Shown here: one piece after another, positions 1 to 64,000 of the stretch
How the letters are laid out: every line of letters begins with the position of its first letter
Position numbering within the stretch: the stretch's first letter is position 1
Assembly: GCF_001968985.1 (NCBI RefSeq)
Contig: NZ_MOEN01000001.1
Coordinates: 62,001-126,000 of the forward strand
Direction: 5' to 3'
Origin: Desulfurobacterium indicum
GTDB taxonomy: Bacteria; Aquificota; Aquificia; Desulfurobacteriales; Desulfurobacteriaceae
Length of the DNA: 64,000 bases
Program-made: the position numbers and the translations under genes
Notes under the pieces: generated by a model
What the model saw: the letters and a program-made list of their open reading frames with translations, nothing else
The model's database searches: none
Told to the model about the DNA's origin: nothing

Positions 1-1181
<1,181 letters not shown>

Positions 1182-1197
1182 ATTAAGGAGCTGATTG

Positions 1198-1626
1198 ATG
1201 GCTGCTAAAAATACATTAACGGCATTAGATGTTCGCATCGCTTCAATGACAGGAAAACATATTGCAAGTGCTGCTAAAGAAGTATATGTGGATATGGATG
1301 ATTCTGCTGTTGGTATTCTTCCTGGACACCAGCCAGAATTTTATAAATTTGCTGCTGCAGCGGTATTGGTTATAACACCTGAAAATAAAGAAGAAAATTG
1401 TTTTGTTTATGATGGATTTCTTGAAATTGAGCAGGATCAGGTGCTTATAGCTGCAAAAGACATTTTCCGTCCTGGAGAGATAACAGCGGAAGAGATAGAA
1501 GAAGAGATTAAAAAACTTGAGAAAGAGCTTAAGAGCCTTCCTGAAGAGGAAGCTGTTAAGAAGGCAAAACTTGAAAGTGAAATTGAAAAGAAGAGGTATC
1601 TTCTTAGAAAAGTTCTCGGTAAGTAA
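1198..1626 (+). CDS. atpC: F1F0 ATP synthase subunit epsilon
   Basis: Epsilon subunit of the F1 central stalk, 142 residues, which couples rotation to catalysis and can inhibit hydrolysis. The N-terminal beta-sandwich carries the family pattern GILPGHQPE near residue 40, and the C-terminus is a charged helical hairpin rich in Glu and Lys. I chose the ATG at 1198 because AAGGAG (1185-1190) lies 7 bases upstream; an in-frame TTG one codon earlier is less likely. It is the last gene of the atp operon: a strong intrinsic terminator follows within 25 bases. Confidence 0.95.
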   Translation: MAAKNTLTALDVRIASMTGKHIASAAKEVYVDMDDSAVGILPGHQPEFYKFAAAAVLVITPENKEENCFVYDGFLEIEQDQVLIAAKDIFRPGEITAEEIEEEIKKLEKELKSLPEEEAVKKAKLESEIEKKRYLLRKVLGK

Positions 1627-1648
1627 CCCCATTTTTTGAATGCATTAA

Positions 1649-1680
1649 AAGCCCCGCCTTTGCGGGGCTTTTTGTTTAAT
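1649..1680 (+). terminator. Intrinsic terminator of the atp operon
   Basis: A GCCCCGC/GCGGGGC stem (1651-1657 with 1662-1668), extended by two A-T pairs, has a 4-base loop and is followed by a T-rich tail. It lies 24 bases after the atpC stop codon. Confidence 0.9.
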
Positions 1681-1753
1681 TTTCTTTTCCCCCTTGTTAC
1701 TCAGTTTCTCTAGGAGTAAAATAAAATAGTCAATTTTGTATGTGGGGAAAAAT

Positions 1754-2164
1754 ATGTTTCATCTTCTTTTTGTTTATGGGACTTTAATGTCAGGATTTTC
1801 GGCAAATATATTCTTATCTGATAATCACTTTGTCGGTTACGGTGTTCTTTACGGTGCCCGGTTATTGCATCTTGAAGATGGATATCCTGCGGTTATAGAT
1901 GGTAGCGGAAAGGTTTTTGGTGAGCTTTATCAGGTGGATACTTGGACGCTTAAAGCCATTGATTTTTTCGAAGATTTCTTTGAATCTTTACCAGAAAGAA
2001 GTTTATATATAAGAACAATCAAACCTGTTAGATTGTTGCCTTATGGAGATTTTGTTGATGCATGGGTATATCTTTTAAATCCATACCTCATTGAAAACAA
2101 AAATTATGTAGAAGTACCGGGAGGCAATTGGAGAGATTTTCTTAAGAAATTATTAATGCTATAA
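1754..2164 (+). CDS. Gamma-glutamylcyclotransferase-like (AIG2/BtrG) protein
   Basis: A 136-residue member of the gamma-glutamylcyclotransferase-like fold. What shows this: the N-terminal FVYGTLM substrate-cavity motif (residues 6-12), the GYPAVI segment (43-48) and an acidic position at residue 73 (DFFEDFF) where the family has its general-acid/base glutamate. Members cyclise gamma-glutamyl amines, but many bacterial ones have no proven substrate, so no reaction is claimed here. The ATG at 1754 is preceded by GGGG (1744-1747); an in-frame TTG six codons upstream has no better site. It stands alone between the atp terminator and the next small operon. Confidence 0.75.
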   Translation: MFHLLFVYGTLMSGFSANIFLSDNHFVGYGVLYGARLLHLEDGYPAVIDGSGKVFGELYQVDTWTLKAIDFFEDFFESLPERSLYIRTIKPVRLLPYGDFVDAWVYLLNPYLIENKNYVEVPGGNWRDFLKKLLML

Positions 2165-2245
2165 TTTACCCATAGTGGAAATTTTGAAAACTTTCAGGAT
2201 AGGGTTGTCCTTTTATCGGATAGCATGAAATGATGGGGAGAGTTT

Positions 2246-2743
2246 ATGTTTGGATTTCTTAAAAAATTTTTCAACATTGAAGAGAAGAAAGTTAAAACTA
2301 TTACAGATCTTTTCGAAAAAAAATCTGAAGAAATAGAGACAGGAGAATGGATAGGACACGGAATTGTTTCTTCTGAAGGTTTAACTATCTATTCAAAAGT
2401 GAAAAATCCTTACTATAAAATAGAGAGGCTATTTCCATACGGTGTAAAAATTTATGATACCGTTTTGAAATTTCATAATAAGTCCAATGTTTCTTTTAAG
2501 GATAACCTATTTAAGAAACCGGAAGTGGTCGTTTATAGAACAGAATCTATGGAAGAGATTTTTATTCTTAAAAATAAATGTCTTGATTTTGAAATATATC
2601 TTATCTGGATATGTGATCCAGCTGCAACTTCTTCTAATTTTTCGACTGATAAGATGATGACCAGGTTATCTTTTTGGCTTAAATCTGTTTCTAAAGAGCT
2701 GGCAACTATATTGGAGAAGAGGAAAGAACGGAATGGAACTTGA
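2246..2743 (+). CDS. Hypothetical protein, possibly roadblock/LC7-like
   Basis: 165 residues, soluble, with no signal peptide. I do not recognise a named family with certainty. The pattern GIVSSEGLTIYS (near residues 39-50) followed by an ERLFPYG segment and alternating hydrophobic strands resembles roadblock/LC7 domains, which regulate small Ras-like GTPases. GGGGAG (2232-2237) sits upstream of the ATG. The stop overlaps the start of the next gene by 11 bases, and that partner carries a DUF4388-like domain often found with roadblock proteins, so the two are probably made together. The roadblock call is inference from pattern only. Confidence 0.5.
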   Translation: MFGFLKKFFNIEEKKVKTITDLFEKKSEEIETGEWIGHGIVSSEGLTIYSKVKNPYYKIERLFPYGVKIYDTVLKFHNKSNVSFKDNLFKKPEVVVYRTESMEEIFILKNKCLDFEIYLIWICDPAATSSNFSTDKMMTRLSFWLKSVSKELATILEKRKERNGT

Positions 2744-3446
2744 AGAAATACTCTTTGGCCTTATTGGTACCGGTGGAAGCTGGCAGATTTATTTGAGAAT
2801 GCCCGATGGTAAAGGTGTTATTTCTATAAAGAACGGTCTTATTATTTCAGTTAAATATTCTACACCTTTTGATGATTTTTCGGGAGAAAGGGCTTTAAAG
2901 GAGATTATAAAAGTTACGGATGTTGTTCAAAGTATGGATTTGCAGCCGTTGAAAGGTGATGTCGAGGAAAACTTAAGTTGTGATTTTTCAAAATTGATGT
3001 CGATTTTTGAAAGTCTTCAGATAGAAAAAGAAGCGGTTCAGGAAGTAATGGATAATCTTTCTAAAATAAAGTCTGAGAAGAAACCTTTAGTTTCTAATTT
3101 TAACGATCTTCTTAATACTTGTGCAAGGATATTTTCTGAGGGAACGATTGATGCCATTCTTTTTTTTGATAAAGATGGAATTTTTAAGATTGAAGGTAGG
3201 ATTGATAATGTTTCTATTGATTTGAAGGAGCCTTTTCAGAATTTTGCTGAGGTTATTTCAGATATATGTCAGGATAGATTTATAGATATAATTGTCAATA
3301 TGGGTGCGAAATTCATATATGCAGTTTATAATCTTGATTCCAGATCCGCGATAATGGCTGTTGTTGATGAAAGGGAAAAGGCAAATTTTGAGCTTGACCA
3401 GGATGAAATAAAGGAAGCTTTCATATCTACACTTATGAAAATTTAA
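2733..3446 (+). CDS. DUF4388 (PATAN)-like protein with roadblock-like C-terminus
   Basis: 237 residues. Residues 1-70 (GTGGSWQIYLRMPDGKG, then IKNGLIISVKY, then GERALKEI) follow the layout of DUF4388 domains: a glycine turn, strand-turn-strand, then a helix that begins with a G-x-x-A-L pattern. Residues 125-237 (LFFDKDGIFKIEG, later AVYNLDSRSAIMAVVD) again look like a roadblock/LC7 fold. Such proteins usually work with MglA-like GTPases in polarity or signalling, but no GTPase of that type lies in this window. Translation is probably coupled to the upstream gene and fbp follows 11 bases later. Confidence 0.55.
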   Translation: MELEEILFGLIGTGGSWQIYLRMPDGKGVISIKNGLIISVKYSTPFDDFSGERALKEIIKVTDVVQSMDLQPLKGDVEENLSCDFSKLMSIFESLQIEKEAVQEVMDNLSKIKSEKKPLVSNFNDLLNTCARIFSEGTIDAILFFDKDGIFKIEGRIDNVSIDLKEPFQNFAEVISDICQDRFIDIIVNMGAKFIYAVYNLDSRSAIMAVVDEREKANFELDQDEIKEAFISTLMKI

Positions 3447-3457
3447 AGGAGGTTCTG

Positions 3458-4387
3458 ATGATTCCTTTGACGACATATCTCTTTCAGAAAGCAGTTAGAA
3501 ATCCAGTAATAGATGATGCTCTTGTTCTTATAATCAGTGAGATAACATCGGCTGCCAAAATTATCTCAGGAAAGGTTAGAAAAGCTGCCCTTCTTGATAT
3601 TTTGGGTTCCGCTCGGAAAACTAATGTTCAGGGAGAAGAGGTTCAAAAGCTTGATGAACTGGCAAATGAAATAATAATTGAAACCTTAAAGTGCACAGGA
3701 AAAGCATGTATGCTTGCTTCTGAAGAGGTTGAAGACTGCCTTGTTCTTTCAGATACCGGTTATTCAATAGCCTTTGATCCTCTTGACGGTTCTTCAAACA
3801 TCGATGTTAACGTTAGTATAGGGACTATCTTTTCCATCCAAAAAGAGGATGTTAAAAAGCCAGGAAGAGAACAGATAGCAGCCGGCTACGTTATCTACGG
3901 ACCAAGCACGATGCTTGTTCTTGCATTCAAGGATTCTGTTTCTGTTTTCTGTCTTGATCCTGAAAGCGGTAACTTTATTCTTGTTAAAGATAACTTTAAA
4001 ATGCCTGAGAAAGGGAAAATATACTCTATAAATGAAGCAAACTATCACAAATGGACCGAAGATGGGTTGAGGAAATTTGTAGATTCATTGAAAGAGCAAA
4101 AATATACATTAAGATATGTGGGTTCAATGGTTGCTGATGTTCACAGGACGCTTTTTAAGGGAGGCATATTCATTTATCCTGCCGATGTTAAAAATAAAAA
4201 CGGAAAGTTGAGACTTCTTTATGAAGCCAATCCTATGTCTTTTATAGTAGAGAATGCAGGTGGACTGGCGACAACAGGTAAGGAACCTATTCTGGATGTT
4301 GTTCCTCAAGAACTCCATCAGAGAGTGCCTGTTATCCTTGGTAGTAAATGGGAAGTGGAAGAATGTCTCAAATATTTAAATGGATGA
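3458..4387 (+). CDS. fbp: Fructose-1,6-bisphosphatase class I
   Basis: Hydrolyses fructose 1,6-bisphosphate to fructose 6-phosphate, the committed step of gluconeogenesis. The chain of 309 residues has the metal-binding signature DPLDGSSN (residues 107-114), the upstream ASEE (87-90) and a C-terminal substrate-binding region with LYEANPMSF. AAAGGAGG sits just before the ATG. It is the first metabolic gene of a run fbp-ppx-ppk-sixA, in which each gene overlaps or nearly touches the next, and its 3' end overlaps ppx by 8 bases. In an autotroph this enzyme feeds hexose synthesis from fixed carbon. Confidence 0.95.
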   Translation: MIPLTTYLFQKAVRNPVIDDALVLIISEITSAAKIISGKVRKAALLDILGSARKTNVQGEEVQKLDELANEIIIETLKCTGKACMLASEEVEDCLVLSDTGYSIAFDPLDGSSNIDVNVSIGTIFSIQKEDVKKPGREQIAAGYVIYGPSTMLVLAFKDSVSVFCLDPESGNFILVKDNFKMPEKGKIYSINEANYHKWTEDGLRKFVDSLKEQKYTLRYVGSMVADVHRTLFKGGIFIYPADVKNKNGKLRLLYEANPMSFIVENAGGLATTGKEPILDVVPQELHQRVPVILGSKWEVEECLKYLNG

Positions 4388-5324
4388 TGTTTTGAAAACG
4401 GTAGCCGTTGTTGATATAGGGTCAAATACGGTAAAGCTTGCTGTTTATCGTGTTGACGTAGAAAAAAAGAAATTTAAAGAAGTTTACAAGGAATCGGTTT
4501 ATGCCCGGCTTCTTAACTGCGTTGATGAAAAAGGTTGTCTTACAGAAGAAGGGTTTATAAAGGCGCGTATTGCCCTTGAATCTTTTAAAGAAAAAATCCA
4601 TTTCTTTCACCCTGATCAGGTTATAGCTTTTGCCACTTTTGTGATAAGGGAGATAAAAAATCGTCATGAATTCATTGAGAGGATGAAAGATCTTTTCGAC
4701 ATAGAGATTCTTTCAGGTGAAGAAGAAGCTTACTATTCTACTCTCGGTGCTCTGGCCGATGTTAAATATAAAACCTTTATTACATTTGATATAGGAGGTG
4801 GAAGTCTTGAAATTTGCCGAATAAGAAATAGAAAGATAGAAAAATGTAAAAGTTATCCTTTGGGGACGCTTGAATTTAAAGAATGTATCTCTTCCGAGGG
4901 TGGAAACTATGATGTTAAATGTATCAGGGGAAAAGTTAAAAGGTATGTTGCTCCTGATAAATCTATTTTTGAAAATACTTCCCGTCTTGTCGGAATAGGC
5001 GGAAGCATAAGGGCTATAAAAAAGATAACGGGAAAGAGAAAAATAAAGAAAAAGCTTTTAAAGGATGTTATAAAAGAGATAAAAAAAATACCATCGGCTG
5101 AGCTTGCTTTTAAGTATAAGATTCCTATTGAAAGGACAAAGACCGTCTTAACGGCTTCCGTGGTTGCTTTGCAAATAATGGATATATTTAACTGTAAAGA
5201 GCTTGTGATTTCGAAATACGGTATAAGAGAAGGAATAATTTACGAGAGGGTGATAAAAGGTGAGAAAAGAGATAGACCTTTCAAGTCCGAAACTTCTGAT
5301 AAACAGGGAGTTAAGCTGGCTTGA
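4380..5324 (+). CDS. ppx: Exopolyphosphatase / guanosine pentaphosphate phosphohydrolase (first copy)
   Basis: A 314-residue Ppx/GppA-family ASKHA phosphatase that removes terminal phosphate from polyphosphate or pppGpp. Visible are the two phosphate-binding loops DIGSNTVKL (residues 12-20) and FDIGGGSLEI (about 139-148) and a C-terminal YGIREGIIYE motif, where short family members end. It lies directly before ppk, so polyphosphate is the more likely substrate. The C-terminus runs 65 bases into ppk, an unusually long overlap. A second paralogue lies at 15490-16413. Confidence 0.88.
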   Translation: MDDVLKTVAVVDIGSNTVKLAVYRVDVEKKKFKEVYKESVYARLLNCVDEKGCLTEEGFIKARIALESFKEKIHFFHPDQVIAFATFVIREIKNRHEFIERMKDLFDIEILSGEEEAYYSTLGALADVKYKTFITFDIGGGSLEICRIRNRKIEKCKSYPLGTLEFKECISSEGGNYDVKCIRGKVKRYVAPDKSIFENTSRLVGIGGSIRAIKKITGKRKIKKKLLKDVIKEIKKIPSAELAFKYKIPIERTKTVLTASVVALQIMDIFNCKELVISKYGIREGIIYERVIKGEKRDRPFKSETSDKQGVKLA

Positions 5325-7287
5325 ATTCAATCGTAGAGTTTTACAGGAAGCGGAAGATGAGACTAATCCTCTCCTTGAGCGTTTAAAGTTTCTTGCAATA
5401 TTTTTTACAAACCTTGATGAATTTTTTATGATAAGGGTTGCCGGTTTAAAGCAACAGATCTCTGCAGGTATTAACCGTCCGTCACCGGATGGTTTGACAC
5501 CCAAAGAGCAGCTTAAAAAAGTTTCTTCAAAAACAAAGAATTTACTTAAAAGTGTTGAAACACAATTCAGAAAACTTATAAGGGAGTTAAAAAATAACTC
5601 AATTTATTTTCACCGTTACGATAAACTAAATAAATCGTTAAAAAAGATTGCCGATAAATATTTTTACGAATTTGTTTATCCTGTTTTAACGCCGCTTGCC
5701 GTTGATATAACGCATCCGTTTCCTCATCTTTCGAATTTGAGTTTTAACGTTATTGTTGAGATTTACGAGGAAGAGTTGAAATTCGGCCTTGTTCCCGTTC
5801 CTAAAAATTTGCCGCGATTTATAAAACTGAAAGAAGACGATAATGAGGTTCATTACGTTTTGCTTGAAGATTTAATTATTCATAATATAGAGAGTCTATT
5901 TCCGGAACAGAATATTGCTAAGGTTGCAACGATGAGAATTACGAGAGATGCTGATATTGTTATTCAGGAAGATGAGGCAGACGACCTTCTGGAAGAAGTG
6001 GAAAAAGGAATAAGGAAAAGGCGTTTTGGAAAGCCTGTCAGGCTTGAGATAAATGGATGTTCCGAATACATGGTTAACTTTTTGAAGGACGAGCTTGAAC
6101 TTAAAGAGGAAGATATCTTTTCTCTGAATATTCCCCTCAATCTTTCTGATCTGTGGAATGTTTACGAAACCATCGATAGACCGGAATTGAAATTTCCTAT
6201 ATATACGCCTTTTTACCCTGGAGCTTTCAATATTGATATCTTTTCCGCTCTAAAAATGAAAGATTTTATCCTTTTTCACCCTTACGAGTCGATAGATCCC
6301 GTCGTTGAACTTGTTGAAGAGGCTGCAGAAGACCCTAATGTTCTTGCCATTAAGCAGACTCTTTACAGGGTAGGAAAAAATTCGCCGATAGTTGAAGCTC
6401 TTAAAAAGGCTGCTCAGAACGGGAAAGAGGTGGTTGCAGTTGTCGAGATAAAGGCAAGGTTTGACGAAGAGAGTAATATTACCTGGGCCAAACAACTGGA
6501 AGAAGAAGGTGTTCATGTCGTTTATGGAATTCCCGGACTTAAAACCCACGCCAAGCTTTTGATGATAGTGAGGCGTGAAGACGATACCCTTAAACGTTAT
6601 GTTCATATAGGGACAGGCAACTACAATGTTTCTACGGCTAAAATCTATTCGGACGTTGGTTTTCTTACCACTGATCCTGTAATTGGCGAGGATGTTTCAA
6701 AACTTTTCAATGTTATTACTGGATACTTTCATCCGCCTGAACTCAGCAAAATTTATATGTCACCGGTTACCCTTAAAAAGAAGGTTCTTCATCTGATAGA
6801 AAGAGAAGCGAAAGCAGGGAAAGAGGGAAGGATTGTTGCAAAGATGAATTCTCTTGTTGATCCTGAAGTTATCAGGGCACTTTACAGGGCTTCGCAAAAA
6901 GGTGTAAAAATTGACCTTATCGTCAGAGGTATTTGCTGTTTAAGGCCGGGAATAGAAGGTGTAAGTGAAAATATAAAGGTAATAAGTATTGTAGGTAAAT
7001 ATCTTGAACATGCGAGGATTTTCTATTTTAAAAACGGCGGTGATGAGGAGATATACATAAGTAGTGCTGACTGGATGCCGCGGAACTTTCACCGTAGAAT
7101 AGAAACAATGGTGTCAATAGAGAACCCTGAGCTAAAATCTTTTCTAAAAGAGATTCTTGAGATTCAGCTGAAAGATACGGCAAAGGTGAGGATTTTGACT
7201 CCAACCGGTGATTATGTTCGTCCCGAAGAGAGAGACTTTAATTCCCAGGAGTATTTTGAAAGATGGATAAGAGAGGTTAAGGTATGA
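5260..7287 (+). CDS. ppk1: Polyphosphate kinase 1
   Basis: Reversibly polymerises the gamma phosphate of ATP into inorganic polyphosphate through a phosphohistidine. The 675 residues start with NRELSWLEFNRRVL, the conserved N-terminal motif. His430 in GLKTHAKLL and His584 in LEHARIFYF match the two active-site histidines of the family, the latter followed by SSADWMPRNFHRRIE. The GTG start has GAGAGGG 9 bases upstream. Being flanked by ppx and a SixA-type phosphatase argues for a dedicated polyphosphate operon. Confidence 0.95.
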   Translation: MRKEIDLSSPKLLINRELSWLEFNRRVLQEAEDETNPLLERLKFLAIFFTNLDEFFMIRVAGLKQQISAGINRPSPDGLTPKEQLKKVSSKTKNLLKSVETQFRKLIRELKNNSIYFHRYDKLNKSLKKIADKYFYEFVYPVLTPLAVDITHPFPHLSNLSFNVIVEIYEEELKFGLVPVPKNLPRFIKLKEDDNEVHYVLLEDLIIHNIESLFPEQNIAKVATMRITRDADIVIQEDEADDLLEEVEKGIRKRRFGKPVRLEINGCSEYMVNFLKDELELKEEDIFSLNIPLNLSDLWNVYETIDRPELKFPIYTPFYPGAFNIDIFSALKMKDFILFHPYESIDPVVELVEEAAEDPNVLAIKQTLYRVGKNSPIVEALKKAAQNGKEVVAVVEIKARFDEESNITWAKQLEEEGVHVVYGIPGLKTHAKLLMIVRREDDTLKRYVHIGTGNYNVSTAKIYSDVGFLTTDPVIGEDVSKLFNVITGYFHPPELSKIYMSPVTLKKKVLHLIEREAKAGKEGRIVAKMNSLVDPEVIRALYRASQKGVKIDLIVRGICCLRPGIEGVSENIKVISIVGKYLEHARIFYFKNGGDEEIYISSADWMPRNFHRRIETMVSIENPELKSFLKEILEIQLKDTAKVRILTPTGDYVRPEERDFNSQEYFERWIREVKV

Positions 7288-7757
7288 GGGAGATTTTTCT
7301 GATAAGGCATGCAAAAGCTGTTGATAGAGAAAACTGGAAAGGTGACGATTGTGACAGACCTTTAAAAGAAAAGGGCAAAATAGAGTTCAGGGCTTTTGCC
7401 GAGAGAATAAAGAATCTGTTTCCGGAAAAAATTACAATTGTTTCAAGTCCCTGCGCAAGAGCAGTTGAAACGGCAAAAATACTTTCTGAGATTATCAGAT
7501 CAGACGTTAAAACGACAGAACTTTTGCTTCCCGATGCCGATGTTGATGATTACCTGAAGGTTTTGAAAAAGTTCGAAGGAGATATTGCTATTGTTGCACA
7601 TCAGCCTGACCTTTCCATCTTTTTAAACGAGCTTATCTGTGTAAATCCTTCCCGCATAAAGTTTAAAAAAGGTAGTATTGCAAAGGTTTCTAAAAAGGAT
7701 GGAAGGTTCTTTCTGGAATGGTTTATGGCACCTTCAGTTGTTGAAGATATTGAATAG
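7284..7757 (+). CDS. sixA: Histidine phosphatase family protein, SixA-like
   Basis: 157 residues of the histidine phosphatase (phosphoglycerate-mutase-like) superfamily. The catalytic His9 lies in LIRHAKA, a conserved Arg in SSPCARAVETA (residue 59) and the second His in VAHQPDLS (residue 106). Length and the RHAKA variant fit SixA, which dephosphorylates phosphohistidine in bacterial signalling proteins. It overlaps the ppk stop by 4 bases. The actual substrate here is unproven; the position next to ppk allows a role connected with phosphate or polyphosphate. Confidence 0.82.
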   Translation: MREIFLIRHAKAVDRENWKGDDCDRPLKEKGKIEFRAFAERIKNLFPEKITIVSSPCARAVETAKILSEIIRSDVKTTELLLPDADVDDYLKVLKKFEGDIAIVAHQPDLSIFLNELICVNPSRIKFKKGSIAKVSKKDGRFFLEWFMAPSVVEDIE

Positions 7758-7759
7758 AC

Positions 7760-8455
7760 ATGAAAAAGTTGCTGTTTTTGTATATTTTTGTGTTGATGTC
7801 AGCATATAGGCCTGCCGTTTCAGATGTTCTTTATCCTTATGATATTAAATCTTTTCGGAAACTTCTTAATACCTGTAAATTGCAGGCACCGTATAGTACC
7901 TTTAATAAAATTTATTCGACTCATTACGGAAATTTCAAAAATTTTAAAACAAAATATTTCTATGCAAAAGATAAAAGTATAGTTTTCAGAATGTGTGGTG
8001 TTGGCAGGAGATGCGAATTAAGGTTTAAAGATGAATGGCAAATACCTGTAAAAAAAGAGAAATGGTTGAAGTTAACTTTGAGATTGATGCCGTTAAACAA
8101 TGTTAAGGAGTTTACGTTTATACAGATACATTCAAAACCATCAAAGTATTGTAGTGTCAATAAGCCGCTTCTTAGAATCGCCTGGTTAAAAGGGCATATC
8201 TGGGCTATTTTGAGAAAAAATATGTATAGTCACTTTTATGAAAAAATAGATCTTGGAAAGAGTCCGGAAGGTTTTTTTAGCATAAAGCTAGGGATTTTTA
8301 AGAATAAACTTTTCATAAAGCTGGGAAAAAGTGTAGAAAAGCAATTTGATGTTGGATACTGGGAGGGGTGTAAAAACTATTTTAAATTGGGTGTGTATCT
8401 TCAAAGTAGCGGTTGCGGGGAGATTATACTAAAATCGGCAAGCGTCAGTTTTTGA
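7760..8455 (+). CDS. Secreted polysaccharide lyase family 7 (alginate lyase 2)-like protein
   Basis: 231 residues starting with a signal peptide (MKKLL, then about 13 hydrophobic residues, cleavage near AVSD). Three signatures of PL7/alginate lyase 2 beta-jelly rolls occur in order: RCELR (84-88, family R-[ST]-E-L-R), QIH (122-124) and YFKLGVYLQ (207-215, family YFKAGVYNQ). PL7 enzymes cleave uronate polymers by beta-elimination using the Gln/His of QIH, the Tyr of YFK and the Arg of the first motif; all are present. It starts 2 bases after sixA, so it is probably in the same transcript, and ends 3 bases from the convergent lpxC. Family assignment is from motifs; the substrate is unknown. Confidence 0.72.
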   Translation: MKKLLFLYIFVLMSAYRPAVSDVLYPYDIKSFRKLLNTCKLQAPYSTFNKIYSTHYGNFKNFKTKYFYAKDKSIVFRMCGVGRRCELRFKDEWQIPVKKEKWLKLTLRLMPLNNVKEFTFIQIHSKPSKYCSVNKPLLRIAWLKGHIWAILRKNMYSHFYEKIDLGKSPEGFFSIKLGIFKNKLFIKLGKSVEKQFDVGYWEGCKNYFKLGVYLQSSGCGEIILKSASVSF

Positions 8456-8458
8456 ATT

Positions 8459-9385
8459 TTATTCTGGAGATAATTTTCCTTCAATTTTACCCATTACAAA
8501 CTGTTCCAGATTTTCCCTTTCCTCCTCGAATTCCACGACTTCATAAAGTTTTTCTTCGTAAATTTTTCTCACAAAAGTAGCGTTTAGTGCATGTCCCGTT
8601 TTGTAGGCTTCTATGTCTGCAAGTAGAGGATGTCCAAGCACATAAAGATCACCAACCAGATCCAGTGTTTTGTGTGCTACGAATTCGTTTTCCATTCTTA
8701 ATCCGGTTGGGTTAAGAATATCGTACTTGTCTATCACTATTGCATTGTCAAGGCTTCCGCCTTTTGCAAGTCCTTTTGATTTAAGCCATTCAACTTCTTC
8801 GACAAAACAGAATGTTCTTGCCTTTGATAGCAGTTTTTCAAAGTTTTTAAGTGAATGGACGTACTCTATTGTTTGATAACGAACTTTTTTATATGTATGG
8901 TTGAAAGATATCGTATTTCTTATGGATAAGGCATCGGAAGGTTTTGCACTTATGTATTTGTCCTCCCGTTTTACCTCTACGTGCTCTTTTAATTTGAGAT
9001 ATTTTCTCTTTCTATTCTGTTTCTTTATTCCAGCATTTTCAAACAGGTATATGTAAGGTGCGGAACTTCCGTCCAGTATTGGCACTTCCTCGCTGTCAAT
9101 GTATATGTAAAGGTTATCAATGCCAAAAGCTGAAAGAGCTGCAAGGAGATGTTCTACAGTTTTAACGATAACGCCGTCTTTCTCAAGGTTTGTTGCGTAG
9201 AAAAGCTGTGTCGTGTTTTCAGGAGATACCTTTATTTCAGGTAGAGACGGAATATCGTTCCTGACAAAAATTATTCCCGTGTCAACGGGAGCAGGAACAA
9301 TTCTCACATTTACTTTCTTTCCAGTGTGAAGGCCGATACCGCTAAAGGTTACTTCTCTCTCTATCGTTTGCTGATAAACCTGCAT
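8459..9385 (-). CDS. lpxC: UDP-3-O-acyl-N-acetylglucosamine deacetylase
   Basis: Zinc deacetylase, first committed step of lipid A synthesis, which implies a Gram-negative outer membrane. Marks are GIGLHTGKKV near the N-terminus, the zinc-ligand helix KTVEHLLAALSA and the second site AHKTLDLVGDLYVLG. I chose the ATG at 9385 (308 residues) because AAGGAG lies 11 bases upstream and the chain then begins as in other LpxC proteins. A GTG at 9412 is in frame but has no ribosome site and sits next to the predicted transcription start. The gene is convergent with the PL7-like gene. Confidence 0.95.
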   Translation of the reverse strand: MQVYQQTIEREVTFSGIGLHTGKKVNVRIVPAPVDTGIIFVRNDIPSLPEIKVSPENTTQLFYATNLEKDGVIVKTVEHLLAALSAFGIDNLYIYIDSEEVPILDGSSAPYIYLFENAGIKKQNRKRKYLKLKEHVEVKREDKYISAKPSDALSIRNTISFNHTYKKVRYQTIEYVHSLKNFEKLLSKARTFCFVEEVEWLKSKGLAKGGSLDNAIVIDKYDILNPTGLRMENEFVAHKTLDLVGDLYVLGHPLLADIEAYKTGHALNATFVRKIYEEKLYEVVEFEEERENLEQFVMGKIEGKLSPE

Positions 9386-9420
9386 TCTTCCATCATCTCC
9401 TTGTATTTTCACTCAGTGAA

Positions 9421-9447
9421 AGTATAGCAATTTGCATGCCATATCAA
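9421..9447 (-). promoter_or_regulatory. Putative promoter of lpxC
   Basis: On the minus strand TTGATA (9447-9442) and TATACT (9426-9421) are separated by 15 bases, slightly short for a sigma-70-type promoter. The predicted transcription start near 9414 would give a leader of about 30 bases to the ATG at 9385, supporting that start codon. Confidence 0.4.
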
Positions 9448-9546
9448 TAGTTTTCTTTAACATAGATCTAACGGTTTTATATTCATTGCCTTAACAGCTT
9501 TGGTACCCTTCTGTTTCTCTCTTAATTTTTGCATTTGTGCAAAAGT

Positions 9547-10248
9547 TCAAAACCTTATACTTATCTCTGCGGAAAAAAGTCTCTCTACTTTTCCATCTTT
9601 TTCAACAATCAGGTAGCCTTCTCTATCAATACCGAGGACGGTTACCTTTTCTATTCCATTCTGTTTTTTAACGGTTATCCTGTTGCCTGGTTTTATAATT
9701 GATAGAGATTCAAATTCCTTTATTTCAAACGTTCCTTTTGCAGTTTTATCAAAGTAGTTTATGACGTTTTTTACTAAACTGATGGTTAGCGTTTCTCTGT
9801 CAAAGTGAATTTTTTCAATTTTTAAAGATGTTGCGGGATAGTCTGTTTCTTTTAATTCTTCCCTTGAATGATAAAGGTTTACGCCTATTCCTACAACGAT
9901 TCTGTTCCCTGAAAGTTCCGGTAAAATGCCGCACACTTTTTTTCCGTTAAATAGAATGTCGTTAGGCCACTTTATTTCAAAACCTTTTTTTAGGGTATTT
10001 AGCGTTTTTGCGACTGCAACTGCTGTTGATAAACTGACTGTTTGAACATTTAAGAAATTTTTCGGTTTTTCAAATAAAAACGATACGTAAAGTCCTTTCC
10101 CCGGCGGTGATATCCATTTTTTTCCCCGCCTTCCCTTTCCGCCTGTTTGATGATTGGCGGTAACGACGGTTATAGGTTTGCGATTTCCTCTTTTCAGGTA
10201 TTCATTTGTGGAATCTACCGTTTCAAGGCTTATAATCTTTATGTTCAT
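9547..10248 (-). CDS. birA: Biotin--[acetyl-CoA-carboxylase] ligase
   Basis: Attaches biotin to the lysine of biotin carboxyl carrier protein, here presumably the accB product at 24.6 kb. The 233 residues begin at the catalytic domain (SLETVDSTNEYLKRG), followed by the biotinyl-AMP loop GGKGRRGKKW and KWPNDI, then a small SH3-like C-terminal domain. The N-terminal helix-turn-helix of E. coli BirA is absent, so this is a class I ligase that should not repress transcription. It is divergent from the methyltransferase gene, with 26 bases between the starts. Confidence 0.93.
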   Translation of the reverse strand: MNIKIISLETVDSTNEYLKRGNRKPITVVTANHQTGGKGRRGKKWISPPGKGLYVSFLFEKPKNFLNVQTVSLSTAVAVAKTLNTLKKGFEIKWPNDILFNGKKVCGILPELSGNRIVVGIGVNLYHSREELKETDYPATSLKIEKIHFDRETLTISLVKNVINYFDKTAKGTFEIKEFESLSIIKPGNRITVKKQNGIEKVTVLGIDREGYLIVEKDGKVERLFSAEISIRF

Positions 10249-10274
10249 AATTTTTACCTCTTGAGGAGGAAGTT

Positions 10275-11057
10275 TTGGAAGTTATAGTTACAACTGAAAA
10301 GAGACCTTCATTAGAGATTATAGAGGAAGCTAAAAAACTTGCAAGGAAGTTTAAAACTTCTTATGTAACAAGACGCCACAATACCATTGAAAGTTTTAAA
10401 AAGCATTATAGAAAAAATGTTCTCGTTGTGACATCAGAAGGTCTTGTTCTTCATACACTTAGGGGCAGTAAACTCTTTTTCCATCCTGGACTTTTAAAGA
10501 TACGTCTTTTGAATTACCTGAAAACAGGTAAGGAAGCGATGGTTAAAGCAATGGATTTGAGAAAGGGAGATGCGGTTCTTGATTGTAATCTTGGCCTTGC
10601 TCAAGATGCTGTAATTTCTGCTTTTGTTTCGGAGAAAATGGTTGTTGGAGTTGAAAAAGATCCTGTAATAGCAGAGATAGTTAAGAGGGGGCTTAGAAGC
10701 TATGAGCCGAAAGGAAAACTTTCTATTGCAAAAGATGCTTTTAGAAGGGTAGAGGTAAAGGTGGGAGATAATAGGGAATTTCTTAAAAGTTTGTCCGATA
10801 ACTCTTTTGATATTGTCTATTTTTCTCCGATGTTTATAAAACCTAAGTGGAAATGTGATGTTATGCAGCCTTTTAGAGATGTTGCTGTTAAGGATTTTAT
10901 AGAACCGGAAACGTTGAAAGAGGCTGAAAGAGTTGCCCGAAAAAGGGTTGTAATAAAAATTAACAAGGGCGTAAAGGATCTGTTTCCGTTTTTGAAGGAT
11001 TACACGCTTCAGGAAAGTGCCACAAATGTGGAGTATATTTATAAGAGAGTAGATTGA
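10275..11057 (+). CDS. Class I SAM-dependent methyltransferase, YpiP/RsmJ-like
   Basis: 260 residues. The N-terminal 45 residues (VTTEKRPSLEIIEEAKKLA) match a family seen in Firmicutes and Aquificota (YpiP type). The Rossmann part has the SAM-binding glycine loop in an unusual form, VLDCNLGLAQDA (about 103-114), like the DxTxGLGRDA of RsmJ 16S rRNA guanine methyltransferases, then GVEKDP and YFSPMF in place of the usual NPPY-type motif. The TTG start has AGGAGG (10264-10269) 5 bases upstream. An rRNA target is plausible but not shown. Confidence 0.7.
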   Translation: MEVIVTTEKRPSLEIIEEAKKLARKFKTSYVTRRHNTIESFKKHYRKNVLVVTSEGLVLHTLRGSKLFFHPGLLKIRLLNYLKTGKEAMVKAMDLRKGDAVLDCNLGLAQDAVISAFVSEKMVVGVEKDPVIAEIVKRGLRSYEPKGKLSIAKDAFRRVEVKVGDNREFLKSLSDNSFDIVYFSPMFIKPKWKCDVMQPFRDVAVKDFIEPETLKEAERVARKRVVIKINKGVKDLFPFLKDYTLQESATNVEYIYKRVD

Positions 11058-11073
11058 TCAGGGGGTAAAGATC

Positions 11074-11961
11074 ATGGGGGACTATTTCAGAGAAAGAGAG
11101 CCGCAGGTTATGAAGGATAATGTCTATCTTCTTAAAGAGGCAATGGAAAAAGCTCCGAAATTGAGGGGTGTTCCGACAGGTGTTAAGGGACTTGATGATC
11201 TGTTTTTTACCGTTGAATGGAAAGAGGGCAAGCCTGTTAAAAAGCCCCTCGGAGGTATTCCTGAATACTGTGTTGTAAACCTGACCGGAATGCCTGATAC
11301 AGGTAAAAGTTTGATTGCTGAACAGTTTACTATAAAGCAAGCTTCTCTTGGTCAGAAGGTCTGTTTTATTACCGTTGAAAGTCCGGCTTCATTTGTGGCG
11401 GCTTCTTTGAAAGAGAGAGCTACTGCCATGGGTGTTGAGTTTGAGAAGATAGAGAACAACATTATTCTTATAGATGCTGCAAGTAATTCAAGGTTAAGAG
11501 AGGATATTCCTACTATGCTTGATACGCTTGCTTACGTTTACAGAACTTATAAAGCACACAGAACGGTTATAGATTCAATTACAGGACTCTTTGAATCAAA
11601 AGAGATGTTGGCAAGGTCAGTTGTCAGAGCTTTTTTTAACTTTATGAAAAAGTGGTATCAGACTGCGATATTTGTTTCGCAGAAAAGGAGCGGGCACGAA
11701 GAGCTTTCTGCAGAGGCTGCAGGAGGCTATGCCGTCGGACACATTGTTGATTCTACAATGGTTCTTTCAAAGGAGATAGTTCTATCAAAGACGAGAGCTC
11801 AAAATTACAAAGTTGAATTTGGGGATATTGTGAGGCTTTTCAGAATAGACGGTTGCAGAATGTGCGGGCATGACACAAGACTTCACATAATGAACATCAC
11901 TGAACTGGGACTTGTTGAAATAGGTCCTGCTCTTGTTGATGTTATAAAAGGGAAGGTGTGA
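11074..11961 (+). CDS. KaiC/RadA-like RecA-fold ATPase
   Basis: 295 residues with one RecA/KaiC domain: GVKGLDDLF (37-45), Walker A GMPDTGKS (72-79), a Walker B-like strand HRTVIDSITGLF and the C-terminal half of the fold (GGYAVGHIVDSTM). A CxxC near the C-terminus (CRMCGHDTRLH, about residue 263) may bind a metal. Single-domain KaiC-like proteins are frequent in thermophiles and archaea and mostly uncharacterised; no kaiA/kaiB lies nearby. A hairpin overlaps its stop codon and the KamA-like gene follows 123 bases later. Confidence 0.75.
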   Translation: MGDYFREREPQVMKDNVYLLKEAMEKAPKLRGVPTGVKGLDDLFFTVEWKEGKPVKKPLGGIPEYCVVNLTGMPDTGKSLIAEQFTIKQASLGQKVCFITVESPASFVAASLKERATAMGVEFEKIENNIILIDAASNSRLREDIPTMLDTLAYVYRTYKAHRTVIDSITGLFESKEMLARSVVRAFFNFMKKWYQTAIFVSQKRSGHEELSAEAAGGYAVGHIVDSTMVLSKEIVLSKTRAQNYKVEFGDIVRLFRIDGCRMCGHDTRLHIMNITELGLVEIGPALVDVIKGKV

Positions 11962-11970
11962 CCTTCCCTT
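11948..11970 (+). terminator. Hairpin overlapping the KaiC-like stop codon
   Basis: Perfect 10-bp stem AAGGGAAGGT/ACCTTCCCTT with a 3-base loop; the TGA stop spans loop and stem. The downstream tail is C/T-mixed rather than a clean T run, so termination may be weak. Confidence 0.5.
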
Positions 11971-12084
11971 CTAACCTTTCTCCTGTAAGCTCTTGACAGT
12001 CTAACCTTTCATTCTTATATTTTTATGTAGATTGCCCTCCAGCTGCCTGTTCTATTTATCAAAATCTTTTAAAAGGAGGTGAAT

Positions 12085-13197
12085 TTGAAAATACCGGGAT
12101 TCTCGTCCCTTGAGGAGATAGAGTCCCTTTTTGAGGTTGCTTTTGAAAATAAGAATAAGCTCAGGAAGGTTATAAAGAAACACCCCATGTTTATTTCTTC
12201 TTACTACGCAAACCTTATAGATTGGGATAATCCCGAAGATCCGCTTAAAAAGATGGTTTTTCCATCAGTTGATGAGCTTAACGTTTCGGGTTCTTACGAT
12301 ACAAGCGGAGAAAAGGAAAATACTGTTCTTACAGGGCTTCAGCATAAATACAAGGAAACTGCCCTGCTGCTTGTTACAAACAGATGTGCAGGCTACTGCA
12401 GACACTGTTTCAGGAAAAGAATGGTTGGTATTCCTACGGAGGAGACTGTCAAAATTTTTGATATGGCCCTTGATTATATAAAAGAACACAAGGAAATAAC
12501 AAACGTTCTTATCTCCGGTGGTGATCCTTTAACTCTTCCGACACAGGTAATTGATTACTTTTTAGAAGAGCTTAAAAAAGTGCCCCATTTGAAATTTATA
12601 AGGATCGGGAGCCGGATTCCCGTTTTTTACCCTGCGAGAATTTACGAGGACGGCAGACTGCTGTCAATTTTTGAGAAGTTTTCAAAAGAAAAAGCTCTTT
12701 ATGTTGTTACTCATTTTAATCATCAGAAAGAGGTTACCAGAGAGGCGGCGGAAGCTATAAAGGCGCTTACCCGTTCAGGGGTTGTTGTTAGCAATCAAAC
12801 CGTTCTTCTAAAAGGTGTAAACGATAGCCCGGAAGTGCTTTCATCTCTTATGAAATCTATTGTTTCTATTAGCGTTTTCCCTTACTATGTTTTTCAGTGT
12901 CGTCCTGTTAAGAGGGTTAAGAGTCACTTTCAGGTTCCTCTGAAAACAGGATACGAGATTGTTGAAAAGGCAAAACAGAGACTTGACGGTTTCGGTAAAC
13001 GTTTTAAATACGTCATGTCTCACAAAACGGGGAAGATAGAGATAGTCGGCATAATCGGAAAAGAGATATATTTAAAATACCATCAGGCAAAGGATTACAG
13101 GAAGGTAGGAAAGCTTTTTAAAAGGATTCTTACTCCTAATGCAGGATGGCTTGATGATCTGAAAAGACCTGAAAAAGAGAGGGAATTTGCATTTTAA
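12085..13197 (+). CDS. KamA family (lysine 2,3-aminomutase-like) radical SAM protein
   Basis: 370 residues. The cluster-binding motif CAGYCRHC (Cys101, 105, 108) follows LLLVTNR, and SGGDPLTLP supplies the SAM-binding segment; a C-terminal HKTGKIEIVG contains the lysine expected to hold pyridoxal phosphate. Compared with clostridial lysine 2,3-aminomutase, the two aspartates that recognise the substrate amine appear changed (FQCRPVK and YVMSHKTGK), so lysine may not be the substrate. AGGAGG (12074-12079) is 5 bases before the TTG at 12085; the in-frame GTG at 12079 overlaps that site and is unlikely. Confidence 0.8.
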   Translation: MKIPGFSSLEEIESLFEVAFENKNKLRKVIKKHPMFISSYYANLIDWDNPEDPLKKMVFPSVDELNVSGSYDTSGEKENTVLTGLQHKYKETALLLVTNRCAGYCRHCFRKRMVGIPTEETVKIFDMALDYIKEHKEITNVLISGGDPLTLPTQVIDYFLEELKKVPHLKFIRIGSRIPVFYPARIYEDGRLLSIFEKFSKEKALYVVTHFNHQKEVTREAAEAIKALTRSGVVVSNQTVLLKGVNDSPEVLSSLMKSIVSISVFPYYVFQCRPVKRVKSHFQVPLKTGYEIVEKAKQRLDGFGKRFKYVMSHKTGKIEIVGIIGKEIYLKYHQAKDYRKVGKLFKRILTPNAGWLDDLKRPEKEREFAF

Positions 13198-13199
13198 AA

Positions 13200-13214
13200 G
13201 GGGCGTAACGCCCC
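13200..13214 (-). terminator. Terminator of metG
   Basis: GGGGCG/CGCCCC hairpin with a 3-base loop, just past the metG stop. Read on the minus strand it is followed by TTTTAAAAT, a usable T tract; on the plus strand no T run follows. Confidence 0.65.
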
Positions 13215-13217
13215 AAA

Positions 13218-14789
13218 TTAACCTCTCTTTGTTTTTGCCAGTTTTACTTCGCCGTCAACATATTCTATCCGTGGGAAGAGTATCTCCGGCTTTCCAATCT
13301 CTTTTTCAGCGTTTAATCCTCCCCACTCTGCAAATTCTTCAACGGATAGTTCGGAAGCTTTCTTACCAAGATTTAGCATTGTTGCCATTTTTTCTGCTGA
13401 TGAAGGCATGTAAGGGTATATAAAGGCGGTTATAAATCTCAAAGCTTCTGCCATGTTGTAAAGAACTCTGTTAAGTTCTTCTTTCCCTTCTTTGTTGAGG
13501 CTCCATGGAGCTCTTCTGTCAATGTAAAGGTTAACAAAGTTTATAAACTGCCATATTTCATCTAAAGCTTTTGTAAGTTCACCTTTTGGGATTATCTCTT
13601 TAAGTTTTTCGGCCGTTGCTACTGCTTTTTTTCCGATTTTTACATCAAGGTCATCTTCATTTCCTGAAGGTGCCGGAATCACTCCTCCTCTGTATTTCTT
13701 AATCATGGAGAGTGTTCTGTTGAAAAGGTTTCCAAGGTCGTTTGCCAGTTCTCCGTTTATTCTTGCAATGAGCTTTGAGTATGAAAAGTCTCCGTCTAAT
13801 CCGAATGTTACCTCTCTGAACATGAAAAATCTTACCTGGTCAACGCCAAATTTTTCAACTAAATCATATGGATTAACGACATTTCCCTTTGATTTACTCA
13901 TCTTTTCACCTTCAACAGTCCACCATCCGTGTGCAAACACCTCTTTCGGAATATCAAGGCCGGCTGACATGAGAAATGCAGGCCAATAGACAGTGTGGAA
14001 TCTTAAAATATCCTTTCCTACAAGGTGAAGGTCTGCCGGCCAGTAGCGGTTTACTTTTTCCATATCGTCCGGATATCCGACGGCAGTCAGGTAGTTTGTC
14101 AGAGCATCAAACCACACGTATATAACATGTTTTTCGTTTAAAGGTACCGGGATGCCCCACGTGAAGCTTGTTCTGCTTATGGAGAGATCCTTTAATCCTT
14201 GTTTTACAAAGTTTATTATTTCGTTTCTCCTGAAGTCCGGTTTGATAAAGTCTGGATTTTCTTCGTAGAGTTTCAGCAGCTTGTCTTCATACTTTGAGAG
14301 ACGGAAAAAGTAGGATTCCTCTTTTACTTTTTCCACAGGTCTTTTGCACATGGGACATAAATTGCCTTCAAGAAGATCTTTTTCCGTGTAGTATGTTTCA
14401 CATGGGACGCAATACCATCCTTCATATTCGCCAAGGTAAATGTCACCGTTTTCGTAACACTTCGTAAATATGTGCTGAACGGCTTTTATGTGATCTTTAT
14501 CTGTTGTTCTGATGAATCTGTCGTAAGAAATGTTAAGTTTTTCCCACAGCTCTTTGAATCTTGGAACGAGAGAATCTACAAACTCTTTTGGTGACAGTCC
14601 TTTTTTCTCTGCGGCTTTTTGGATTTTAAGGCCGTGTTCGTCCGTTCCTGTCAGAAAGAACACATCTTTTCCGCAAAACCTTTCAAACCTTGCAACTATA
14701 TCGGCAGCGGTGGTTGTATATGCATGCCCCAGATGAGGGACGTCGTTAACGTAGTAAATAGGTGTCGTTACATAGAATTTTTCTTTCAT
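13218..14789 (-). CDS. metG: Methionyl-tRNA synthetase
   Basis: Charges tRNA-Met. Class I synthetase of 523 residues with HLGH (19-22) as the HIGH motif and KMSKSKGN as the KMSKS loop. Two CxxC pairs (YCVPCE and LCPMCK, near residues 127-150) form the zinc knuckle in the connective domain. There is no C-terminal tRNA-binding (Trbp111-like) domain, so this is the short form; such a domain may be encoded elsewhere. It is transcribed from the ribE side, 36 bases after the ribE stop. Confidence 0.96.
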   Translation of the reverse strand: MKEKFYVTTPIYYVNDVPHLGHAYTTTAADIVARFERFCGKDVFFLTGTDEHGLKIQKAAEKKGLSPKEFVDSLVPRFKELWEKLNISYDRFIRTTDKDHIKAVQHIFTKCYENGDIYLGEYEGWYCVPCETYYTEKDLLEGNLCPMCKRPVEKVKEESYFFRLSKYEDKLLKLYEENPDFIKPDFRRNEIINFVKQGLKDLSISRTSFTWGIPVPLNEKHVIYVWFDALTNYLTAVGYPDDMEKVNRYWPADLHLVGKDILRFHTVYWPAFLMSAGLDIPKEVFAHGWWTVEGEKMSKSKGNVVNPYDLVEKFGVDQVRFFMFREVTFGLDGDFSYSKLIARINGELANDLGNLFNRTLSMIKKYRGGVIPAPSGNEDDLDVKIGKKAVATAEKLKEIIPKGELTKALDEIWQFINFVNLYIDRRAPWSLNKEGKEELNRVLYNMAEALRFITAFIYPYMPSSAEKMATMLNLGKKASELSVEEFAEWGGLNAEKEIGKPEILFPRIEYVDGEVKLAKTKRG

Positions 14790-14825
14790 TGCGGACTCCT
14801 TAGGTTGATTTTTAGCCTTACTATT

Positions 14826-15425
14826 TTACAATTTTACTCTGCTTTCCATCATCCTTTCAACATACTTTCCTATGATGTCAAATTCAAGATTTACAATTGC
14901 TCCGGGATGTCTAAACTGCAGTGTTGTTTCTTTAAATGTAGTAGGAATTACAGCTACCGAGAAACTGTCAGGATAGAGCTCGGCTACCGTCAGACTGATA
15001 CCATCTATACCGATAGAACCTTTTTTAACAACAAGATGTTTAAATTCAGGTGGAAGTTTGAATAAAAAGAGATAGCTTTTTTCAACTCTTTTTACCGATA
15101 ACAATTTACTTACAGTGTCAACATGTCCCTGGAGAATGTGCCCGCCGAGTCTGTCTCCAACCTGAAGAGCTCTTTCAAGATTTACAAAATCTCCCGCTTT
15201 AAAATACCTGAAGGATGTTCTGTTTATAGTTTCAAACGAAACGTCAAAGGTCAGCTCTTCTGGACCGATGCAGGTTACGGTCAGGCATATTCCGTTTACA
15301 GCTATGCTGTCACCGTTTTTTGTTCCTTCTATTATTCTGGAGCATTTTATCGTTAAAACAGCATCCTTTCCTGAGCGTTTTATCTCTTTTATTTTTCCAA
15401 TCTCTTCTACTATGCCGGTAAACAT
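14826..15425 (-). CDS. ribE: Riboflavin synthase alpha chain
   Basis: Dismutates two 6,7-dimethyl-8-ribityllumazine molecules to riboflavin. The 199 residues hold the diagnostic start MFTGIVEEIG and two tandem lumazine-binding barrels, each with an LxxALxxGxRLGGH or GSIxIDGxSLTV type segment (here ALQVGDRLGGH and KGSIGIDGISLTV). GAGGAGATG sits before the start. A RibD-C-type reductase of the same pathway lies 3 kb downstream on the other strand. Confidence 0.95.
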   Translation of the reverse strand: MFTGIVEEIGKIKEIKRSGKDAVLTIKCSRIIEGTKNGDSIAVNGICLTVTCIGPEELTFDVSFETINRTSFRYFKAGDFVNLERALQVGDRLGGHILQGHVDTVSKLLSVKRVEKSYLFLFKLPPEFKHLVVKKGSIGIDGISLTVAELYPDSFSVAVIPTTFKETTLQFRHPGAIVNLEFDIIGKYVERMMESRVKL

Positions 15426-15489
15426 TTTTTCATCTCCTCGTGGTAAAATTGCAAGACACCTTCAAATTATAACGTTTGCGGGGAGAAGA

Positions 15490-16413
15490 TTGAGGATAGC
15501 AACGATAGACATAGGAACGAATTCTACCCGATTGCTCATTGCAGAAGTTAAGAATGGAGAAGTTGAACCTCTTTATAAAACGGGAAAGGTAACAAGGTTG
15601 GGACAGGGAGTAAAACAGACCGGTTATCTGAGTAGAGACAGCATAGAGAGAACGATAGCTGTTCTGGAAGAGTTTAAGAAAAAGATAGAAGAGTTTGGTG
15701 TTGAAAAAGTTGTTGCTGTGACGACAGAAGCTGCCAGACTTGCAAAAAATGCCGATGAATTCTTGAATAAGGTAAAGGCTCTCGGTATTGAAATAAAGAT
15801 TCTTTCTGATAGAGAAGAGGCTGAGCTTGTTTATATAGCGAATGTTTCTCACTTTAAGCCTTTGGTTCCTGCCGTTACCGTGGATCTTGGTGGAGGAAGC
15901 ACGGAAATAGCTTACGGTAAAGGAGAAAATTTAATTTACTATGAAAGCTTGAAGTTTGGTGTTGTTGTCCTTCTTGAGAAGTTTATAAAGAGTGATCCGC
16001 CTGCTAAAGAGGAGCTTTTGTCTCTTGAAGTGTTTATTGAGGAACAGCTCAAAGGTTTTAAGAATAGGGCGGGAATAGAACTGCCTTTTGAGGTTTTCGG
16101 AGTTGGAGGTACAATTACCTCGGTTGTAGCTATGGAAGAGGCCATGACTGTTTACGATTCTGAGAAAGTTCACGGATATCAGGTTACCTGTGAGCTTATT
16201 GATAAGTGGTATAGGAGAGTTTCCTCTGTTTCTGTTGAAGAGAGAAAAAAGATTGTTGGACTTGAAGAGGGAAGGGCCGACGTGATAGTTCCAGGCCTTG
16301 CGTTCTTTAAAGTTTTTTGTGAAGTATTCGGCATAGAGAAAATAACAGTCAGTGAGCTCGGACTTTTATATGGATTAGCTTTAAGGGAGGCTAAAAAATG
16401 TCAAAAAAGATAG
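15490..16413 (+). CDS. Ppx/GppA phosphatase family protein (second copy)
   Basis: A 307-residue paralogue of the ppx at 4.4 kb with the same loops, IDIGTNSTRLL near the N-terminus and VDLGGGSTEIAYG in the middle, plus a C-terminal SELGLLYG. The TTG at 15490 is preceded by GGGGAG (15480-15485) and places the DIGTNS motif at residues 6-11 as in the family; longer upstream starts would run into ribE on the opposite strand. It overlaps ugd by 16 bases. With no ppk beside it, it may act on pppGpp rather than polyphosphate; this is inference. Confidence 0.85.
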   Translation: MRIATIDIGTNSTRLLIAEVKNGEVEPLYKTGKVTRLGQGVKQTGYLSRDSIERTIAVLEEFKKKIEEFGVEKVVAVTTEAARLAKNADEFLNKVKALGIEIKILSDREEAELVYIANVSHFKPLVPAVTVDLGGGSTEIAYGKGENLIYYESLKFGVVVLLEKFIKSDPPAKEELLSLEVFIEEQLKGFKNRAGIELPFEVFGVGGTITSVVAMEEAMTVYDSEKVHGYQVTCELIDKWYRRVSSVSVEERKKIVGLEEGRADVIVPGLAFFKVFCEVFGIEKITVSELGLLYGLALREAKKCQKR

Positions 16414-17732
16414 CAGTGATTGGAACCGGTTATGTTGGTCTTGTTTCAGGGGCGTGTTTTGCCTATCTCGGACATAAAGTTATAGGTCTTGATATTGATC
16501 CTGAAAAGATAGAGCGGTTGAAAAAAGGGGAAGTTCCCATATATGAGCCTGGTCTTGACAAGATTTTGAGACAGGCGATAGATAACGGAAACATAGAGTT
16601 TACAACAGATTACTCTCATGCTGTTAAAAATTCTGATTTTATTTTTATTGCGGTGGGTACACCTTCAAGAGAGGATGGTTCGGCTGATCTCTCTTATGTT
16701 GAAAGTGCTTACAGGAGTATTGTTAGTCAAATAGAACAGGGGGATTTTAAAATTATTGTCAATAAATCTACCGTTCCGGTTGGGACCGGTAGATGGGCTA
16801 AAAAATTTATATCAGATCTTTTAAGAAATAGGGGAATAGAAAATCCCGAAGACCATTTTGAGGTTGTTTCTAATCCGGAATTTTTGAGGGAGGGCAAAGC
16901 GGTAGAAGACTTTATGAAGCCTGACAGAGTAGTCGTAGGAGCCGACAACAGAGATTATGCCGGTATGGTTGCATCTTTGTATGAAAAACTTCAGCCAGCT
17001 ATGATTATTACCGACCTTCCAACAGCTGAAATGATCAAATACGCCTCTAACTCCTTCCTGGCTACAAAAATTTCGTTTATCAATGAGATAGCCAACATTT
17101 GCGAAAAAGCCGGTGCTGACGTTACTGTCGTTGCAAGAGGAATGGGGCTTGACCATAGAATTAGTCCTCACTTTTTAAACGCAGGTTGCGGTTTTGGTGG
17201 TAGTTGTTTTCCAAAAGATGTTAAGGCACTTGTTTACACGGCGAAACAGTATGATGTTAAACCTGAACTTCTTGAGGCCACTCTTGATGTTAATGAGAGG
17301 CAGAAACTCGTTCTGGTTGAAAAGCTTAAAAAGTATTATCCATCTCTTTCCGGTCTGATAGTTGGTGTTTGGGGACTTGCCTTTAAGCCTGATACTGACG
17401 ATATGAGAGAAGCTCCCTCCATTCCTATTATTAAGAGATTGCTTTCTGCAGGTGCTACAGTTAAGGCTTACGATCCTGTTGCTACGGAAAATGCCAGAAA
17501 AGTGTTTAAAGAAGAACTACAAAAATATCCTGAAAAGCTTATATTTGTAAAAGATAAATATGAGGCACTTGAGGGCGTCGATGCCCTTCTTCTTATTACG
17601 GAGTGGTCGGAGTTTAAAGACGTTGATTTTGAAAGGTTCAGGAATAAGGTTATAATTGATGGAAGGAATCTCTGGGAACCTTCTATCGTGAGAAGATACA
17701 CAGAGAAGTATGAAGGTATAGGAAAACCGTGA
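16398..17732 (+). CDS. ugd: UDP-glucose 6-dehydrogenase
   Basis: Oxidises UDP-glucose to UDP-glucuronate with two NAD+, supplying uronic acid for exopolysaccharide or lipopolysaccharide. The 444 residues begin with the Rossmann motif GTGYVGLVSG and have the catalytic cysteine at 270 in GCGFGGSCFPKD, followed by the C-terminal UDP-binding domain (VWGLAFKPDTDDMREAPS). It is flanked by ppx and a CDP-alcohol phosphotransferase, not by a sugar gene cluster, so the product's fate is not evident here. Confidence 0.94.
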   Translation: MSKKIAVIGTGYVGLVSGACFAYLGHKVIGLDIDPEKIERLKKGEVPIYEPGLDKILRQAIDNGNIEFTTDYSHAVKNSDFIFIAVGTPSREDGSADLSYVESAYRSIVSQIEQGDFKIIVNKSTVPVGTGRWAKKFISDLLRNRGIENPEDHFEVVSNPEFLREGKAVEDFMKPDRVVVGADNRDYAGMVASLYEKLQPAMIITDLPTAEMIKYASNSFLATKISFINEIANICEKAGADVTVVARGMGLDHRISPHFLNAGCGFGGSCFPKDVKALVYTAKQYDVKPELLEATLDVNERQKLVLVEKLKKYYPSLSGLIVGVWGLAFKPDTDDMREAPSIPIIKRLLSAGATVKAYDPVATENARKVFKEELQKYPEKLIFVKDKYEALEGVDALLLITEWSEFKDVDFERFRNKVIIDGRNLWEPSIVRRYTEKYEGIGKP

Positions 17733-17746
17733 AAAAGAGGCAGTAA

Positions 17747-18370
17747 ATGAATATTACAAGTAAAAGAGATATTCTTAAAAAGTTATACTCGCCGTTCGGT
17801 TATGCTTTTGCAAAGGCGAACATTCATCCGAACGTAATAACGCTTGCAGCTTTAATTTTAGGAACGATAGCTGCGTTTGTATATTATCAGGGTCATCCTG
17901 TTATAGGAGCTTTTTTACTTTTCTGTTCAGGTGTCCTTGATCTGTGTGACGGTTATGTTGCTGTCAATAACAGAAAGGCTACTAAATTTGGAGCTGTCTT
18001 TGACTGGATTGCGGATAAGTGGGTTGACGGATTTGTTCTTGGAAGTGTTGCTTTGAGATATGCCGGAAACTGGATTGCCCTGTTTGTGGTTGTCGTTTCA
18101 ATGCTTCATACCTTTATTAAGCCTGTTGTTTATTCAGAGATAGGTTATCAGGTCAGGGAGACAGGGAAAATAAAAGATCCTCTTGAAAGCACCGGGTTTT
18201 TCGGAAGGCCTGAGACGTTTATAACGCTGTTTATTGCGTCACTTCTATATCCTTTTAATCACGCCATTTTAAAATATGGTATCGAGTTTATTGGTATTAT
18301 GAGTTTTATGTCACTTATGCAGAGAATTATTTATCTTTACAAACATTATGGAAAAGAGTACGAGGAGTAA
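17747..18370 (+). CDS. CDP-alcohol phosphatidyltransferase family membrane protein
   Basis: 207 residues with about five to six membrane segments. The family motif D-x2-DG-x2-AR-x8-G-x3-D-x3-D is present as DLCDGYVAV (65-73) ... G ... DWIAD: all four metal-binding aspartates are kept, but the arginine of AR is valine. Family members transfer a phosphoalcohol from a CDP-alcohol onto glycerol, inositol phosphate or a lipid. Archaeal-type enzymes are the nearest pattern I can suggest; the acceptor cannot be told from sequence. It sits 14 bases after ugd and 3 before the reductase gene. Confidence 0.8.
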   Translation: MNITSKRDILKKLYSPFGYAFAKANIHPNVITLAALILGTIAAFVYYQGHPVIGAFLLFCSGVLDLCDGYVAVNNRKATKFGAVFDWIADKWVDGFVLGSVALRYAGNWIALFVVVVSMLHTFIKPVVYSEIGYQVRETGKIKDPLESTGFFGRPETFITLFIASLLYPFNHAILKYGIEFIGIMSFMSLMQRIIYLYKHYGKEYEE

Positions 18371-18373
18371 GAT

Positions 18374-19036
18374 ATGGAAAGACCTTACGTTGTGATAGTT
18401 TCCGAGGTAACGATTGATGGAAAGCTGACGCTTGATGAGGGTGTTTCGAGCAAGGAGATAATGAAACTGATGGATGAAGAGGCAAATAGATATCTTCATG
18501 AAATAAGGGCAGAATGTGACGGTATTATGGTTGGTTCAAATACGGTTCGGATAGATAATCCCAATCTTACAGTAAGGTATGTTGAAGGTGAGAATCCAAC
18601 GAGGATTATTCCTGCTTCAACCGCTGATATTCCGCTTGGTTCAAACGTTCTTAATGTTGAGAAGGCTCCTACAATTATTGCCGTGAGCGAAAGGGCACCG
18701 AGAGAGAAAATAGAAACTATAAAGGCTAAAGGTGCCGATGTGATAGTTGCAGGAAAAGATAAAGTTGATTTTACTCAGCTTTTACCGGAACTTTATAAAC
18801 GCGGTATCAAAAAGTTGATGGTTGAAGGCGGTTCAAAAGTTAACTGGGAACTTATTAAAAATGATCTTGTTGATGAGATAAGACTCATCCATCTTCCCGT
18901 TGTTGTTGGTGGTGATAACGTTCCTTCTCTCGTTTCCGGAGAAGGTTTCAAGAGACTTGAGCTTGTTAAGAAGTATGAAATTAAAAGAGTCTTTCAGTGC
19001 GGTAATCAGGTAATAACAGAATATGTTAGAAAGTAA
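18374..19036 (+). CDS. RibD C-terminal-type reductase (2,5-diamino-6-ribosylaminopyrimidinone 5'-phosphate reductase)
   Basis: 220 residues, a free-standing dihydrofolate-reductase-like domain as in archaeal and fungal RIB7 and the C-terminus of RibD. Seen are YVVIVSEVTIDGKL (5-18), the DGIMVGSNTVRIDNPNLTVR block (49-68) and VEGGSKVNWELI near 155. It should reduce the ribosyl side chain in riboflavin synthesis with NADPH. No deaminase half is fused, so that activity must be a separate protein. It ends in a terminator. Confidence 0.85.
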   Translation: MERPYVVIVSEVTIDGKLTLDEGVSSKEIMKLMDEEANRYLHEIRAECDGIMVGSNTVRIDNPNLTVRYVEGENPTRIIPASTADIPLGSNVLNVEKAPTIIAVSERAPREKIETIKAKGADVIVAGKDKVDFTQLLPELYKRGIKKLMVEGGSKVNWELIKNDLVDEIRLIHLPVVVGGDNVPSLVSGEGFKRLELVKKYEIKRVFQCGNQVITEYVRK

Positions 19037-19041
19037 CTTTT

Positions 19042-19060
19042 GGGGCTTTTGCCCCTTTTA
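19042..19060 (+). terminator. Terminator after the RibD-C gene
   Basis: GGGGC/GCCCC stem with a TTTT loop followed by TTTT, starting 5 bases after the stop codon and ending about 10 bases before the next start codon. Confidence 0.65.
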
Positions 19061-19070
19061 AGGTTTAAAA

Positions 19071-20054
19071 ATGGTTAAATATGTTTTAAAGAGGTTTCTT
19101 CACCTGATACCTCTTATAATTGGAATGACATTTATTTCCTTTCTCATTATTAAGCTCGCTCCAGGTGATTTTTTAACCTCTCTTAAAATGAATCCCTCAA
19201 TATCAAAAGAGACGATTGAAGCTTTGAGAAAAAGCTACGGTCTTGATCAGCCTGTTATCAAGCAGTATTTTCTGTGGCTCTGGAATGCTCTTCACTTTAA
19301 TTTAGGTTACTCCTTTGCATACCACAGGCCTGTTACTTCGCTTATAGCTGATAGGATTGCTAACACGTTGTCGCTTACTGTAACAGCTTTTTTTATTACA
19401 TGGATTTTTGCCGTGCCTCTTGGAATAATTGCAGCCTTTTACAGGAATAAATTTGTGGATAGGATTATAACTTCAGTGTCTCTTGTGGGGCTTTCAATTC
19501 CCGGTTTTTTTGTTGCATTTCTTCTTATGTTTTTTGCAGCGAAAACGGGGCTTCTTCCGATTGGCGGTGTAGTTTCTCAAAATTATGAGAAGTTGAGCTT
19601 GACGGGAAAGATAATTGATAGATTAAAGCACATGGTTGTTCCGCTTACTGCGATGGTTGTTGGTAGTATTTCGGGTCTTGTTCGTCTGGTTAGAGGGACA
19701 GTTATTGATGAACTTCATAAAGATTATGTCAAACTTGCTGTTGCAAAGGGTCTTCCAAAGAGGGTAATTCTTTTTAAGCATGTTTTAAGGAATGCAATGA
19801 ATCCGTTTATAACACTTATAGGTTTTGATATAGCAGGATTGTTGTCTGGAGCTGCTTTAATTGAGATAATCACCGCATGGCCGGGAATGGGAAGATTGAT
19901 GTTTGAAGCTGTTATGTTGCAGGATTTTTTTGTCGTTATGGGTGCTTTATATATAGGAGGAATAATGCTTGTTATAGGTAATCTTATCGCTGATATTTTA
20001 CTTGCCCTTAACGATCCACGAATCAGGGAGAGAGAGATAGAGGGCAGAAGGTGA
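19071..20054 (+). CDS. ABC transporter permease, OppB/DppB/NikB type
   Basis: 327 residues with six predicted membrane helices. The short N-terminal helix and LAPGDF segment are typical of OppB-type permeases, and the EAA-like loop VKLAVAKGLPKRVILFKHVLRNAMNP contacts the ATPase. It would import peptides, nickel or a similar solute. The weak AAGG upstream suggests modest translation. Its partner permease overlaps by 4 bases. Neither ATPase subunits nor a binding protein are in this window. Confidence 0.88.
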   Translation: MVKYVLKRFLHLIPLIIGMTFISFLIIKLAPGDFLTSLKMNPSISKETIEALRKSYGLDQPVIKQYFLWLWNALHFNLGYSFAYHRPVTSLIADRIANTLSLTVTAFFITWIFAVPLGIIAAFYRNKFVDRIITSVSLVGLSIPGFFVAFLLMFFAAKTGLLPIGGVVSQNYEKLSLTGKIIDRLKHMVVPLTAMVVGSISGLVRLVRGTVIDELHKDYVKLAVAKGLPKRVILFKHVLRNAMNPFITLIGFDIAGLLSGAALIEIITAWPGMGRLMFEAVMLQDFFVVMGALYIGGIMLVIGNLIADILLALNDPRIREREIEGRR

Positions 20055-21109
20055 GGAGCTTTTTAATAGAACTTTATAAAAAACACAAAACTGGATTTAT
20101 TGCTTTTGTTTTTTTGCTTATTCTATATTTTGTTGCTGTTTTTGCCGATTTTATAGCTCCCTATCCCTACGACATTCAGTTTAGGCACAATCCGTATCAG
20201 CCTCCAACGCCCATTCATTTTTTTGACAGCGAAGGACATTTTCATTTGAGACCTTTTGTTTACGGTCATAAATTGGTAGATCCCGTTTTTAAGATCTATA
20301 CAACCTGCTGGAATGAGACCTATCCAGTTGAGTTTTTTGTTAAGGGTGAACCCCATTATCTTTTCGGTTTTATAAAGACAGATATTCATCTTTTCGGGGT
20401 TAAATCTCCAGGTAAGATTTTTCTTCTTGGGACGGACGGTGTGGGAAGGGATATTTTTTCCCGGCTTATCTACGGAACGAGAATTTCTCTCACTATAGGT
20501 TTGATCGGTGTTGCTATCTCTTTTTCTTTAGGACTGATAATAGGTTCCATAGCAGGCTATTACGGTGGTCTGATTGATACCGTTACGATGCGGATAGTGG
20601 AGCTTTTGATGGTCTTTCCCTATTTTTATCTTTTACTTGCTTTGCGTTCTATGTTTCCTGTTGATATGCCGAGTATTACTGTTTTTTTCATAATTATTGC
20701 AATTTTATCCCTTCTTGGATGGACGGGGCTTGCCCGGGTTGTTAGGGGGATGGCACTTTCTATAAGAGAAAATGATTTTGTAAAAGCGGCAAAGGTGATG
20801 GGGGCAAGTAGTTTTTACATTGTAAGAAAGCATGTAATTCCGAATACTCTTTCTTACATTGTTGTTGCTGCTACCCTGTCTATTCCTGGTTACATTTTAG
20901 GAGAATCTGCGCTGAGTTTGATCGGTCTGGGAGTTCAGGAACCTTACCCTTCCTGGGGTAATATGCTTGCGGAGGCTCAAAATATAACAAAACTTTCATC
21001 TTTCCCCTGGCTTCTCACTCCGGGTATTGCCATATTTTTAGTCATAATTGCTTTTAATCTTTTTGGCGATGGTTTGAGAGATTATTTTGATGTAAAACTA
21101 CAAAAATAG
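20051..21109 (+). CDS. ABC transporter permease, OppC/DppC type
   Basis: 352 residues. After the first membrane helix comes a periplasmic stretch of about 85 residues (from DIQFRHNPYQPP to SPGKIFLLGTDGVGRD), longer than in E. coli OppC; GTDGVGRDIFSRLIYGTR is the family signature before the transmembrane core. The EAA loop is VKAAKVMGASSFYIVRKHVIPN. The GTG start overlaps the OppB-type gene by 4 bases. This larger OppC form is common where the substrate is not a classical oligopeptide, but the substrate is unknown here. Confidence 0.87.
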   Translation: MRSFLIELYKKHKTGFIAFVFLLILYFVAVFADFIAPYPYDIQFRHNPYQPPTPIHFFDSEGHFHLRPFVYGHKLVDPVFKIYTTCWNETYPVEFFVKGEPHYLFGFIKTDIHLFGVKSPGKIFLLGTDGVGRDIFSRLIYGTRISLTIGLIGVAISFSLGLIIGSIAGYYGGLIDTVTMRIVELLMVFPYFYLLLALRSMFPVDMPSITVFFIIIAILSLLGWTGLARVVRGMALSIRENDFVKAAKVMGASSFYIVRKHVIPNTLSYIVVAATLSIPGYILGESALSLIGLGVQEPYPSWGNMLAEAQNITKLSSFPWLLTPGIAIFLVIIAFNLFGDGLRDYFDVKLQK

Positions 21110-21290
21110 ATTGCTTGTTTGGTTGTTGCTTAATTTAAAATATTAAATTTGATTTTTAAATCCTTATTCTTTGTAAATTATTTAAGGTTCGTTTTTATTC
21201 GCTAATCTTTCTCAGAAAATTAAAATGGATTTTAACTAAAATTTACTAATATTAAACCATGTGGTTATTTCTTTTAAAAAAAGAAAGCAC

Positions 21291-21296
21291 TATAAT
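21291..21296 (+). promoter_or_regulatory. Putative -10 element of the cytochrome gene
   Basis: TATAAT 34 bases before the ATG, within a very A+T-rich 220-base spacer (21110-21329). No good -35 hexamer is seen at the right distance; the rest of the spacer shows nothing recognisable. Confidence 0.4.
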
Positions 21297-21329
21297 AAAG
21301 GAAAATAAGATAAAGCAAGGGAGGGAATT

Positions 21330-22037
21330 ATGAGTAACAAAAGAAGAGAATTCATTGTAAAAAGCCTTATCGGAACTGCTGGTCTTGTCGTTGGTGGTCT
21401 TTCCGGTGCAGCAGCAGCGGGATCTAAGAAAATGGAACCACCTTATCCTTATAAGTCTATCGATCCTGACATGATTGCTGAAAAAGCTTACGGATATTAT
21501 TTAAAGGGACACTGTGCTTACGGTGTTTTTGCTTCTATTCTTGATACTCTTAAGGAAAGTGTTGGCGGTCCTTATCTTGGTATTCCAGGAGAGCTTTTTG
21601 AATTTGGAAGGGGCGGAATCAACGGTTGGGGAACAATCTGCGGAACTTTAAATGGAGCAGCAGCCATTATATCTATCTCCTGTAAAGGTTGGAAAAAGGT
21701 AATTGATGCTCTATATAGATGGTATGAGGAAACACCTCTTCCTATGTATTATCCAAAACATCCTGCTAAATATAAAGGTGTTTTTGCAGCAAGTGTTGCA
21801 ACATCACCCCTCTGTCACATTTCCGTTATGAAATGGATAGAAAAAACAGGTTTTGCCTATGATAGTAAGGCGCGATCTGAAAGATGTGCAAGACTTACAG
21901 CAGATGTTGCTAAAAAGACTGTTGAACTTCTCAATGCTTACCATAAAGGGACATTTAAGCCTGTAAGTGCTCCTGGTATTTACAAGACAAAAATGGATTG
22001 TATGACATGTCATAACATGAAGGTGGGAAGCAGGTGA
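21330..22037 (+). CDS. Tat-exported split-Soret-type cytochrome c (C_GCAxxG_C_C family)
   Basis: 235 residues. The N-terminus KRREFIVKSLIGTAG followed by a hydrophobic run ending AAAAG is a twin-arginine signal, so it is exported folded. The body follows the C_GCAxxG_C_C pattern (GHCAYGVF, Cys62; GTICGTLNGAAA, Cys104; Cys118; SPLCHISVMKW, Cys162; SERCARL, Cys186). One haem c site CMTCH (224-228) lies at the very C-terminus. This arrangement matches the Desulfovibrio split-Soret cytochrome, a dimer whose haems stack and whose other cysteines are thought to bind an Fe-S cluster. A periplasmic redox role is likely; the partner is unknown. Preceded by AGGGAGG. Confidence 0.8.
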   Translation: MSNKRREFIVKSLIGTAGLVVGGLSGAAAAGSKKMEPPYPYKSIDPDMIAEKAYGYYLKGHCAYGVFASILDTLKESVGGPYLGIPGELFEFGRGGINGWGTICGTLNGAAAIISISCKGWKKVIDALYRWYEETPLPMYYPKHPAKYKGVFAASVATSPLCHISVMKWIEKTGFAYDSKARSERCARLTADVAKKTVELLNAYHKGTFKPVSAPGIYKTKMDCMTCHNMKVGSR

Positions 22038-22043
22038 ATTTTA

Positions 22044-22072
22044 AAGCCGTAGAGGCTTTGCCTCTACGGCTT
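22044..22072 (-). terminator. Strong hairpin between the convergent cytochrome and Hfq-like genes
   Basis: A perfect 13-bp stem (22044-22056 with 22060-22072) with a TTT loop. On the minus strand it is followed by TTTAAAATT and overlaps the last codons of the Hfq-like gene; it may also stop transcripts from the cytochrome side. Confidence 0.75.
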
Positions 22073-22564
22073 GTATATTATTGTTGTGATTGCGTGTTTG
22101 TAAACGATCATTTTTCCCATGAATGAGTTGATTCTGAGAACATACCTATCAAATCCTTTGAGTTTCCCTTCGACTTTTGAGCCATTTCTAAAAAATATGA
22201 TAATTCTTTTATTTATGATGTTTCTGAGTGTTCTGCTCTGAACACCGCCAAGGGTTGATGAAGCGATAAGTTTATAACCTTCTTTAAGTTTTTTGCTGAT
22301 TTCTTTTTCCTGTTCTTCTGTAAGCACGGCAGGAATGGTAGCAAAGGAAGCAGGTCTGATTATTATTTCTTCACCGTTTATTTCATAGTTTATATCACCT
22401 GACGCTTTTAGGCTGTTTAACAGGGGAATAACGACTTCCTGCCTAACGTCCAGTAACTCCATAAATTCTGAAACGGAGCCTCTAAATTCACCTTTCTCTT
22501 CAAGTAATTCTATTAGTTCAAGTTGTAATTCTTCCAGTGTTTTGTGTCTTCTCATCCCGTTCAT
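22064..22564 (-). CDS. Winged-helix/Hfq fusion protein B
   Basis: 166 residues. The C-terminal 60 residues are an Hfq Sm domain: a Gln (109) three residues before a leucine-rich helix, IIIFFRNGSKVEGKLKGFDR for Sm1, and IVYKHAITTI (154-163) as the Sm2 signature with the RNA-contacting Lys-His pair. Residues 8-70 form a helical domain ending in a beta hairpin (LINYEINGEEIIIRP-like), as in winged helices, though weaker than in its neighbour. The start overlaps the stop of the upstream paralogue (ATGA). Hfq binds U- and A-rich RNA as a hexamer; what the extra domain does is unknown. Confidence 0.82.
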   Translation of the reverse strand: MNGMRRHKTLEELQLELIELLEEKGEFRGSVSEFMELLDVRQEVVIPLLNSLKASGDINYEINGEEIIIRPASFATIPAVLTEEQEKEISKKLKEGYKLIASSTLGGVQSRTLRNIINKRIIIFFRNGSKVEGKLKGFDRYVLRINSFMGKMIVYKHAITTIIYKP

Positions 22565-23052
22565 CCATAAATTATCGTTGCTATTGCGTGTTTGTAAACT
22601 AAGGATCTTCCTTTTGGAGCAGTCATTGACAGTGTGAAGTTATCAAAATCTAAAAGTTTTCCTTCAAGTCTGGTGCCACTTACCAAAAATACAGTTATAT
22701 CTTTTCCTAAAAGAGATGAAAGAACTTCATCCTGAAGAGATATTTTTCTTTTTTTCTTCTCTTGTTTAATCTCTTCTTCCTTTTTGGGTTCAGTTTCTTC
22801 AGTTGTTTTTTTCTGAACTGTTATTTCTTCACTTTCTTTATCTTTGAGTTTCAGGGTTAATCCCTTTCCTCTTTTAGATTCGGCCGTTAAGAAGCCTTCT
22901 TCTTCCAGCTCGTTTATTGCTTTTTTTACAAGATAGCTACTTGTTTTTGTCAGATTTGCGAGCTCTTCAAATGTTCCTGTATATTCGCCGAATTCTTTTA
23001 AATACTGCCGAATCCAGTTTTTTACCATTTCATGTTTGGCAACGGCGGACAT
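22561..23052 (-). CDS. Winged-helix/Hfq fusion protein A
   Basis: 163 residues in three parts. Residues 10-70 form a clear winged helix (TGTFEELANLTKTSSYLVKK, then INELEEEGFLTAES, then a wing). Residues 70-104 are a Lys/Glu-rich linker. Residues 105-163 are a full Hfq domain: ISLQDEVLSSLL with the conserved Gln107, ITVFLVSGTRLEGKLLDFDN (Sm1) and LVYKHAIATI (151-160, Sm2). Ordinary Hfq is only 70-100 residues without such a domain. AGGAGG lies 5 bases before the ATG. Together with the overlapping paralogue it could form hetero-hexamers; this is inference. Confidence 0.88.
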   Translation of the reverse strand: MSAVAKHEMVKNWIRQYLKEFGEYTGTFEELANLTKTSSYLVKKAINELEEEGFLTAESKRGKGLTLKLKDKESEEITVQKKTTEETEPKKEEEIKQEKKKRKISLQDEVLSSLLGKDITVFLVSGTRLEGKLLDFDNFTLSMTAPKGRSLVYKHAIATIIYG

Positions 23053-23188
23053 TACACCTCCTGAATAGTATTTAGATTTTAATGGTGAGAAAATGAAAAA
23101 TAAAAATGGTTAAACAGAAAATGACTAACAGCATGCTTTTCAACAAAATATCCTTTCGAAATAGTTACAATTAACTTATATTTCTTAC

Positions 23189-24541
23189 TTAATTAGAAAC
23201 TATCTTATCTAAAATTTTATCTTCTAATATTTTTGTGTCAAGGTTTCCTTTAACGAAATCTTCATCTTCCACAAGTTTTAAGTGGAAAGGTATTGTTGTT
23301 TTTAGATTTCCTTCTATAAAAAATTCTGATAGAGCTCTCTTTCCACGAATTATTGTCTCTTCTCTTGTTTCACCGTGAACGATTAGTTTGGCTATGAGAG
23401 AATCGTAGTAAGGTGGTATTGAATAGCCTTCATAAACATGTGTATCAATCCTTACGCCAAATCCTCCAGGCAGCAACAGTTTCTCTATTTTTCCTGGAGA
23501 TGGTCTGAAATTCCTCTTGTAATCTTCGGCATTAATCCTGAATTCAATTGCGTGACCGTTTAATTTAGGGTCTGCCATTTCAAGTTTTTCACCTTCAGCT
23601 GCTTTAATTTGAAGGGCTATGAGGTCTTTTCCCGTTACCATTTCAGATACAGGATGTTCTACCTGGATTCGTGTATTCATTTCTATAAAATAAAAATTTT
23701 TGTCTTTGTCAACTAAAAACTCGACTGTTCCAGCACCTTCATACTTTATTGCAAGTGCGAGTTTCCTTGCAGCTTCGTATAGTTTTTCCCTTAAAGTTTC
23801 GTCTACAAAAGGTGAGGGTGATTCTTCAAGAACTTTTTGGTGTCTTCTTTGAAGGGAACACTCCCTTTCACCAAAAATCGTAACATTTCCGTATTTATCG
23901 GCTATTAGCTGTATTTCTATGTGTCTTGGATTCAGAATTAATTTTTCTACGTAAACCTCTCCATTTCCGAAAGCTGCTTCAGCTTCTGTCATTGCGGTTC
24001 TTATTGTTTCTTCGGCTCCCTCTTCTGTCTCAACAACGCGCATTCCTCTGCCTCCGCCTCCGTGAGCAGCTTTTACAAGAACGGGAAATCCTATTTTTCT
24101 GGCAAATTCGAGAACTTTTGCCGGGTCTTTCATCGCTTCGCTGCCGGGAACTACGGGGATTCCTGCTTTTTGAGCTATCGCTCTTGCCTGTGCTTTGTCT
24201 CCCATAGCAACCATTGTTTCGGAAGAAGGTCCTATAAACTCTACACCACAGGCTCTGCAAACTTCTGCAAATCCGGGATTTTCGGATAGAAATCCGTATC
24301 CGGGATGTATTGCGTCAGCACCTGAAACTTCTGCTGCTGATATTATTGCAGGAATGTTAAGGTAACTTGCGGCAGGGCGTTCACTTCCTATGCAGATGGC
24401 TTCATCTGCCAGAAACACAGGAAGTGAATCTTTGTCTGCGGTTGAATAAACAGCTACCGTTTTTATGCCAAGCTCTTTGCAGGTTCTTATTATTCTAACG
24501 GCTATTTCGCCTCTATTTGCTATCAGAATTTTTTTAAACAT
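23189..24541 (-). CDS. accC: Biotin carboxylase subunit
   Basis: 450 residues. ATP-dependent carboxylation of the biotin on the carrier protein, first half-reaction of acetyl-CoA carboxylase. The ATP-grasp domains show KILIANRGEIAVRIIRT at the start, the glycine-rich loop HGGGGRGMRVV, FIEMNTRIQVEHPVSE (glutamate metal ligands and the catalytic Arg) and a C-terminal domain. The related subunit of pyruvate or 2-oxoglutarate carboxylase looks similar, but the adjacent short accB argues for acetyl-CoA carboxylase. Last gene of the ftsY-to-accC run. Confidence 0.93.
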   Translation of the reverse strand: MFKKILIANRGEIAVRIIRTCKELGIKTVAVYSTADKDSLPVFLADEAICIGSERPAASYLNIPAIISAAEVSGADAIHPGYGFLSENPGFAEVCRACGVEFIGPSSETMVAMGDKAQARAIAQKAGIPVVPGSEAMKDPAKVLEFARKIGFPVLVKAAHGGGGRGMRVVETEEGAEETIRTAMTEAEAAFGNGEVYVEKLILNPRHIEIQLIADKYGNVTIFGERECSLQRRHQKVLEESPSPFVDETLREKLYEAARKLALAIKYEGAGTVEFLVDKDKNFYFIEMNTRIQVEHPVSEMVTGKDLIALQIKAAEGEKLEMADPKLNGHAIEFRINAEDYKRNFRPSPGKIEKLLLPGGFGVRIDTHVYEGYSIPPYYDSLIAKLIVHGETREETIIRGKRALSEFFIEGNLKTTIPFHLKLVEDEDFVKGNLDTKILEDKILDKIVSN

Positions 24542-24554
24542 AGACTACTCCGGT

Positions 24555-25013
24555 TCACACTTTCTCTATGTAAAATAGTGGCTGATCAAATTCTACAGGT
24601 TGTCCGTTTTCAACGAGTATTTTTACGACTCTTCCTGAAACATCTGATTCTATTTCATTCATCACTTTAAGGGCTTCTATTATGCAGAGTGTCTGTCCTT
24701 TCTCTACGAAGTCTCCTTCTTTAACGAAAGGTTCGGCTCCCGGCGATGGTGCCCTGTAAAATGTTCCGACAATAGGTGAGCGAACAATATGTATGTTTTC
24801 CGGTATTTCTGTTGGTTCTGCAGATGGTTTTGTTATTTCCGAAGTTGCTTCTGGAGCGGTAGTTGTTTCAATAACTCTTTCAACCGTTAACGGTTGAGAA
24901 GCTTTCTGGCGGCAGTAACGTGCTTTTACCTTGAGACCTTCAAGCTCTATTTCAACTTCTTCTATGCTACTGTTTTCAAGGGATTTTAACAGGTTTTCGA
25001 TTTTTTCTATCAC
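24555..25013 (-). CDS. accB: Biotin carboxyl carrier protein of acetyl-CoA carboxylase
   Basis: 152 residues, with an N-terminal dimerisation helix, a Pro/Thr/Ala/Glu-rich linker (about 40-75) and the C-terminal biotinyl domain from [18 protein letters not shown]. The thumb segment [10 protein letters not shown] marks the acetyl-CoA carboxylase type. The biotinylated lysine is in [10 protein letters not shown]; the residue before it is Leu rather than the usual Met, a mild variant. It is 13 bases upstream of accC and follows efp; birA at 9.5 kb would modify it. Confidence 0.94.
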
Positions 25014-25026
25014 AATGGCCTCCGAA

Positions 25027-25596
25027 TTACTTGTTAACTCTTTCGAGATACTTTCCTGTTTCTGTTTCTACTTTTATGTATTCGCCTACGTTTATGAATG
25101 TGGGAACTTGAACAACAGCTCCCGTTTCAAGAGTTGCCGGTTTAAGAACGTTGTTTACTGTGTCGCCTTTGAATCCCGGTTCAGTTTCTACAACTTGAAG
25201 AACCACAGTTTTAGGAAGTTTAACAGATAGTGGTTCACCTTTATAGAACTGAACCTGAACGGTGTCATTTTCTTTTAAAAAGTTTGCCTTTTCACCTAAA
25301 TTCTCTGCCGGAACAGGAATCTGTTCGTAAGTTCTTGTATCCATAAAATAGTAGAACGTTCCGTCGTTATACAGATATTCCATCTCTCTCTCTTCAAAAT
25401 CTGCTACTTCAAGTTTTTCGCCAACCTTGTAGGTTTTTTCAACGACATTTCCAGTTCTTAAATTTTTAAGTTTTATTCTTGCAAAAGCTTGTCCTTTTCC
25501 TGGTTTAACATGCTGGTAGTCAACTATTTCGTATGGATCGCCGTTTATTTCTAACTTCATACCTTTTGATATCTGGTTTACATCTATAGATGCCAC
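25027..25596 (-). CDS. efp: Elongation factor P
   Basis: Relieves ribosome stalling at polyproline stretches. 189 residues in three beta-barrel domains; the loop [13 protein letters not shown] (about 29-41) carries the lysine that is modified in some bacteria. The KamA-family protein at 12.1 kb is too different from EpmB to assume it serves this lysine. AGGAGG precedes the start. An efp-accB-accC order is common in bacteria. Confidence 0.96.
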
Positions 25597-25662
25597 TTTA
25601 AACCTCCTGTTTGAATCTGAAAGTTTGCGGTATTATACACCATTCAAAATTATAACAATTTG

Positions 25663-28600
25663 TTAATCTGGTAGTCCTGTCGTTCCTATTGTTGCAAGCT
25701 CAACCTCTTTTGCTCCTATGGGCACAACTTTTCTGATTCTTTCGAACATAAAGTGATTTTCCAGAATTTCCGCAGCTCTTTCGCTTTTTGTAAATCTGTA
25801 ATGTTTATTGAGGAGGACTTTTAGAAAGTCGACATCTTTTCTTGAAAGTTCTTTTACGGTTACGTAATTACTGTTTATCTTTTTCTCTATTTCGTCGTCA
25901 AAAACGTAAGCCACACCGCCTGTCATTCCTGCTCCAAAGTTCATTCCTACCTTTCCGAGGACGGCAACGACACCTCTTACCATGTATTCGCAGGCGTGTT
26001 GTCCTGCTCCTTCAACGACAGCAATGGCACCGCTGTTTCTAACGGCAAATCGTTCGCCTACCCTACCAGCTGCAAAGAGTGCACCTCCCGTGGCTCCGTA
26101 AAGCAGAGTATTACCTGCTATAACGTTTTCTGACGGATTTCCTTTAAAGTTTTCCGGAAATGTTATAACTATGAGTCCACCGCCCAGTCCTTTTCCTACG
26201 TAATCGTTAGCTACGCCTTTGAGAAAAAGATTTATTCCTTTTGAAAGGAAAGCTCCGAAGCTCTGTCCAGCAGTTCCCTCAAAGTATAGTTTAATAATAT
26301 TTTTTGGAATCTCCTTTCCGAATTTTCTTATAAGAAGGTTTGAAAGGGGAATACCGATACCGCGGTCTGTGTTCTTGATGATGTATCTTCCGATAAAAGG
26401 TTCTCCGTGTTCTATGTAAGGTTCTGCATCTTGAACGATTCTGTCGTTTAGAGGTGATTCAACAGCATTGTAAGGGTAGGACTGCCTTTCAAACGGAATT
26501 GAGGGTTTAAGAATGTAACTTAAGTCAAGTTCTGAGGCTTTTGTGAACTTTTTAATTTTTTCCACGTCAGGTTTTAAAAGTCCGCTTTTTCCTGTTATCT
26601 CTTTCAGGCTTCTATATCCCATCTTTGCCAGGAATCTTCTCACATCTTCTGCGATGAATCGGAAATAGTTTATTACAGCTTCAACCTTCCCTTTGAATCT
26701 TTTCCTCAAAGCTTCATCTTGTGTTGCTATTCCTACTGGACATCTGTTCGTATGACACTCTCTGTCCATTACGCAACCTTCTGCTATCATAGCTGCCGTC
26801 CCTATGCCGAATTCTTCGGCACCGAGTAATGCTGCTATTATGACATCCCTTCCCGTTTTTATTCCTCCGTCAACTCTAAGGATTACGTTTTCTCTCAGTC
26901 CATTTTCACTGAGGGCTCTATGTGTTTCGGGAAGGCCTATTTCCCATGGGAGTCCAGCTCCTTTTATTGAGGTTATAGGAGATGCTCCAGTTCCGCCGTC
27001 ACATCCTGATATCTGGATAACATCGGCTTTTGCTTTTGCCACGCCGGCAGCGACAGTTCCAACTCCAGATTCTGCAACAAGTTTGACGGCTATTTTTGCT
27101 TCAGGGTTTGCAAGTTTCAGGTCGTATATTAGCTGTGCAAGGTCTTCTATAGAGTAGATGTCGTGGTGGGGCGGTGGAGATATAAGAGTAACGCCGGGAA
27201 CAGAAAATCTAAGTGATGCTATGTAAGGAGTAACTTTTTTTCCTGGTAGGTGTCCGCCTTCTCCCGGTTTTGCCCCCTGTGCTATTTTAATTTCAATTTC
27301 TTCGGCAGATGAAAGATAAGCCGGGGTGACTCCAAACCTTCCTGATGCCACCTGTTTTATCTTGCTGTTTTTAATGGTTCCGTATCTTTTGGGGTCTTCA
27401 CCACCTTCACCGCTACAGCTTTTTGAACCTATCCTGTTCATCGCTTCGGCTATTACTTCGTGTGCTTCTTTTGAAAGTGCTCCCACGGACATGCCGGGAA
27501 CCATGAGCTGTTTCATAATCTCTTCTGCTGATTCCAATTCCTCTAACGGAATCGGTGTTCTGTCTGATTCTATTTTCAGAAGATCCCTTATATAGACGGG
27601 GTTTTCTTTATAGTAGTCATAAATTTTCAGATATTCGTCAAAGTTCCCTGTTTTTGAAGATTTCAGTATGGCTCTTACAACCTGGACTGAAAATCCGTGT
27701 TTTTCTTTGCCCGGACGGTAATAAAGTTCACCGCTTTCCGGAATTTCATCAAGTTTTTCGGCAATTTCGAGTCTTTTGTTTATCTCTTTTTCTATGTCTT
27801 TTAATGTCATTCCGCCTATCGGGGAAAATGTATTCGGGAAGAATTCTTCAACAATTTCTTTTGAGAGGCCTATAATGTCGAAGTTTTGTCCAAGATGGTA
27901 GGATGATATGAGGGATATGCCCATCTTTGACATTATCTTTAGAAGTCCCTTGGTTACTGCTGTTTTGTAGTTTTTAACAAGTGTTTCAAACGGTAGATTG
28001 AGTTCAATTTCTCGTGTTTTAAGATATTTGTAAACCAGATGGGGGTAAACTGCGCTTGCTCCAAAAGCTATAAGAGCGGCAATTTCGTGGGTATTTTTTA
28101 CCTCTCCCGTTTCAACGACAATGGAAACTTTATGCATAAGTTCTTTTTTCTTCAGGTAGTTTACAAGTCCTGATACTGCAAGCAGCGAAGGAATTGGTTT
28201 TTGGGTGTCTTTATCGGAAAGAATTACTATGTCGGCACCTTTCTTGATTTCAAGTTCTATCGTTTCAAACAGTTTGTAGAGTCCTTCTTTAAGATCCGAT
28301 TCAAATTCCATTTTGAACGTTGCGGTTTTCATGAATTCAAGGTTTTTCAGACTTTTAAATTCTGAAGGTGTGAGCAGTGGTGATTTAAGTTCTACTCTTC
28401 TGGGCAATTTCCCTTCTCTTTCAAGGAAGTTTACCTTGCCGCCCAGTCTCATTTTCAGGGACATAACAACTCTTTCTCTGATCGGGTCTATCGGTGGATT
28501 TGTTACCTGGGCAAACTTTTGCTTGAAGCAGGAAAAGAGTAAGCAGGGATTTGTTGACATGAAAGGTGGTGGTGTGTCGTCTCCCATTGAATATACAGGT

Positions 28601-29991
28601 TCTTTTGCCTCTTCTGCCATTTCGTCAATAATAAATTCAAGGTCTTCTTTTGAAAAACCAAACTTCATCAGTTCTTTTTTCAGTTTTTCTTCTTCCGGTT
28701 TCTCAAATGTGCAAGGTGTTGAAAAGTCGGAAAGTTTAAAAAGCTTTCTCCTTATCTCTTTTTTAAGGTTTCTCTGAAGGGCGATTTTTCTTAAAACTTC
28801 TTTGTTTGTTTCTACCGTTCCAAATTCTGTGTTTACAACGAGGATTTCTCCGGGGGAGAGTCTGTTATGAGAAACAATTTTGCTTTCCGGGATTTCTATC
28901 ATTCCTTCTTCAGAGCCAAAGACAATCAGGTTATCATCTGTTATTATGTATCTTGCAGGTCTTAATCCGTTTCTATCAAGCTTTCCGCCTACCGTTTTTC
29001 CATCTGTAAATACTACTGCTGCAGGTCCGTCCCACGGTTTCATGAGAAGAAGATGATAGAGGAAAAATGCCCTTTCATCTTCGTCAAGGTCAAGCATTTC
29101 GTATGCAGGCGGTATTAGGACGCTTATGGCTTCTTCCGGTTGATATCCGGCAAGCACCATAAGTTCAAAAACTCTATCAAGGGATGCTGAATCGCTTTCA
29201 TTAAAGTCTACGAGCGGAAGGATTTCTCTTATCTGTGTTCCGAAACGGGAACTTTTTATTATCGGTTCAACAATTTTTATAAAGTTTCTGTTTGCAGTTA
29301 TTGTGTTGATTTCGCCGTTGTGAGCGAGCATTCTTAGGGGTTGTGCAAGTTTCCATTCGGGGTTTGTGTTTGTTGAGTATCGTTGATGGAATAGCGCAAT
29401 TGCCGTTTTAAATTCTTCGTTTTTAAGGTCCGGGTAAAATTTTTCAAGGTCAGGTGCAAGGAGCATTCCTTTATAGACTATCAGATTGTTTGATAAAGAT
29501 AGAATGTAGTTTTCTTTTGCAACCTCTTTTAGAGCCTTTTCTAATTTTCTGCGAAGTATGTAAAGTCCGATGTCTCCCAAGAATGGGATGATAATTTGGA
29601 CGATGAGAGGCATAGCTTTTCTGGCTATTTCTCCACATTCTTCCACTTTTATCGGAACTTCCCGGAGTGCAAAATCTACCTTTTCTTCTTTAAGGAGAGT
29701 TTCAAGTTTTTTTATTGAACCGTCGGCTGTTTTTCTATCTAAAAATATTGTTCCAACGGCGATGTCATTGTCTTGAAAGTCTTTTCCAATTTTTTTAGCC
29801 TCTTTTTTAAAGAATTCTTCTGGAAGCTGGAATAGGACACCGGAGCCGTCTCCCGTTCTTCCGTCTGATAGAACAGCGCCTCTGTGGGTCAGATTGGAAA
29901 CGGCTTTAAGTGCATTTTTAAGTATTTCATGGCTTTTTTCTCCGTTGATGTTTGCTATAAATCCGACACCGCAGGAATCTTTATGTTTCAT
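25663..29991 (-). CDS. gltB: Glutamate synthase large subunit
   Basis: 1442 residues. Forms glutamate from glutamine and 2-oxoglutarate, the assimilatory partner of glutamine synthetase. The amidotransferase domain starts at Cys7 (DSCGVGFIA) after a very short leader, followed by the central domain, the FMN-binding synthase domain and the cysteines for a 3Fe-4S cluster, C-x5-C-x4-C in GCVMDRECHTNRCPVG, then the glycine-rich GXGXG repeat domain. No small subunit gltD is adjacent, so a ferredoxin-dependent enzyme or an unlinked small subunit is possible. It overlaps the phosphoesterase-like gene by 4 bases. Confidence 0.96.
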   Translation of the reverse strand: MKHKDSCGVGFIANINGEKSHEILKNALKAVSNLTHRGAVLSDGRTGDGSGVLFQLPEEFFKKEAKKIGKDFQDNDIAVGTIFLDRKTADGSIKKLETLLKEEKVDFALREVPIKVEECGEIARKAMPLIVQIIIPFLGDIGLYILRRKLEKALKEVAKENYILSLSNNLIVYKGMLLAPDLEKFYPDLKNEEFKTAIALFHQRYSTNTNPEWKLAQPLRMLAHNGEINTITANRNFIKIVEPIIKSSRFGTQIREILPLVDFNESDSASLDRVFELMVLAGYQPEEAISVLIPPAYEMLDLDEDERAFFLYHLLLMKPWDGPAAVVFTDGKTVGGKLDRNGLRPARYIITDDNLIVFGSEEGMIEIPESKIVSHNRLSPGEILVVNTEFGTVETNKEVLRKIALQRNLKKEIRRKLFKLSDFSTPCTFEKPEEEKLKKELMKFGFSKEDLEFIIDEMAEEAKEPVYSMGDDTPPPFMSTNPCLLFSCFKQKFAQVTNPPIDPIRERVVMSLKMRLGGKVNFLEREGKLPRRVELKSPLLTPSEFKSLKNLEFMKTATFKMEFESDLKEGLYKLFETIELEIKKGADIVILSDKDTQKPIPSLLAVSGLVNYLKKKELMHKVSIVVETGEVKNTHEIAALIAFGASAVYPHLVYKYLKTREIELNLPFETLVKNYKTAVTKGLLKIMSKMGISLISSYHLGQNFDIIGLSKEIVEEFFPNTFSPIGGMTLKDIEKEINKRLEIAEKLDEIPESGELYYRPGKEKHGFSVQVVRAILKSSKTGNFDEYLKIYDYYKENPVYIRDLLKIESDRTPIPLEELESAEEIMKQLMVPGMSVGALSKEAHEVIAEAMNRIGSKSCSGEGGEDPKRYGTIKNSKIKQVASGRFGVTPAYLSSAEEIEIKIAQGAKPGEGGHLPGKKVTPYIASLRFSVPGVTLISPPPHHDIYSIEDLAQLIYDLKLANPEAKIAVKLVAESGVGTVAAGVAKAKADVIQISGCDGGTGASPITSIKGAGLPWEIGLPETHRALSENGLRENVILRVDGGIKTGRDVIIAALLGAEEFGIGTAAMIAEGCVMDRECHTNRCPVGIATQDEALRKRFKGKVEAVINYFRFIAEDVRRFLAKMGYRSLKEITGKSGLLKPDVEKIKKFTKASELDLSYILKPSIPFERQSYPYNAVESPLNDRIVQDAEPYIEHGEPFIGRYIIKNTDRGIGIPLSNLLIRKFGKEIPKNIIKLYFEGTAGQSFGAFLSKGINLFLKGVANDYVGKGLGGGLIVITFPENFKGNPSENVIAGNTLLYGATGGALFAAGRVGERFAVRNSGAIAVVEGAGQHACEYMVRGVVAVLGKVGMNFGAGMTGGVAYVFDDEIEKKINSNYVTVKELSRKDVDFLKVLLNKHYRFTKSERAAEILENHFMFERIRKVVPIGAKEVELATIGTTGLPD

Positions 29992-30587
29992 TTTTCCTTC
30001 TCCTGAAAATGGATTATGTATTTTCCGTTGAATGATGTTGCTTCTTCAAGGCCTATAAACTTTGTTCCGTTTTCTTTGAATTTTTTGAAAGTGTCTGAGG
30101 GGAATAGGCAGTATTCAGGTTTTATGGTTTTTATAATCTCTTTAAATATGGGATTTTCGGGTTTTAGGTTGGAAACGAATATCTGAACTCTTTCAAGTTT
30201 CAGTTTCTGGAATGTGGCGAAAAGAGCGGCTATATCTTCGGCAAATATATAGCCTGTGTCTTTCTTCGGAAATTTTCCATTGTTTCTTTTTGCCCATTCC
30301 TGTCTTGTGAATTTCCACGTTTGTGGATGGTAGATACCGCTGAGCCCGCAGAAATAGATTCCTTTATATTTGAAAATCCTTGACATTATGTCAACACCGT
30401 CACTTTTTGAGAGGATTTCATAGTCTTTCTCTTTTCCGTGAATGTAAAACCATGTTCTCCTTAAAATTAAAGGTTTTTTTAAGTTTAACGGCCCTAAAGA
30501 GATGCTTATGTCTGCGCCGGAGACTTCTAGTAGTCCTTTTAACCTTTCTTCATTTCCGTTAAGGGCACCTGTTATGAGAAATTCCAT
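29988..30587 (-). CDS. Degenerate metallophosphoesterase-like protein (CWF19L1/Drn1-like fold)
   Basis: 199 residues, soluble. The layout is that of calcineurin-like phosphoesterases: strand-ALNGN-helix (5-20), strand-LGPLN (31-35), then HGKEKD (50-55). The metal ligands are lost: the usual DxH, GD and GN[HD] appear as AxN, GP and GK. The C-terminal half (KPEYCLFPSD and TKFIGLEEATSFNGKYIIHF, about 154-194) resembles the end of the N-terminal domain of CWF19L1/Drn1, which is also a non-canonical phosphoesterase. It lies between ftsY (21 bases) and gltB (overlap). Function unknown; the fold assignment is pattern-based. Confidence 0.55.
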   Translation of the reverse strand: MEFLITGALNGNEERLKGLLEVSGADISISLGPLNLKKPLILRRTWFYIHGKEKDYEILSKSDGVDIMSRIFKYKGIYFCGLSGIYHPQTWKFTRQEWAKRNNGKFPKKDTGYIFAEDIAALFATFQKLKLERVQIFVSNLKPENPIFKEIIKTIKPEYCLFPSDTFKKFKENGTKFIGLEEATSFNGKYIIHFQEKEK

Positions 30588-30608
30588 TGCCTTCTCCTTT
30601 TAGAGGCT

Positions 30609-31997
30609 TTAGCTGAAAAGTTCTTCTACGAATTCTTCAGGGTTGAAAGGTCTTAAATCTTCTATCTTTTCACCTATGCCGATATACTTTATCGGTATTT
30701 TTAGTTCGCTTGCTATCGCGACTACTATTCCGCCTTTTGCTGTACCGTCAAGTTTTGTAAGCACGATACCTGTTACGTCTGTTATCTCTTTGAAAGCTTT
30801 TGCCTGAGATATTGCGTTCTGTCCCGTGTTTGCATCAAGAACAAGGAGAATTTCGGAAGGTTCACCGGGTATCTCTCTGCTTATAACCTTCTTTATCTTT
30901 TTGATTTCTTTCATTAACCTATCTTTGTTGTGAAGTCTGCCAGCCGTATCAACTATCAGGATATCTTCTCCTCTGGCTTTTAAGCTTTGGACAGCGTCAA
31001 ACACTACGGAAGCAGGATCTGCCCCTTCGCTTCCTTTTACTATTCTTACGTCTGCCCTTTCAGCCCACACCTCAAGTTGTTCTATTGCAGCTGCTCTGAA
31101 TGTGTCGGCTGCTGCAAGGAGAACGCTTTTGCCTTTGTCTTTAAGCTGCTTTGCCAGTTTTCCTATTGTTGTTGTTTTTCCGACCCCGTTAACGCCAAGA
31201 ACCAGAATGACAGACGGACTGTTTTCTGTTCTCAATTCTCCGGCATAGTTTGACAGCAGATTTTTCAGCTTTTCTTTGAGGACTTCAAGAAGTTCATCTG
31301 AGGTTTTTAGTTTTCTCTTTTTAGTCTCTTTCCGAAGTTCATCTATAAGCTGAAGGCTTGTTTTTACTCCTATATCTGCAAGAATTAATCTCTCTTCCAA
31401 TTCCTCAAACAGTTCTTCATCTATTTCTCTTCCTTTAAAAACGGAGAAATTCAGGGCTTCTCGTGTTTTCTTTAAGCCTTCTTTAAAGGTTTTAAAAAAT
31501 CCTGCTTTTCTTTTGCCTGTCTTTTCTTCCAGCTCTTTTTTTAGCTTTTGTAGAGTTTTCTTTTCGCTGTCGGGAGTTATAGCCTCTATCTGTTTGACTA
31601 TTTTAAGAGCTTCTTCGTTTAACCCCTCTTCTTTTAGTATTTCTGCGATATTATATCCGGCAAAAAATTTTACCTTTTTGTTTCCAGATTGAAATGCGGT
31701 TTCAAAAAAGTTACGAGCCCTTGAGAGTTTGTTGTTTTCTTTCTCTTTAAGTCCGGCAAACAGAGCTTTTATCTCCTTTTCGGAATCGGGAATATGTTTT
31801 AGTGTTTCTTCTATTAATTTTTTCTCTTTTGCAATTTTAACCGCTTCGGTAACAAGGTTTCCGTTGCTGTAAATAATTGCGTTTGAAAGTGCCTCTCCGT
31901 CGTTTTCTTTCTCGGCCAGTTTTAACCACTTTTCCGGCTGGTTTGGATTTTCTTTCAGTTCTTCTCTTAAGCCTTTTCTTTTAAAAAAACCGAGCAT
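30609..31997 (-). CDS. ftsY: Signal recognition particle receptor FtsY with TPR-like N-terminal extension
   Basis: GTPase that docks the SRP-ribosome complex at the inner membrane. 462 residues. The NG domain covers about 165-462, with GVNGVGKTTTIGKLA (G1), AADTFRAAAIEQL, DTAGRLHN (G3) and TKLDGTAKGG (G4). Residues 1-160 are not the usual acidic A domain: helix pairs such as NPNQPEKWLKLAEKE and AGYNIAEILKEEGLNEEALK look like tetratricopeptide repeats. It is the first gene of the run ending in accC. Identity as FtsY is firm, the TPR reading tentative. Confidence 0.94.
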   Translation of the reverse strand: MLGFFKRKGLREELKENPNQPEKWLKLAEKENDGEALSNAIIYSNGNLVTEAVKIAKEKKLIEETLKHIPDSEKEIKALFAGLKEKENNKLSRARNFFETAFQSGNKKVKFFAGYNIAEILKEEGLNEEALKIVKQIEAITPDSEKKTLQKLKKELEEKTGKRKAGFFKTFKEGLKKTREALNFSVFKGREIDEELFEELEERLILADIGVKTSLQLIDELRKETKKRKLKTSDELLEVLKEKLKNLLSNYAGELRTENSPSVILVLGVNGVGKTTTIGKLAKQLKDKGKSVLLAAADTFRAAAIEQLEVWAERADVRIVKGSEGADPASVVFDAVQSLKARGEDILIVDTAGRLHNKDRLMKEIKKIKKVISREIPGEPSEILLVLDANTGQNAISQAKAFKEITDVTGIVLTKLDGTAKGGIVVAIASELKIPIKYIGIGEKIEDLRPFNPEEFVEELFS

Positions 31998-32015
31998 AGT
32001 TTACTCCTTTAGCTA

Positions 32016-32044
32016 TTGAACGTCTGGTAATACTAAATTATACT
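32016..32044 (+). promoter_or_regulatory. Promoter of thiE
   Basis: TTGAAC (32016-32021), 17-base spacer, TATACT (32039-32044). Expected start near 32051 gives a leader of about 43 bases to the ATG at 32094. A minus-strand TATAAT (32043-32038) overlaps the -10 and could serve ftsY, though no -35 for it is seen. Confidence 0.55.
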
Positions 32045-32093
32045 ATTACTTTGATTTGATTTTTCCACATTTTCGTTTATGAAAGGTGTTCTA

Positions 32094-32729
32094 ATGGATT
32101 TAAGGCTTTATGCAATTACTGATGAACGTTTTATGGATGAAACCAATATAGCCGATAAAGTGGCAGCGGCAATAGAGGGTGGTGTTTCTGTTATTCAGTA
32201 TAGAGCCAAAAGTAAAGATTCTGTTGTTATGTATCGTGAAGCTTTGATTGTTAGGGATGTTACCAAAAAATATAGGATTCCGTTTATCGTTAATGACAGA
32301 CTGGATATTGCCCTTGCTGTGTCTGCCGATGGTGTTCATGTCGGACAGACCGATCTGCCGGTTTCTGTTATAAGGAGAATTGTAGGAAGAGATTTTATAG
32401 TGGGGCTTTCAACTCACAATTTGTTTCAGGTTGAAAATGCCAATAAAGAAGAAGTTAATTACATAGGTTTTGGTCCTGTTTTTCCGACAAATACGAAGAA
32501 GAATCCTGATCCGGTAGTTGGAGTGGACAGTTTATGTGAAGCTGTGAAAAAATCCGTTCATCCGGTTATTGCAATTGGAGGGATTAATTCGGATAATATT
32601 GGCAGTATTCTTATGTGTAAACCTGCAGGTGTCGCAGTTGTCAGAGCGGTTTTTGACGGAGACCCTTTCCTGAATGCCAGAAAATTGAGAGAGAAGATAG
32701 ATGCTGAGATGGGCGGAAGTTTATCTTGA
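32094..32729 (+). CDS. thiE: Thiamine-phosphate synthase
   Basis: Joins hydroxymethylpyrimidine diphosphate and thiazole phosphate to thiamine phosphate. TIM barrel of 211 residues with VIQYRAKSK, FIVNDRLDIAL, ADGVHVGQTDLP, YIGFGPVFPTNTK and AIGGINSDN in family order. I prefer the ATG at 32094 because AAAGGTG lies 5 bases upstream; an in-frame ATG at 32079 has no such site. No thiamine riboswitch is seen in the short leader. The 3' end overlaps alr by 29 bases. Confidence 0.92.
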   Translation: MDLRLYAITDERFMDETNIADKVAAAIEGGVSVIQYRAKSKDSVVMYREALIVRDVTKKYRIPFIVNDRLDIALAVSADGVHVGQTDLPVSVIRRIVGRDFIVGLSTHNLFQVENANKEEVNYIGFGPVFPTNTKKNPDPVVGVDSLCEAVKKSVHPVIAIGGINSDNIGSILMCKPAGVAVVRAVFDGDPFLNARKLREKIDAEMGGSLS

Positions 32730-33756
32730 TAGATTAAAGAGAAATTACGAGAATCTGAAGAGGTTTACCGGGCATAAAAGAATAATTGCAGTTGTTAAAG
32801 CAAACGCTTACGGGCACGGAAGTGTAAAAGTTGCTTCTTTCCTTGAAAGGAAAACTGATGTAGATGCCTTTGCTGTTGCTACAGTTTTCGAGGGTATAGA
32901 GCTCAGAGAAGGAGGGGTGGAAAAACCTATTATTGTGATGAGTAATCCTCTTTTTGAAAATGCCCGTAACTTTCTGGAATATAGATTAACACCTGTAATT
33001 TTTGATTTTGAGAGTTTAGGTATTGCTCTTGAAACGGGAATTCCATTTCATATAAAGTTAGATACAGGTATGGGCAGATTGGGTTTTTTGCCCGGAGATT
33101 TTCAGAGGTTAACAGAAATTTTTAAGTCTCCTCTTTTTAAAGGTATTATGAGTCATTTTCCTGTTTCTGATGAGGATAAGTGTTTTACTAAAGAGCAGTT
33201 TTCGTTTTTTTTAAGGTTTATTAAGGAAGTTCTAAAAGTTAATAGAAATGTTGCAGTTCATATAGATAATAGTGCGGCTGTTCCTTACCATTTTGATTCG
33301 TTACTGACACATTCAAGAATTGGTCTTGCTCTTTACGGAAGTAAGCCGAGTTCCAATTTTCCTGTAAAACTTGAGCAGGTCATGGAGATTAAGTCAAGAT
33401 TGATACAGGTAAAAACTCTGCCGGAAGGATGGGGAATTTCTTACGGCAGGACTTATGTTACCTCTTCACGAGAGAAGGTGGGAGTTGTTGCTTTTGGGTA
33501 TGCTGATGGTTTGATGAGAAGTCTTTCTGGTAATTGGTCTGTGAAAATTAACGGCCGGAAGTGTTCTGTTAGAGGAAGAATCTGTATGGATATGACGATT
33601 GTTTCACTTGAAGGGGTTAAGGCTTCTCCAGGTGATGAAGTTATCATTACCGATAGAGAGCTAACCTTTGATAAAATGGCAGAGAAAGCAGGCACGATTT
33701 CATACGAGATTATGTGTGATGTCAGTCCAAGGGTTAAGAGAATATTTATAGAGTAA
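32701..33756 (+). CDS. alr: Alanine racemase
   Basis: Makes D-alanine for peptidoglycan. Fold type III pyridoxal phosphate enzyme of 351 residues. Lys33 in VVKANAYGHG forms the Schiff base, HIKLDTGMGRLGF follows, and the C-terminal beta domain supplies the catalytic tyrosine in WGISYGRTY plus GYADGL and RICMDMTIV. Somewhat shorter than the usual 360-380 residues. Its start lies inside the thiE 3' end, suggesting coupled translation; murA and glmM in this window act in the same pathway. Confidence 0.94.
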   Translation: MLRWAEVYLDRLKRNYENLKRFTGHKRIIAVVKANAYGHGSVKVASFLERKTDVDAFAVATVFEGIELREGGVEKPIIVMSNPLFENARNFLEYRLTPVIFDFESLGIALETGIPFHIKLDTGMGRLGFLPGDFQRLTEIFKSPLFKGIMSHFPVSDEDKCFTKEQFSFFLRFIKEVLKVNRNVAVHIDNSAAVPYHFDSLLTHSRIGLALYGSKPSSNFPVKLEQVMEIKSRLIQVKTLPEGWGISYGRTYVTSSREKVGVVAFGYADGLMRSLSGNWSVKINGRKCSVRGRICMDMTIVSLEGVKASPGDEVIITDRELTFDKMAEKAGTISYEIMCDVSPRVKRIFIE

Positions 33757-33773
33757 AGTTTGAGAGGGAGGAA

Positions 33774-34595
33774 ATGGAAAGGTATTACATGGCTTTTGAC
33801 TTTGCCATTCCGAACGAAGAGAGAGATAAAGCGGATTGCATACTTTTTGAGGCTGGTTGCAAAGGGATAGAGGATTTAAAAGAGGAGAATGGAATATCGT
33901 ATATTCGTGTCTATTTTGACAGTGAAACCGATTTTAATCCTCAGGTTTCACCTCTTAAGGATTATCTGCTTGGATCTTTCAGAATAGAAGAGCAGAACTG
34001 GAATGAAAACTGGAAAAAGCATTTTAAACCGACGCCTATTGGAAAAAAAATTGTTGTTGTTCCTTCATGGATGAAGGATGATTTTGATCCCGGTGACAGG
34101 ATCCCTATATACATCTATCCGGGGCAGACTTTCGGCACAGGTACTCATGAAACTACAAAGTTGATGATGGAACTTATAGAAGAGTTTATGCTTCCCGGAT
34201 TTTCGTTTCTTGATGTTGGTTGCGGAACCGGCATTCTCTCTATTCTTGCCAGAAAACTGGGTGCTAAAAAAGTTGTGGCTTGCGATATTCAGAAAGAGGT
34301 TGAGGATGAGCTTGAACTTAACATGACTATAAATAATGTTTCTGGTATAGAGTTTATTCCCGGAAGTGTTGATGCTGTTGAAGGGACTTTTGATATGGTT
34401 GCTGCGAACATAGAGAAACACCTCTTAGAGCCGTTAATACCTGATCTTGTCAAAAGGACGGGAAGATATTTACTTGTTTCAGGCATTTTGAAGCATCAAG
34501 AAGAGGATATGGTGAAGAAGCTTAAAAATGAAGGCCTTGTTATTAATGAGATTAGAAGGGAAGATGAATGGATAGCTATAGCGGCAATGAAATAA
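33774..34595 (+). CDS. prmA: Ribosomal protein L11 methyltransferase
   Basis: 273 residues. Methylates amino groups of ribosomal protein L11 with SAM. Seen are the short N-terminal substrate domain, a NWNENWKKHFKP hinge, the family signature GQTFGTGTHETTKL, the SAM-binding loop LDVGCGTGILSILA and VAANIEKHLLEPLIP. GAGGGAGG sits just before the ATG. It overlaps the next gene by 28 bases if the first ATG of that gene is used. Confidence 0.94.
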   Translation: MERYYMAFDFAIPNEERDKADCILFEAGCKGIEDLKEENGISYIRVYFDSETDFNPQVSPLKDYLLGSFRIEEQNWNENWKKHFKPTPIGKKIVVVPSWMKDDFDPGDRIPIYIYPGQTFGTGTHETTKLMMELIEEFMLPGFSFLDVGCGTGILSILARKLGAKKVVACDIQKEVEDELELNMTINNVSGIEFIPGSVDAVEGTFDMVAANIEKHLLEPLIPDLVKRTGRYLLVSGILKHQEEDMVKKLKNEGLVINEIRREDEWIAIAAMK

Positions 34596-35416
34596 TGGTT
34601 GACCTTCATGTCCATACCACCTGTTCCGATGGGACAGATAAACCTGAAGATGTCGTTAGGCTTGCTTATTTGAAAGGACTTTCCTTGATAAGTATCACTG
34701 ATCATGATACGGTTGCAGGGCTAAATAGAGCTATGAGTGCCGGGAAATTATACGGTGTTGATGTTATTCCGGGAATTGAAGTAACAGCGGATACTTCCAC
34801 TCTTCCGGAGTCAGCGGAGTTTCATATTTTGGGATATTTTGTTAATCCTTCTGCTCCATCAATGCTTGAACTTGTGGATTTTTTCTCAAAATCGCGGGAA
34901 GAAAGAAACAGAATCCTTATTGAACGTTTGGAAGAGGAAGGTTTTGATATAAATTACGATGAGCTTGAAAAACTTTTTGGTAAGAATTTTGGAAAACCAA
35001 ATATCGTTACAGTTCTTGTTAAAAAGCATATAGTCTCTTCTCGCGAAAGTGCCTTTGCTCTTTTAAAAAGGTTCAAAGTCAAAAGAAGGAAGCTTGACCA
35101 TAGAGAGATTTTCAAATTGATTAAAGAAGCAGGTGGAATTCCTGTGCTGGCGCATCCTTGCACTTTAAAACTAAAATGTTCGAAGCTTTACGATTTTGTT
35201 GTCGGTTTGAAAAAGGAAGGGCTGGAAGGTATTGAAGTTATTCACTCTGACCATACTCCTTCAATGATTGTAAATTTTAAGGAAATAGCAAAAGACCTTG
35301 GACTTTATACCACGGGCGGTAGCGATTATCACGGGTATAATAAACCTGACATAGACATTGGTATGCTTAAAATTAAAATGAAAGATCTCAATTTTGGTGT
35401 TTTAGCTGGAGTGTAA
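34568..35416 (+). CDS. PHP-domain phosphoesterase
   Basis: 282 residues of the PHP superfamily, stand-alone type related to 3',5'-nucleoside bisphosphate phosphatase / RNase AM (YciV). Metal-binding motifs are DLHVHTTCSDG (12-22), SITDHDTVAG, GIEVTAD, PVLAHPC and GGSDYHG. It hydrolyses phosphate esters, probably of 5' nucleotides or short RNA ends. The ATG at 34568 has AAGGGAAG upstream; an ATG at 34595, overlapping the prmA stop, would shorten it by nine residues and is a real alternative. gpsA follows 2 bases later. Confidence 0.86.
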   Translation: MDSYSGNEIMVDLHVHTTCSDGTDKPEDVVRLAYLKGLSLISITDHDTVAGLNRAMSAGKLYGVDVIPGIEVTADTSTLPESAEFHILGYFVNPSAPSMLELVDFFSKSREERNRILIERLEEEGFDINYDELEKLFGKNFGKPNIVTVLVKKHIVSSRESAFALLKRFKVKRRKLDHREIFKLIKEAGGIPVLAHPCTLKLKCSKLYDFVVGLKKEGLEGIEVIHSDHTPSMIVNFKEIAKDLGLYTTGGSDYHGYNKPDIDIGMLKIKMKDLNFGVLAGV

Positions 35417-35418
35417 TT

Positions 35419-36390
35419 ATGGTTATAGGTATTCTCGGTTCTGGAAGCTGGGGGTCTGCTCTTTCAATTCATTTTGGCAATAATGGTTTTAATGTGATTC
35501 AGTGGTGTCGAGAAAAGGAAGTTGCCGATTCTATAAACAGAGAGAGAGAGAACAGAAAGTATCTTAGTGGTGTTCCTTATCCTGAATCTGTTAGAGCCGT
35601 ATCAGATATAGAAGAATTTTTTGCAAAAGTGAAGGATATCGTTTTCTCTGTTATTCCTGCCCAGTTTACTGGGGATTTCTGGAAAGCTAATAGAGAGTAT
35701 CTTGTAAAGAGAAAAGTTATATGTGCAAGTAAAGGAATAGAGATTTCGTCTTTAAAACTTTTATCGCAGGTTTACGCAGAAGTTGTTGGGGGCGATTATT
35801 TTGTCCTTTCTGGTCCTACGTTTGCAAGGGAGGTTGCTTTTGGAAAGCCCACCGCAGCAGTTCTCGCTGGAAAAAATATAGATAAGACTTTTGAAGTGGT
35901 TAATCTTTTAAATACAAAACTTTTTCGCCTTTACGCTTCCGATGATCTTATCGGCGTTGAAACAGGTGGAGCAATGAAAAATGTTATAGCTATTGCAGCC
36001 GGTATATCTGACGGTATGGAGCTTGGAAACAACGCAAGAGCGGCATTGATAACAAGAGGACTTCATGAGATAAAAAATCTGGGAGTCAGGCTTGGAGGTA
36101 AAGAGAAGACTTTTTATGGTCTTTCAGGAATGGGAGATTTAATTCTTACATGCACCGGTAATCTTTCAAGGAACAGACAGTTCGGCCTTACTATTGGAAG
36201 AGGCGAAGGAGAAGTTGATAAAAAATATGTTGTTGAAGGTGTTCACACAGTAAAGGCAGCCGTGGAGCTTTCGAAGAGGTTGAATGTCGAAATGCCTATA
36301 ACCAGAGCTGTTTACGCTGTCTTGTATGAAGGGAAAAAACCTTCAGAGATAATGCTTGATTTATTATCAAGACCGGTGAAGGAAGAATGA
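35419..36390 (+). CDS. gpsA: Glycerol-3-phosphate dehydrogenase [NAD(P)+]
   Basis: Reduces dihydroxyacetone phosphate to sn-glycerol 3-phosphate for phospholipid synthesis. 323 residues with the Rossmann motif GSGSWGSALS (6-15), SGPTFAREVA, GAMKNVIAIAAGISDGM (catalytic Lys) and GLSGMGDLILTCTGNLSRN. Ester-lipid precursors of bacterial type are thus made here. It overlaps selB by 4 bases. Confidence 0.95.
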   Translation: MVIGILGSGSWGSALSIHFGNNGFNVIQWCREKEVADSINRERENRKYLSGVPYPESVRAVSDIEEFFAKVKDIVFSVIPAQFTGDFWKANREYLVKRKVICASKGIEISSLKLLSQVYAEVVGGDYFVLSGPTFAREVAFGKPTAAVLAGKNIDKTFEVVNLLNTKLFRLYASDDLIGVETGGAMKNVIAIAAGISDGMELGNNARAALITRGLHEIKNLGVRLGGKEKTFYGLSGMGDLILTCTGNLSRNRQFGLTIGRGEGEVDKKYVVEGVHTVKAAVELSKRLNVEMPITRAVYAVLYEGKKPSEIMLDLLSRPVKEE

Positions 36391-38255
36391 AGAAAGTAGT
36401 AACGATAGGAACTGCCGGGCACATAGATCACGGAAAGACATCCCTTGTAAGAAAATTGACAGGCATTGATACGGACCGGTTAAAAGAAGAAAAAGAGAGA
36501 GGCATGACCATAGAACCTGGCTTTGCCCATTTCTTCCTTGATGACTACCTGATAAGCATCGTTGATGTTCCTGGACATGAGAAGTTTATCAAAAATATGG
36601 TAGCCGGTGCTCACGGAATAGATGGTGTTCTTTTTGTTATCGCGGCGGATGAAGGTGTTATGCCTCAGACGGAAGAACACCTTGCCGTTTGTGAGATGCT
36701 CGGGATAGAGAGAGGCATTGTTGTTCTTACGAAAATTGATACTGTTGATGAAGAGTGGCTTGAGCTTGTTGAAGAAGATGTAAAGGATTTTTTAAAAGGA
36801 ACTTTTCTTGAAGATGCTCCGTTTGTTAAAGTTTCTTCCAAAACAGGAGAAGGATTTGACATTTTAAAAGAAGAGTTGAAAAGACTGGCAGAATCCATCA
36901 GGAAACAAAAGGAAGAGAGTTTTCCCCGTCTGCCTGTAGATAGAGTATTTACGGTGAAAGGTTTTGGCACTGTCGTTACGGGTACTCTTTCCGGTGGTAG
37001 ACTTTCGAAAGGGGAGGTTGTTGAGATTTTGCCTTCTAAAGTTGAATCAAAGATTAAAAATTTGCAGACGGCAGGTGCTGATGTGGATGTTGCGTTTCCC
37101 GGTCAGCGGACGGCTGCGAATCTTACAGTGCCGAAAGAGAAGGTCCATAGAGGGAACATCCTGACTCTTCCCGGAATTTTGAATTCTTCAAGAATTGTTG
37201 ATGTAACATTTGCACTTTCAAAAACGGCAACTACTATTGAGAAAAGGATAAAGGTGCACTTTCACTATCTTACGCTCATGGCCGAGGCGGAGATAGTCCT
37301 TATAGATAGAGATGTTTTAAATCCCGGTGAGAGATGTTTTGCTCAGATTATTTTTGACAGGGAAATTTATCCGGTTTACGGGGATAACTTTGTTGTAAGA
37401 ACGATTTCCCCCGGTAGAGTTATAGGAGGCGGCACAATTCTTCATCCTCTTGAAAAGAAGCGTTACCGGAAAAAGTTTGCCGGTGTTTTTATGAAAAAAT
37501 TGAAAGCCCTTTCCGGGGGCAGAGAAGATGCCTTTTTAGAGTTTGTAAAAGAGATGGAGCCTCTTAAAATTGAACTTTTGCCGCAACTTCTTAACATTTC
37601 GCCAGATAATGCAAGGCATTTTGCTCAAAAGTTTGAAAAGGCCGGAGAGGTGGTTGTTTCAGATGGACTTGTTTACACCGCAGAAACCTTCGGCGGTCTG
37701 GTTGAAAAAGCACTGAAAATTGTTGAAGATTATCACAGTAGATATCCTGTGGCAAAAGGTATAAATAGAGAAACGTTAAAAAGTCTCTTAAATGTCGGAG
37801 ATGAACTTTTCTTAAGGATTCTCTCTTCTTCAGGACTTGAAGAAGAGAGAAAAGTTATAAGGCAGAAAGGATTTGTCCCTCATCTTGATGAAAAGTTTTT
37901 AAATTTGAAAGAGAAGCTTGATTCAGAGCTTAGAAAGGGTGGATTTTCCGCACCGAGTTTGGATAATTTAAGAGAAAAGCTCAATATTTCTTCAGAGGAT
38001 TTTTACACCCTTCTCTCTTTTCTTAAAAAAGAAGGTTACAAAACGGCAGGAGAATTTCTCCTTTCTCCTGAAGTTTATCGGAAGATAGAAAGAAGAACGG
38101 TTGACCTTTTAAAACAAAAAGGCGAAATAACAGTCGGTGATTTTAAGGAGCTTTTTAATCTTTCAAGGAAGCACGCCATTCCTTATCTTGAACTTCTTGA
38201 TGCTGAGGGTGTGACGGTGAGAGATTCGTCGGGAAAGCGAAAATTAAACGTATAG
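36387..38255 (+). CDS. selB: Selenocysteine-specific elongation factor SelB
   Basis: 622 residues. EF-Tu-like GTPase that delivers Sec-tRNA to UGA codons marked by a SECIS hairpin. GTAGHIDHGKTSL (G1), IVDVPGHEKFIKNM (G3) and TKID (G4) lead, followed by two beta-barrel domains and about 250 C-terminal residues made of winged-helix repeats (for instance LPQLLNISPDNARHFAQ and KQKGEITVGDFKELF), which bind SECIS RNA and separate SelB from EF-Tu. It implies that the organism makes selenoproteins, though selA, selD and selC are not in the window. Confidence 0.95.
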   Translation: MKKVVTIGTAGHIDHGKTSLVRKLTGIDTDRLKEEKERGMTIEPGFAHFFLDDYLISIVDVPGHEKFIKNMVAGAHGIDGVLFVIAADEGVMPQTEEHLAVCEMLGIERGIVVLTKIDTVDEEWLELVEEDVKDFLKGTFLEDAPFVKVSSKTGEGFDILKEELKRLAESIRKQKEESFPRLPVDRVFTVKGFGTVVTGTLSGGRLSKGEVVEILPSKVESKIKNLQTAGADVDVAFPGQRTAANLTVPKEKVHRGNILTLPGILNSSRIVDVTFALSKTATTIEKRIKVHFHYLTLMAEAEIVLIDRDVLNPGERCFAQIIFDREIYPVYGDNFVVRTISPGRVIGGGTILHPLEKKRYRKKFAGVFMKKLKALSGGREDAFLEFVKEMEPLKIELLPQLLNISPDNARHFAQKFEKAGEVVVSDGLVYTAETFGGLVEKALKIVEDYHSRYPVAKGINRETLKSLLNVGDELFLRILSSSGLEEERKVIRQKGFVPHLDEKFLNLKEKLDSELRKGGFSAPSLDNLREKLNISSEDFYTLLSFLKKEGYKTAGEFLLSPEVYRKIERRTVDLLKQKGEITVGDFKELFNLSRKHAIPYLELLDAEGVTVRDSSGKRKLNV

Positions 38256-38293
38256 TCGTTCCCCTGAACTCTGTTTAAATCTCTTGAAAACAG

Positions 38294-38322
38294 TTGCAAA
38301 TTGGTAATCGTGGTAATATAAT
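38294..38322 (+). promoter_or_regulatory. Promoter of rpsU-yqeY-mutS2
   Basis: TTGCAA (38294-38299), 17 bases, consensus TATAAT (38317-38322). The predicted start near 38329 gives a 32-base leader with AAAGGAGG before the rpsU ATG. Confidence 0.7.
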
Positions 38323-38360
38323 GGCACTAGCAAAATTACCACCAAAGGAGGCGATGCTTA

Positions 38361-38588
38361 ATGGCAACAATTTACGTGCGTGACGGAGAGCCATTTGAGA
38401 AGGCGCTGAAGAGATTCAAAAAACTGTGTGAAAAGGAAGGTATCCTTACCGAAATTAAGAGAAGAGAATACTACGAAAAGCCGAGTGAAAAGAGAAAGAG
38501 AAAGGCAATGGCTGCAAGGAAGCGCCTTATCAAGGCTCTCAAGAAGCGCGGTCTTCTTCCACCGAGGGGTAAGAAGAAGAAAAAGTAA
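38361..38588 (+). CDS. rpsU: 30S ribosomal protein S21
   Basis: 75 residues, very basic, with the S21 pattern [18 protein letters not shown] followed by [16 protein letters not shown]21 helps the 30S subunit select mRNA. A strong ribosome site (AAAGGAGGCG) precedes it and a yqeY homologue follows 20 bases later, a pairing found in many bacteria. Confidence 0.96.
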
Positions 38589-38608
38589 TTATTTAAGAGG
38601 CGTTACTG

Positions 38609-39061
38609 ATGGGATTAAAAGAGAAACTTATTAAAGACATGAAAGAGGCCATGAAGGCCAAAGATAAGGTTAGACTCAGCACCATCAGGATGATAAACTC
38701 TCTCATAAAGAATGCCGAAATAGACAAGCGTGGTGAGCTTACAGACGAAGAGATTGTTTCTCTTCTCCAGAAATATGCAAAGCAGAGGCGTGAATCTATA
38801 GAACTTTATGAAAAAGGTGGCAGGCAGGACCTTGTAGAGAAGGAGAAGGCAGAGCTTGCAATTGTTGAGTCTTATCTTCCAGAACAGATGGGAGAGGATG
38901 AGATTCGTAAAGTAGTTGAAGAAGCTATAGCCGAAACGGGAGCTTCTTCACTGAAAGATTTAGGTAAAATTATGAAAATTGTAATTCCTAAAGTTAAAGG
39001 AAAGGCTGACGGTTCTGTTGTTAACAGGATTGCAAGAGAACTTCTCTCAGGAGAAAGTTAA
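38609..39061 (+). CDS. yqeY: GatB/YqeY domain protein
   Basis: 150 residues of the GatB/YqeY family: an N-terminal four-helix part (KEKLIKDMKEAMKAKDKVRL, then STIRMINSLIKNAEID) and a C-terminal tail-like domain (LKDLGKIMKIVIPKVKGKADGSVVNRI) related to that of the amidotransferase subunit GatB. It is thought to act on or near tRNA, but no activity is established. Downstream of rpsU and probably co-transcribed. Confidence 0.92.
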   Translation: MGLKEKLIKDMKEAMKAKDKVRLSTIRMINSLIKNAEIDKRGELTDEEIVSLLQKYAKQRRESIELYEKGGRQDLVEKEKAELAIVESYLPEQMGEDEIRKVVEEAIAETGASSLKDLGKIMKIVIPKVKGKADGSVVNRIARELLSGES

Positions 39062-39125
39062 TTACCATGGCTTATAATCGTGGCGCTGGCACTCCTTTGG
39101 TCTATTGGAGGGGGTATTCATCATA

Positions 39126-41405
39126 ATGTTCAAAGGAGTGTGGCGCCACCTTGATTTTGATACTCTCCTTGAGAAAACTGCCTCCCTTGCCCGGAGTGAA
39201 TCTGGTAGAAAGGCGGTTCTCTCCATTACACCTTCTACCGATGTTTCGGAGATAACAGAAGAGACACTTATTACATTTGAATTTGTAAGACTTCTGACAG
39301 AAAAATCTTTTCCCCTTGAAGCTTTCCCCGATATTTCATCAATTATAAAAAAGGCAAAAGTTGAAGGTGTGATATTTTCAATTCCTGAAATTCTCTCCGT
39401 TCATGCTGTCTGTTCTCAATCTAAAATTGTTAAAAAGTTCCTCAATAATATAAGGGAAAGATTCCCGAGGCTTTCGGCTTTCTCCAGTTCTCTTTCAAGT
39501 TTTCTTGAATTGAGGGAACTTATTGAGTCTTCCATTGATGAAAACGGTGAAATTCTTGATACTGCGTCTTCTAACCTTAAAATGATAAGGGAGAAAAAGA
39601 GACAGATTGCAGACAGTATAAAAAAACGGCTTGAATCCCTTGTCAGAAGGAACGAAGATATCTGTCCCGATCAAATTATAACCATACGAAACGGCAGATA
39701 CGTTGTTCTTGCCAAAAACAGCTACAAAAAACGGTTTTCAGGTATCGTTCACGACCGGTCTATTTCAGGACATACTGTCTATGTTGAACCTGCCTTTGTT
39801 GTTGATGATAACAACAGGTTAAGAGAACTTGCGACAGAAGAAGAGAAAGAGATAAAGAGGATTCTCACCTACATAAGTAAAAAGATAAGGGAAAACAGAT
39901 TCCGTATTTCTGCTGCCTTTTCAACGCTTGTTGAACTTGATAGACGATACGCAGTTGCTGAAATGAGCCGCAGGTTGAAAGGCACGCTTCCTGAGATTTC
40001 GGACAGGATAGAACTTAAAGATGCAAGACATCCGCTTCTTGCCCTTTTACAAAAAGAAGTTATTCCTGTTGATGTAAAGGTTGAAAAAGGCCTTGTTATT
40101 ACTGGTCCGAATACCGGCGGTAAGACGGTAATACTTAAAACTCTGGGACTTTCCACTTTGATGTTTCAATCGGGATTTCTCATACCTGCTGCGGAAGGCA
40201 GTAAAATCCGTATTTTCAAGAAAGTAAGGGCAGACATAGGTGATGAGCAGAGCATTGAACAGAGTCTGAGCACTTTCAGCGCTCATGTTAAAAATATTTC
40301 TGAGCTTCTTAACGAAGCTGATAAGGATACCCTTGTTCTTCTTGATGAGCTTGGTGCCGGAACAGATCCGATAGAAGGTTCGAGCCTTGGTGTTGCGATA
40401 CTGGAATATTTAAAAGAAAAAGGTGCCATTTTAATCATAACAACCCACTTTACGCCGATAAAACTTTATGCTTATAAAGATGACTATTACGAGGTTGCAT
40501 CTGTTCTCTTTGACGAAAAGAGTTTGAAGCCTCTTTACCGTCTTGCCTACGGAGTAATAGGTAGAAGTTACGCTTTTGTTATAGCCAAGCGCTACGGTAT
40601 GCCTGATGTTGTTATAGAAAAGGCGCAGAAACTTCTATCTTCGGAGGATAGAATTGCATCTGAAATTGTTGCGGCGCTGGAATCTGAATATAGAGCCCTT
40701 CAGAGCGAGAGAGAGCAGGTTGCAAAATTAAAGGAAGAACTTGAGAGAGAAAGAGAAAAACTTGAGAAGGAAAAAGAACTTTTAAAAGAAAAAGGTGTTG
40801 AAAACCTTCAGGCTTACATAAGGGAGTTTAGAGAAAAAAGCGAGAAGCTTCTTGCCGAAATTCAGGACGAAAGACTCAGAAAAAAGGTAAGGGCGCTTAT
40901 ACAGGAAGCTAAAAAGAAGGTGGAAGCAGCTGAAGAGAAAGAGATAAAGAAAGCTGCTGCGGAAATAAAGCCCGGCATGATTGTAAAGGTAAAAAAGACA
41001 GGAAGGAAAGGAACAGTTATAACCGTTGATACAGAGAGAGGTACAGCAAAAGTTGCGATAGGTGCTTTGAAAATAGACATGAAGTTAAATCAGCTTGAGC
41101 CTGTTATTGAAACCGTTATAGATGAAAGAAAAATAAGAATAGACACAAAAATGCCTCAAAACTTTTTCCCTGAAATTAAACTACTCGGGATGAGAGGAGA
41201 TGAAGCGCTTGATGCTGTTGAAAAATTCCTTGACGATGCAAGAATTGCAGGATTTCACAGGGTTAAAATCGTTCACGGTCATGGAACAGGCATTTTAAAA
41301 CGGCTTGTTCGGACATATCTGAAGGATTCTCCTTATGTTAAATCATTTCGTGCTGGAAAAATAGAAGAAGGTGGTGACGGCATTACGATTGTGGAGTTGA
41401 AATAG
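39126..41405 (+). CDS. mutS2: Endonuclease MutS2
   Basis: 759 residues. Walker A is GPNTGGKT, Walker B LVLLDELGAGTDP, followed by the coiled-coil (about 515-600, rich in Glu/Lys/Arg) and a C-terminal Smr domain with GMRGDEALDAV and VHGHGTGILKRLV. There is no N-terminal mismatch-recognition domain, which separates it from MutS. MutS2 acts on branched DNA or on collided ribosomes. The ATG at 39126 has GGAGGGGG 13 bases upstream; an in-frame TTG at 39105 would add seven residues and is less likely. Last gene before the CRISPR array. Confidence 0.94.
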   Translation: MFKGVWRHLDFDTLLEKTASLARSESGRKAVLSITPSTDVSEITEETLITFEFVRLLTEKSFPLEAFPDISSIIKKAKVEGVIFSIPEILSVHAVCSQSKIVKKFLNNIRERFPRLSAFSSSLSSFLELRELIESSIDENGEILDTASSNLKMIREKKRQIADSIKKRLESLVRRNEDICPDQIITIRNGRYVVLAKNSYKKRFSGIVHDRSISGHTVYVEPAFVVDDNNRLRELATEEEKEIKRILTYISKKIRENRFRISAAFSTLVELDRRYAVAEMSRRLKGTLPEISDRIELKDARHPLLALLQKEVIPVDVKVEKGLVITGPNTGGKTVILKTLGLSTLMFQSGFLIPAAEGSKIRIFKKVRADIGDEQSIEQSLSTFSAHVKNISELLNEADKDTLVLLDELGAGTDPIEGSSLGVAILEYLKEKGAILIITTHFTPIKLYAYKDDYYEVASVLFDEKSLKPLYRLAYGVIGRSYAFVIAKRYGMPDVVIEKAQKLLSSEDRIASEIVAALESEYRALQSEREQVAKLKEELEREREKLEKEKELLKEKGVENLQAYIREFREKSEKLLAEIQDERLRKKVRALIQEAKKKVEAAEEKEIKKAAAEIKPGMIVKVKKTGRKGTVITVDTERGTAKVAIGALKIDMKLNQLEPVIETVIDERKIRIDTKMPQNFFPEIKLLGMRGDEALDAVEKFLDDARIAGFHRVKIVHGHGTGILKRLVRTYLKDSPYVKSFRAGKIEEGGDGITIVELK

Positions 41406-41555
41406 TATAATAGCTGTGATCTTTTACATCTGAATATGCAAAAAGGTTTTTTAAAAGTTGTATGTTCAGAGATACTGATTTTCAATGAGTTTTAGATTAG
41501 TATGAAAGACTTAACTTTCGAAACCTTTGAAAGTACATGCCTAAAATTCGGTGCA
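41406..41555 (+). other. Putative CRISPR leader
   Basis: A+T-rich 150 bases between mutS2 and the first repeat. It begins with TATAAT (41406-41411) and contains an ACTTTC/GAAAGT inverted repeat at about 41514-41534, followed by TGAAAGTACATGCCTAAAA, which loosely resembles the repeat start and may be a relic. Assigned as leader because the repeat at the opposite end of the array is the decayed one. Confidence 0.5.
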
Positions 41556-42182
41556 GTTGAAATGCCCTTAAAAGTGAGAGGGATTGCGACGAGATTAATT
41601 TCCCCCTTCTCTACGAAGAGAAGAAGGAATTCTTGTTGAAATGCCCTTAAAAGTGAGAGGGATTGCGACTAAGGACGGATAATAGTTTTTTATAAAACCT
41701 TCAAGCGTTGAAATGCCCTTAAAAGTGAGAGGGATTGCGACCAAGGGATAACCTTCTTTATATACAGTTATCCCTTTGTTGAAATGCCCTTAAAAGTGAG
41801 AGGGATTGCGACAGTTTTGCCTTTACGGTATGAGACATTTTTTTCTCGTTGAAATGCCCTTGAAAGTGAGAGGGATTGCGACCTCTTCCAAATCCTCCTC
41901 CTCCTCTTCTGGGGGGAGGAGAAGTTGAAATGCCCTTAAAAGTGAGAGGGATTGCGACCGCGGGGTTCACTACGCTTAAAATGATGCTGCCGTCCTCGCT
42001 GGTTGAAATGCCCTTAAAAGTGAGAGGGATTGCGACTTTTAAGTCTTACTGGTATAAATACGAATATATCCTTGTTCATTGTTGAAATGCCCTTAAAAGT
42101 GAGAGGGATTGCGACCGGTCACTATAGGATGTTGAAGACCAATATTGGTCTTCCAGTTGAAATGCCCTTAAAAGTGAGAGGG
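41556..42182 (+). CRISPR. CRISPR array, nine 35-base repeats, eight spacers, no cas genes nearby
   Basis: The repeat begins GTTGAAATGCCCTTAAAAG and ends GTGAGAGGGATTGCGAC. Copies start at 41556, 41635, 41707, 41778, 41848, 41924, 42002, 42081 and 42156. All full copies are identical except the fifth, which has one A to G change (CCTTGAAAG). The ninth keeps 27 bases and then diverges, marking the distal end. Spacers measure 44, 37, 36, 35, 41, 43, 44 and 40 bases. The ATTGCGAC 3' end resembles the 8-base crRNA handle of type I-B and III repeats, so transcription is probably left to right. Several spacers hold perfect inverted repeats. No cas gene lies in the 20 kb on either side. Confidence 0.93.
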
Positions 42183-42599
42183 TTATTTGTCATCCTGAGT
42201 GAAGTGAATGGTAGGCAAAAATAAAGAAAAGGGATTTCTGTAAATTTTTACAAGTGTTATTTGATGTACGATGGTAGATAATTTTAAAAAACTTGAAATT
42301 TTTTCGCCGGAAGGTTAGCGGGATATATTATTTTTTTACTGGATAGTTTTAAGTTTATTCTTGGTTGAGACTGTTGATTTTTCTACTCTCAGTAAACTTT
42401 TACATCCAGGAAGTAGCTATAACGGATTTAATTACCTCCCATTTTTCTATCCATTATTGTTCTTGCTAATGCTGCTTTCTTTAGTAGAAAACAAAGAACT
42501 AAAAATGTCATATTTTTCTGATTATCTGTTTGGCGTGGTGATTGCTTTTCTGAAAGTTGTTTTATAATTTTTGTTTTAAGTTTTAATTTCGGGAATTTG
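42183..42599. other. Gap between the CRISPR array and the EamA pseudogene
   Basis: About 420 A+T-rich bases without a convincing gene. Bases 42188-42211 (TCATCCTGAGTGAAGTGAAT) resemble the TCATCCTGAGCGAAGCGAA intergenic repeat seen in many bacterial genomes. From 42319 to 42567 one plus-strand frame stays open and encodes a hydrophobic stretch without a good start codon; this could be a gene remnant or simply a by-product of T-rich DNA. Confidence 0.4.
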
Positions 42600-43436
42600 A
42601 TGAAATCTAAAGGTTTTCTTGAGATGTTAGGGGCTACTTCCATATGGGGCAGTGTTCCTCTTATGGGTATATGGTCAGGGCTGCCGAGCGGTGTATTTGT
42701 ATTTTTTAGAGTTCTCTTTGCGTTTCCTTTTGTTTTTTACTTTGCCGTCAGGAAAAGTTCTTTAAAAGAATTTTTTAATTTAAAACCTTATTGGCCTTTG
42801 CTTTTAAGCGGTATCATGCTTGGAGTTAACTGGGTTTTCTTTTTCTGGGCAGTTAAAGTTACGGATATTGCAACTGTTGTAACTATCTATTATGCAGGTC
42901 CTGTGATTTCCATTCTTTTGGCAGCGTTCTTTTTGAAAGAAAGGATGAATCTTTTTACGGTTGTTTCTATTTTTTTAGCTTTTGCCGGTGTTGTCGTCAG
43001 CAGCGGCGGATTTAATATAGATAAAGGTGCGGTTATTGCCCTGCTTGCTACGGGTTTCTTGGATTTTTCTCAAAAGTTTCCACCATTCATCATAAAGCAG
43101 TTACAGTTACCGCCTGGCAGATACTTATATCCATCTTTATTACTGTTCCTTTTCTATTCCTAACTGACTGGTGTTTCACAGTAAACGGCTTTTTAGTTAC
43201 TCTCTTTGCAGGTATTATTCATACAGCTCTTGCCCTTTTTCTCTGGTATGATGCCCTTAATTATATTAAGGTTTCGTTTGCTTCTATATTGCAATACTTT
43301 GATATAGTTTTTGCAATTATTCTTGCCTATCTTTTTCTTTCTCAAGTTCCTACCGCTCGGCAGGTTTTGGGAGCTTTTTTTAATTATAGCTGCCGGAAGT
43401 TTGATTTCGATGAAAGAAGTAAAATCTGGAAGTTAA
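42600..43436 (+). pseudogene. EamA/DMT-family transporter, frameshifted
   Basis: The reading frame starts as a drug/metabolite transporter (MLGATSIWGSVPLMG, later MLGVNWVFFFWAVKVTDIAT and YYAGPVISILLAAFFLKERM), then shifts near 43065-43080 at a TTTTTCTCAAAAG stretch. The second half continues in another frame (TVTAWQILISIFITVPFLFL, later HTALALFLWYDALNYIK) and a further extra T in the 7-T run at 43375-43381 breaks the last 20 residues, which otherwise would end at 43436. Both breaks lie at T runs, so either the gene has decayed next to the CRISPR array or these are sequencing errors. Confidence 0.75.
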
Positions 43437-43529
43437 CTCTTTTAGTCTTCCACTAATATTGTATTTGTCATATATTTACTAATACAGTTAAAGTAATGAT
43501 TATATGATGTCTGAATTTTCGGAGGAAGA

Positions 43530-43685
43530 ATGCAGATTTACGTTTTTAAGTGTAACGAGTGCGGAAAAGAGTTTGAAGTGGAAATCTTTGCACCGCTTCA
43601 GGTTCTTGATGTTAAGTGTCCGGAATGCGGCTCGGATGATGTTGAGGTGATAAACATCATCAATATCTGTTCACCGTTTGGCTGA
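43530..43685 (+). CDS. Small zinc-ribbon protein (FmdB-like)
   Basis: 51 residues: MQIYVFKCNECGKEFEVEIF, then a CPECG knuckle and an acidic tail ending NICSPFG. Two CxxC pairs (Cys8/Cys11 and Cys30/Cys33) should bind one zinc, as in the FmdB regulatory family of small ribbons. GGAGG (43521-43525) lies just upstream and a terminator directly follows, which supports a real stand-alone gene. Role unknown. Confidence 0.72.
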   Translation: MQIYVFKCNECGKEFEVEIFAPLQVLDVKCPECGSDDVEVINIINICSPFG

Positions 43686-43695
43686 GGTTGATAGA

Positions 43696-43720
43696 AAGGG
43701 GAAGGTTTCCCCTTATTTTT
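43696..43720 (+). terminator. Terminator between the zinc-ribbon gene and truD
   Basis: AAGGGGAA/TTCCCCTT 8-bp stem with a 3-base loop, then ATTTTT on the plus strand. The convergent truD stop lies in the tail, so it may act in both directions. Confidence 0.8.
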
Positions 43721-44576
43721 AACCACAAAAAATTAGATAAACTGTTGCGTAGGCGCCTTTTGGAAGTGAGAAAGAGATAAAGTCGTTCTCAATTTTCGCT
43801 TCAACCGGGAGGTATGTTTTTCTAAAATCTCCCTTTATTCTCAAATTCTTTAAGGTTTTGATGAAATCATCTGTTGAAATGCCTTCTTTTAGTAATATCT
43901 TTTTGTAAAAAGACCAGCTTTCCCTGTAATCCTTTTTATGTCCTGCAATTGTCCAGAATCTCGGCACTTTTTCTCTGATTTTTTCAAAGGGTTCTGAAGG
44001 AATAAAAAAGCGAAAATCTTCATGAGTTTTAAATGTTCCTTCTACCGTTTCAGATAGATAAAGGTTCAGCGTTTCGTTCCACAGGAATGACAGGAAGGCA
44101 TCTATGAGGAAGTTTTCCCGCCACTTTAGCTTCCTTGGTTTTTCCATAAGTTTTTTAAAAAGTTTTTTTCCTTTGTCAATGTTTCCTTTCAATCTCTGGA
44201 TTCCGTAAAAGTTTATGAAGTAATCGGCAGGTTTAACCTTTTGCCCGTGCAATTTTATGTAAAATCGGTTTCCCTTCAGGTGTCCGATTTTTATCTTCTT
44301 TTTTATTTTTCCGATAAATTTTAAAAAATAAGTTCCGTCTTTAAGGTTTTCTCTTATATGGTTGCCTTTAAATTCCGGGAATGTAACGTGCTGAACTGTT
44401 ATGGCTGTTTTGTCTTTAAGTCCTGCATAGGAAAAGCCTAAGAAGGATGCAAGCTCTCTCGTTGTGAGGTTTTTCTTCGTTAAAAGGTATAAAAAGTGTG
44501 TTCCATTTTCATCCGTTTCAAGAGAAGCTTCTTCAATGACTATAAAATCTTTGGGTCTCTTTTTTATCTCTATCAT
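43719..44576 (-). CDS. truD: tRNA pseudouridine(13) synthase
   Basis: 285 residues. Converts U13 of certain tRNAs to pseudouridine. The catalytic aspartate sits in YAGLKDKTAITVQ; GNRFYIKLHG and INFYGIQRLKGN are the other TruD signatures. It is shorter than the 349-residue E. coli enzyme, mainly in the TRUD insertion domain. It starts 2 bases after the comM-like stop and ends the long folP-truD run. Confidence 0.88.
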   Translation of the reverse strand: MIEIKKRPKDFIVIEEASLETDENGTHFLYLLTKKNLTTRELASFLGFSYAGLKDKTAITVQHVTFPEFKGNHIRENLKDGTYFLKFIGKIKKKIKIGHLKGNRFYIKLHGQKVKPADYFINFYGIQRLKGNIDKGKKLFKKLMEKPRKLKWRENFLIDAFLSFLWNETLNLYLSETVEGTFKTHEDFRFFIPSEPFEKIREKVPRFWTIAGHKKDYRESWSFYKKILLKEGISTDDFIKTLKNLRIKGDFRKTYLPVEAKIENDFISFSLPKGAYATVYLIFCG

Positions 44577-44578
44577 TT

Positions 44579-46093
44579 TTAGTTTGTCGAAATGTTTTCT
44601 CTAAATCCCAGAGTTTCAATTATGTGTTTTGGCTGGATTACATCTGATCCATCAAGGTCTGCTATTGTTAACGAGAGTTTTAAGATTCTATTATAAGCTC
44701 TTGCAGATAGTGCATAGGTTTTAACGGCGCGGTTTAGTATCTCTTCCGCTTGCTCTGTAAGTTTACAGAATTTTTTTATGGCTTTTGAGTCCATCTTTCC
44801 GTTGAATGAAAACGACAGTTTTTTGAATCTCTCTTTTTGCCTTTCGTGGGCTTTTGTGACTCTTTTTCTGATTTTTTCAGAGGATTCGCCTTTTTCCATC
44901 TTTGCAAGTTCTTCTGGCTTTACAGCAGGTAAGGATACGTGAATGTCTATTCTGTCAAGTATTGGACCTGAAACTTTTGAACGGTAGCGTTTTACCTGTG
45001 CAGGCGAACAAGTGCAATAATGAACACCATCTTCAAATCCATAAAAGCCGCAGGGACAAGGGTTCATGGCTGCTACAAGCATGAATTTTGCCGGGAAGGT
45101 TACGCTTCCTGAAATCCTTGAGATTGTAACTTCTCCGTCTTCTATCGGTTGTCTTAAGGCTTCAAGGGCAGAACGCTTAAATTCTGGAAATTCATCGAGA
45201 AAGAGAACACCGTTGTGAGCAAGGCTCACCTCGCCGGGTTTGATACTGCTTCCCCCGCCTATCAGTGCTACATCCGATACAGTATGGTGCGGTGCACGGT
45301 AGGGTCTTTCTGTTATTATGCCGTTTAACATTCCTGCGGCACTGTATATCTGTGTCGTTTCTATGATTTCCTTTTCTGTCATTGGCGGCAGTATTGTTGG
45401 GATTCTCCTTGAAAGCATTGTTTTTCCTGAGCCTGGTGGTCCTACAAAAAGTATGTTGTGTCCGCCGGCTGCCGCTATTTCAACAGCTCTTTTGGCATGA
45501 TACTGGCCGGCAATGTCTGACATGTCAATGGTAAAGCTGAAGTTATTTTCTATTAAGTTTTTTGTAATAGGTTCTATCTGAATGTCGCCGTTTAAAAATG
45601 CAACAGCCTCTGAGAGGTGCTTAATCGGGATTATTTCAATACCACTTATGAGTGAGGCTTCTTCTGCGTTTTCTGCAGGTAGAATTATTCCCCTGTAATC
45701 TTTCTGTTTTGCAAGTATTGCTGCGGCAAGGGCGCCTTTGACCTTTCTTATCTCGCCTTTGAGACCAAGTTCACCGGCTATTAGATATTCGTTTAGCCTT
45801 TTGCCTGATACGATGTTCTGTGCCACTAATATGCCGATTGATATGGGAAGGTCGTATATTGTTCCTTCTTTTTTGACATCTGCCGGTGCAAGGTTTATAA
45901 CAATTTTCTTTGCAGGAAAAGGATAACCTGAATTTACAATTGCTGCTTTTACCCTTTCTCTACTTTCTTTTACGGCAGAATCCGGAAGTCCAACAACTAT
46001 GGTACCCGGCATGCCTCTGCTGGCATCAACCTGAACTAAAACCTCAACGGCATTAACACCTATCAATGTGTAGCTTTTAACGTTGGAAACCAT
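44579..46093 (-). CDS. comM: YifB/ComM-family Mg-chelatase-like AAA ATPase
   Basis: 504 residues: an N-terminal Lon-like domain (VEVLVQVDASRGMPGTIVVG), the AAA core with Walker A GPPGSGKT and Walker B GVLFLDEF, a cysteine cluster (PCPCGFYGF then YCTCSP) and the C-terminal Mg-chelatase lid. ComM is a hexameric branch-migration helicase helping natural transformation in Vibrio and Acinetobacter. No other competence gene is adjacent. Confidence 0.92.
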   Translation of the reverse strand: MVSNVKSYTLIGVNAVEVLVQVDASRGMPGTIVVGLPDSAVKESRERVKAAIVNSGYPFPAKKIVINLAPADVKKEGTIYDLPISIGILVAQNIVSGKRLNEYLIAGELGLKGEIRKVKGALAAAILAKQKDYRGIILPAENAEEASLISGIEIIPIKHLSEAVAFLNGDIQIEPITKNLIENNFSFTIDMSDIAGQYHAKRAVEIAAAGGHNILFVGPPGSGKTMLSRRIPTILPPMTEKEIIETTQIYSAAGMLNGIITERPYRAPHHTVSDVALIGGGSSIKPGEVSLAHNGVLFLDEFPEFKRSALEALRQPIEDGEVTISRISGSVTFPAKFMLVAAMNPCPCGFYGFEDGVHYCTCSPAQVKRYRSKVSGPILDRIDIHVSLPAVKPEELAKMEKGESSEKIRKRVTKAHERQKERFKKLSFSFNGKMDSKAIKKFCKLTEQAEEILNRAVKTYALSARAYNRILKLSLTIADLDGSDVIQPKHIIETLGFRENISTN

Positions 46094-46114
46094 AACTTGA
46101 TTTTACTAAAAATT

Positions 46115-46894
46115 TCATTTTGGTGCCATTTGCCAGATTTTTCTGAAAAGGGACAGCATCTCGGTCGGCGGTATTTCTTCGGCTCTCTTTTGAAATATCT
46201 CTTCTAATTCTGTTGAAGGTGGTTTCCCTACGTTGTTTTTTAGCTTTTTACGCCTGTTTGAGAAGGCTCTTTTCAGGAAATTCTCAAACTCTTTGAGTTC
46301 TTTCTCTTCCATTCGAAAGTTTAGAGGAGTCATTTTAAAGACGGTTGACCAGACTTTCGGCGGTGGAACAAAGGCACTGGGAGGAACATCAAAGAGTTTC
46401 TCTATTTTGAAAAAGTTTTGAAGCAGTGCCGGCAGATAGCCGTAATCCTTTCCGGAGGTGCTGGTAAGTCTGTTGGCGACTTCTTTCTGTGTCATAAATA
46501 CTGCACTGTGGATTGTATTAATGTGATTTAGAAGGTTTCTTATTATTACAGTAGAAACGTTATAAGGAAGATTTCCCAGAATCTTCAGACTGTTTCCTGC
46601 CTGTGAAAAATCAAACTTTTTGGCATCTTCGTTGAGTATTTTGAAATTTTCGTGAGATTTGAATTTTTCCTTCAGGAATTCCACCATTTCCGGGTCTATT
46701 TCAACACATACAAGTATTTTCGGATTTCTTTTCAGTATCTCTTCCGTCAAAGCGCCGCCACCGGGTCCTATTTCAACGACTGTGTCGGATGAATCTATTC
46801 CGGCGGCGTTAACTATCTTTCTAATTATGTTCTTATTCTTTAAAAAATGCTGTCCAAGAGATTTTTTAAGTCTTGGAAGTCTATTCTTCAACAA
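46115..46894 (-). CDS. rsmA: 16S rRNA (adenine(1518)-N(6)/adenine(1519)-N(6))-dimethyltransferase
   Basis: 259 residues (KsgA). SLGQHFLKNKNIIRKIV at the N-terminus, the SAM loop VEIGPGGGALTEEIL and the catalytic NLPYNVST motif are all present, followed by a helical C-terminal domain. It dimethylates two adenines in the 3' terminal helix of 16S rRNA during 30S maturation. The start overlaps the end of glmM by 14 bases. Confidence 0.95.
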   Translation of the reverse strand: MLKNRLPRLKKSLGQHFLKNKNIIRKIVNAAGIDSSDTVVEIGPGGGALTEEILKRNPKILVCVEIDPEMVEFLKEKFKSHENFKILNEDAKKFDFSQAGNSLKILGNLPYNVSTVIIRNLLNHINTIHSAVFMTQKEVANRLTSTSGKDYGYLPALLQNFFKIEKLFDVPPSAFVPPPKVWSTVFKMTPLNFRMEEKELKEFENFLKRAFSNRRKKLKNNVGKPPSTELEEIFQKRAEEIPPTEMLSLFRKIWQMAPK

Positions 46895-48224
46895 TGCCCT
46901 CTTTTTTAAATGCTTTTTTAATTATTGAAATGGTTTTTTTTATCAGGTCTTCGCTTTCGGCTTCTACCATTATTCTGACCAAGGGTTCTGTTCCTGAATA
47001 TCTGACAAGCACTCTTCCTTTGTCTTCAAGTGTAAGTTCGGCGTCGGCTATTGCCTTTTTAACTTCTTCCAGTTTGTCTATCGGTTTTTTATCTTTTACC
47101 CTGAGATTAACAAGTTTTTGTGGATATTTCTGGAAAACGTTTGTAAGTTCGCTGAATGTTTTGCCGCTTTTTTTAAGAATTGAAGCAAGAAGAATCGCGG
47201 TTAAGATACCGTCTCCCGTTTCCATGAATCTTTTTATTATTATGTGTCCGGATTGTTCGCCGCCTATTATTGCACCTACTTTTTCCATCTTTTCTGATAC
47301 GTACCTGTCGCCTACAGGAGTTCTGTAGAACTCTATACCTTTTGATTTTATGTATTTTTCAAGTCCGAGATTGCTCATTACGGTTGCAACAACGGGTTCG
47401 GATTCACCAAAATAATCAGACAAAAGGGCTATTATTTCGTCTCCGTCTATAATGTTTCCTTTTTCATCAACAGCAACACATCTGTCGGCATCACCGTCAA
47501 ATGCAAATCCGACGTCTGCTTTAATTTCTTTTAACTTTTCTGCTAGAAATTCAGGATGTGTAGCACCGCAGTTTTTGTTTATATTTAGGCCGTCGGGTTC
47601 TGCGTTATAAGTGAATACTTTTGCACCTAAGGCTTTAAAAACTTCCGGTGCTATCATGTATGCTGCACCATTTGCACAGTCAAGGGCTATTCTAAGTCCA
47701 GCAAGGTATGTTCCAGTTTCCTCAAGGAACTTTGCGTAGCTTTCTAAAAGTCCTCTTCCGTCAAAGATCCTGCCTATTTCAAGCGGTGATGCTTTTGGGA
47801 GTTCGTACTTGTTAAATATTACAAGTTCCAGAGATGCTTCTTCCATCTCTGAAAACTTTTTTCCTTTCCGGTTAAAAAATTTTATGCCGTTGTATTCTGC
47901 GGGATTGTGAGATGCTGATATCATAATTCCCATTGATAAAGAAAAGTTTTTTACCATATAGGAGATGGAAGGGGTGGTTGTCGTTCCGAGGTATGTAACA
48001 TCGATTCCTGTTGCTGTGAGTCCGGAAATTAGTGCCGAAATTATCATATCTGAAGAGGCGCGTGTGTCTTTTCCAATTACAACTGTATGTTTTTTGTCGG
48101 GATACTTGGCTTTAAGGTAGCATCCTGTTGCTACACCGATTTTTTGCGTCATTTCACAGGTTAAAGGAAATTCGTTTGCCACGCCGCGGATACCATCAGT
48201 TCCAAAAAGTTTTTTCTTCGGCAT
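46881..48224 (-). CDS. glmM: Phosphoglucosamine mutase
   Basis: 447 residues. Converts glucosamine 6-phosphate to the 1-phosphate for UDP-GlcNAc. KLFGTDGIRGVAN opens the chain, the active serine is in ISASHNPAEYNG, the metal loop is DGDADRC, and the C-terminal phosphate site is RYSGTEPLVRIM. It follows cdaA and cdaR in the order known from Gram-positive bacteria, where GlmM protein binds and restrains the c-di-AMP synthase. Confidence 0.96.
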   Translation of the reverse strand: MPKKKLFGTDGIRGVANEFPLTCEMTQKIGVATGCYLKAKYPDKKHTVVIGKDTRASSDMIISALISGLTATGIDVTYLGTTTTPSISYMVKNFSLSMGIMISASHNPAEYNGIKFFNRKGKKFSEMEEASLELVIFNKYELPKASPLEIGRIFDGRGLLESYAKFLEETGTYLAGLRIALDCANGAAYMIAPEVFKALGAKVFTYNAEPDGLNINKNCGATHPEFLAEKLKEIKADVGFAFDGDADRCVAVDEKGNIIDGDEIIALLSDYFGESEPVVATVMSNLGLEKYIKSKGIEFYRTPVGDRYVSEKMEKVGAIIGGEQSGHIIIKRFMETGDGILTAILLASILKKSGKTFSELTNVFQKYPQKLVNLRVKDKKPIDKLEEVKKAIADAELTLEDKGRVLVRYSGTEPLVRIMVEAESEDLIKKTISIIKKAFKKEGIVEE

Positions 48225-48227
48225 TTT

Positions 48228-48872
48228 TTACCTCCTGATTAACTTCACTTCTACACTTTCCGGGAAGGTTCTGTAAGGTGATGCTATTTTAGCGTAAATG
48301 GTGCCGTTTGATTTTAGATAAGTTGTATCTATGGGTTCAGTTTTAACAGAGTTTATTGTGGATGTTTTTGATTCGGGTATATATATGGTTACGTAGTTAG
48401 GAGTGGTGTTTTCCACTTTGAATTTTCGTCTTTTTTTTCCGATTAGAACGACTTTTACAGGTACCAGTTTTCTGATGACTTTTTCAAGTTTTAGGGTGAG
48501 TTTTTTTGTTTTAACATTTATTATAGAAACATCAGGAAGTTGAGGTTTTAAAGTTATTATGGAAGGATTAATGGATATGATAGTAGTTCCATTACTTCTA
48601 ATGTGGCGGGGTGGAAGTTTTATGTAAATTTTGCCTTCTTCTTTTATAAATTCTATGGATTTCTTAGTTCCCTCTACTTCAACAGCTATTTTTTTAGGAG
48701 TGTAATCTGCCACATTTACGGTAGGTGGTGTTTCTATTTTTAAAGGTAGCTTTACTGTTAAGACAATGGATTCCTGTTTTGCTGCCAAGAACCACAGCAG
48801 AAATGAAAATATTACTGCAAATAGCTTATAATGGAAATTTTTGAAAATTTTATCGACTATCTTTTTCAACAT
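48228..48872 (-). CDS. cdaR: YbbR/CdaR-like regulator of c-di-AMP synthase
   Basis: 214 residues with one N-terminal membrane helix (YKLFAVIFSFLLWFLAA) and the rest outside the inner membrane as two YbbR repeats (LKIETPPTVNVADYTPKKIA; then VPVKVVLIGKKRRKFKVENT). Firmicute homologues have four. It overlaps cdaA by 23 bases and lies 3 bases upstream of glmM, matching the conserved cdaA-cdaR-glmM module, so it probably modulates the cyclase. Confidence 0.88.
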   Translation of the reverse strand: MLKKIVDKIFKNFHYKLFAVIFSFLLWFLAAKQESIVLTVKLPLKIETPPTVNVADYTPKKIAVEVEGTKKSIEFIKEEGKIYIKLPPRHIRSNGTTIISINPSIITLKPQLPDVSIINVKTKKLTLKLEKVIRKLVPVKVVLIGKKRRKFKVENTTPNYVTIYIPESKTSTINSVKTEPIDTTYLKSNGTIYAKIASPYRTFPESVEVKLIRR

Positions 48873-49680
48873 TTTCGCCCTTCAGAAAGGTAGTGATTAG
48901 TTCTTTAATCGCATTTTTCGTCTCTATTTCTTTTACAAGAAGTGATTTTAAGATTCTCTTTAACCTTTGGGGTTCAAGGTTTTTGATCAATTTGCCATGG
49001 TAAGCTATTGATATGTTTCCCGTCTCTTCAGAAACGATAACAGCTATTGCATCGGTTTCTTCCGTTATTCCTATAGCTGCTCTGTGCCTTGTTCCTACTA
49101 CCTGTGGGAGTTTGGTATTTAGGGTTAACGGTAGAAAAACTCCTGCCTTTTTTATCCGGTCTTCTCTTACAATTACTGCCCCGTCATGAAGGGGAGTCCC
49201 GGGCCAGAATATCGTTATTAGCAGTTCTTTTGATACCTCACCGTCAATTTCTGTTCCGGCTTCTGCGTAGCTGTCCGTTTTTACGTCTCTTTCAATGACT
49301 ATTAGTGCTCCTATTTTGTCCTGTGACATAGTGGCAGAAGCCCTGACGATTTCATCGATGACTTTTTCTGCTTCATACCGCTGAGCAAACAGTCCCATCT
49401 GTCCTTCACCAAGTCTTGCAAGCAGTTTTCTTATCTCAGGCTGGAATATCACGATGATGGCAAAAATTCCGATTGTCAGGACGTTGTTTAGAAGGAATGA
49501 AAGGGTGTAAAGATCAAGGAGCTTTGCCAGGACGCTTAACATGACGATGGTCATAATTCCGAAAAGAATCTGTATTGCCCGTGTTTTGGATAGATAGATT
49601 AAAACTCTATATATGAGGAAGGAGACGATGCCTATGTCTATAAGGTCTCTTATTGTTATCTGTGGTAAAACGTTTAGCAT
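48850..49680 (-). CDS. cdaA: Diadenylate cyclase CdaA
   Basis: 276 residues. Three N-terminal membrane helices (1-90) precede the DAC domain, which makes c-di-AMP from two ATP. The active-site motifs are PLHDGAVIV (DGA) and GTRHRAAIGITEETDAIAV (RHR), both intact. Its start is 1 base after the folP stop. c-di-AMP usually controls potassium uptake and wall homeostasis; its receptors are not visible in this window. Confidence 0.95.
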   Translation of the reverse strand: MLNVLPQITIRDLIDIGIVSFLIYRVLIYLSKTRAIQILFGIMTIVMLSVLAKLLDLYTLSFLLNNVLTIGIFAIIVIFQPEIRKLLARLGEGQMGLFAQRYEAEKVIDEIVRASATMSQDKIGALIVIERDVKTDSYAEAGTEIDGEVSKELLITIFWPGTPLHDGAVIVREDRIKKAGVFLPLTLNTKLPQVVGTRHRAAIGITEETDAIAVIVSEETGNISIAYHGKLIKNLEPQRLKRILKSLLVKEIETKNAIKELITTFLKGENVEKDSR

Positions 49681-50877
49681 TTAAGCTTCCTCTATGGCAA
49701 GTAGTATGTCCAGAAACTGTTTGGTTTCCTTTACGTCGTGAACTCTAACAATTTTTACACCGTTTAAAATGCCCCTGACTATTGATGCCAGAGAGCCTGC
49801 AACTCTTTCTTCCGGGTTTTCTTCTCCTGTTACCATTTTTATAAAGCTTTTCCTTGACGTGCCAAGAAGAATTGGAACGCCGAACCTTTTAAACTCATTT
49901 ATTCTTTTGAGTATCGAAAGGTTGTCTTCAAGTCGTTTTCCAAATCCGATACCGGGATCTATGATTATCTGTTCTTTTTTCACACCTTTTTGTTCTGCTT
50001 CTTTTATGGTTTCTTCAAAGTAAAGGCACAACTCTTTTATTACGTCTTCATAATAGGGATTTTTTTGCATATCTCTTGGTGTGCCTTTTATATGCATGAG
50101 AACGGCGGGGACGTTTCTTTCAGCTACAAGTTTGGCCATTCTGCTGTCAAAATGAAAACCGCTTATGTCATTTACTATGTCAGCACCTGCATTTAAGGCT
50201 TCCTCTGCTACTTTTGATTTGTAAGTGTCAACGGATATAAACACGTTGGAAAAATTTTTCCTTATTGCTTCTATTACTGGAACAACTCTTTTCATCTCTT
50301 CTTCAAGCGGAACGGGCTTGGCTCCGGGCCTTGTTGATTCGCCGCCAACATCTATTATGGCTGCTCCGTCATTTACCATTTCCTCCGCGTGCTTTAGGGC
50401 TCTATCGACGGTTGTCCATTTCCCACCGTCGGAGAAGGAGTCGGGAGTGGTGTTTAAAATGCCCATTATTGCAGGTCTTTCAAGAGAAAGTGTTTTCCCG
50501 TTTGCTTTAAGCTCGAACCTTGTGTTAAGATCGGCCTCTATTAACCTTTTTATTTCGTCAGCAAGTTTTTTAAGTCCGAAAGGTTGCTTTTTCATTCTTT
50601 CAAGGAGTTTTTCAATAGTTCTGAGAGAACCGATAAGGACGGCAGTGCACGTTTTACATGTAAAAGATGAAGCCTCTCTTGGTAAAGCGCAGTCGCCTCC
50701 TGAAGCTATTGCGTCCTGTTTTAGAATGTTGGCTGCCCTTGTGTCTATGTTTTCTATTACAAATGTATATAGGATACCCTTTTTTGAAAGAATGTCGGCA
50801 CCTTCATGTGTGTTTCCGATGTTGAGCAAGAAATTTTTAAGTTCATTTTTTGTAAATTTTCTTATTGTTACAAACAT
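49681..50877 (-). CDS. folP: Dihydropteroate synthase with N-terminal extension
   Basis: 398 residues. The C-terminal TIM barrel (from about 130) has GILNTTPDSFSDGG, VGGESTRPGA and DPGIGFGKRLEDN and joins p-aminobenzoate to the pterin in folate synthesis. The first 130 residues are extra, with a Cys-x2-Cys (FTCKTCTAVL) and DILSKKGILYTFVIENID; this long form occurs in Aquificota and some other deep branches. First gene of the seven-gene run ending in truD. Confidence 0.92.
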   Translation of the reverse strand: MFVTIRKFTKNELKNFLLNIGNTHEGADILSKKGILYTFVIENIDTRAANILKQDAIASGGDCALPREASSFTCKTCTAVLIGSLRTIEKLLERMKKQPFGLKKLADEIKRLIEADLNTRFELKANGKTLSLERPAIMGILNTTPDSFSDGGKWTTVDRALKHAEEMVNDGAAIIDVGGESTRPGAKPVPLEEEMKRVVPVIEAIRKNFSNVFISVDTYKSKVAEEALNAGADIVNDISGFHFDSRMAKLVAERNVPAVLMHIKGTPRDMQKNPYYEDVIKELCLYFEETIKEAEQKGVKKEQIIIDPGIGFGKRLEDNLSILKRINEFKRFGVPILLGTSRKSFIKMVTGEENPEERVAGSLASIVRGILNGVKIVRVHDVKETKQFLDILLAIEEA

Positions 50878-50916
50878 ACCTTGCCCCGTAGTTTAAAATA
50901 GAAGATGATGAACTAA

Positions 50917-50922
50917 ATTATA
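50917..50922 (-). promoter_or_regulatory. Putative -10 of the folP-cdaA-glmM operon
   Basis: Minus-strand TATAAT 40 bases upstream of the folP start, in the divergent 77-base spacer. The -35 position is T/A-rich without a clear hexamer. Confidence 0.4.
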
Positions 50923-50954
50923 CCTTTAAAACTGTGTTTAAATAAAGGGGAGAT

Positions 50955-53597
50955 ATGGCTGTTGTTATAACCGCTCATAAGAATATGGATCTTGATGCTC
51001 TCGGAGCTGTTGTTGCTGTTAAAAAGCTTTATCCTGGAGCTGTTGTTGTTCTTCCGGGAACAAAGGGAAAGGATGTTATTAAGGTTCTTGAAGAAAACCC
51101 GAAACTGCTTGATTATGTTGATGAAACAGGTTTTGACGGTGAAATAGAAAAGCTGATTGTCGTTGATACGTCGGACATAGAAAGAATTCCTGAAATTTTG
51201 AAAAAAAGGATTGAAGGCAAGAATATTCCTGTAATTGTTTATGATCATCATACAAAAGAAGCTTCCGGCTTTAAGAATGTGAAACTTTACTTTAAAGAGA
51301 CTGGAGCTGTAACATCTCTCATAACAATGATTTTGAAAGGAAAGGGAATAATTCCTTCGCCGCTTGAAGCTTCTGTGATGGCTCTTGGAATTTACTCCGA
51401 TACAGGAAGTTTTCTCTTCCCGGGAACATCTTCGCTCGACCACATAGCGGCAGGTTATCTGTTTTCCATAGGGGCAAATCCAGAAATAATAAAACACTAT
51501 CTTCCCCGCGAATTTTCTCCTGAAGAGATTGATATACTGAAGATTTTGAAGGATAGCGTTGAAATTCTTGAGATTAATGGAAACAGGATAGCTCTTACCA
51601 CTGTGCAGTTTGATAAATATGTGGGAGATATTGCTCACCTTGTCAGTAAACTGCTTGACATCAACAACTATCCTGCCTTGATAGCCGTGGCAGGTGTTGA
51701 AGGGACGGTTTTTGTGATAGGCAGGTCAAAAACACCTCTTATTGATGTGTCAAAGCTTGCAGAGAAACTTGGCGGTGGAGGGCATTCGGAAGCGGCTTCT
51801 GCCGTAATCAGGGATAAGACGGTTTACGAAGTAAAAGAGAAAGTAATAGAAGTGCTTAAAGAGATAGTTTATCCTGCAAAAGTGGCAGGGGACATTATGT
51901 CTTCACCGGCGCAGACTGTTAGAGAAGATATGACGGTGAAGGAGTGTCTTTCGTTTCTTATGAAGCAGGGAATAAACGCTGCACCTGTCCTTGATGATAG
52001 GGGGATGCTTGTAGGTATCATAAACAGGAGCTTAATCGATAAAGCGTATTACATGGGTATGGACGATGAACCTGTTTCAACCGTGATGGAGAGGGAATTT
52101 TCCTGCGTTTTTCCTGATACGCCTGTCAGTGAGATTGAGGATATAATCGTTTCAAATCAGCAGACACTTGTGCCGGTTATAGACAGAGGAAAGGTTGTAG
52201 GTGTTATAACAAGGACGGATGTTTTAACTAACCTTTATCGTGATGAGATAGACGAGTCGGAAAAATTCTATTTGAGGCGTTCTTCTTCTCCTCACTTTAA
52301 GAACATCAGGCAGATGTTAAAAGAAAGACTTCCATCTGAAGTTTACGAACTTTTAAGGAAAGTTGGTGAAGTTGCAACGGAAAAGGGGATAAACGCTTAC
52401 GTAATAGGCGGTTTTGTAAGAGATTTGATTATAGGCAGAAAGAATCTTGATGTTGATATAGTTGTTGAAGGTGATGCAACGGAGCTGGCAAGGGCTTTTG
52501 CTAAAAAAATTATGGGTAAGGTTCACATTTTTGACAAGTTTAAAACGGCTACGGTAACTCTGTCGGACGGATTTAAGATAGATTTTGCTTCTGCAAGGAC
52601 AGAGATTTACCGTGCCCCCGGAGCTCTTCCCGAAGTTGATACTGCTCCTTTGAAGAAGGATCTTTTCCGCAGGGATTTTACGATAAACACACTTGCCGTT
52701 AAACTTAACGGCAGGGAGTTTGGAAAGCTTATAGATTTCTTTAACGGCCTGAAAGATATAAAAGAAAAGAAGATAAGAGTGCTTCATGCTTTAAGTTTCG
52801 TCGAGGATCCCACAAGAATTTTAAGGGCCTTAAGGTTTGCCGTTCGCTACCGCTTTAACATAGGAAAGCATACGGAAAAGCTTTTGAAGATTGCAGTTCG
52901 AAAGAACCTCTTTAGAACGGTTGAAGGGAAAAGGGTTTATCTTGAGCTTAAACATATTTTTGAAGAGGATAACCCTTTAAGGATTGTGAATCGCATGGAA
53001 GAGTACGGAATACTTAAGGCTTTTAGCCCGAGATTTATATGGAACAGAAAAAAGAGAGATTTTTTTGAGAGAATAAGAAAAATAGTTAATTGGCATAAGT
53101 TAACTTTTAATAAACATAAGGCTAACTATTCCATTCTTTACTTTGCTGCTTTTCTTGAAAGCCTTCCGGCAGACGAAGTGGATAGATTGTTAAAGGATTT
53201 TTCGGTTCCGGATGATGAGGCAAATCTTATAAAAAATCTCATCTATCGCGGAAGACAGCTTGCTGTAAAACTTGAAAGAGAAAGTTTTTCTAACAGTGAG
53301 CTTTACGAAATTTTGAAAAGGGAAAAGGAAGAAATGGTTCTTTACGTTGCTGCGCGGACGACAAAGGAGGATTTGAAGCATCGTTTATTGGAATACCTTA
53401 AAGAGTGGAGAGATTTAAAACTTGTCATAACGGGAAATGATCTAAAGGAGATGGGTCTAAAGCCCGGTCCTCTGTTTAAAAAGATATTGACAGAGTTAAA
53501 GCACAGAGTTTTAGACGGTAAAGTTGATAATGAGTATGATGCTCTGGAAGAAGAGGTTAAAAAGATTTTAAAAAAGAAAAAACTTGAGCCTGTGTAG
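50955..53597 (+). CDS. DHH-CBS-tRNA nucleotidyltransferase (CCA- or A-adding) fusion protein
   Basis: 880 residues. Residues 1-310 form a DHH/DHHA1 phosphoesterase (ITAHKNMDLDALG, DTSDIER, YDHHTKE, GGGGHSEAASA). Two CBS domains follow (about 315-435, MSSPAQTVREDM and VMEREFSCVFPDT). From about 465 comes the class II poly(A) polymerase/CCA-enzyme head: VIGGFVRDLIIGRKNLDVDI with the DVD metal site, RRDFTINTLAV and EDPTRILRALRFAVRY. Such long proteins are known in Aquifex, where CC-adding and A-adding are split between two enzymes; which activity this one has cannot be told. GGGGAG precedes the ATG. Confidence 0.92.
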   Translation: MAVVITAHKNMDLDALGAVVAVKKLYPGAVVVLPGTKGKDVIKVLEENPKLLDYVDETGFDGEIEKLIVVDTSDIERIPEILKKRIEGKNIPVIVYDHHTKEASGFKNVKLYFKETGAVTSLITMILKGKGIIPSPLEASVMALGIYSDTGSFLFPGTSSLDHIAAGYLFSIGANPEIIKHYLPREFSPEEIDILKILKDSVEILEINGNRIALTTVQFDKYVGDIAHLVSKLLDINNYPALIAVAGVEGTVFVIGRSKTPLIDVSKLAEKLGGGGHSEAASAVIRDKTVYEVKEKVIEVLKEIVYPAKVAGDIMSSPAQTVREDMTVKECLSFLMKQGINAAPVLDDRGMLVGIINRSLIDKAYYMGMDDEPVSTVMEREFSCVFPDTPVSEIEDIIVSNQQTLVPVIDRGKVVGVITRTDVLTNLYRDEIDESEKFYLRRSSSPHFKNIRQMLKERLPSEVYELLRKVGEVATEKGINAYVIGGFVRDLIIGRKNLDVDIVVEGDATELARAFAKKIMGKVHIFDKFKTATVTLSDGFKIDFASARTEIYRAPGALPEVDTAPLKKDLFRRDFTINTLAVKLNGREFGKLIDFFNGLKDIKEKKIRVLHALSFVEDPTRILRALRFAVRYRFNIGKHTEKLLKIAVRKNLFRTVEGKRVYLELKHIFEEDNPLRIVNRMEEYGILKAFSPRFIWNRKKRDFFERIRKIVNWHKLTFNKHKANYSILYFAAFLESLPADEVDRLLKDFSVPDDEANLIKNLIYRGRQLAVKLERESFSNSELYEILKREKEEMVLYVAARTTKEDLKHRLLEYLKEWRDLKLVITGNDLKEMGLKPGPLFKKILTELKHRVLDGKVDNEYDALEEEVKKILKKKKLEPV

Positions 53598-53602
53598 TTA
53601 AT

Positions 53603-53622
53603 GGCGGGGGGATTTCCCCGCC
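53603..53622. terminator. Hairpin between convergent genes
   Basis: GGCGGGG/CCCCGCC 7-bp stem with a 6-base loop, 5 bases after the nucleotidyltransferase stop. T tracts on either side are poor. Confidence 0.5.
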
Positions 53623-53626
53623 TGGT

Positions 53627-54664
53627 TTAAGCTGTTGCTTTTTGTAATTCTCTTTTCTGATGGTTAGCCACGAAGTCTTTGGCGTAGTGCTGGACGTAGA
53701 ACCCGAGAAGCGGGATCTGGATAATAAACCCTAGAACTACGAACAGAACCATAAGCGCTGCTTTTTCCACAGGGAATGTTATGAGGATTATCGCAAGCGT
53801 TATGTTAAGATGTCTTACGGCTGATGCGAAAGCCACAACGATTGCTTCTTCAGACTTTAATATCTTTTTCGCCACTAAAAGCTTTGCGTAGAGTGTGCTG
53901 AATATGAGCATTGACACGTAGTAGATGATTAGAGGAATAACGATTACCGGAACAATGTCCGGATGGGAAAATAGAAGCTTTGTTCTGCTCATTGAAAGAA
54001 CTAAAAATGAGAGAATAACGATACCGATGCTGCTTATTCCGGATAATTCGGGTTTAATCTCTCTGTTGAATGTTTCAACTCCGAATTTCTTTATAAGCAG
54101 TGTTCTTATTACGAGCCCGACAAGGAGCGGTATGAAGAACACTATGAGGATACTTTTAATGAATGTAAAAGAGCTTATAGTCATCTGACTTCCGATGACT
54201 TTCGGAAGAATAAAAGGAACGGCCACAAATGCTGCAAATAGCAGGTTTGCAGGTATGAGAAACATTGCCGTTTCAACTTTACCACCTGAGAGACTTGTCC
54301 ATGCGGCTGTCATTGCACTTGTCGGAATGAAAGAGAGTATGGTCAGAGCAACAAATAGCTCCGGATGATTGGCAAAGAATATCTTTCCAAGAACATACGC
54401 TATAAGTGGAGACACCGTAAAGTTTACTACAAGGCTTAGAAACAGCACCTTGGGTTCTTTAAGGTGTTTGAAAACTTCGTCTATTTTCAGGTTTATCATT
54501 ACAGGCAGGATTACCAGGAACATCATCACCGAGAGAATTACAGTTTTCGGAACTTTCCAGCCTCCTGTAAGATAAACGTTTAGAAGACCTGCAACGATTG
54601 CCCCCACTATAAGATAGTGAACGTTTTTCTTTATAAATTGCATCGCCTTAAGTGGTGCTTTCAT
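53627..54664 (-). CDS. ACR3/SBF (bile acid:sodium symporter)-superfamily transporter
   Basis: 345 residues, about ten membrane helices. MMFLVILPVMINLKIDEVF and SFIPTSAMTAAWTSLSGGK align by eye with ACR3 arsenite exporters. The essential cysteine of ACR3 in the PC-x-AM helix is threonine here, so arsenite export is doubtful; an arsenic-resistance-like or organic anion carrier are both possible. No arsR or arsC is near. It has its own promoter, with TTGACA, and a good ribosome site (GGAGG) upstream. Confidence 0.75.
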   Translation of the reverse strand: MKAPLKAMQFIKKNVHYLIVGAIVAGLLNVYLTGGWKVPKTVILSVMMFLVILPVMINLKIDEVFKHLKEPKVLFLSLVVNFTVSPLIAYVLGKIFFANHPELFVALTILSFIPTSAMTAAWTSLSGGKVETAMFLIPANLLFAAFVAVPFILPKVIGSQMTISSFTFIKSILIVFFIPLLVGLVIRTLLIKKFGVETFNREIKPELSGISSIGIVILSFLVLSMSRTKLLFSHPDIVPVIVIPLIIYYVSMLIFSTLYAKLLVAKKILKSEEAIVVAFASAVRHLNITLAIILITFPVEKAALMVLFVVLGFIIQIPLLGFYVQHYAKDFVANHQKRELQKATA

Positions 54665-54694
54665 CGCCTTACCTCCAATTTCATCTGTTCATAT

Positions 54695-54723
54695 AAATAT
54701 TGCAATTTTACGATGAGTGTCAA
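54695..54723 (-). promoter_or_regulatory. Promoter of the ACR3/SBF-like transporter
   Basis: Minus-strand TTGACA (54723-54718), 17 bases, ATATTT (54700-54695); a perfect -35 with a weak -10. The start lies about 30 bases before the ATG. Confidence 0.55.
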
Positions 54724-54802
54724 CCCCCCCTTTTGCAGGAAAAATTACGTTTTATACGTTGTTTCAAGGAAAAAGTTAAGCTATACTAACTACATGAGGG
54801 CT

Positions 54803-55441
54803 TTAGAAAAGATCTGAGATTTTTCTTATTTCTTGCAGTTTTTCGGCGCATAGCTCAGGTACGAGAAAGCGAATATCTTTCCCTTCTTTTAACCTTTTTC
54901 TTATCTCCGTGGAGCTTATTTCTATAAGTCTTCCGTCAAGTATAAATATGTCTGCCGAGCTGATGTCGTTAGGTTCTCTTAACGTTCCTCTCTGTATCTT
55001 TTTCCTTATATTTAGTTGTTTTAAAATCTCTTCTGCTTTTATATTGTATCTGGGCCTTTTTACCACGATTATTTTGGCCGTTTCAAGGATTTTTACAGGT
55101 TCTTTCCATTTCGGAAATGTAAGGAAAGAGTCGGCACCCATTATGAATACAGGTGTTTGTCTTTCCCTTTCTTTAAAAGCTTTCAGAGTGTCAACCGTGT
55201 AAGAGATACCTTCTTTTTTTATTTCATAGTCCCATACCTTAAAGTATGGTGTTTTCCTGATTGCTAACTCTAAAAGTTCGTGTCTGACTTCCGGGGGAAT
55301 CAGCAATTTTCCTTTTAAAGGCTGGATCTTTGCGGGAACGAAAATGATTTCAGAAAAGTTAAAAGATTCAAGGACATCCCGCGCTATGACGAGATGTCCT
55401 ATGTGAACTGGGTTAAAACTTCCTCCGAAAAGTGCCTTCAT
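54803..55441 (-). CDS. nadD: Nicotinate-nucleotide adenylyltransferase
   Basis: 212 residues. Adenylates nicotinate mononucleotide to deamido-NAD. The nucleotidyltransferase motif GGSFNPVHIGHL (5-16) and the C-terminal ISSTEIRKRLKEGKDI are clear. The start overlaps the stop of a 38-residue membrane peptide gene (ATGA), indicating coupled translation. Confidence 0.95.
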   Translation of the reverse strand: MKALFGGSFNPVHIGHLVIARDVLESFNFSEIIFVPAKIQPLKGKLLIPPEVRHELLELAIRKTPYFKVWDYEIKKEGISYTVDTLKAFKERERQTPVFIMGADSFLTFPKWKEPVKILETAKIIVVKRPRYNIKAEEILKQLNIRKKIQRGTLREPNDISSADIFILDGRLIEISSTEIRKRLKEGKDIRFLVPELCAEKLQEIRKISDLF

Positions 55442-55554
55442 CTTTTATCACTTTTAAACTTCTTTATAAGGGTTACTGGTATCCATACAAAGATGTTTAC
55501 CAGAAAAACAACCAGCAGGAACAAAAAGATGTAGTTTAAAATCTGGTCTTTCAT
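55438..55554 (-). CDS. 38-residue membrane peptide between proA and nadD
   Basis: Not in any family I recognise. The chain is MKDQILNYIFLFLLVVFLVN and IFVWIPVTLIKKFKSDKR: one membrane helix of about 22 residues, then a basic tail, so probably N-out or simply anchored with the tail in the cytoplasm. AGGGAG lies 5 bases before the ATG, the gene begins 1 base after the proA stop and ends overlapping nadD by 4 bases. This tight packing supports translation. Confidence 0.65.
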   Translation of the reverse strand: MKDQILNYIFLFLLVVFLVNIFVWIPVTLIKKFKSDKR

Positions 55555-55555
55555 G

Positions 55556-56803
55556 TTACTCCCTTATCTGGCCGTCGCCGAATATTATGTATTTTGGAAT
55601 TGTAAGATCTTCAAGTCCCATAGGACCTCTTACGTGAATCTTATCTGTGGAGATTCCCATTTCGGCACCTAAGCCAAAAACGTTTCCGTCAGTGAAGCGA
55701 GTGGACGCATTTATGTAAACGGCTGCTGAATCAACGTCATTAAGAAACTTCATACCATTGGTGTAATTTTCCGTTACTATTGCATCACTGTGATGTGAAC
55801 CGTAAGTGTTTATGTGTTCTATTGCTTCTTCAAGGGAGTCAACAATTCTGACGGCAAGTATAAGGTCGAGATACTCTGTATACCAGTCTTCTTCTGTTGC
55901 TTCTTTTATATATTCCGGGTCGTAAGCTCTTGCCCTTTTGCATCCTCTAAGTTCAACGCCTGCCTTTTTAAATCTGTCTATCATCTCCGGCATGAATCCA
56001 TCGGCAATTTCACTATGAACAAGCATTGTCTCCATTGCATTGCACACGCCCGGCCTTTGAACTTTGGCGTTAAAACAGATGTTCCATGCCTTCTCAAGGT
56101 CTGCAAATTTGTCAACAAACACGTGACATACGCCTTTGTAATGTTTAATCACCGGGATTCTTGAGTTTTCCGCAACAAATCTTATCAGTCCTTCGCCGCC
56201 TCTTGGAATTATTACATCTATAAATTGATCTAATTGAACCATCTCTTTCACTACGCTTCTGTCAGTTGTATCAACAAATTGTATGGCTTCGGGCGGGAAT
56301 CCTTCAGATTCTGCGGCTTCTTTCAGGATGTTCACAAGGATTCTATTTGAATTAATTGCTTCTTTGCCGCCTTTCAGTATTATTGCGTTAGAGCTTTTTA
56401 TGCACAGGGATGCAGCTTCTACTGTGACGTTAGGCCTTGATTCGTATATTATTCCAACAACACCTAAAGGAACTCGCATCTTTCCTATTTTTATACCGTT
56501 CGGGCGTTTCCACATTTTGATTACGGAACCGACCGGGTCTTCCATTTTTGCTACATCGTGAAGGACATTTATCATTCCTTTGATTCTCTTTTCGTTTAAA
56601 AGGAGTCTGTCGATCATGGCTCTGGAAAGGCCTTTTTCTTCTGCAGCTTTAAGGTCTTTTTCATTTTCGGTTTTTATGATGTCTCTCTTTGCGTCTATCA
56701 ACTCTGCTGATTTAAGCAGTGTTCTGTTTTTCACATCTGTTGAAATACTCGTCAGTTTATAGCTGACTTTCTTAGCTGCTTCTGCAATTTTTCTTATTTC
56801 CAT
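55556..56803 (-). CDS. proA: Glutamate-5-semialdehyde dehydrogenase (gamma-glutamyl phosphate reductase)
   Basis: 415 residues. Second step of proline synthesis, reducing glutamyl 5-phosphate with NADPH. Seen: VPLGVVGIIYESRPNVT, ILKGGKEAINSN, the catalytic-cysteine region QRPGVCNAMETML and GLGAEMGISTDKIH at the C-terminus. proB is not adjacent. First gene of proA-(38-aa peptide)-nadD. Confidence 0.96.
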   Translation of the reverse strand: MEIRKIAEAAKKVSYKLTSISTDVKNRTLLKSAELIDAKRDIIKTENEKDLKAAEEKGLSRAMIDRLLLNEKRIKGMINVLHDVAKMEDPVGSVIKMWKRPNGIKIGKMRVPLGVVGIIYESRPNVTVEAASLCIKSSNAIILKGGKEAINSNRILVNILKEAAESEGFPPEAIQFVDTTDRSVVKEMVQLDQFIDVIIPRGGEGLIRFVAENSRIPVIKHYKGVCHVFVDKFADLEKAWNICFNAKVQRPGVCNAMETMLVHSEIADGFMPEMIDRFKKAGVELRGCKRARAYDPEYIKEATEEDWYTEYLDLILAVRIVDSLEEAIEHINTYGSHHSDAIVTENYTNGMKFLNDVDSAAVYINASTRFTDGNVFGLGAEMGISTDKIHVRGPMGLEDLTIPKYIIFGDGQIRE

Positions 56804-56863
56804 TGATATCCTCCACCAACAGTTTTAAATTAATTACAGGCATTTACTCACCGGAGGTTGTCT

Positions 56864-57580
56864 GTGAGGATAAAAATTTTACCATTATTGGCTACTGTCT
56901 CAACTGCTGTTTTTCTTTCAAGTTGCAGTCAAACGGTTATTAACACCGGTGTAACTGTTACGATTCCTCCAAAACGCGAAACTCCTCGTGAAACCCCTAA
57001 AGTGGAGATTCCTTCTGTTAATCGTGAAGAAAGTGTTTTAGAAGAGGCAGAAGAGAGAAAACCTCAGGTAGAGATTTCAGATTACATTTTTGAGAAGGAA
57101 ATTAATGCCTTTGAAGGTTTAACCGGGGCAAAAGTCGTTGCTTCATTACCGTTGTTTGGTAATCCTCCTTCTGTCAATGGTGATTTGCTGGTTGTAGAAG
57201 AACCTCAGAGGGCAAGGATAATAATTAGAGATTCTCTCATTTTTGAACTTAACAGGGATAGGATTATTAATGATTCTTTGATACGGGCGGTTGCTCAGAC
57301 CTTTGGAAAAGGAAATAGTCTTATTATTATTGCAGCTTTTTCAGATAGCTCGGGAACCAATGATTTTAACGATCTTATAACGGAAAAAAGGGCGGAAGCT
57401 GTTAGGAAGAAACTTGAAAGTTTTGGTGTTCCATCCTATAGAATTTTAGCCTTTGGTTGTGGATCTGCCAGACCCATTGCCCCTAACAGCACTGTTGATG
57501 GAAGGGCGGCAAACAGACGAATAGAGATTTATGTTTATCCTGAGAATATGTACGTTGACGGCGTGTGTGGACAGAGATGA
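56864..57580 (+). CDS. OmpA-family outer membrane lipoprotein
   Basis: 238 residues. A lipoprotein signal ends in the lipobox LSSC with Cys21; then comes a Pro/Glu/Arg-rich linker (about 25-75) and an OmpA/Pal peptidoglycan-binding domain near 125-232 (ELNRDRIINDSL, NDFNDLITEKRAEAVRKKL, GRAANRRIEIYVYP). It would tether the outer membrane to the wall. The GTG at 56864 has GGAGG 6 bases upstream; an in-frame TTG at 56858 abuts that site and is unlikely. Not followed by tol genes; miaB overlaps its stop. Confidence 0.82.
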   Translation: MRIKILPLLATVSTAVFLSSCSQTVINTGVTVTIPPKRETPRETPKVEIPSVNREESVLEEAEERKPQVEISDYIFEKEINAFEGLTGAKVVASLPLFGNPPSVNGDLLVVEEPQRARIIIRDSLIFELNRDRIINDSLIRAVAQTFGKGNSLIIIAAFSDSSGTNDFNDLITEKRAEAVRKKLESFGVPSYRILAFGCGSARPIAPNSTVDGRAANRRIEIYVYPENMYVDGVCGQR

Positions 57581-58914
57581 TGAAAGGAAGAAGGTTTTTT
57601 GTAAAGACTTTCGGTTGTCAGATGAATGTTAACGATTCGGAGAAGATGGCGGGAATACTTGTGTCTGCCGGGTATAAGAAGACGGATAATCTGAAAGAGG
57701 CGGATATTGTTATTGTTAATACCTGCAGTGTAAGAGCCAAGCCGGATAATAAGGCTTATAGTTTTATCGGTGAACTTAAAAGGTTAAAAAAGGAAAAGCC
57801 TGAACTTGTTGTAGCTGTTACCGGTTGTGTTCCTCAGAGGGATTGGAAGTTTATCCTCGAAAGGTATCCTCATGTGGATGTTATTCTGGGAACGTTTAAT
57901 TTTTACAGGATTCTTGATTTTCTTGAATCTTCTTCAAAGCCTTCAGTAGAAATACTTGATACATTTCTTGAGAATGAAGGCGAAATTATCCCATCAATAG
58001 AACCGCTCTTGACAAATCCTTTTGTTGCTTATGTAACTGTTCAGCGTGGTTGTAACAGATTTTGCACTTACTGTATTGTTCCTTACGTCAGGGGGAGAGA
58101 GAGGAGCGTTCCGCCTGAAAATGTGGTTGATGAAGTGAAAAGACTTGCGGAAGAAGATGTAAAAGAAGTTCATTTACTTGGTCAGAATGTTGACTTTTAC
58201 AATTATAATGGCATAAGATTGCCAGATTTACTCTACATGGTTTCTCAGGTTGAAGGTATTGAAAGAGTGAGATTTACAACTTCTCATCCTGCCGGTTTTG
58301 ATATTTCTATAATAAAAGCCATAAAAGAGATTCCAAAGGTTTGTGAGTATGTTCATCTGCCGCCTCAGAGCGGTTCCAATAGGATTTTAGAAAGAATGAA
58401 CAGAGGATATACTCGTGAAGAGTATATAGAGAAAGTTATGATGTTAAAAGAAAAGGTGCCTGATGTTGCACTTTCCGGTGATTTTATTGTCGGATTTCCC
58501 GGAGAGACTGCTGAGGATTTTGAACAGACTTTATCTCTTGTAGAAACTTGCGTTTTTGATCAGGCTTTTGTCTTTGAATATTCTCCAAGACCTTTAACAA
58601 AGGCTTTCTCTTTTAAAGATGATGTTCCTAAAAATGAAAAAAACAGAAGGCTTATGGAGCTCAACAATCTTTTGAAGAAACAGGCAGAAGAGAAAAATCT
58701 GTCATTGTTAGGTTCTGTTCAGGAAATTCTTGTTGAGGGTTTAAGTCCTTCAAACAGTGAGAAGATGATTGGAAGGACGCGCAACAACAAAATCGTGATA
58801 ATTGACAGGAATGATTCTTTGAAGGGGAAACTAGCAAACGTGAAAATAGAAGAAATAACGCCTTTTTATATGAAAGGAAAAGTAATAAAACAGCTGGCAG
58901 GAGTGGAGAGATGA
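57577..58914 (+). CDS. miaB: tRNA-2-methylthio-N6-dimethylallyladenosine synthase
   Basis: 445 residues. Methylthiolates adenosine 37 of tRNAs. The N-terminal UPF0004 domain (KTFGCQMNVNDSEKM, NTCSVR, TGCVPQRD) holds the auxiliary cluster; the radical SAM motif is RGCNRFCTYCIVPYVRG, followed by a TRAM domain at the C-terminus. The ATG at 57577 overlaps the OmpA-type gene stop (ATGA); an ATG one codon later is equally possible. Confidence 0.95.
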   Translation: MMKGRRFFVKTFGCQMNVNDSEKMAGILVSAGYKKTDNLKEADIVIVNTCSVRAKPDNKAYSFIGELKRLKKEKPELVVAVTGCVPQRDWKFILERYPHVDVILGTFNFYRILDFLESSSKPSVEILDTFLENEGEIIPSIEPLLTNPFVAYVTVQRGCNRFCTYCIVPYVRGRERSVPPENVVDEVKRLAEEDVKEVHLLGQNVDFYNYNGIRLPDLLYMVSQVEGIERVRFTTSHPAGFDISIIKAIKEIPKVCEYVHLPPQSGSNRILERMNRGYTREEYIEKVMMLKEKVPDVALSGDFIVGFPGETAEDFEQTLSLVETCVFDQAFVFEYSPRPLTKAFSFKDDVPKNEKNRRLMELNNLLKKQAEEKNLSLLGSVQEILVEGLSPSNSEKMIGRTRNNKIVIIDRNDSLKGKLANVKIEEITPFYMKGKVIKQLAGVER

Positions 58915-59399
58915 TAGAGGTGTCCCTTATAGGAATAACTCACGATAGGTTAAGCGGTCTTCCTATTATTATTCTGGGAAATGTTGATGAGAATTTTGCA
59001 ATACCTATCTGGATAGGTGAGTATGAGGCTGAACTTCTTGAGACTCACCTTTTGGGAGCTGTTGCACCAAGGCCTTTTCCTTATGATCTTATATGCGAGA
59101 TGATTCAAGCTCTTGGGGGAGAACTTGAAAAGGTTGTTATTAACGATTTTGACAACGGTATCTATTTTGCCACGATTGTAGTCAGGCGTTATGACGGAGA
59201 AGTTATAAACATTGACGCAAGACCGAGTGATTCCATAAATGTTGCGGTCCGGTTGGGAGCTCCTATATACGTTACGAAAGATGTTATAGATAGAGCTTCG
59301 ATTGTATTTCTCGATAACAATCCTCACTATACCAATGAGCAGAAAGCTGAATTTGAGGAGCTTCTAAGGTATCTTTTTGAAGAGGGAGAAGAAGAGTAA
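58911..59399 (+). CDS. Bifunctional nuclease (BFN/DUF151) family protein
   Basis: 162 residues matching the BFN domain: PIIILGNVDENFAIPIWIGEYEAE, then FPYDLICEMIQALGGELEKVV and an IDARPSDSINVAVRLGAPIYV signature, split here in description only. Members have been reported to cleave DNA or RNA in plants; the bacterial role is unsettled. It is often placed next to miaB in thermophiles, as here with a 4-base overlap. Confidence 0.9.
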   Translation: MIEVSLIGITHDRLSGLPIIILGNVDENFAIPIWIGEYEAELLETHLLGAVAPRPFPYDLICEMIQALGGELEKVVINDFDNGIYFATIVVRRYDGEVINIDARPSDSINVAVRLGAPIYVTKDVIDRASIVFLDNNPHYTNEQKAEFEELLRYLFEEGEEE

Positions 59400-59695
59400 T
59401 GGCAGTTATGGAAATTTCCGTTGTTCCGGTGGGAACATGCAATCCGTGTGTTAGCGAGTATGTTTCTTATGCTTATAAGCTTTTAAAGGAGAAAGGTTAT
59501 TACTTTCAGCTTACGGCCATGGGTGTTATCGTTCAGGGAGATGTTGAAGAGCTTCTTCAACTGGCGCTTGAAATTCACAGAAGACCATTTGAAAAAGGTG
59601 CTTTAAGGGTTATGACGACAATAAGGATAGACGAGAGAAAAGATACAGATTTAACGGTTGAAGGTAAGCTTAAGAAATTAAAAAAAGCTCTTTAA
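59399..59695 (+). CDS. MTH1187-family thiamine-binding protein
   Basis: 98 residues of the UPF0045/MTH1187 family, ferredoxin-like fold, with EISVVPVG near the start and LTAMGVIVQGD in the middle. Structures of relatives bind thiamine between subunits; an actual function in thiamine salvage is only suspected. It starts on the last base of the BFN gene stop and ends 2 bases from the convergent feoB. A thiE lies at 32 kb. Confidence 0.88.
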   Translation: MAVMEISVVPVGTCNPCVSEYVSYAYKLLKEKGYYFQLTAMGVIVQGDVEELLQLALEIHRRPFEKGALRVMTTIRIDERKDTDLTVEGKLKKLKKAL

Positions 59696-59697
59696 TT

Positions 59698-61704
59698 TTA
59701 TCCTGCAAAAAGCTTTATTCCGTGATAGAAGGCAAAAGCGGTAATCCATGCTACTGCAAGTTCTACGACCGCTATAAAGGTTACCCATTTTTTAGATCCG
59801 CTTTCCTGATATATTGCTGAAATTGTTGCTATGCAGGGAATATAAAGCAGAACAAAAACTATGTAGGCGAATGCAGATGCCGGAGTAAACGTTGTTTTTA
59901 GTATTGTCGGTAGCATTTCTGCGTTTCCGTATAACGTTCCCATTGTGCCTACAACTATTTCTTTGGCAACGGCTCCGAAAAGCAATGCAACAACCGGTTT
60001 CCAGTCGTTTATTCCTAAAGGTTTAAATAAAGGAAGGAGCCATTTGCCTGCCATTCCCGCGATAGAGTGTTCTCCTGCGTATCTCACTCCGGCTGGGAAG
60101 CTGGCCAGTGCCCATATTATTAATGAGGCTAAAAGGATGATTGTTCCTGCTTTTGAAAGAAAATCCTTAACTTCTATGATGGTTTGATTGAAAACGACTT
60201 TAAGTGACGGAAATTTGTAAGAAGGAAGCTCTATAAAAAACTCTCCTTCACCTTCATCAACTAAAAACAGTGATACGATTTTGGCAAATATCAGTCCCAT
60301 AACGATGCCTATCGTATATAGACTTAATACGATTAACGTTCTGTTATTCTGGAAGAATGCCGCTATAAAAACGCTGTAAACGGCGAGTCTGGCACTGCAC
60401 GACATCCATGGAATTATCATCATAGTTATAAGTTTGTGAACCGGTGAGCGCATTGCTCTTGTTGCATAAATTGCTGGAACGTTGCATCCGAATCCCAGGA
60501 TAAGCGGTATAACCGAAGAACCAGACAATCCAAAATGCCTCATAAAGTTGTCCCAGAGTGCTGCTGCTCTTGCCATGTATCCTGTATCTTCCAGAATGGA
60601 GAGCAGTATGTAAAGAACAAAAAGGATAGGAAGAAAGGAAAGGACAGAGCCTACGCCTGCCAGAACTCCGTTGTTTATCAGAGATTCCAGCGTTTCAGGT
60701 AAAGGTAAACTCTGAACCATTGTCGGAAGAGTTTCTCCGAAGATGTGGCCTATGAGTTTGACAAACGGAGAGCTGAAGGTAAAGGTGAGTTTAAAAACGG
60801 CTGCCATTATGGCAAAAAAGATCGGTATGCCGGTGACGGGGGTTGTTATAATTCTGTCAACTTTATCTCTAAAATCTTCTTTTTCTTCAAAGCTGTAATC
60901 TGTTTCTATAACTATCCTTGCTATACGTGAAGCCATAAGGAAACGTTCTTTTGGAATGGCCGATGAGAGCTCTTCTCCTTTGCGTTCGTAAAATTCTGTT
61001 TTTATTCTAGAAAGGGCTTTTGATAGTGTTTCCGAAACTTTTGACTGCTTTGCCATTTCGGTTATTTCAGGATCGCCTTCAAGAAGCTTTATTGCAAACC
61101 ATCGGATATTCTTTTTAAATTGTTCATCTTCGTTTATTATCATTGAAATTTCTGATATGGCTGCTTCCAAGAGATCTGAATATGTGGGTCTGAAAACTTC
61201 TCCGTTAATACCGTTAAGTCCTACTTCTATTATTTTTTCGGAAAGTTCCGAGAAGCCCGTGTTTCTGTAGGCACTTACAGAGATGACAGGAAGGTTAAAT
61301 ATAGCGGATAGTTTGTCGAAGTTTATTGAAAATTTTTTAATATCATCTATTTTGTTTAACGCAAGTATCGGTTTTACTCCCATTTCAAGGAGTTCAAGAG
61401 TTAGATAAAGGTTTCTTCCCAGGAGTGTTGCGTCTATGACGTTTACAACAGCGTCATACTGTTCGTTAAGTAGAAAATTTCTCGTTACTCTCTCTTCTAT
61501 GGTATAAGATGTGAGGCTGTAAATTCCGGGAAGGTCTATAAGTGTTATTTCAAATCCTCTGAATGAATATTTTCCTTCCTTCCTTTCAACTGTTACGCCC
61601 GGCCAATTTCCTACTTTGGCTTTTGTTCCGGCGAGCATATTCATTATTGCCGTTTTGCCGACGTTAGGATTTCCGACGAGAGCGGCGATAAGCTTTTTTT
61701 TCAC
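59698..61704 (-). CDS. feoB: Ferrous iron transport protein B
   Basis: 668 residues. Cytoplasmic G-protein domain (GNPNVGKTAIMN, then NWPGVTVERKEG, DLPGIYSLTSY, LNKIDD) followed by a helical insert and a membrane part with two Gate-type halves (GYMARAAALWDNFMRHFGL; CNVPAIYATRAM). Imports Fe2+ under anoxic conditions. Transcribed with feoA, 3 bases between them; no FeoC is seen. Confidence 0.96.
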   Translation of the reverse strand: MKKKLIAALVGNPNVGKTAIMNMLAGTKAKVGNWPGVTVERKEGKYSFRGFEITLIDLPGIYSLTSYTIEERVTRNFLLNEQYDAVVNVIDATLLGRNLYLTLELLEMGVKPILALNKIDDIKKFSINFDKLSAIFNLPVISVSAYRNTGFSELSEKIIEVGLNGINGEVFRPTYSDLLEAAISEISMIINEDEQFKKNIRWFAIKLLEGDPEITEMAKQSKVSETLSKALSRIKTEFYERKGEELSSAIPKERFLMASRIARIVIETDYSFEEKEDFRDKVDRIITTPVTGIPIFFAIMAAVFKLTFTFSSPFVKLIGHIFGETLPTMVQSLPLPETLESLINNGVLAGVGSVLSFLPILFVLYILLSILEDTGYMARAAALWDNFMRHFGLSGSSVIPLILGFGCNVPAIYATRAMRSPVHKLITMMIIPWMSCSARLAVYSVFIAAFFQNNRTLIVLSLYTIGIVMGLIFAKIVSLFLVDEGEGEFFIELPSYKFPSLKVVFNQTIIEVKDFLSKAGTIILLASLIIWALASFPAGVRYAGEHSIAGMAGKWLLPLFKPLGINDWKPVVALLFGAVAKEIVVGTMGTLYGNAEMLPTILKTTFTPASAFAYIVFVLLYIPCIATISAIYQESGSKKWVTFIAVVELAVAWITAFAFYHGIKLFAG

Positions 61705-61707
61705 CGT

Positions 61708-61923
61708 TTACCTCACTACTATTCTTCTTGCCATTCCCCTTCCAAGGGCAAAACGGCTCTTTTCCACTTCCACAATAATAGGCCCGGGAGCGTTTTTTAC
61801 AACCCGCACCTTGCTTCCTGGAAATATGCCTACGGCAGCTAGCCGTCTTTTAAAACAGGGACCGCCTTTTATCTCTTTTATTTCAACGGTTTGTCCCTCT
61901 TCTATGTCAAGTAGTGTTTTCAT
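61708..61923 (-). CDS. feoA: Ferrous iron transport protein A
   Basis: 71 residues, SH3-like fold: EGQTVEIKEIKGGPCFKRRL, GIFPGSKVRVV and IVEVEKSRFALGRGMARRIV. Stimulates FeoB. AAGGAAAA lies before the ATG. First gene of feoAB; no Fur site was recognised upstream. Confidence 0.94.
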   Translation of the reverse strand: MKTLLDIEEGQTVEIKEIKGGPCFKRRLAAVGIFPGSKVRVVKNAPGPIIVEVEKSRFALGRGMARRIVVR

Positions 61924-62070
61924 TTTCCTTTCCTTAACCTTTGATTGTTAGAATATATTAACTTTTCTTCGGAAAGTCAAGGAGAGGTATATTTAACACC
62001 TTATCATACACATTTATTGTCATTGGTTGCTTCTGTTAATTATAAAACCTTCTGTTTTTTGTAAGTAAGG

Positions 62071-62076
62071 TATAAT
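62071..62076 (+). promoter_or_regulatory. Consensus -10 just before prmC
   Basis: TATAAT ends 6 bases before the prmC ATG. With normal -10 spacing, transcription would begin at or next to the A of that ATG, giving a leaderless mRNA. No clear -35 hexamer and no ribosome site are seen. Confidence 0.5.
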
Positions 62077-62082
62077 TTCACC

Positions 62083-62949
62083 ATGAAATGGACTGTTATG
62101 AAACTTGTTAGGAGAGCTGCCGAAATCCTTTCGGAAAGAGGTATTCCGTCTCCCCGCCTTGATGCCGAGCTTCTTATGTGCCGTCTGCTTGGGTGGGACA
62201 GTAGAGTGAAGATCTATACTGATTATGATAGGCCACTTTCGGAGGATGAAGTTGATGCTTACCGTCAACTTATAAAGCGTCGCGTTAAAGGGGAACCTGT
62301 TGCTTACATAACTGGTGAAAAAGAGTTTTTTGGATTCAAATTTAAAGTAAATCCTGCCGTTTTGATTCCGAGGCCTGAGACGGAATTTTTAGTTGAGAAA
62401 AGTGTAGAGTTACTTAAAGTGATGGATAGAGAAAAACTCAGGATTGTTGATGTCGGCACGGGAAGCGGCTGTGTGATCATTTCAATTGCAAAACTGCTTA
62501 AAAAGAATGCTAAGTTTTTCGGAACGGATATTTCAAAGAATGCTCTTGCCGTTGCTGCTGAAAATGCAGATATTCACGGCTGTAATATTACGTTTTTAGA
62601 AACAGATTTGCTGGAAGGTATTGAAGGGCCATTTTCAGCGGTTGTTTCCAATCCGCCGTACATAGCCTATTCTGACAATCGAATAGAAGAAAATGTTAAG
62701 AAGTTTGAGCCGTCAACTGCCCTTTACGGTGGAGAGAGGGGAACTGAAATTATAGAAAGGCTTGCTTTTCAGGCTTTTAATAAGCTTGAAAAGGGCGGTT
62801 TTCTGGCTGTTGAATGTGGAGATGGACAGTTCAAAGAGGTCAGGAGTATTTTTGAAAAAGCTAGTTTTAAAGATATTGAGGTTGTGAAAGATCTTTCTGG
62901 GAAAGACCGTGTAGTTGTAGGTTTTAAAAAAGGAGTGAAAAATGTATAA
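62083..62949 (+). CDS. prmC: Peptide chain release factor N(5)-glutamine methyltransferase
   Basis: 288 residues. Methylates the GGQ glutamine of release factors. N-terminal helical domain (AAEILSERGIPSPRLDAELL), then VLIPRPETEFLVE, the SAM loop VDVGTGSGCVIIS and the catalytic SNPPYI. A second in-frame ATG lies five codons in; the first is preferred because translation seems leaderless. The stop overlaps murA by 8 bases. Confidence 0.93.
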   Translation: MKWTVMKLVRRAAEILSERGIPSPRLDAELLMCRLLGWDSRVKIYTDYDRPLSEDEVDAYRQLIKRRVKGEPVAYITGEKEFFGFKFKVNPAVLIPRPETEFLVEKSVELLKVMDREKLRIVDVGTGSGCVIISIAKLLKKNAKFFGTDISKNALAVAAENADIHGCNITFLETDLLEGIEGPFSAVVSNPPYIAYSDNRIEENVKKFEPSTALYGGERGTEIIERLAFQAFNKLEKGGFLAVECGDGQFKEVRSIFEKASFKDIEVVKDLSGKDRVVVGFKKGVKNV

Positions 62950-64000
62950 GTTTCTTATAAAAGGTGGAAAGCTATTAAATGGGAAAGTAAAGGTTTCCGG
63001 CTCTAAAAATGCGAGTCTTCCTATCATTTTTGCGGCTATCTTGACAGAAGATGCCGTGATTTCAAATGTTCCGGATTTAAGAGATACAAGAACTGCTATT
63101 TCTTTGCTTAAAGATATGGGATTTGAGGCGGAGTTTGACAATAATAAACTGCATGTGATGAAAGGTAAAAGAATAAAGACGGAAGCCGACTACGAACTTG
63201 TCAGAACGATGAGAGCTTCTGTTCTTACACTCGGTCCTCTTCTTGCAAGATTTGGTAAGGCAAGAGTTTCTCTTCCTGGTGGCTGTGCCATAGGTGCAAG
63301 GCCGGTTGATCTTCATCTTAAAGCTCTCTCAAAGTTAGGAGCTGATATAAAGATAGAGCATGGTTACATAAATGCCGTTGCTTCCAATGGACTCAAAGGG
63401 GCTGAAATAGTTTTTGATTTTCCAACCGTAGGGGGCACGGAAAACCTTTTAATGGCGGCGGTTTTAGCAAAAGGAAAAACAATTATAATGAATGCGGCTA
63501 AAGAGCCAGAAATTGTTGATCTTGCTCGTGCATTAAAAAGGGCAGGAGCAATTATAGAGGGAGAGGGGACTGATACAATTGAAGTAGAGGGTGTGGATTC
63601 TATCGGACCAATAAATTATACGGTTATGCCTGACAGAATTGAGGCGGGAACGTTTGTTGCCTGTGTTGCTGCTGCCGGAGGCGAGGTGATTATAGAAGAG
63701 TTTCCTCACGATGTTCTGGGAGCGGTGATTGATAAGTTCAAAGATGCAGGCGTTGTTATAGAGAAAATTGACAATAAGACTGCCTTTGTTAAGAGTGAAG
63801 GCAAATTAAGAGGAACAGATATAACTACGGAAGTTTATCCCGGTTTTCCTACCGATATGCAGGCACAGTTTATGGCTGTAATGTGCCTTGCAGATGGTGT
63901 GTCGGTTATAAAAGAGACCATATTTGAAAATAGATTTCAACATGTTCTTGAGCTGCAACGTTTAGGGGCCGATATAAAGATAGACGGAAACACGGCTATT
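62942..64000 (+). CDS. murA: UDP-N-acetylglucosamine 1-carboxyvinyltransferase (3' end outside window)
   Basis: 353 residues visible. First committed step of peptidoglycan synthesis, adding enolpyruvate to UDP-GlcNAc. [18 protein letters not shown] holds the conserved Lys-Asn, and the reactive cysteine of the catalytic loop is present in [17 protein letters not shown], so fosfomycin sensitivity is expected. Later [10 protein letters not shown] is seen. The usual length is about 420, so roughly 65 residues are missing beyond the window. ATG is preceded by AAAGGAG. Confidence 0.96.

Follow-up and report, generated by a model that had tools for sequence, protein, structure and literature searches.

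What might a bacterial Hfq domain be doing at the end of a protein that begins with a winged helix, and why are two such proteins encoded one directly after the other? Bacterial Hfq is known as a stand-alone RNA chaperone whose links to transcription run via partners. We addressed this question for two genes, here called W1 and W2, in the window, by which we mean the whole 64,000-nucleotide stretch of Desulfurobacterium indicum DNA that was analysed (Table 1). Our leading interpretation, to which we give a probability of roughly 0.42, is that W1 and W2 form a two-subunit transcription regulator gated by nucleic acid, and not a general sRNA matchmaker.

Table 1. Features of the W1-W2 locus and its upstream genes (positions in the window)
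Feature	Position	Strand	Description and basis
W2 gene	22064-22564	minus	166 aa; N-terminal winged helix, linker, C-terminal Hfq domain
W1 gene	22561-23052	minus	163 aa; N-terminal winged helix, linker, C-terminal Hfq domain
ATGA overlap	22561..22564	minus	W1 stop/W2 start; read in sequence
Inverted repeat, 13 bp	22044..22072		terminator-like, between converging genes; overlaps W2 stop codon
W2 Hfq/Sm domain	22064..22246	minus	residues 107-166 + stop codon; PF17209 47.5 bits, LSM 27.7 bits
W2 interdomain segment	22247..22348	minus	residues 73-106; predicted partly helical; C-terminal end conserved
W2 winged-helix domain	22349..22564	minus	residues 1-72, acidic; AF2, Foldseek, charge
W1 Hfq/Sm domain	22561..22740	minus	residues 105-163 + stop codon; PF17209 53 bits, Foldseek Hfq, residue comparison
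W1 charged linker	22741..22845	minus	residues 70-104; pLDDT <50, raised dN
W1 winged-helix domain	22846..23052	minus	residues 1-69; AF2 model, sub-threshold Pfam matches, ortholog conservation
accC, biotin carboxylase	23189..24541	minus	Pfam; upstream neighbour of W1
accB, biotin carrier protein	24555..25013	minus	Pfam
efp, elongation factor P	25027..25596	minus	assigned by reading sequence

Two tandem fusions of a winged helix and an Hfq domain

A preliminary description of this DNA had reported tandem genes coupled by an ATGA overlap, and their coordinates, strand and overlap are all correct; among 20 genomes the W1-W2 junction ranges from -23 to +15 bp. Spurious reading frames or chance similarity are ruled out by the Pfam matches, by conservation in 21 genomes and by a low dN against a near-saturated dS. 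The Pfam search suggested in that description placed both proteins above the curated cut-off of the Hfq family (PF17209; 53 bits for W1 and 47.5 bits for W2, cut-off 27), and the best matches in a PDB profile search were Hfq chains (E 1e-10 for W1, 2e-8 for W2). These matches, together with conservation, uphold the claim that an Hfq domain is fused to an N-terminal domain in both proteins, which at 163 and 166 aa and with an ordered N-terminal domain lie outside the size of single-domain Hfq (∼70-100 aa). The AlphaFold2 (AF2) model of W1, built on 21 W1 orthologs, forms an Sm-like domain at residues 106-162; its nearest folds in the PDB are those of Hfq, with Hfq chains making up 49 of the best 50 Foldseek matches. 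The Sm part of W2 was poorly modelled (pLDDT 28-53), and its fold is therefore assigned from sequence: the Hfq match and an LSM match (27.7 bits) both exceed their curated cut-offs, and 20/20 W2 orthologs match Hfq.

The winged helix had been described as clear in the upstream protein, W1; this holds, and AF2 and Foldseek extend it to the N-terminus of W2, so that monomer structure prediction, as had been proposed, gave a winged helix in both proteins and an Sm fold in W1. Residues 3-69 of W1 follow the H-E-H-H-E-E order of a winged helix (pLDDT about 71-85), and residues 7-68 of W2 follow the same order (pLDDT mostly 78-88), an internal Met 4 being the start used in most W2 orthologs. Between 13 and 18 of the 21 W1 orthologs match the Pfam families GntR, Rrf2 and HTH_Crp_2 below threshold; for GntR (PF00392) W1 itself scores 18.3 bits against a cut-off of 27, with matches in 13 of the 21 members and a best ortholog E of 1.1e-5. 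W1 has a GntR-like recognition helix and a conserved wing, R-G-[KR]-G-L, which by ortholog comparison is invariant and basic. Foldseek matches to the W2 winged helix comprise HsmR, AspA, SmtB and MarR-type regulators as well as Z-RNA-bound Z-alpha. A weak match to the PafC helix-turn-helix model (PF19187) was seen in 11 of 20 W2 proteins (best E 0.0047), which is of interest given the analogy with PafBC discussed below. Residues 72-102 of W1 form a disordered linker in the model, and its length varies from 26 to 50 aa among orthologs.

Winged helices can bind RNA or protein as well as DNA, and the two domains differ in mean net charge (0.2 in W1, -7.4 in W2). DNA binding is thus a prediction here, since the W1 winged helix is nearly neutral and that of W2 acidic: the DNA-binding role proposed earlier appears plausible for W1, with its GntR-like helix and basic wing, and doubtful for the W2 winged helix.

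Distribution and origin of the pair

Based on a sample with one genome per species, W1 is present in 21 of 22 Desulfurobacteriaceae genomes; the exception, an assembly that is 62% complete, yielded no Hfq at all. W2 follows W1 in 20 of these, and in the 21st the contig stops 66 bases past W1. The fusion does not replace ordinary Hfq: the search for a separate hfq that had been recommended found a gene of 78 aa elsewhere in the same genome, between miaA and hflX (neighbours named by reading sequences). Mapping across Aquificota, also proposed earlier, confines the fusion to one order and rules out a phylum-wide trait, as other Aquificota matches, among those listed, cover just the Hfq part of the profile. 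The genomes of three other groups of the phylum (f3, f4, f5) mostly carry two separate short Hfq proteins each. In the f4 genomes inspected, the Hfq between miaA and hflX is ∼63 aa long and lacks both F39 and a basic residue at position 19. Outside the phylum, the W1 profile matched 27 of 255 genomes, each in the Hfq part alone, as did the small phylum holding the best non-Aquificota match, and the fusion appeared in none of about 260 non-Aquificota genomes sampled. None was found either in viral contigs and plasmids, or among long Hfq-bearing frames at seven loci, five of which had an Hfq-motif frame with no obvious winged helix by eye and two (L129, L130) no frame by the motif filter. The contig scan, made with one protein query, reaches close relatives only.

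In two genomes of the other family of the order (f2), a W1'-W2' tandem lies between rpe and a gene for a T4-type RNA ligase (PF09511), which W2' overlaps (L134:4797-6447; L088). The pair therefore predates the split of the two families, and its linkage, kept despite different neighbours, supports joint action. The winged helices are well conserved (W1 versus W1', E 3.5e-18; W2 versus W2', E 1.4e-6). The Sm domains have decayed, W1' being without the YKH motif and W2' without its His, and give weak LSM/Hfq matches. In the f2 genomes (G113, G114; L141, L142), no ordinary hfq was detected, either as a PF17209 match or beside hflX. The ligase itself occurs in 13 of 22 Desulfurobacteriaceae genomes, not beside W1/W2 in the loci seen; we rejected its linkage as a functional clue, as it is limited to f2 and the genus of the window has no such ligase.

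W1 and W2 match each other over their full length (profile E 8e-23). In a tree built from 77 Sm domains, which with 63 columns is weakly resolved in general, they fall together on one side of a branch with support 99/99, and a two-residue deletion after Sm helix 1 is common to both. Because their Sm domains group as one clade with this deletion in common, the simplest account of the sequences is a single fusion that was later duplicated to give W1 and W2. The tree neither establishes nor refutes kinship of this clade with the ordinary Hfq of Desulfurobacteriaceae (AU p 0.38). Between close pairs, dN is about 0.01-0.1 in the winged-helix and Sm domains and 0.08-0.44 in the linker, with dS near 1 or saturated. 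Both domains are therefore under strong purifying selection, and the linker less so.

A candidate nucleic-acid-gated regulator

In which respects are these Sm domains still those of Hfq? We compared 41 W1 and W2 sequences (numbering of E. coli Hfq). The proximal RNA pocket is intact in all of them: each of the 41 has Q8, K56 and H57, and all 41 carry F or Y at position 42. The distal residues aromatic 25, G29 and K/R31 are retained, with Q33 changed to E. The rim residues N13, R16, R17 and R19, present in the ordinary Hfq of Desulfurobacteriaceae, are lost in all W1 and W2 and replaced by S/T or R, a hydrophobic residue, G/N and a gap. Mean net charge of the Sm domain is +1.3 in W1 and strongly basic in W2 (+10.75), against +2.8 in the ordinary Hfq of the family. 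Both proteins also miss the equivalog cut-off for the ordinary RNA chaperone (TIGR02383; 55.3 and 45.4 bits versus 61.7). The full Hfq signature of the preliminary description thus stands as to family and falls short of canonical, as both domains lack the rim arginines and have two residues fewer in the stretch joining helix 1 to strand 1. In E. coli Hfq, these arginines drive sRNA-mRNA annealing. The proposed role as an sRNA chaperone is accordingly weakened by the loss of the annealing patch, although the U-rich (proximal) pocket remains. A lateral RNA site has been described for Aquifex Hfq (PMC5379935).

W1 and W2 could instead be a specialised RNA chaperone or a repressor of translation, with winged helices that bind RNA and extend a mixed Sm ring and with no DNA contact. 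RNA-binding winged helices exist, such as the La-type and ribosomal ones, and some W1 proteins show weak matches to ribosomal S19e; the intact pocket, the very basic W2 Sm domain, the Z-alpha match and the RNA ligase gene overlapping W2' in f2 would all fit as well. We nevertheless consider this reading rather unlikely, given that the rim annealing patch is lost, that the W1 winged helix is closer to transcription-factor families (GntR/Rrf2/Crp) than to RNA-binding ones, and that the window's genus has no such ligase, which is unlinked elsewhere.

The f2 genomes raise another alternative. As they lost YKH yet kept the pair, what is essential may be something other than RNA binding at the proximal site, and the Hfq domain could be a ring-forming scaffold, or bind a nucleotide or some other small ligand, in otherwise ordinary winged-helix transcription factors that make no use of RNA. 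A scaffold would not obviously need Q8, F/Y42, K56 and H57, which in Desulfurobacteriaceae were all kept while the rim changed, and we judge this reading distinctly improbable.

The accC gene lies directly upstream of W1 in 21/21 genomes from 7 genera, at a distance of 17-172 bp (136 bp here), and the order efp-accB-accC before W1 recurs in relatives (L064, L066). Within the reading that we hold as a whole at the probability given above, W1 and W2 would be expressed jointly, as the last genes of the efp-accB-accC run. The window's promoter scan gave matches not above those in shuffled sequences, its promoter and repeat scan identified no operator for W1/W2, and Rfam yielded no family at gathering threshold over positions 1-64000; PADLOC returned weak matches only (best E 0.0035). 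The stem of the inverted repeat behind W2 is by far the longest in the window's terminator scan, whose terminator count is not above that of shuffles, and a similar stem stands at the matching place in a genus-mate (L035). That W1/W2 is an autoregulator or a dedicated regulator of accB-accC (acetyl-CoA carboxylase) reading the nascent transcript would suit the constant accC neighbour, but is very unlikely, since the place after accC may be mere synteny, the f2 pair comes after rpe, and the scans turned up neither an operator nor a known RNA element.

We therefore return to the two-subunit, nucleic-acid-gated regulator. A sensor-regulator fits better than a general chaperone because the U pocket is intact, the annealing rim is gone, the winged helix is tethered and the pairing is constant. 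We propose that the Sm domains would build a ring, either homomeric or mixed from W1 and W2, whose proximal pocket would hold a single-stranded nucleic acid, U-rich RNA or another, while the W1 winged helices, on flexible linkers attached on the proximal side at the start of Sm helix 1, might touch promoter DNA. The acidic winged helix of W2 may mediate protein-protein contacts or autoinhibition, lying over the very basic Sm face of its own protein. In this scheme, binding of RNA would alter DNA binding, and the pair would work like paired wHTH-WYL factors (PafBC, DriD), general sRNA matchmaking being left to the separate ordinary Hfq. The more specific version, a heteromeric W1/W2 Sm ring with pendant winged helices in which RNA in a true Hfq pocket gates transcription, we consider unlikely as it stands.

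Relation to known systems

This winged-helix-Hfq design is conserved and apparently undescribed: we found no description of such a protein in the open-access literature, nor any experimental work on a member of W1/W2 there, and one Desulfurobacterium transcriptome paper does not mention Hfq. If our reading is true, the duplicated fusion, with an ordinary Hfq kept and the annealing rim gone, would exemplify, in nature, the conversion of an Hfq pocket into a sensor, and the design may couple the sensing of RNA to gene control in the vent bacteria Desulfurobacteriaceae. Two questions could then be put directly to the test: whether bacterial Sm domains can gate transcription through bound RNA, in the way that WYL domains use ssDNA, and whether mixed Sm rings, familiar from archaea and eukaryotes, are also assembled in bacteria.

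With Hfq (PF17209/TIGR02383; e.g., that of Aquifex aeolicus, PMC5379935), W1 and W2 have in common the Sm fold, the proximal pocket and the distal residues aromatic 25, G29 and K/R31. They differ in their N-terminal winged helix and linker, the absence of a C-terminal tail, the Q33 to E change, the two-residue deletion, the lost rim (N13/R16/R17/R19), scores below the TIGR02383 cut-off, and their occurrence as a tandem pair of paralogs in addition to an ordinary hfq. The acidic winged helix of W2 beside a basic Sm face recalls, by analogy, how acidic C-terminal tails autoinhibit Hfq (PMC5606850). Tandem Hfq-Hfq proteins (NCBIfam PRK14091, 176 positions) likewise join Hfq to an extra domain, which in their case is a second Hfq; W1 and W2 match this model far below its cut-off (39 and 18 bits versus 270). 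The nearest fusion that we found is that of the zinc finger-Hfq-like proteins on Thermococcus and Methanocaldococcus plasmids (PMC3543421), which also have a nucleic-acid-binding N-terminus and a C-terminal Hfq-like domain. Those archaeal proteins are C2H2, encoded by single genes and plasmid-borne, whereas W1 and W2 have winged helices and form a chromosomal, order-wide gene pair.

The closest parallel in function may be with the wHTH-WYL factors (PafBC, DriD, SiwR), in which an N-terminal HTH likewise precedes an Sm-fold domain (assigned by sequence in W2). To our knowledge, Hfq-type rings do not occur among WYL factors. WYL domains have the Sm fold (PMC6789036), and PafBC is described as a heterodimer that responds to ssDNA via its Sm-fold domain (PMC11804915) and DriD as a wHTH-WYL regulator that is ssDNA-responsive in the same way (PMC12340889). 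Two-subunit pairing is a feature of PafB/PafC, comparable to the W1/W2 gene pair. In contrast, the Sm domains of W1 and W2 are true Hfq and not WYL, no WCX domain is present, and no WYL appears among the Pfam families listed at E<=10 for either protein, which rules out membership. W1 and W2 thus belong to the Hfq superfamily yet fail the features of ordinary Hfq, and they may work like WYL factors without being any.

Follow-up and report, generated by a model that had tools for sequence, protein, structure and literature searches.

Two of the eight spacers in a CRISPR array of Desulfurobacterium indicum contain perfect 10-bp inverted repeats, and the question raised by this locus is how spacers able to fold into hairpins came to be there. 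The array lies in a 64,000-nucleotide stretch of the genome (referred to as the window; features are listed in Table 1), and consisted of nine 35-nt repeats, the last of which was shortened, and eight spacers of 35-44 nt, spanning 41591-42155. It was preceded by a 766-aa MutS2-like ORF (39105-41405; named from its sequence), and the truncated repeat was located at the end opposite the probable leader. This leader aligned with the sequence preceding another array of the same genome, on contig C18, including an exact AAAAGTTGTATG block. The last repeat of the C18 array was cut at the same GAGAGGG point, and the sequences 3' of both arrays (window 42183-42209, and locus L009 on C18) were nearly identical: TTRTTTGTCATCCTGRGYGAAGYGAA. 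These shared ends look as if the array had been copied, or as if an element had entered the same spot. Inspection by eye of the ORFs listed for 32000-50000 revealed no cas gene, and Rfam gave no match at 38000-46000 of the window or in nine related loci. Further 3' (42597-43440), a DMT/EamA-like transporter gene, identified by reading its sequence, showed an apparent frameshift break after 188 codons.

Table 1. Positions of the array and its parts within the window.
Feature	Position	Strand	Description
Probable leader	41406..41555	+	Between MutS2-like gene and first repeat
CRISPR array	41556..42182	+	Nine repeats of GTTGAAATGCCCTTAAAAGTGAGAGGGATTGCGAC; fifth with one change, ninth only 27 nt
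Spacer 1	41591..41634	+	7-bp stem, 4-nt loop, 41606-41623; shuffle P = 0.18, not significant
Spacer 3	41742..41777	+	Whole-spacer hairpin at 41743-41776; shuffle P = 0.001
Spacer 5	41883..41923	+	7-bp purine/pyrimidine stem CTCCTCC/GGAGGAG; shuffle P = 0.24, not significant
Spacer 8	42116..42155	+	20-nt perfect palindrome, 42134-42153 (10 bp, loop-free); shuffle P = 0.0005
Terminal repeat	42156..42182	+	Truncated after GAGAGGG

The sole Cas1 of this genome (a 1.6-Mb draft of 61 contigs) was found on C18, inside a type III-A locus encoding Cas10/Csm1, Csm2, Csm3, Csm4, Csm5, Cas6, Cas1 and two Cas2, together with accessory genes for a Csx1-like CARF-HEPN protein, a Card1-like nuclease and a SAVED-Lon protein. 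The type III-A assignment was based on Cas10/Csm1 (L009:1835-4300; TIGR02578, 575.6 bits) with HD and palm2 Pfam domains, on Csm2-5 scoring above the NCBIfam cut-offs, and on cas1 and the two cas2 genes adjoining an array of related repeats. Cas6 exceeded the Pfam cut-off, with an NCBIfam score of 58.6 bits against a cut-off of 58.65 bits. Cas1 was a plain protein of 315 aa; neither an RVT_1 (reverse transcriptase) match nor a Cas3 over the cut-off was detected in the genome. The two cas2 genes, which differed from each other, were adjacent to one another 3' of cas1 (L009:10519-11111). Upstream of cas10, the SAVED-Lon protease gene (L009:286-1755; PADLOC SAVED_LON_TM, 438 bits), which we take to resemble the CalpL type of type III effector, was accompanied by an 85-aa ORF (L009:29-286). 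The adjoining array on C18 contained three spacers, the first with an 8-bp stem; its repeats were 89-91% identical to those of the window, and its leader was similar. Since the repeats and spacer lengths, the resemblance between the leaders and the presence of a complete type III-A locus in this genome all agreed, the window feature is an ordinary, genuine CRISPR array. Judged from sequence, it belongs to a type III-A system with its cas genes on a different contig. Cas1-Cas2 of C18 probably fills the window array, and its processing and use by the C18 locus are putative, as suggested by the similarity of repeat and leader.

For each spacer, the stem was taken to be its longest inverted repeat with perfect Watson-Crick pairing, and was compared with 2000 dinucleotide shuffles of that spacer. 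The first-pass annotation had described hairpins in four spacers. Those of spacers 3 and 8 were present as described and exceeded the shuffled controls, whereas the stems of spacers 1 and 5, also present, did not rise above chance. The 10-bp stem of spacer 3 was formed by the arms AAGGGATAAC (41743-41752) and GTTATCCCTT (41767-41776) around a 14-nt loop, and the folding z-score of this spacer was -3.9. The 5' arm of spacer 5 was located at 41895-41901; the start at 41898 given previously corresponds to another register in the same CTC repeat. The earlier estimate of chance, about 1 in 1000 per spacer for a 10-bp stem, was roughly correct, and stems of at least 10 bp in two spacers of the array were obtained in 5e-5 of 20000 shuffled arrays.

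The window repeat family was present in 19 of the 22 genomes of the bacterial family and, among named genomes, in 36 stretches; the related arrays came from MAGs bearing the names Thermovibrio, Desulfurobacterium and Desulfurobacteriaceae. An initial set contained 201 spacers (196 distinct; 195 tabulated with a stem of at least 2 bp), and a second set, after removal of duplicates and reverse complements, 337 distinct spacers of 30-56 nt from 64 arrays. Among the 337, stems reached 8 bp or more in 13, 9 bp or more in 11 and 10 bp or more in 9, against 2.60, 0.71 and 0.18 expected from shuffles and 2.64, 0.70 and 0.16 predicted from host DNA outside arrays. Stems of at least 10 bp thus occurred in 2.7% of spacers, against 0.28% of intergenic stretches and 0.05% of host DNA. 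An absence of such a bias from related arrays had been named beforehand as a possible refutation, and these arrays did carry the bias. A later set of 161 new spacers comprised 69 with 34-36-nt repeats, 89 with 28-30-nt repeats, and 3 with a 22-nt repeat, which were dropped; the 69 type III-like spacers contained 4, 2 and 1 stems of at least 8, 9 and 10 bp, respectively (0.58, 0.19 and 0.05 expected). The folding z-scores of type III spacers were lower than those of host DNA (P = 0.009), but were not separated from those of intergenic DNA (P = 0.17). The family-wide excess of hairpin spacers is real and statistically solid, and spacers 3 and 8 belong to a small hairpin class (about 2-3%) in the window repeat family.

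Several individual arrays of this family may be described here. The stem-richest was found in genome G002 (L042), with stems of at least 6 bp in 7 of 11 spacers. In another array (L093), spacers 11 and 13 were different spacers with near-identical hairpins (GGGTACA...TGTACCC), as if variants of a repeated element had been captured twice. Four genomes (G002, G005, G019 and G020) carried arrays of the window repeat, but no Cas1, and neither Csm1 nor Cmr2 over the cut-off; these are orphan arrays or reflect gaps in the drafts.

The control consisted of 487 spacers from arrays with 28-31-nt repeats, mostly beside Cas3: 398 around Cas3 hits in the phylum and 89 (28-30-nt repeats) near Cas10, the latter of undefined type and the arrays not being matched individually to cas genes. 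Stems of at least 10 bp occurred in 10 of 406 type III-like spacers and 1 of 487 control spacers (P = 0.002); at 9 bp or more, the numbers were 13 and 6 (P = 0.036), and at 8 bp or more the contrast was weak: 17 and 11 (P = 0.07). The controls were themselves enriched, with about 0.7 stems of at least 9 bp expected among the 487; in the 398 Cas3-near spacers, stems of at least 8, 9 and 10 bp numbered 10, 5 and 1, while shuffles expected 2.42, 0.65 and 0.21, respectively. A simple comparison with shuffles thus gives apparent enrichment even in the controls, so that any claim of specificity for type III calls for controls matched by source. Within the family, type III and type I spacers did not differ significantly (5/231 and 1/90; P = 0.46), nor did folding energy z-scores separate the two types (P = 0.28). 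Among 77 type III spacers of Thermus, there was one stem of at least 8 bp (0.80 expected) and none of at least 9 bp, and the other Thermus classes had no stems of at least 8 bp (the "29-nt" class of this tally also holds two small arrays of two spacers each, one of type III whose consensus is 32 nt long and one of a 22-nt repeat). Restriction of the hairpin excess to type III is plausible but unproven, since the same-family comparison was not significant and the Thermus type III arrays showed no excess.

The first-pass annotation had proposed searching the spacers against phage, plasmid and own-genome sequence, terminators in particular; these searches were run and gave no source. In its own genome, the window array had no other strong match outside CRISPR arrays; no further occurrence was found in 136 genomes of spacer 3, with 3 mismatches allowed, or of a 22-nt part of spacer 8, with 2 allowed, and the array matched phage and plasmid records only at E values of 0.6 or worse. 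The 48-repeat array (L095) had no match in phage records, six stem patterns had none in viral contigs, and BLAST of the 337 spacers against related loci returned short matches only. Plasmid matches of one related locus (L082) were rejected: those listed lay within query positions 179-614, in aspS where annotated, outside the array. In all, no protospacer was found in the own genome, the 136 genomes, phage and plasmid records or viral contigs. Among the causes suggested previously were terminators or inverted-repeat elements. Terminators would account for a minority of cases: of the 17 type III-repeat spacers whose stems reached 8 bp, three were terminator-like, with five or more T within the 8 nt that follow the stem on one of the strands, and spacers 3 and 8 were not among the three. 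One spacer of 406, from a relative, resembled a tRNA T-arm; beyond the array, no site in its own genome came within 3 mismatches of it, so that a self origin is not demonstrated. Matches to rRNA were at most 18 nt in both the type III and control sets, using an E. coli operon as the reference, which limits sensitivity.

The reading that we favour, although with little confidence to spare, is that Cas1-Cas2 of this type III lineage prefers hairpin-forming DNA, yielding both spacers 3 and 8 and the family excess. Single-stranded DNA would fold into hairpins during replication, transfer or transcription, these would be taken by Cas1-Cas2 as ready double-stranded prespacers, and spacers 3 and 8 would have been copied from such DNA. 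Capture of hairpin DNA was also among the causes listed in the first-pass annotation, and is the best-supported of them, given the family-wide excess and the preference reported in a review for type III-A adaptation (PMC9048733). A hairpin preference has already been proposed in print as a mechanism, and the window array fits it without strain. According to the experiments described in that review, adaptation by the type III-A system of Streptococcus thermophilus favoured single-strand origins and oriT of plasmids, riboswitch terminators, and rRNA and tRNA regions (PMC9048733); hairpins of single-stranded DNA were proposed there as the preferred substrates, with Cas1 and Cas2 sufficient (Zhang et al. 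2021, cited in PMC9048733), and a study of Staphylococcus epidermidis type III-A agreed for rRNA and tRNA (Aviram et al. 2022, cited in PMC9048733).

The S. thermophilus system (Csm), as described in that review, is like that of the window in being free of reverse transcriptase and in its enrichment of hairpin-forming spacers (PMC9048733). It differs in that the bias was measured on new spacers with known sources, whereas the arrays here are natural ones of Aquificota thermophiles, with sources unseen. The S. epidermidis system, operating in S. aureus, is also type III-A and RT-free and, according to the same review, favours structured RNA genes; here, rRNA and tRNA genes were not seen to be favoured, with one tRNA-like and no clear rRNA spacer among 406. 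The type III repeats of Thermus thermophilus plasmid pTT27, which carries type III-A and III-B loci, end in GGGGATTGCGAC, similar to the GGGATTGCGAC of the window; Thermus differs in the absence of a hairpin excess from its 77 spacers, in its high-GC host, and in having several other systems. A direct report of hairpin or palindrome spacers in natural arrays was not found, which is weak evidence of novelty because many journals lay outside the search.

The position of stems within spacers provided a further lead. Type III stems of at least 8 bp were more central than those of controls, with a mean asymmetry of 0.44 (n = 17) and 0.73 (n = 11), respectively (P = 0.02), a comparison picked after the data had been seen and so a lead only; against uniform placement, the P value for type III was 0.08. 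Control stems of at least 7 bp were often flush with the spacer edge (10/24; 4.1 expected), while type III stems showed no such excess (8/34; 5.5 expected). Edge-flush stems were considered as a signature of capture and dropped as a principal argument, because a longer hairpin cut at the edge gives the same pattern and because of this lack of a flush excess in type III. It is conceivable, but rather doubtful, that in Aquificota the type III-A Cas1-Cas2 measures DNA hairpins and integrates each as an intact unit, so that it lies in the middle of the spacer, and that the type I machinery of this phylum catches only cut pieces, flush with the edge; if true, such spacers would document hairpin capture in nature and would give a structural rule for type III prespacers.

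The chief rival to a capture preference is that hairpins (terminators, origins and other palindromes) abound in the viruses and plasmids of these hosts, and that Cas1-Cas2 samples this DNA without any preference. We regard this as a real possibility that falls short of being probable. The extra hairpins in control arrays of the same phylum (6/487 at 9 bp or more) are what it would lead us to expect, as are the three terminator-like spacers and two low-GC phages in which stems of at least 10 bp occupied 0.36-0.6% of stretches, against 0.05% of host DNA. On the other hand, the four phage stretches sampled ranged from 0 to 0.6% of spacer-length stretches, and the type III-like spacers exceeded even the richest of them (P = 2e-4); for stems of at least 10 bp they also stood above the controls.

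Selection after acquisition would keep palindromic guides, which pair with transcripts of either strand and work in both orientations. Type III systems recognise RNA, so that the strand matters, and the central tendency of type III stems is compatible with this idea; however, spacer 8 is symmetric over only half of its length and spacer 3 only in its arms, and pairing of a guide with itself would be expected to weaken its binding to targets, leaving selection improbable. Chance, in the form of two odd spacers picked by eye from one window, is less probable still. Single spacers with 10-bp stems do arise in shuffles (approximately 1 in 2000), and the window was selected on account of these spacers, but the excess persisted when its array was left out (8/398 spacers with stems of at least 10 bp), and the comparisons with shuffles and host DNA disfavour chance as well. 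Acquisition from structured RNA through a reverse transcriptase, either joined to Cas1 or encoded in its vicinity, has a precedent in RT-Cas1 systems, reported to acquire spacers from RNA (PMC11014452); it is hardly credible here, where Cas1 has no such partner, and where RVT_1 was matched in only 1 of 22 family genomes, that of the window not being the one. That the repeats are not a working CRISPR, as the first-pass annotation had allowed and as the lack of cas genes among the ORFs inspected nearby might suggest, is equally hard to credit, being contradicted by the anatomy of repeats, leader and spacers and by the type III-A locus on C18.

The preference of type III-lineage Cas1-Cas2 for hairpin-forming DNA, if it is the cause of spacers 3 and 8, bears on the choice of spacers in RT-free type III systems. 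A hairpin bias that is readable in natural arrays would make this preference accessible to study from genome sequence alone, in whatever organism has been sequenced, with no need for acquisition experiments.
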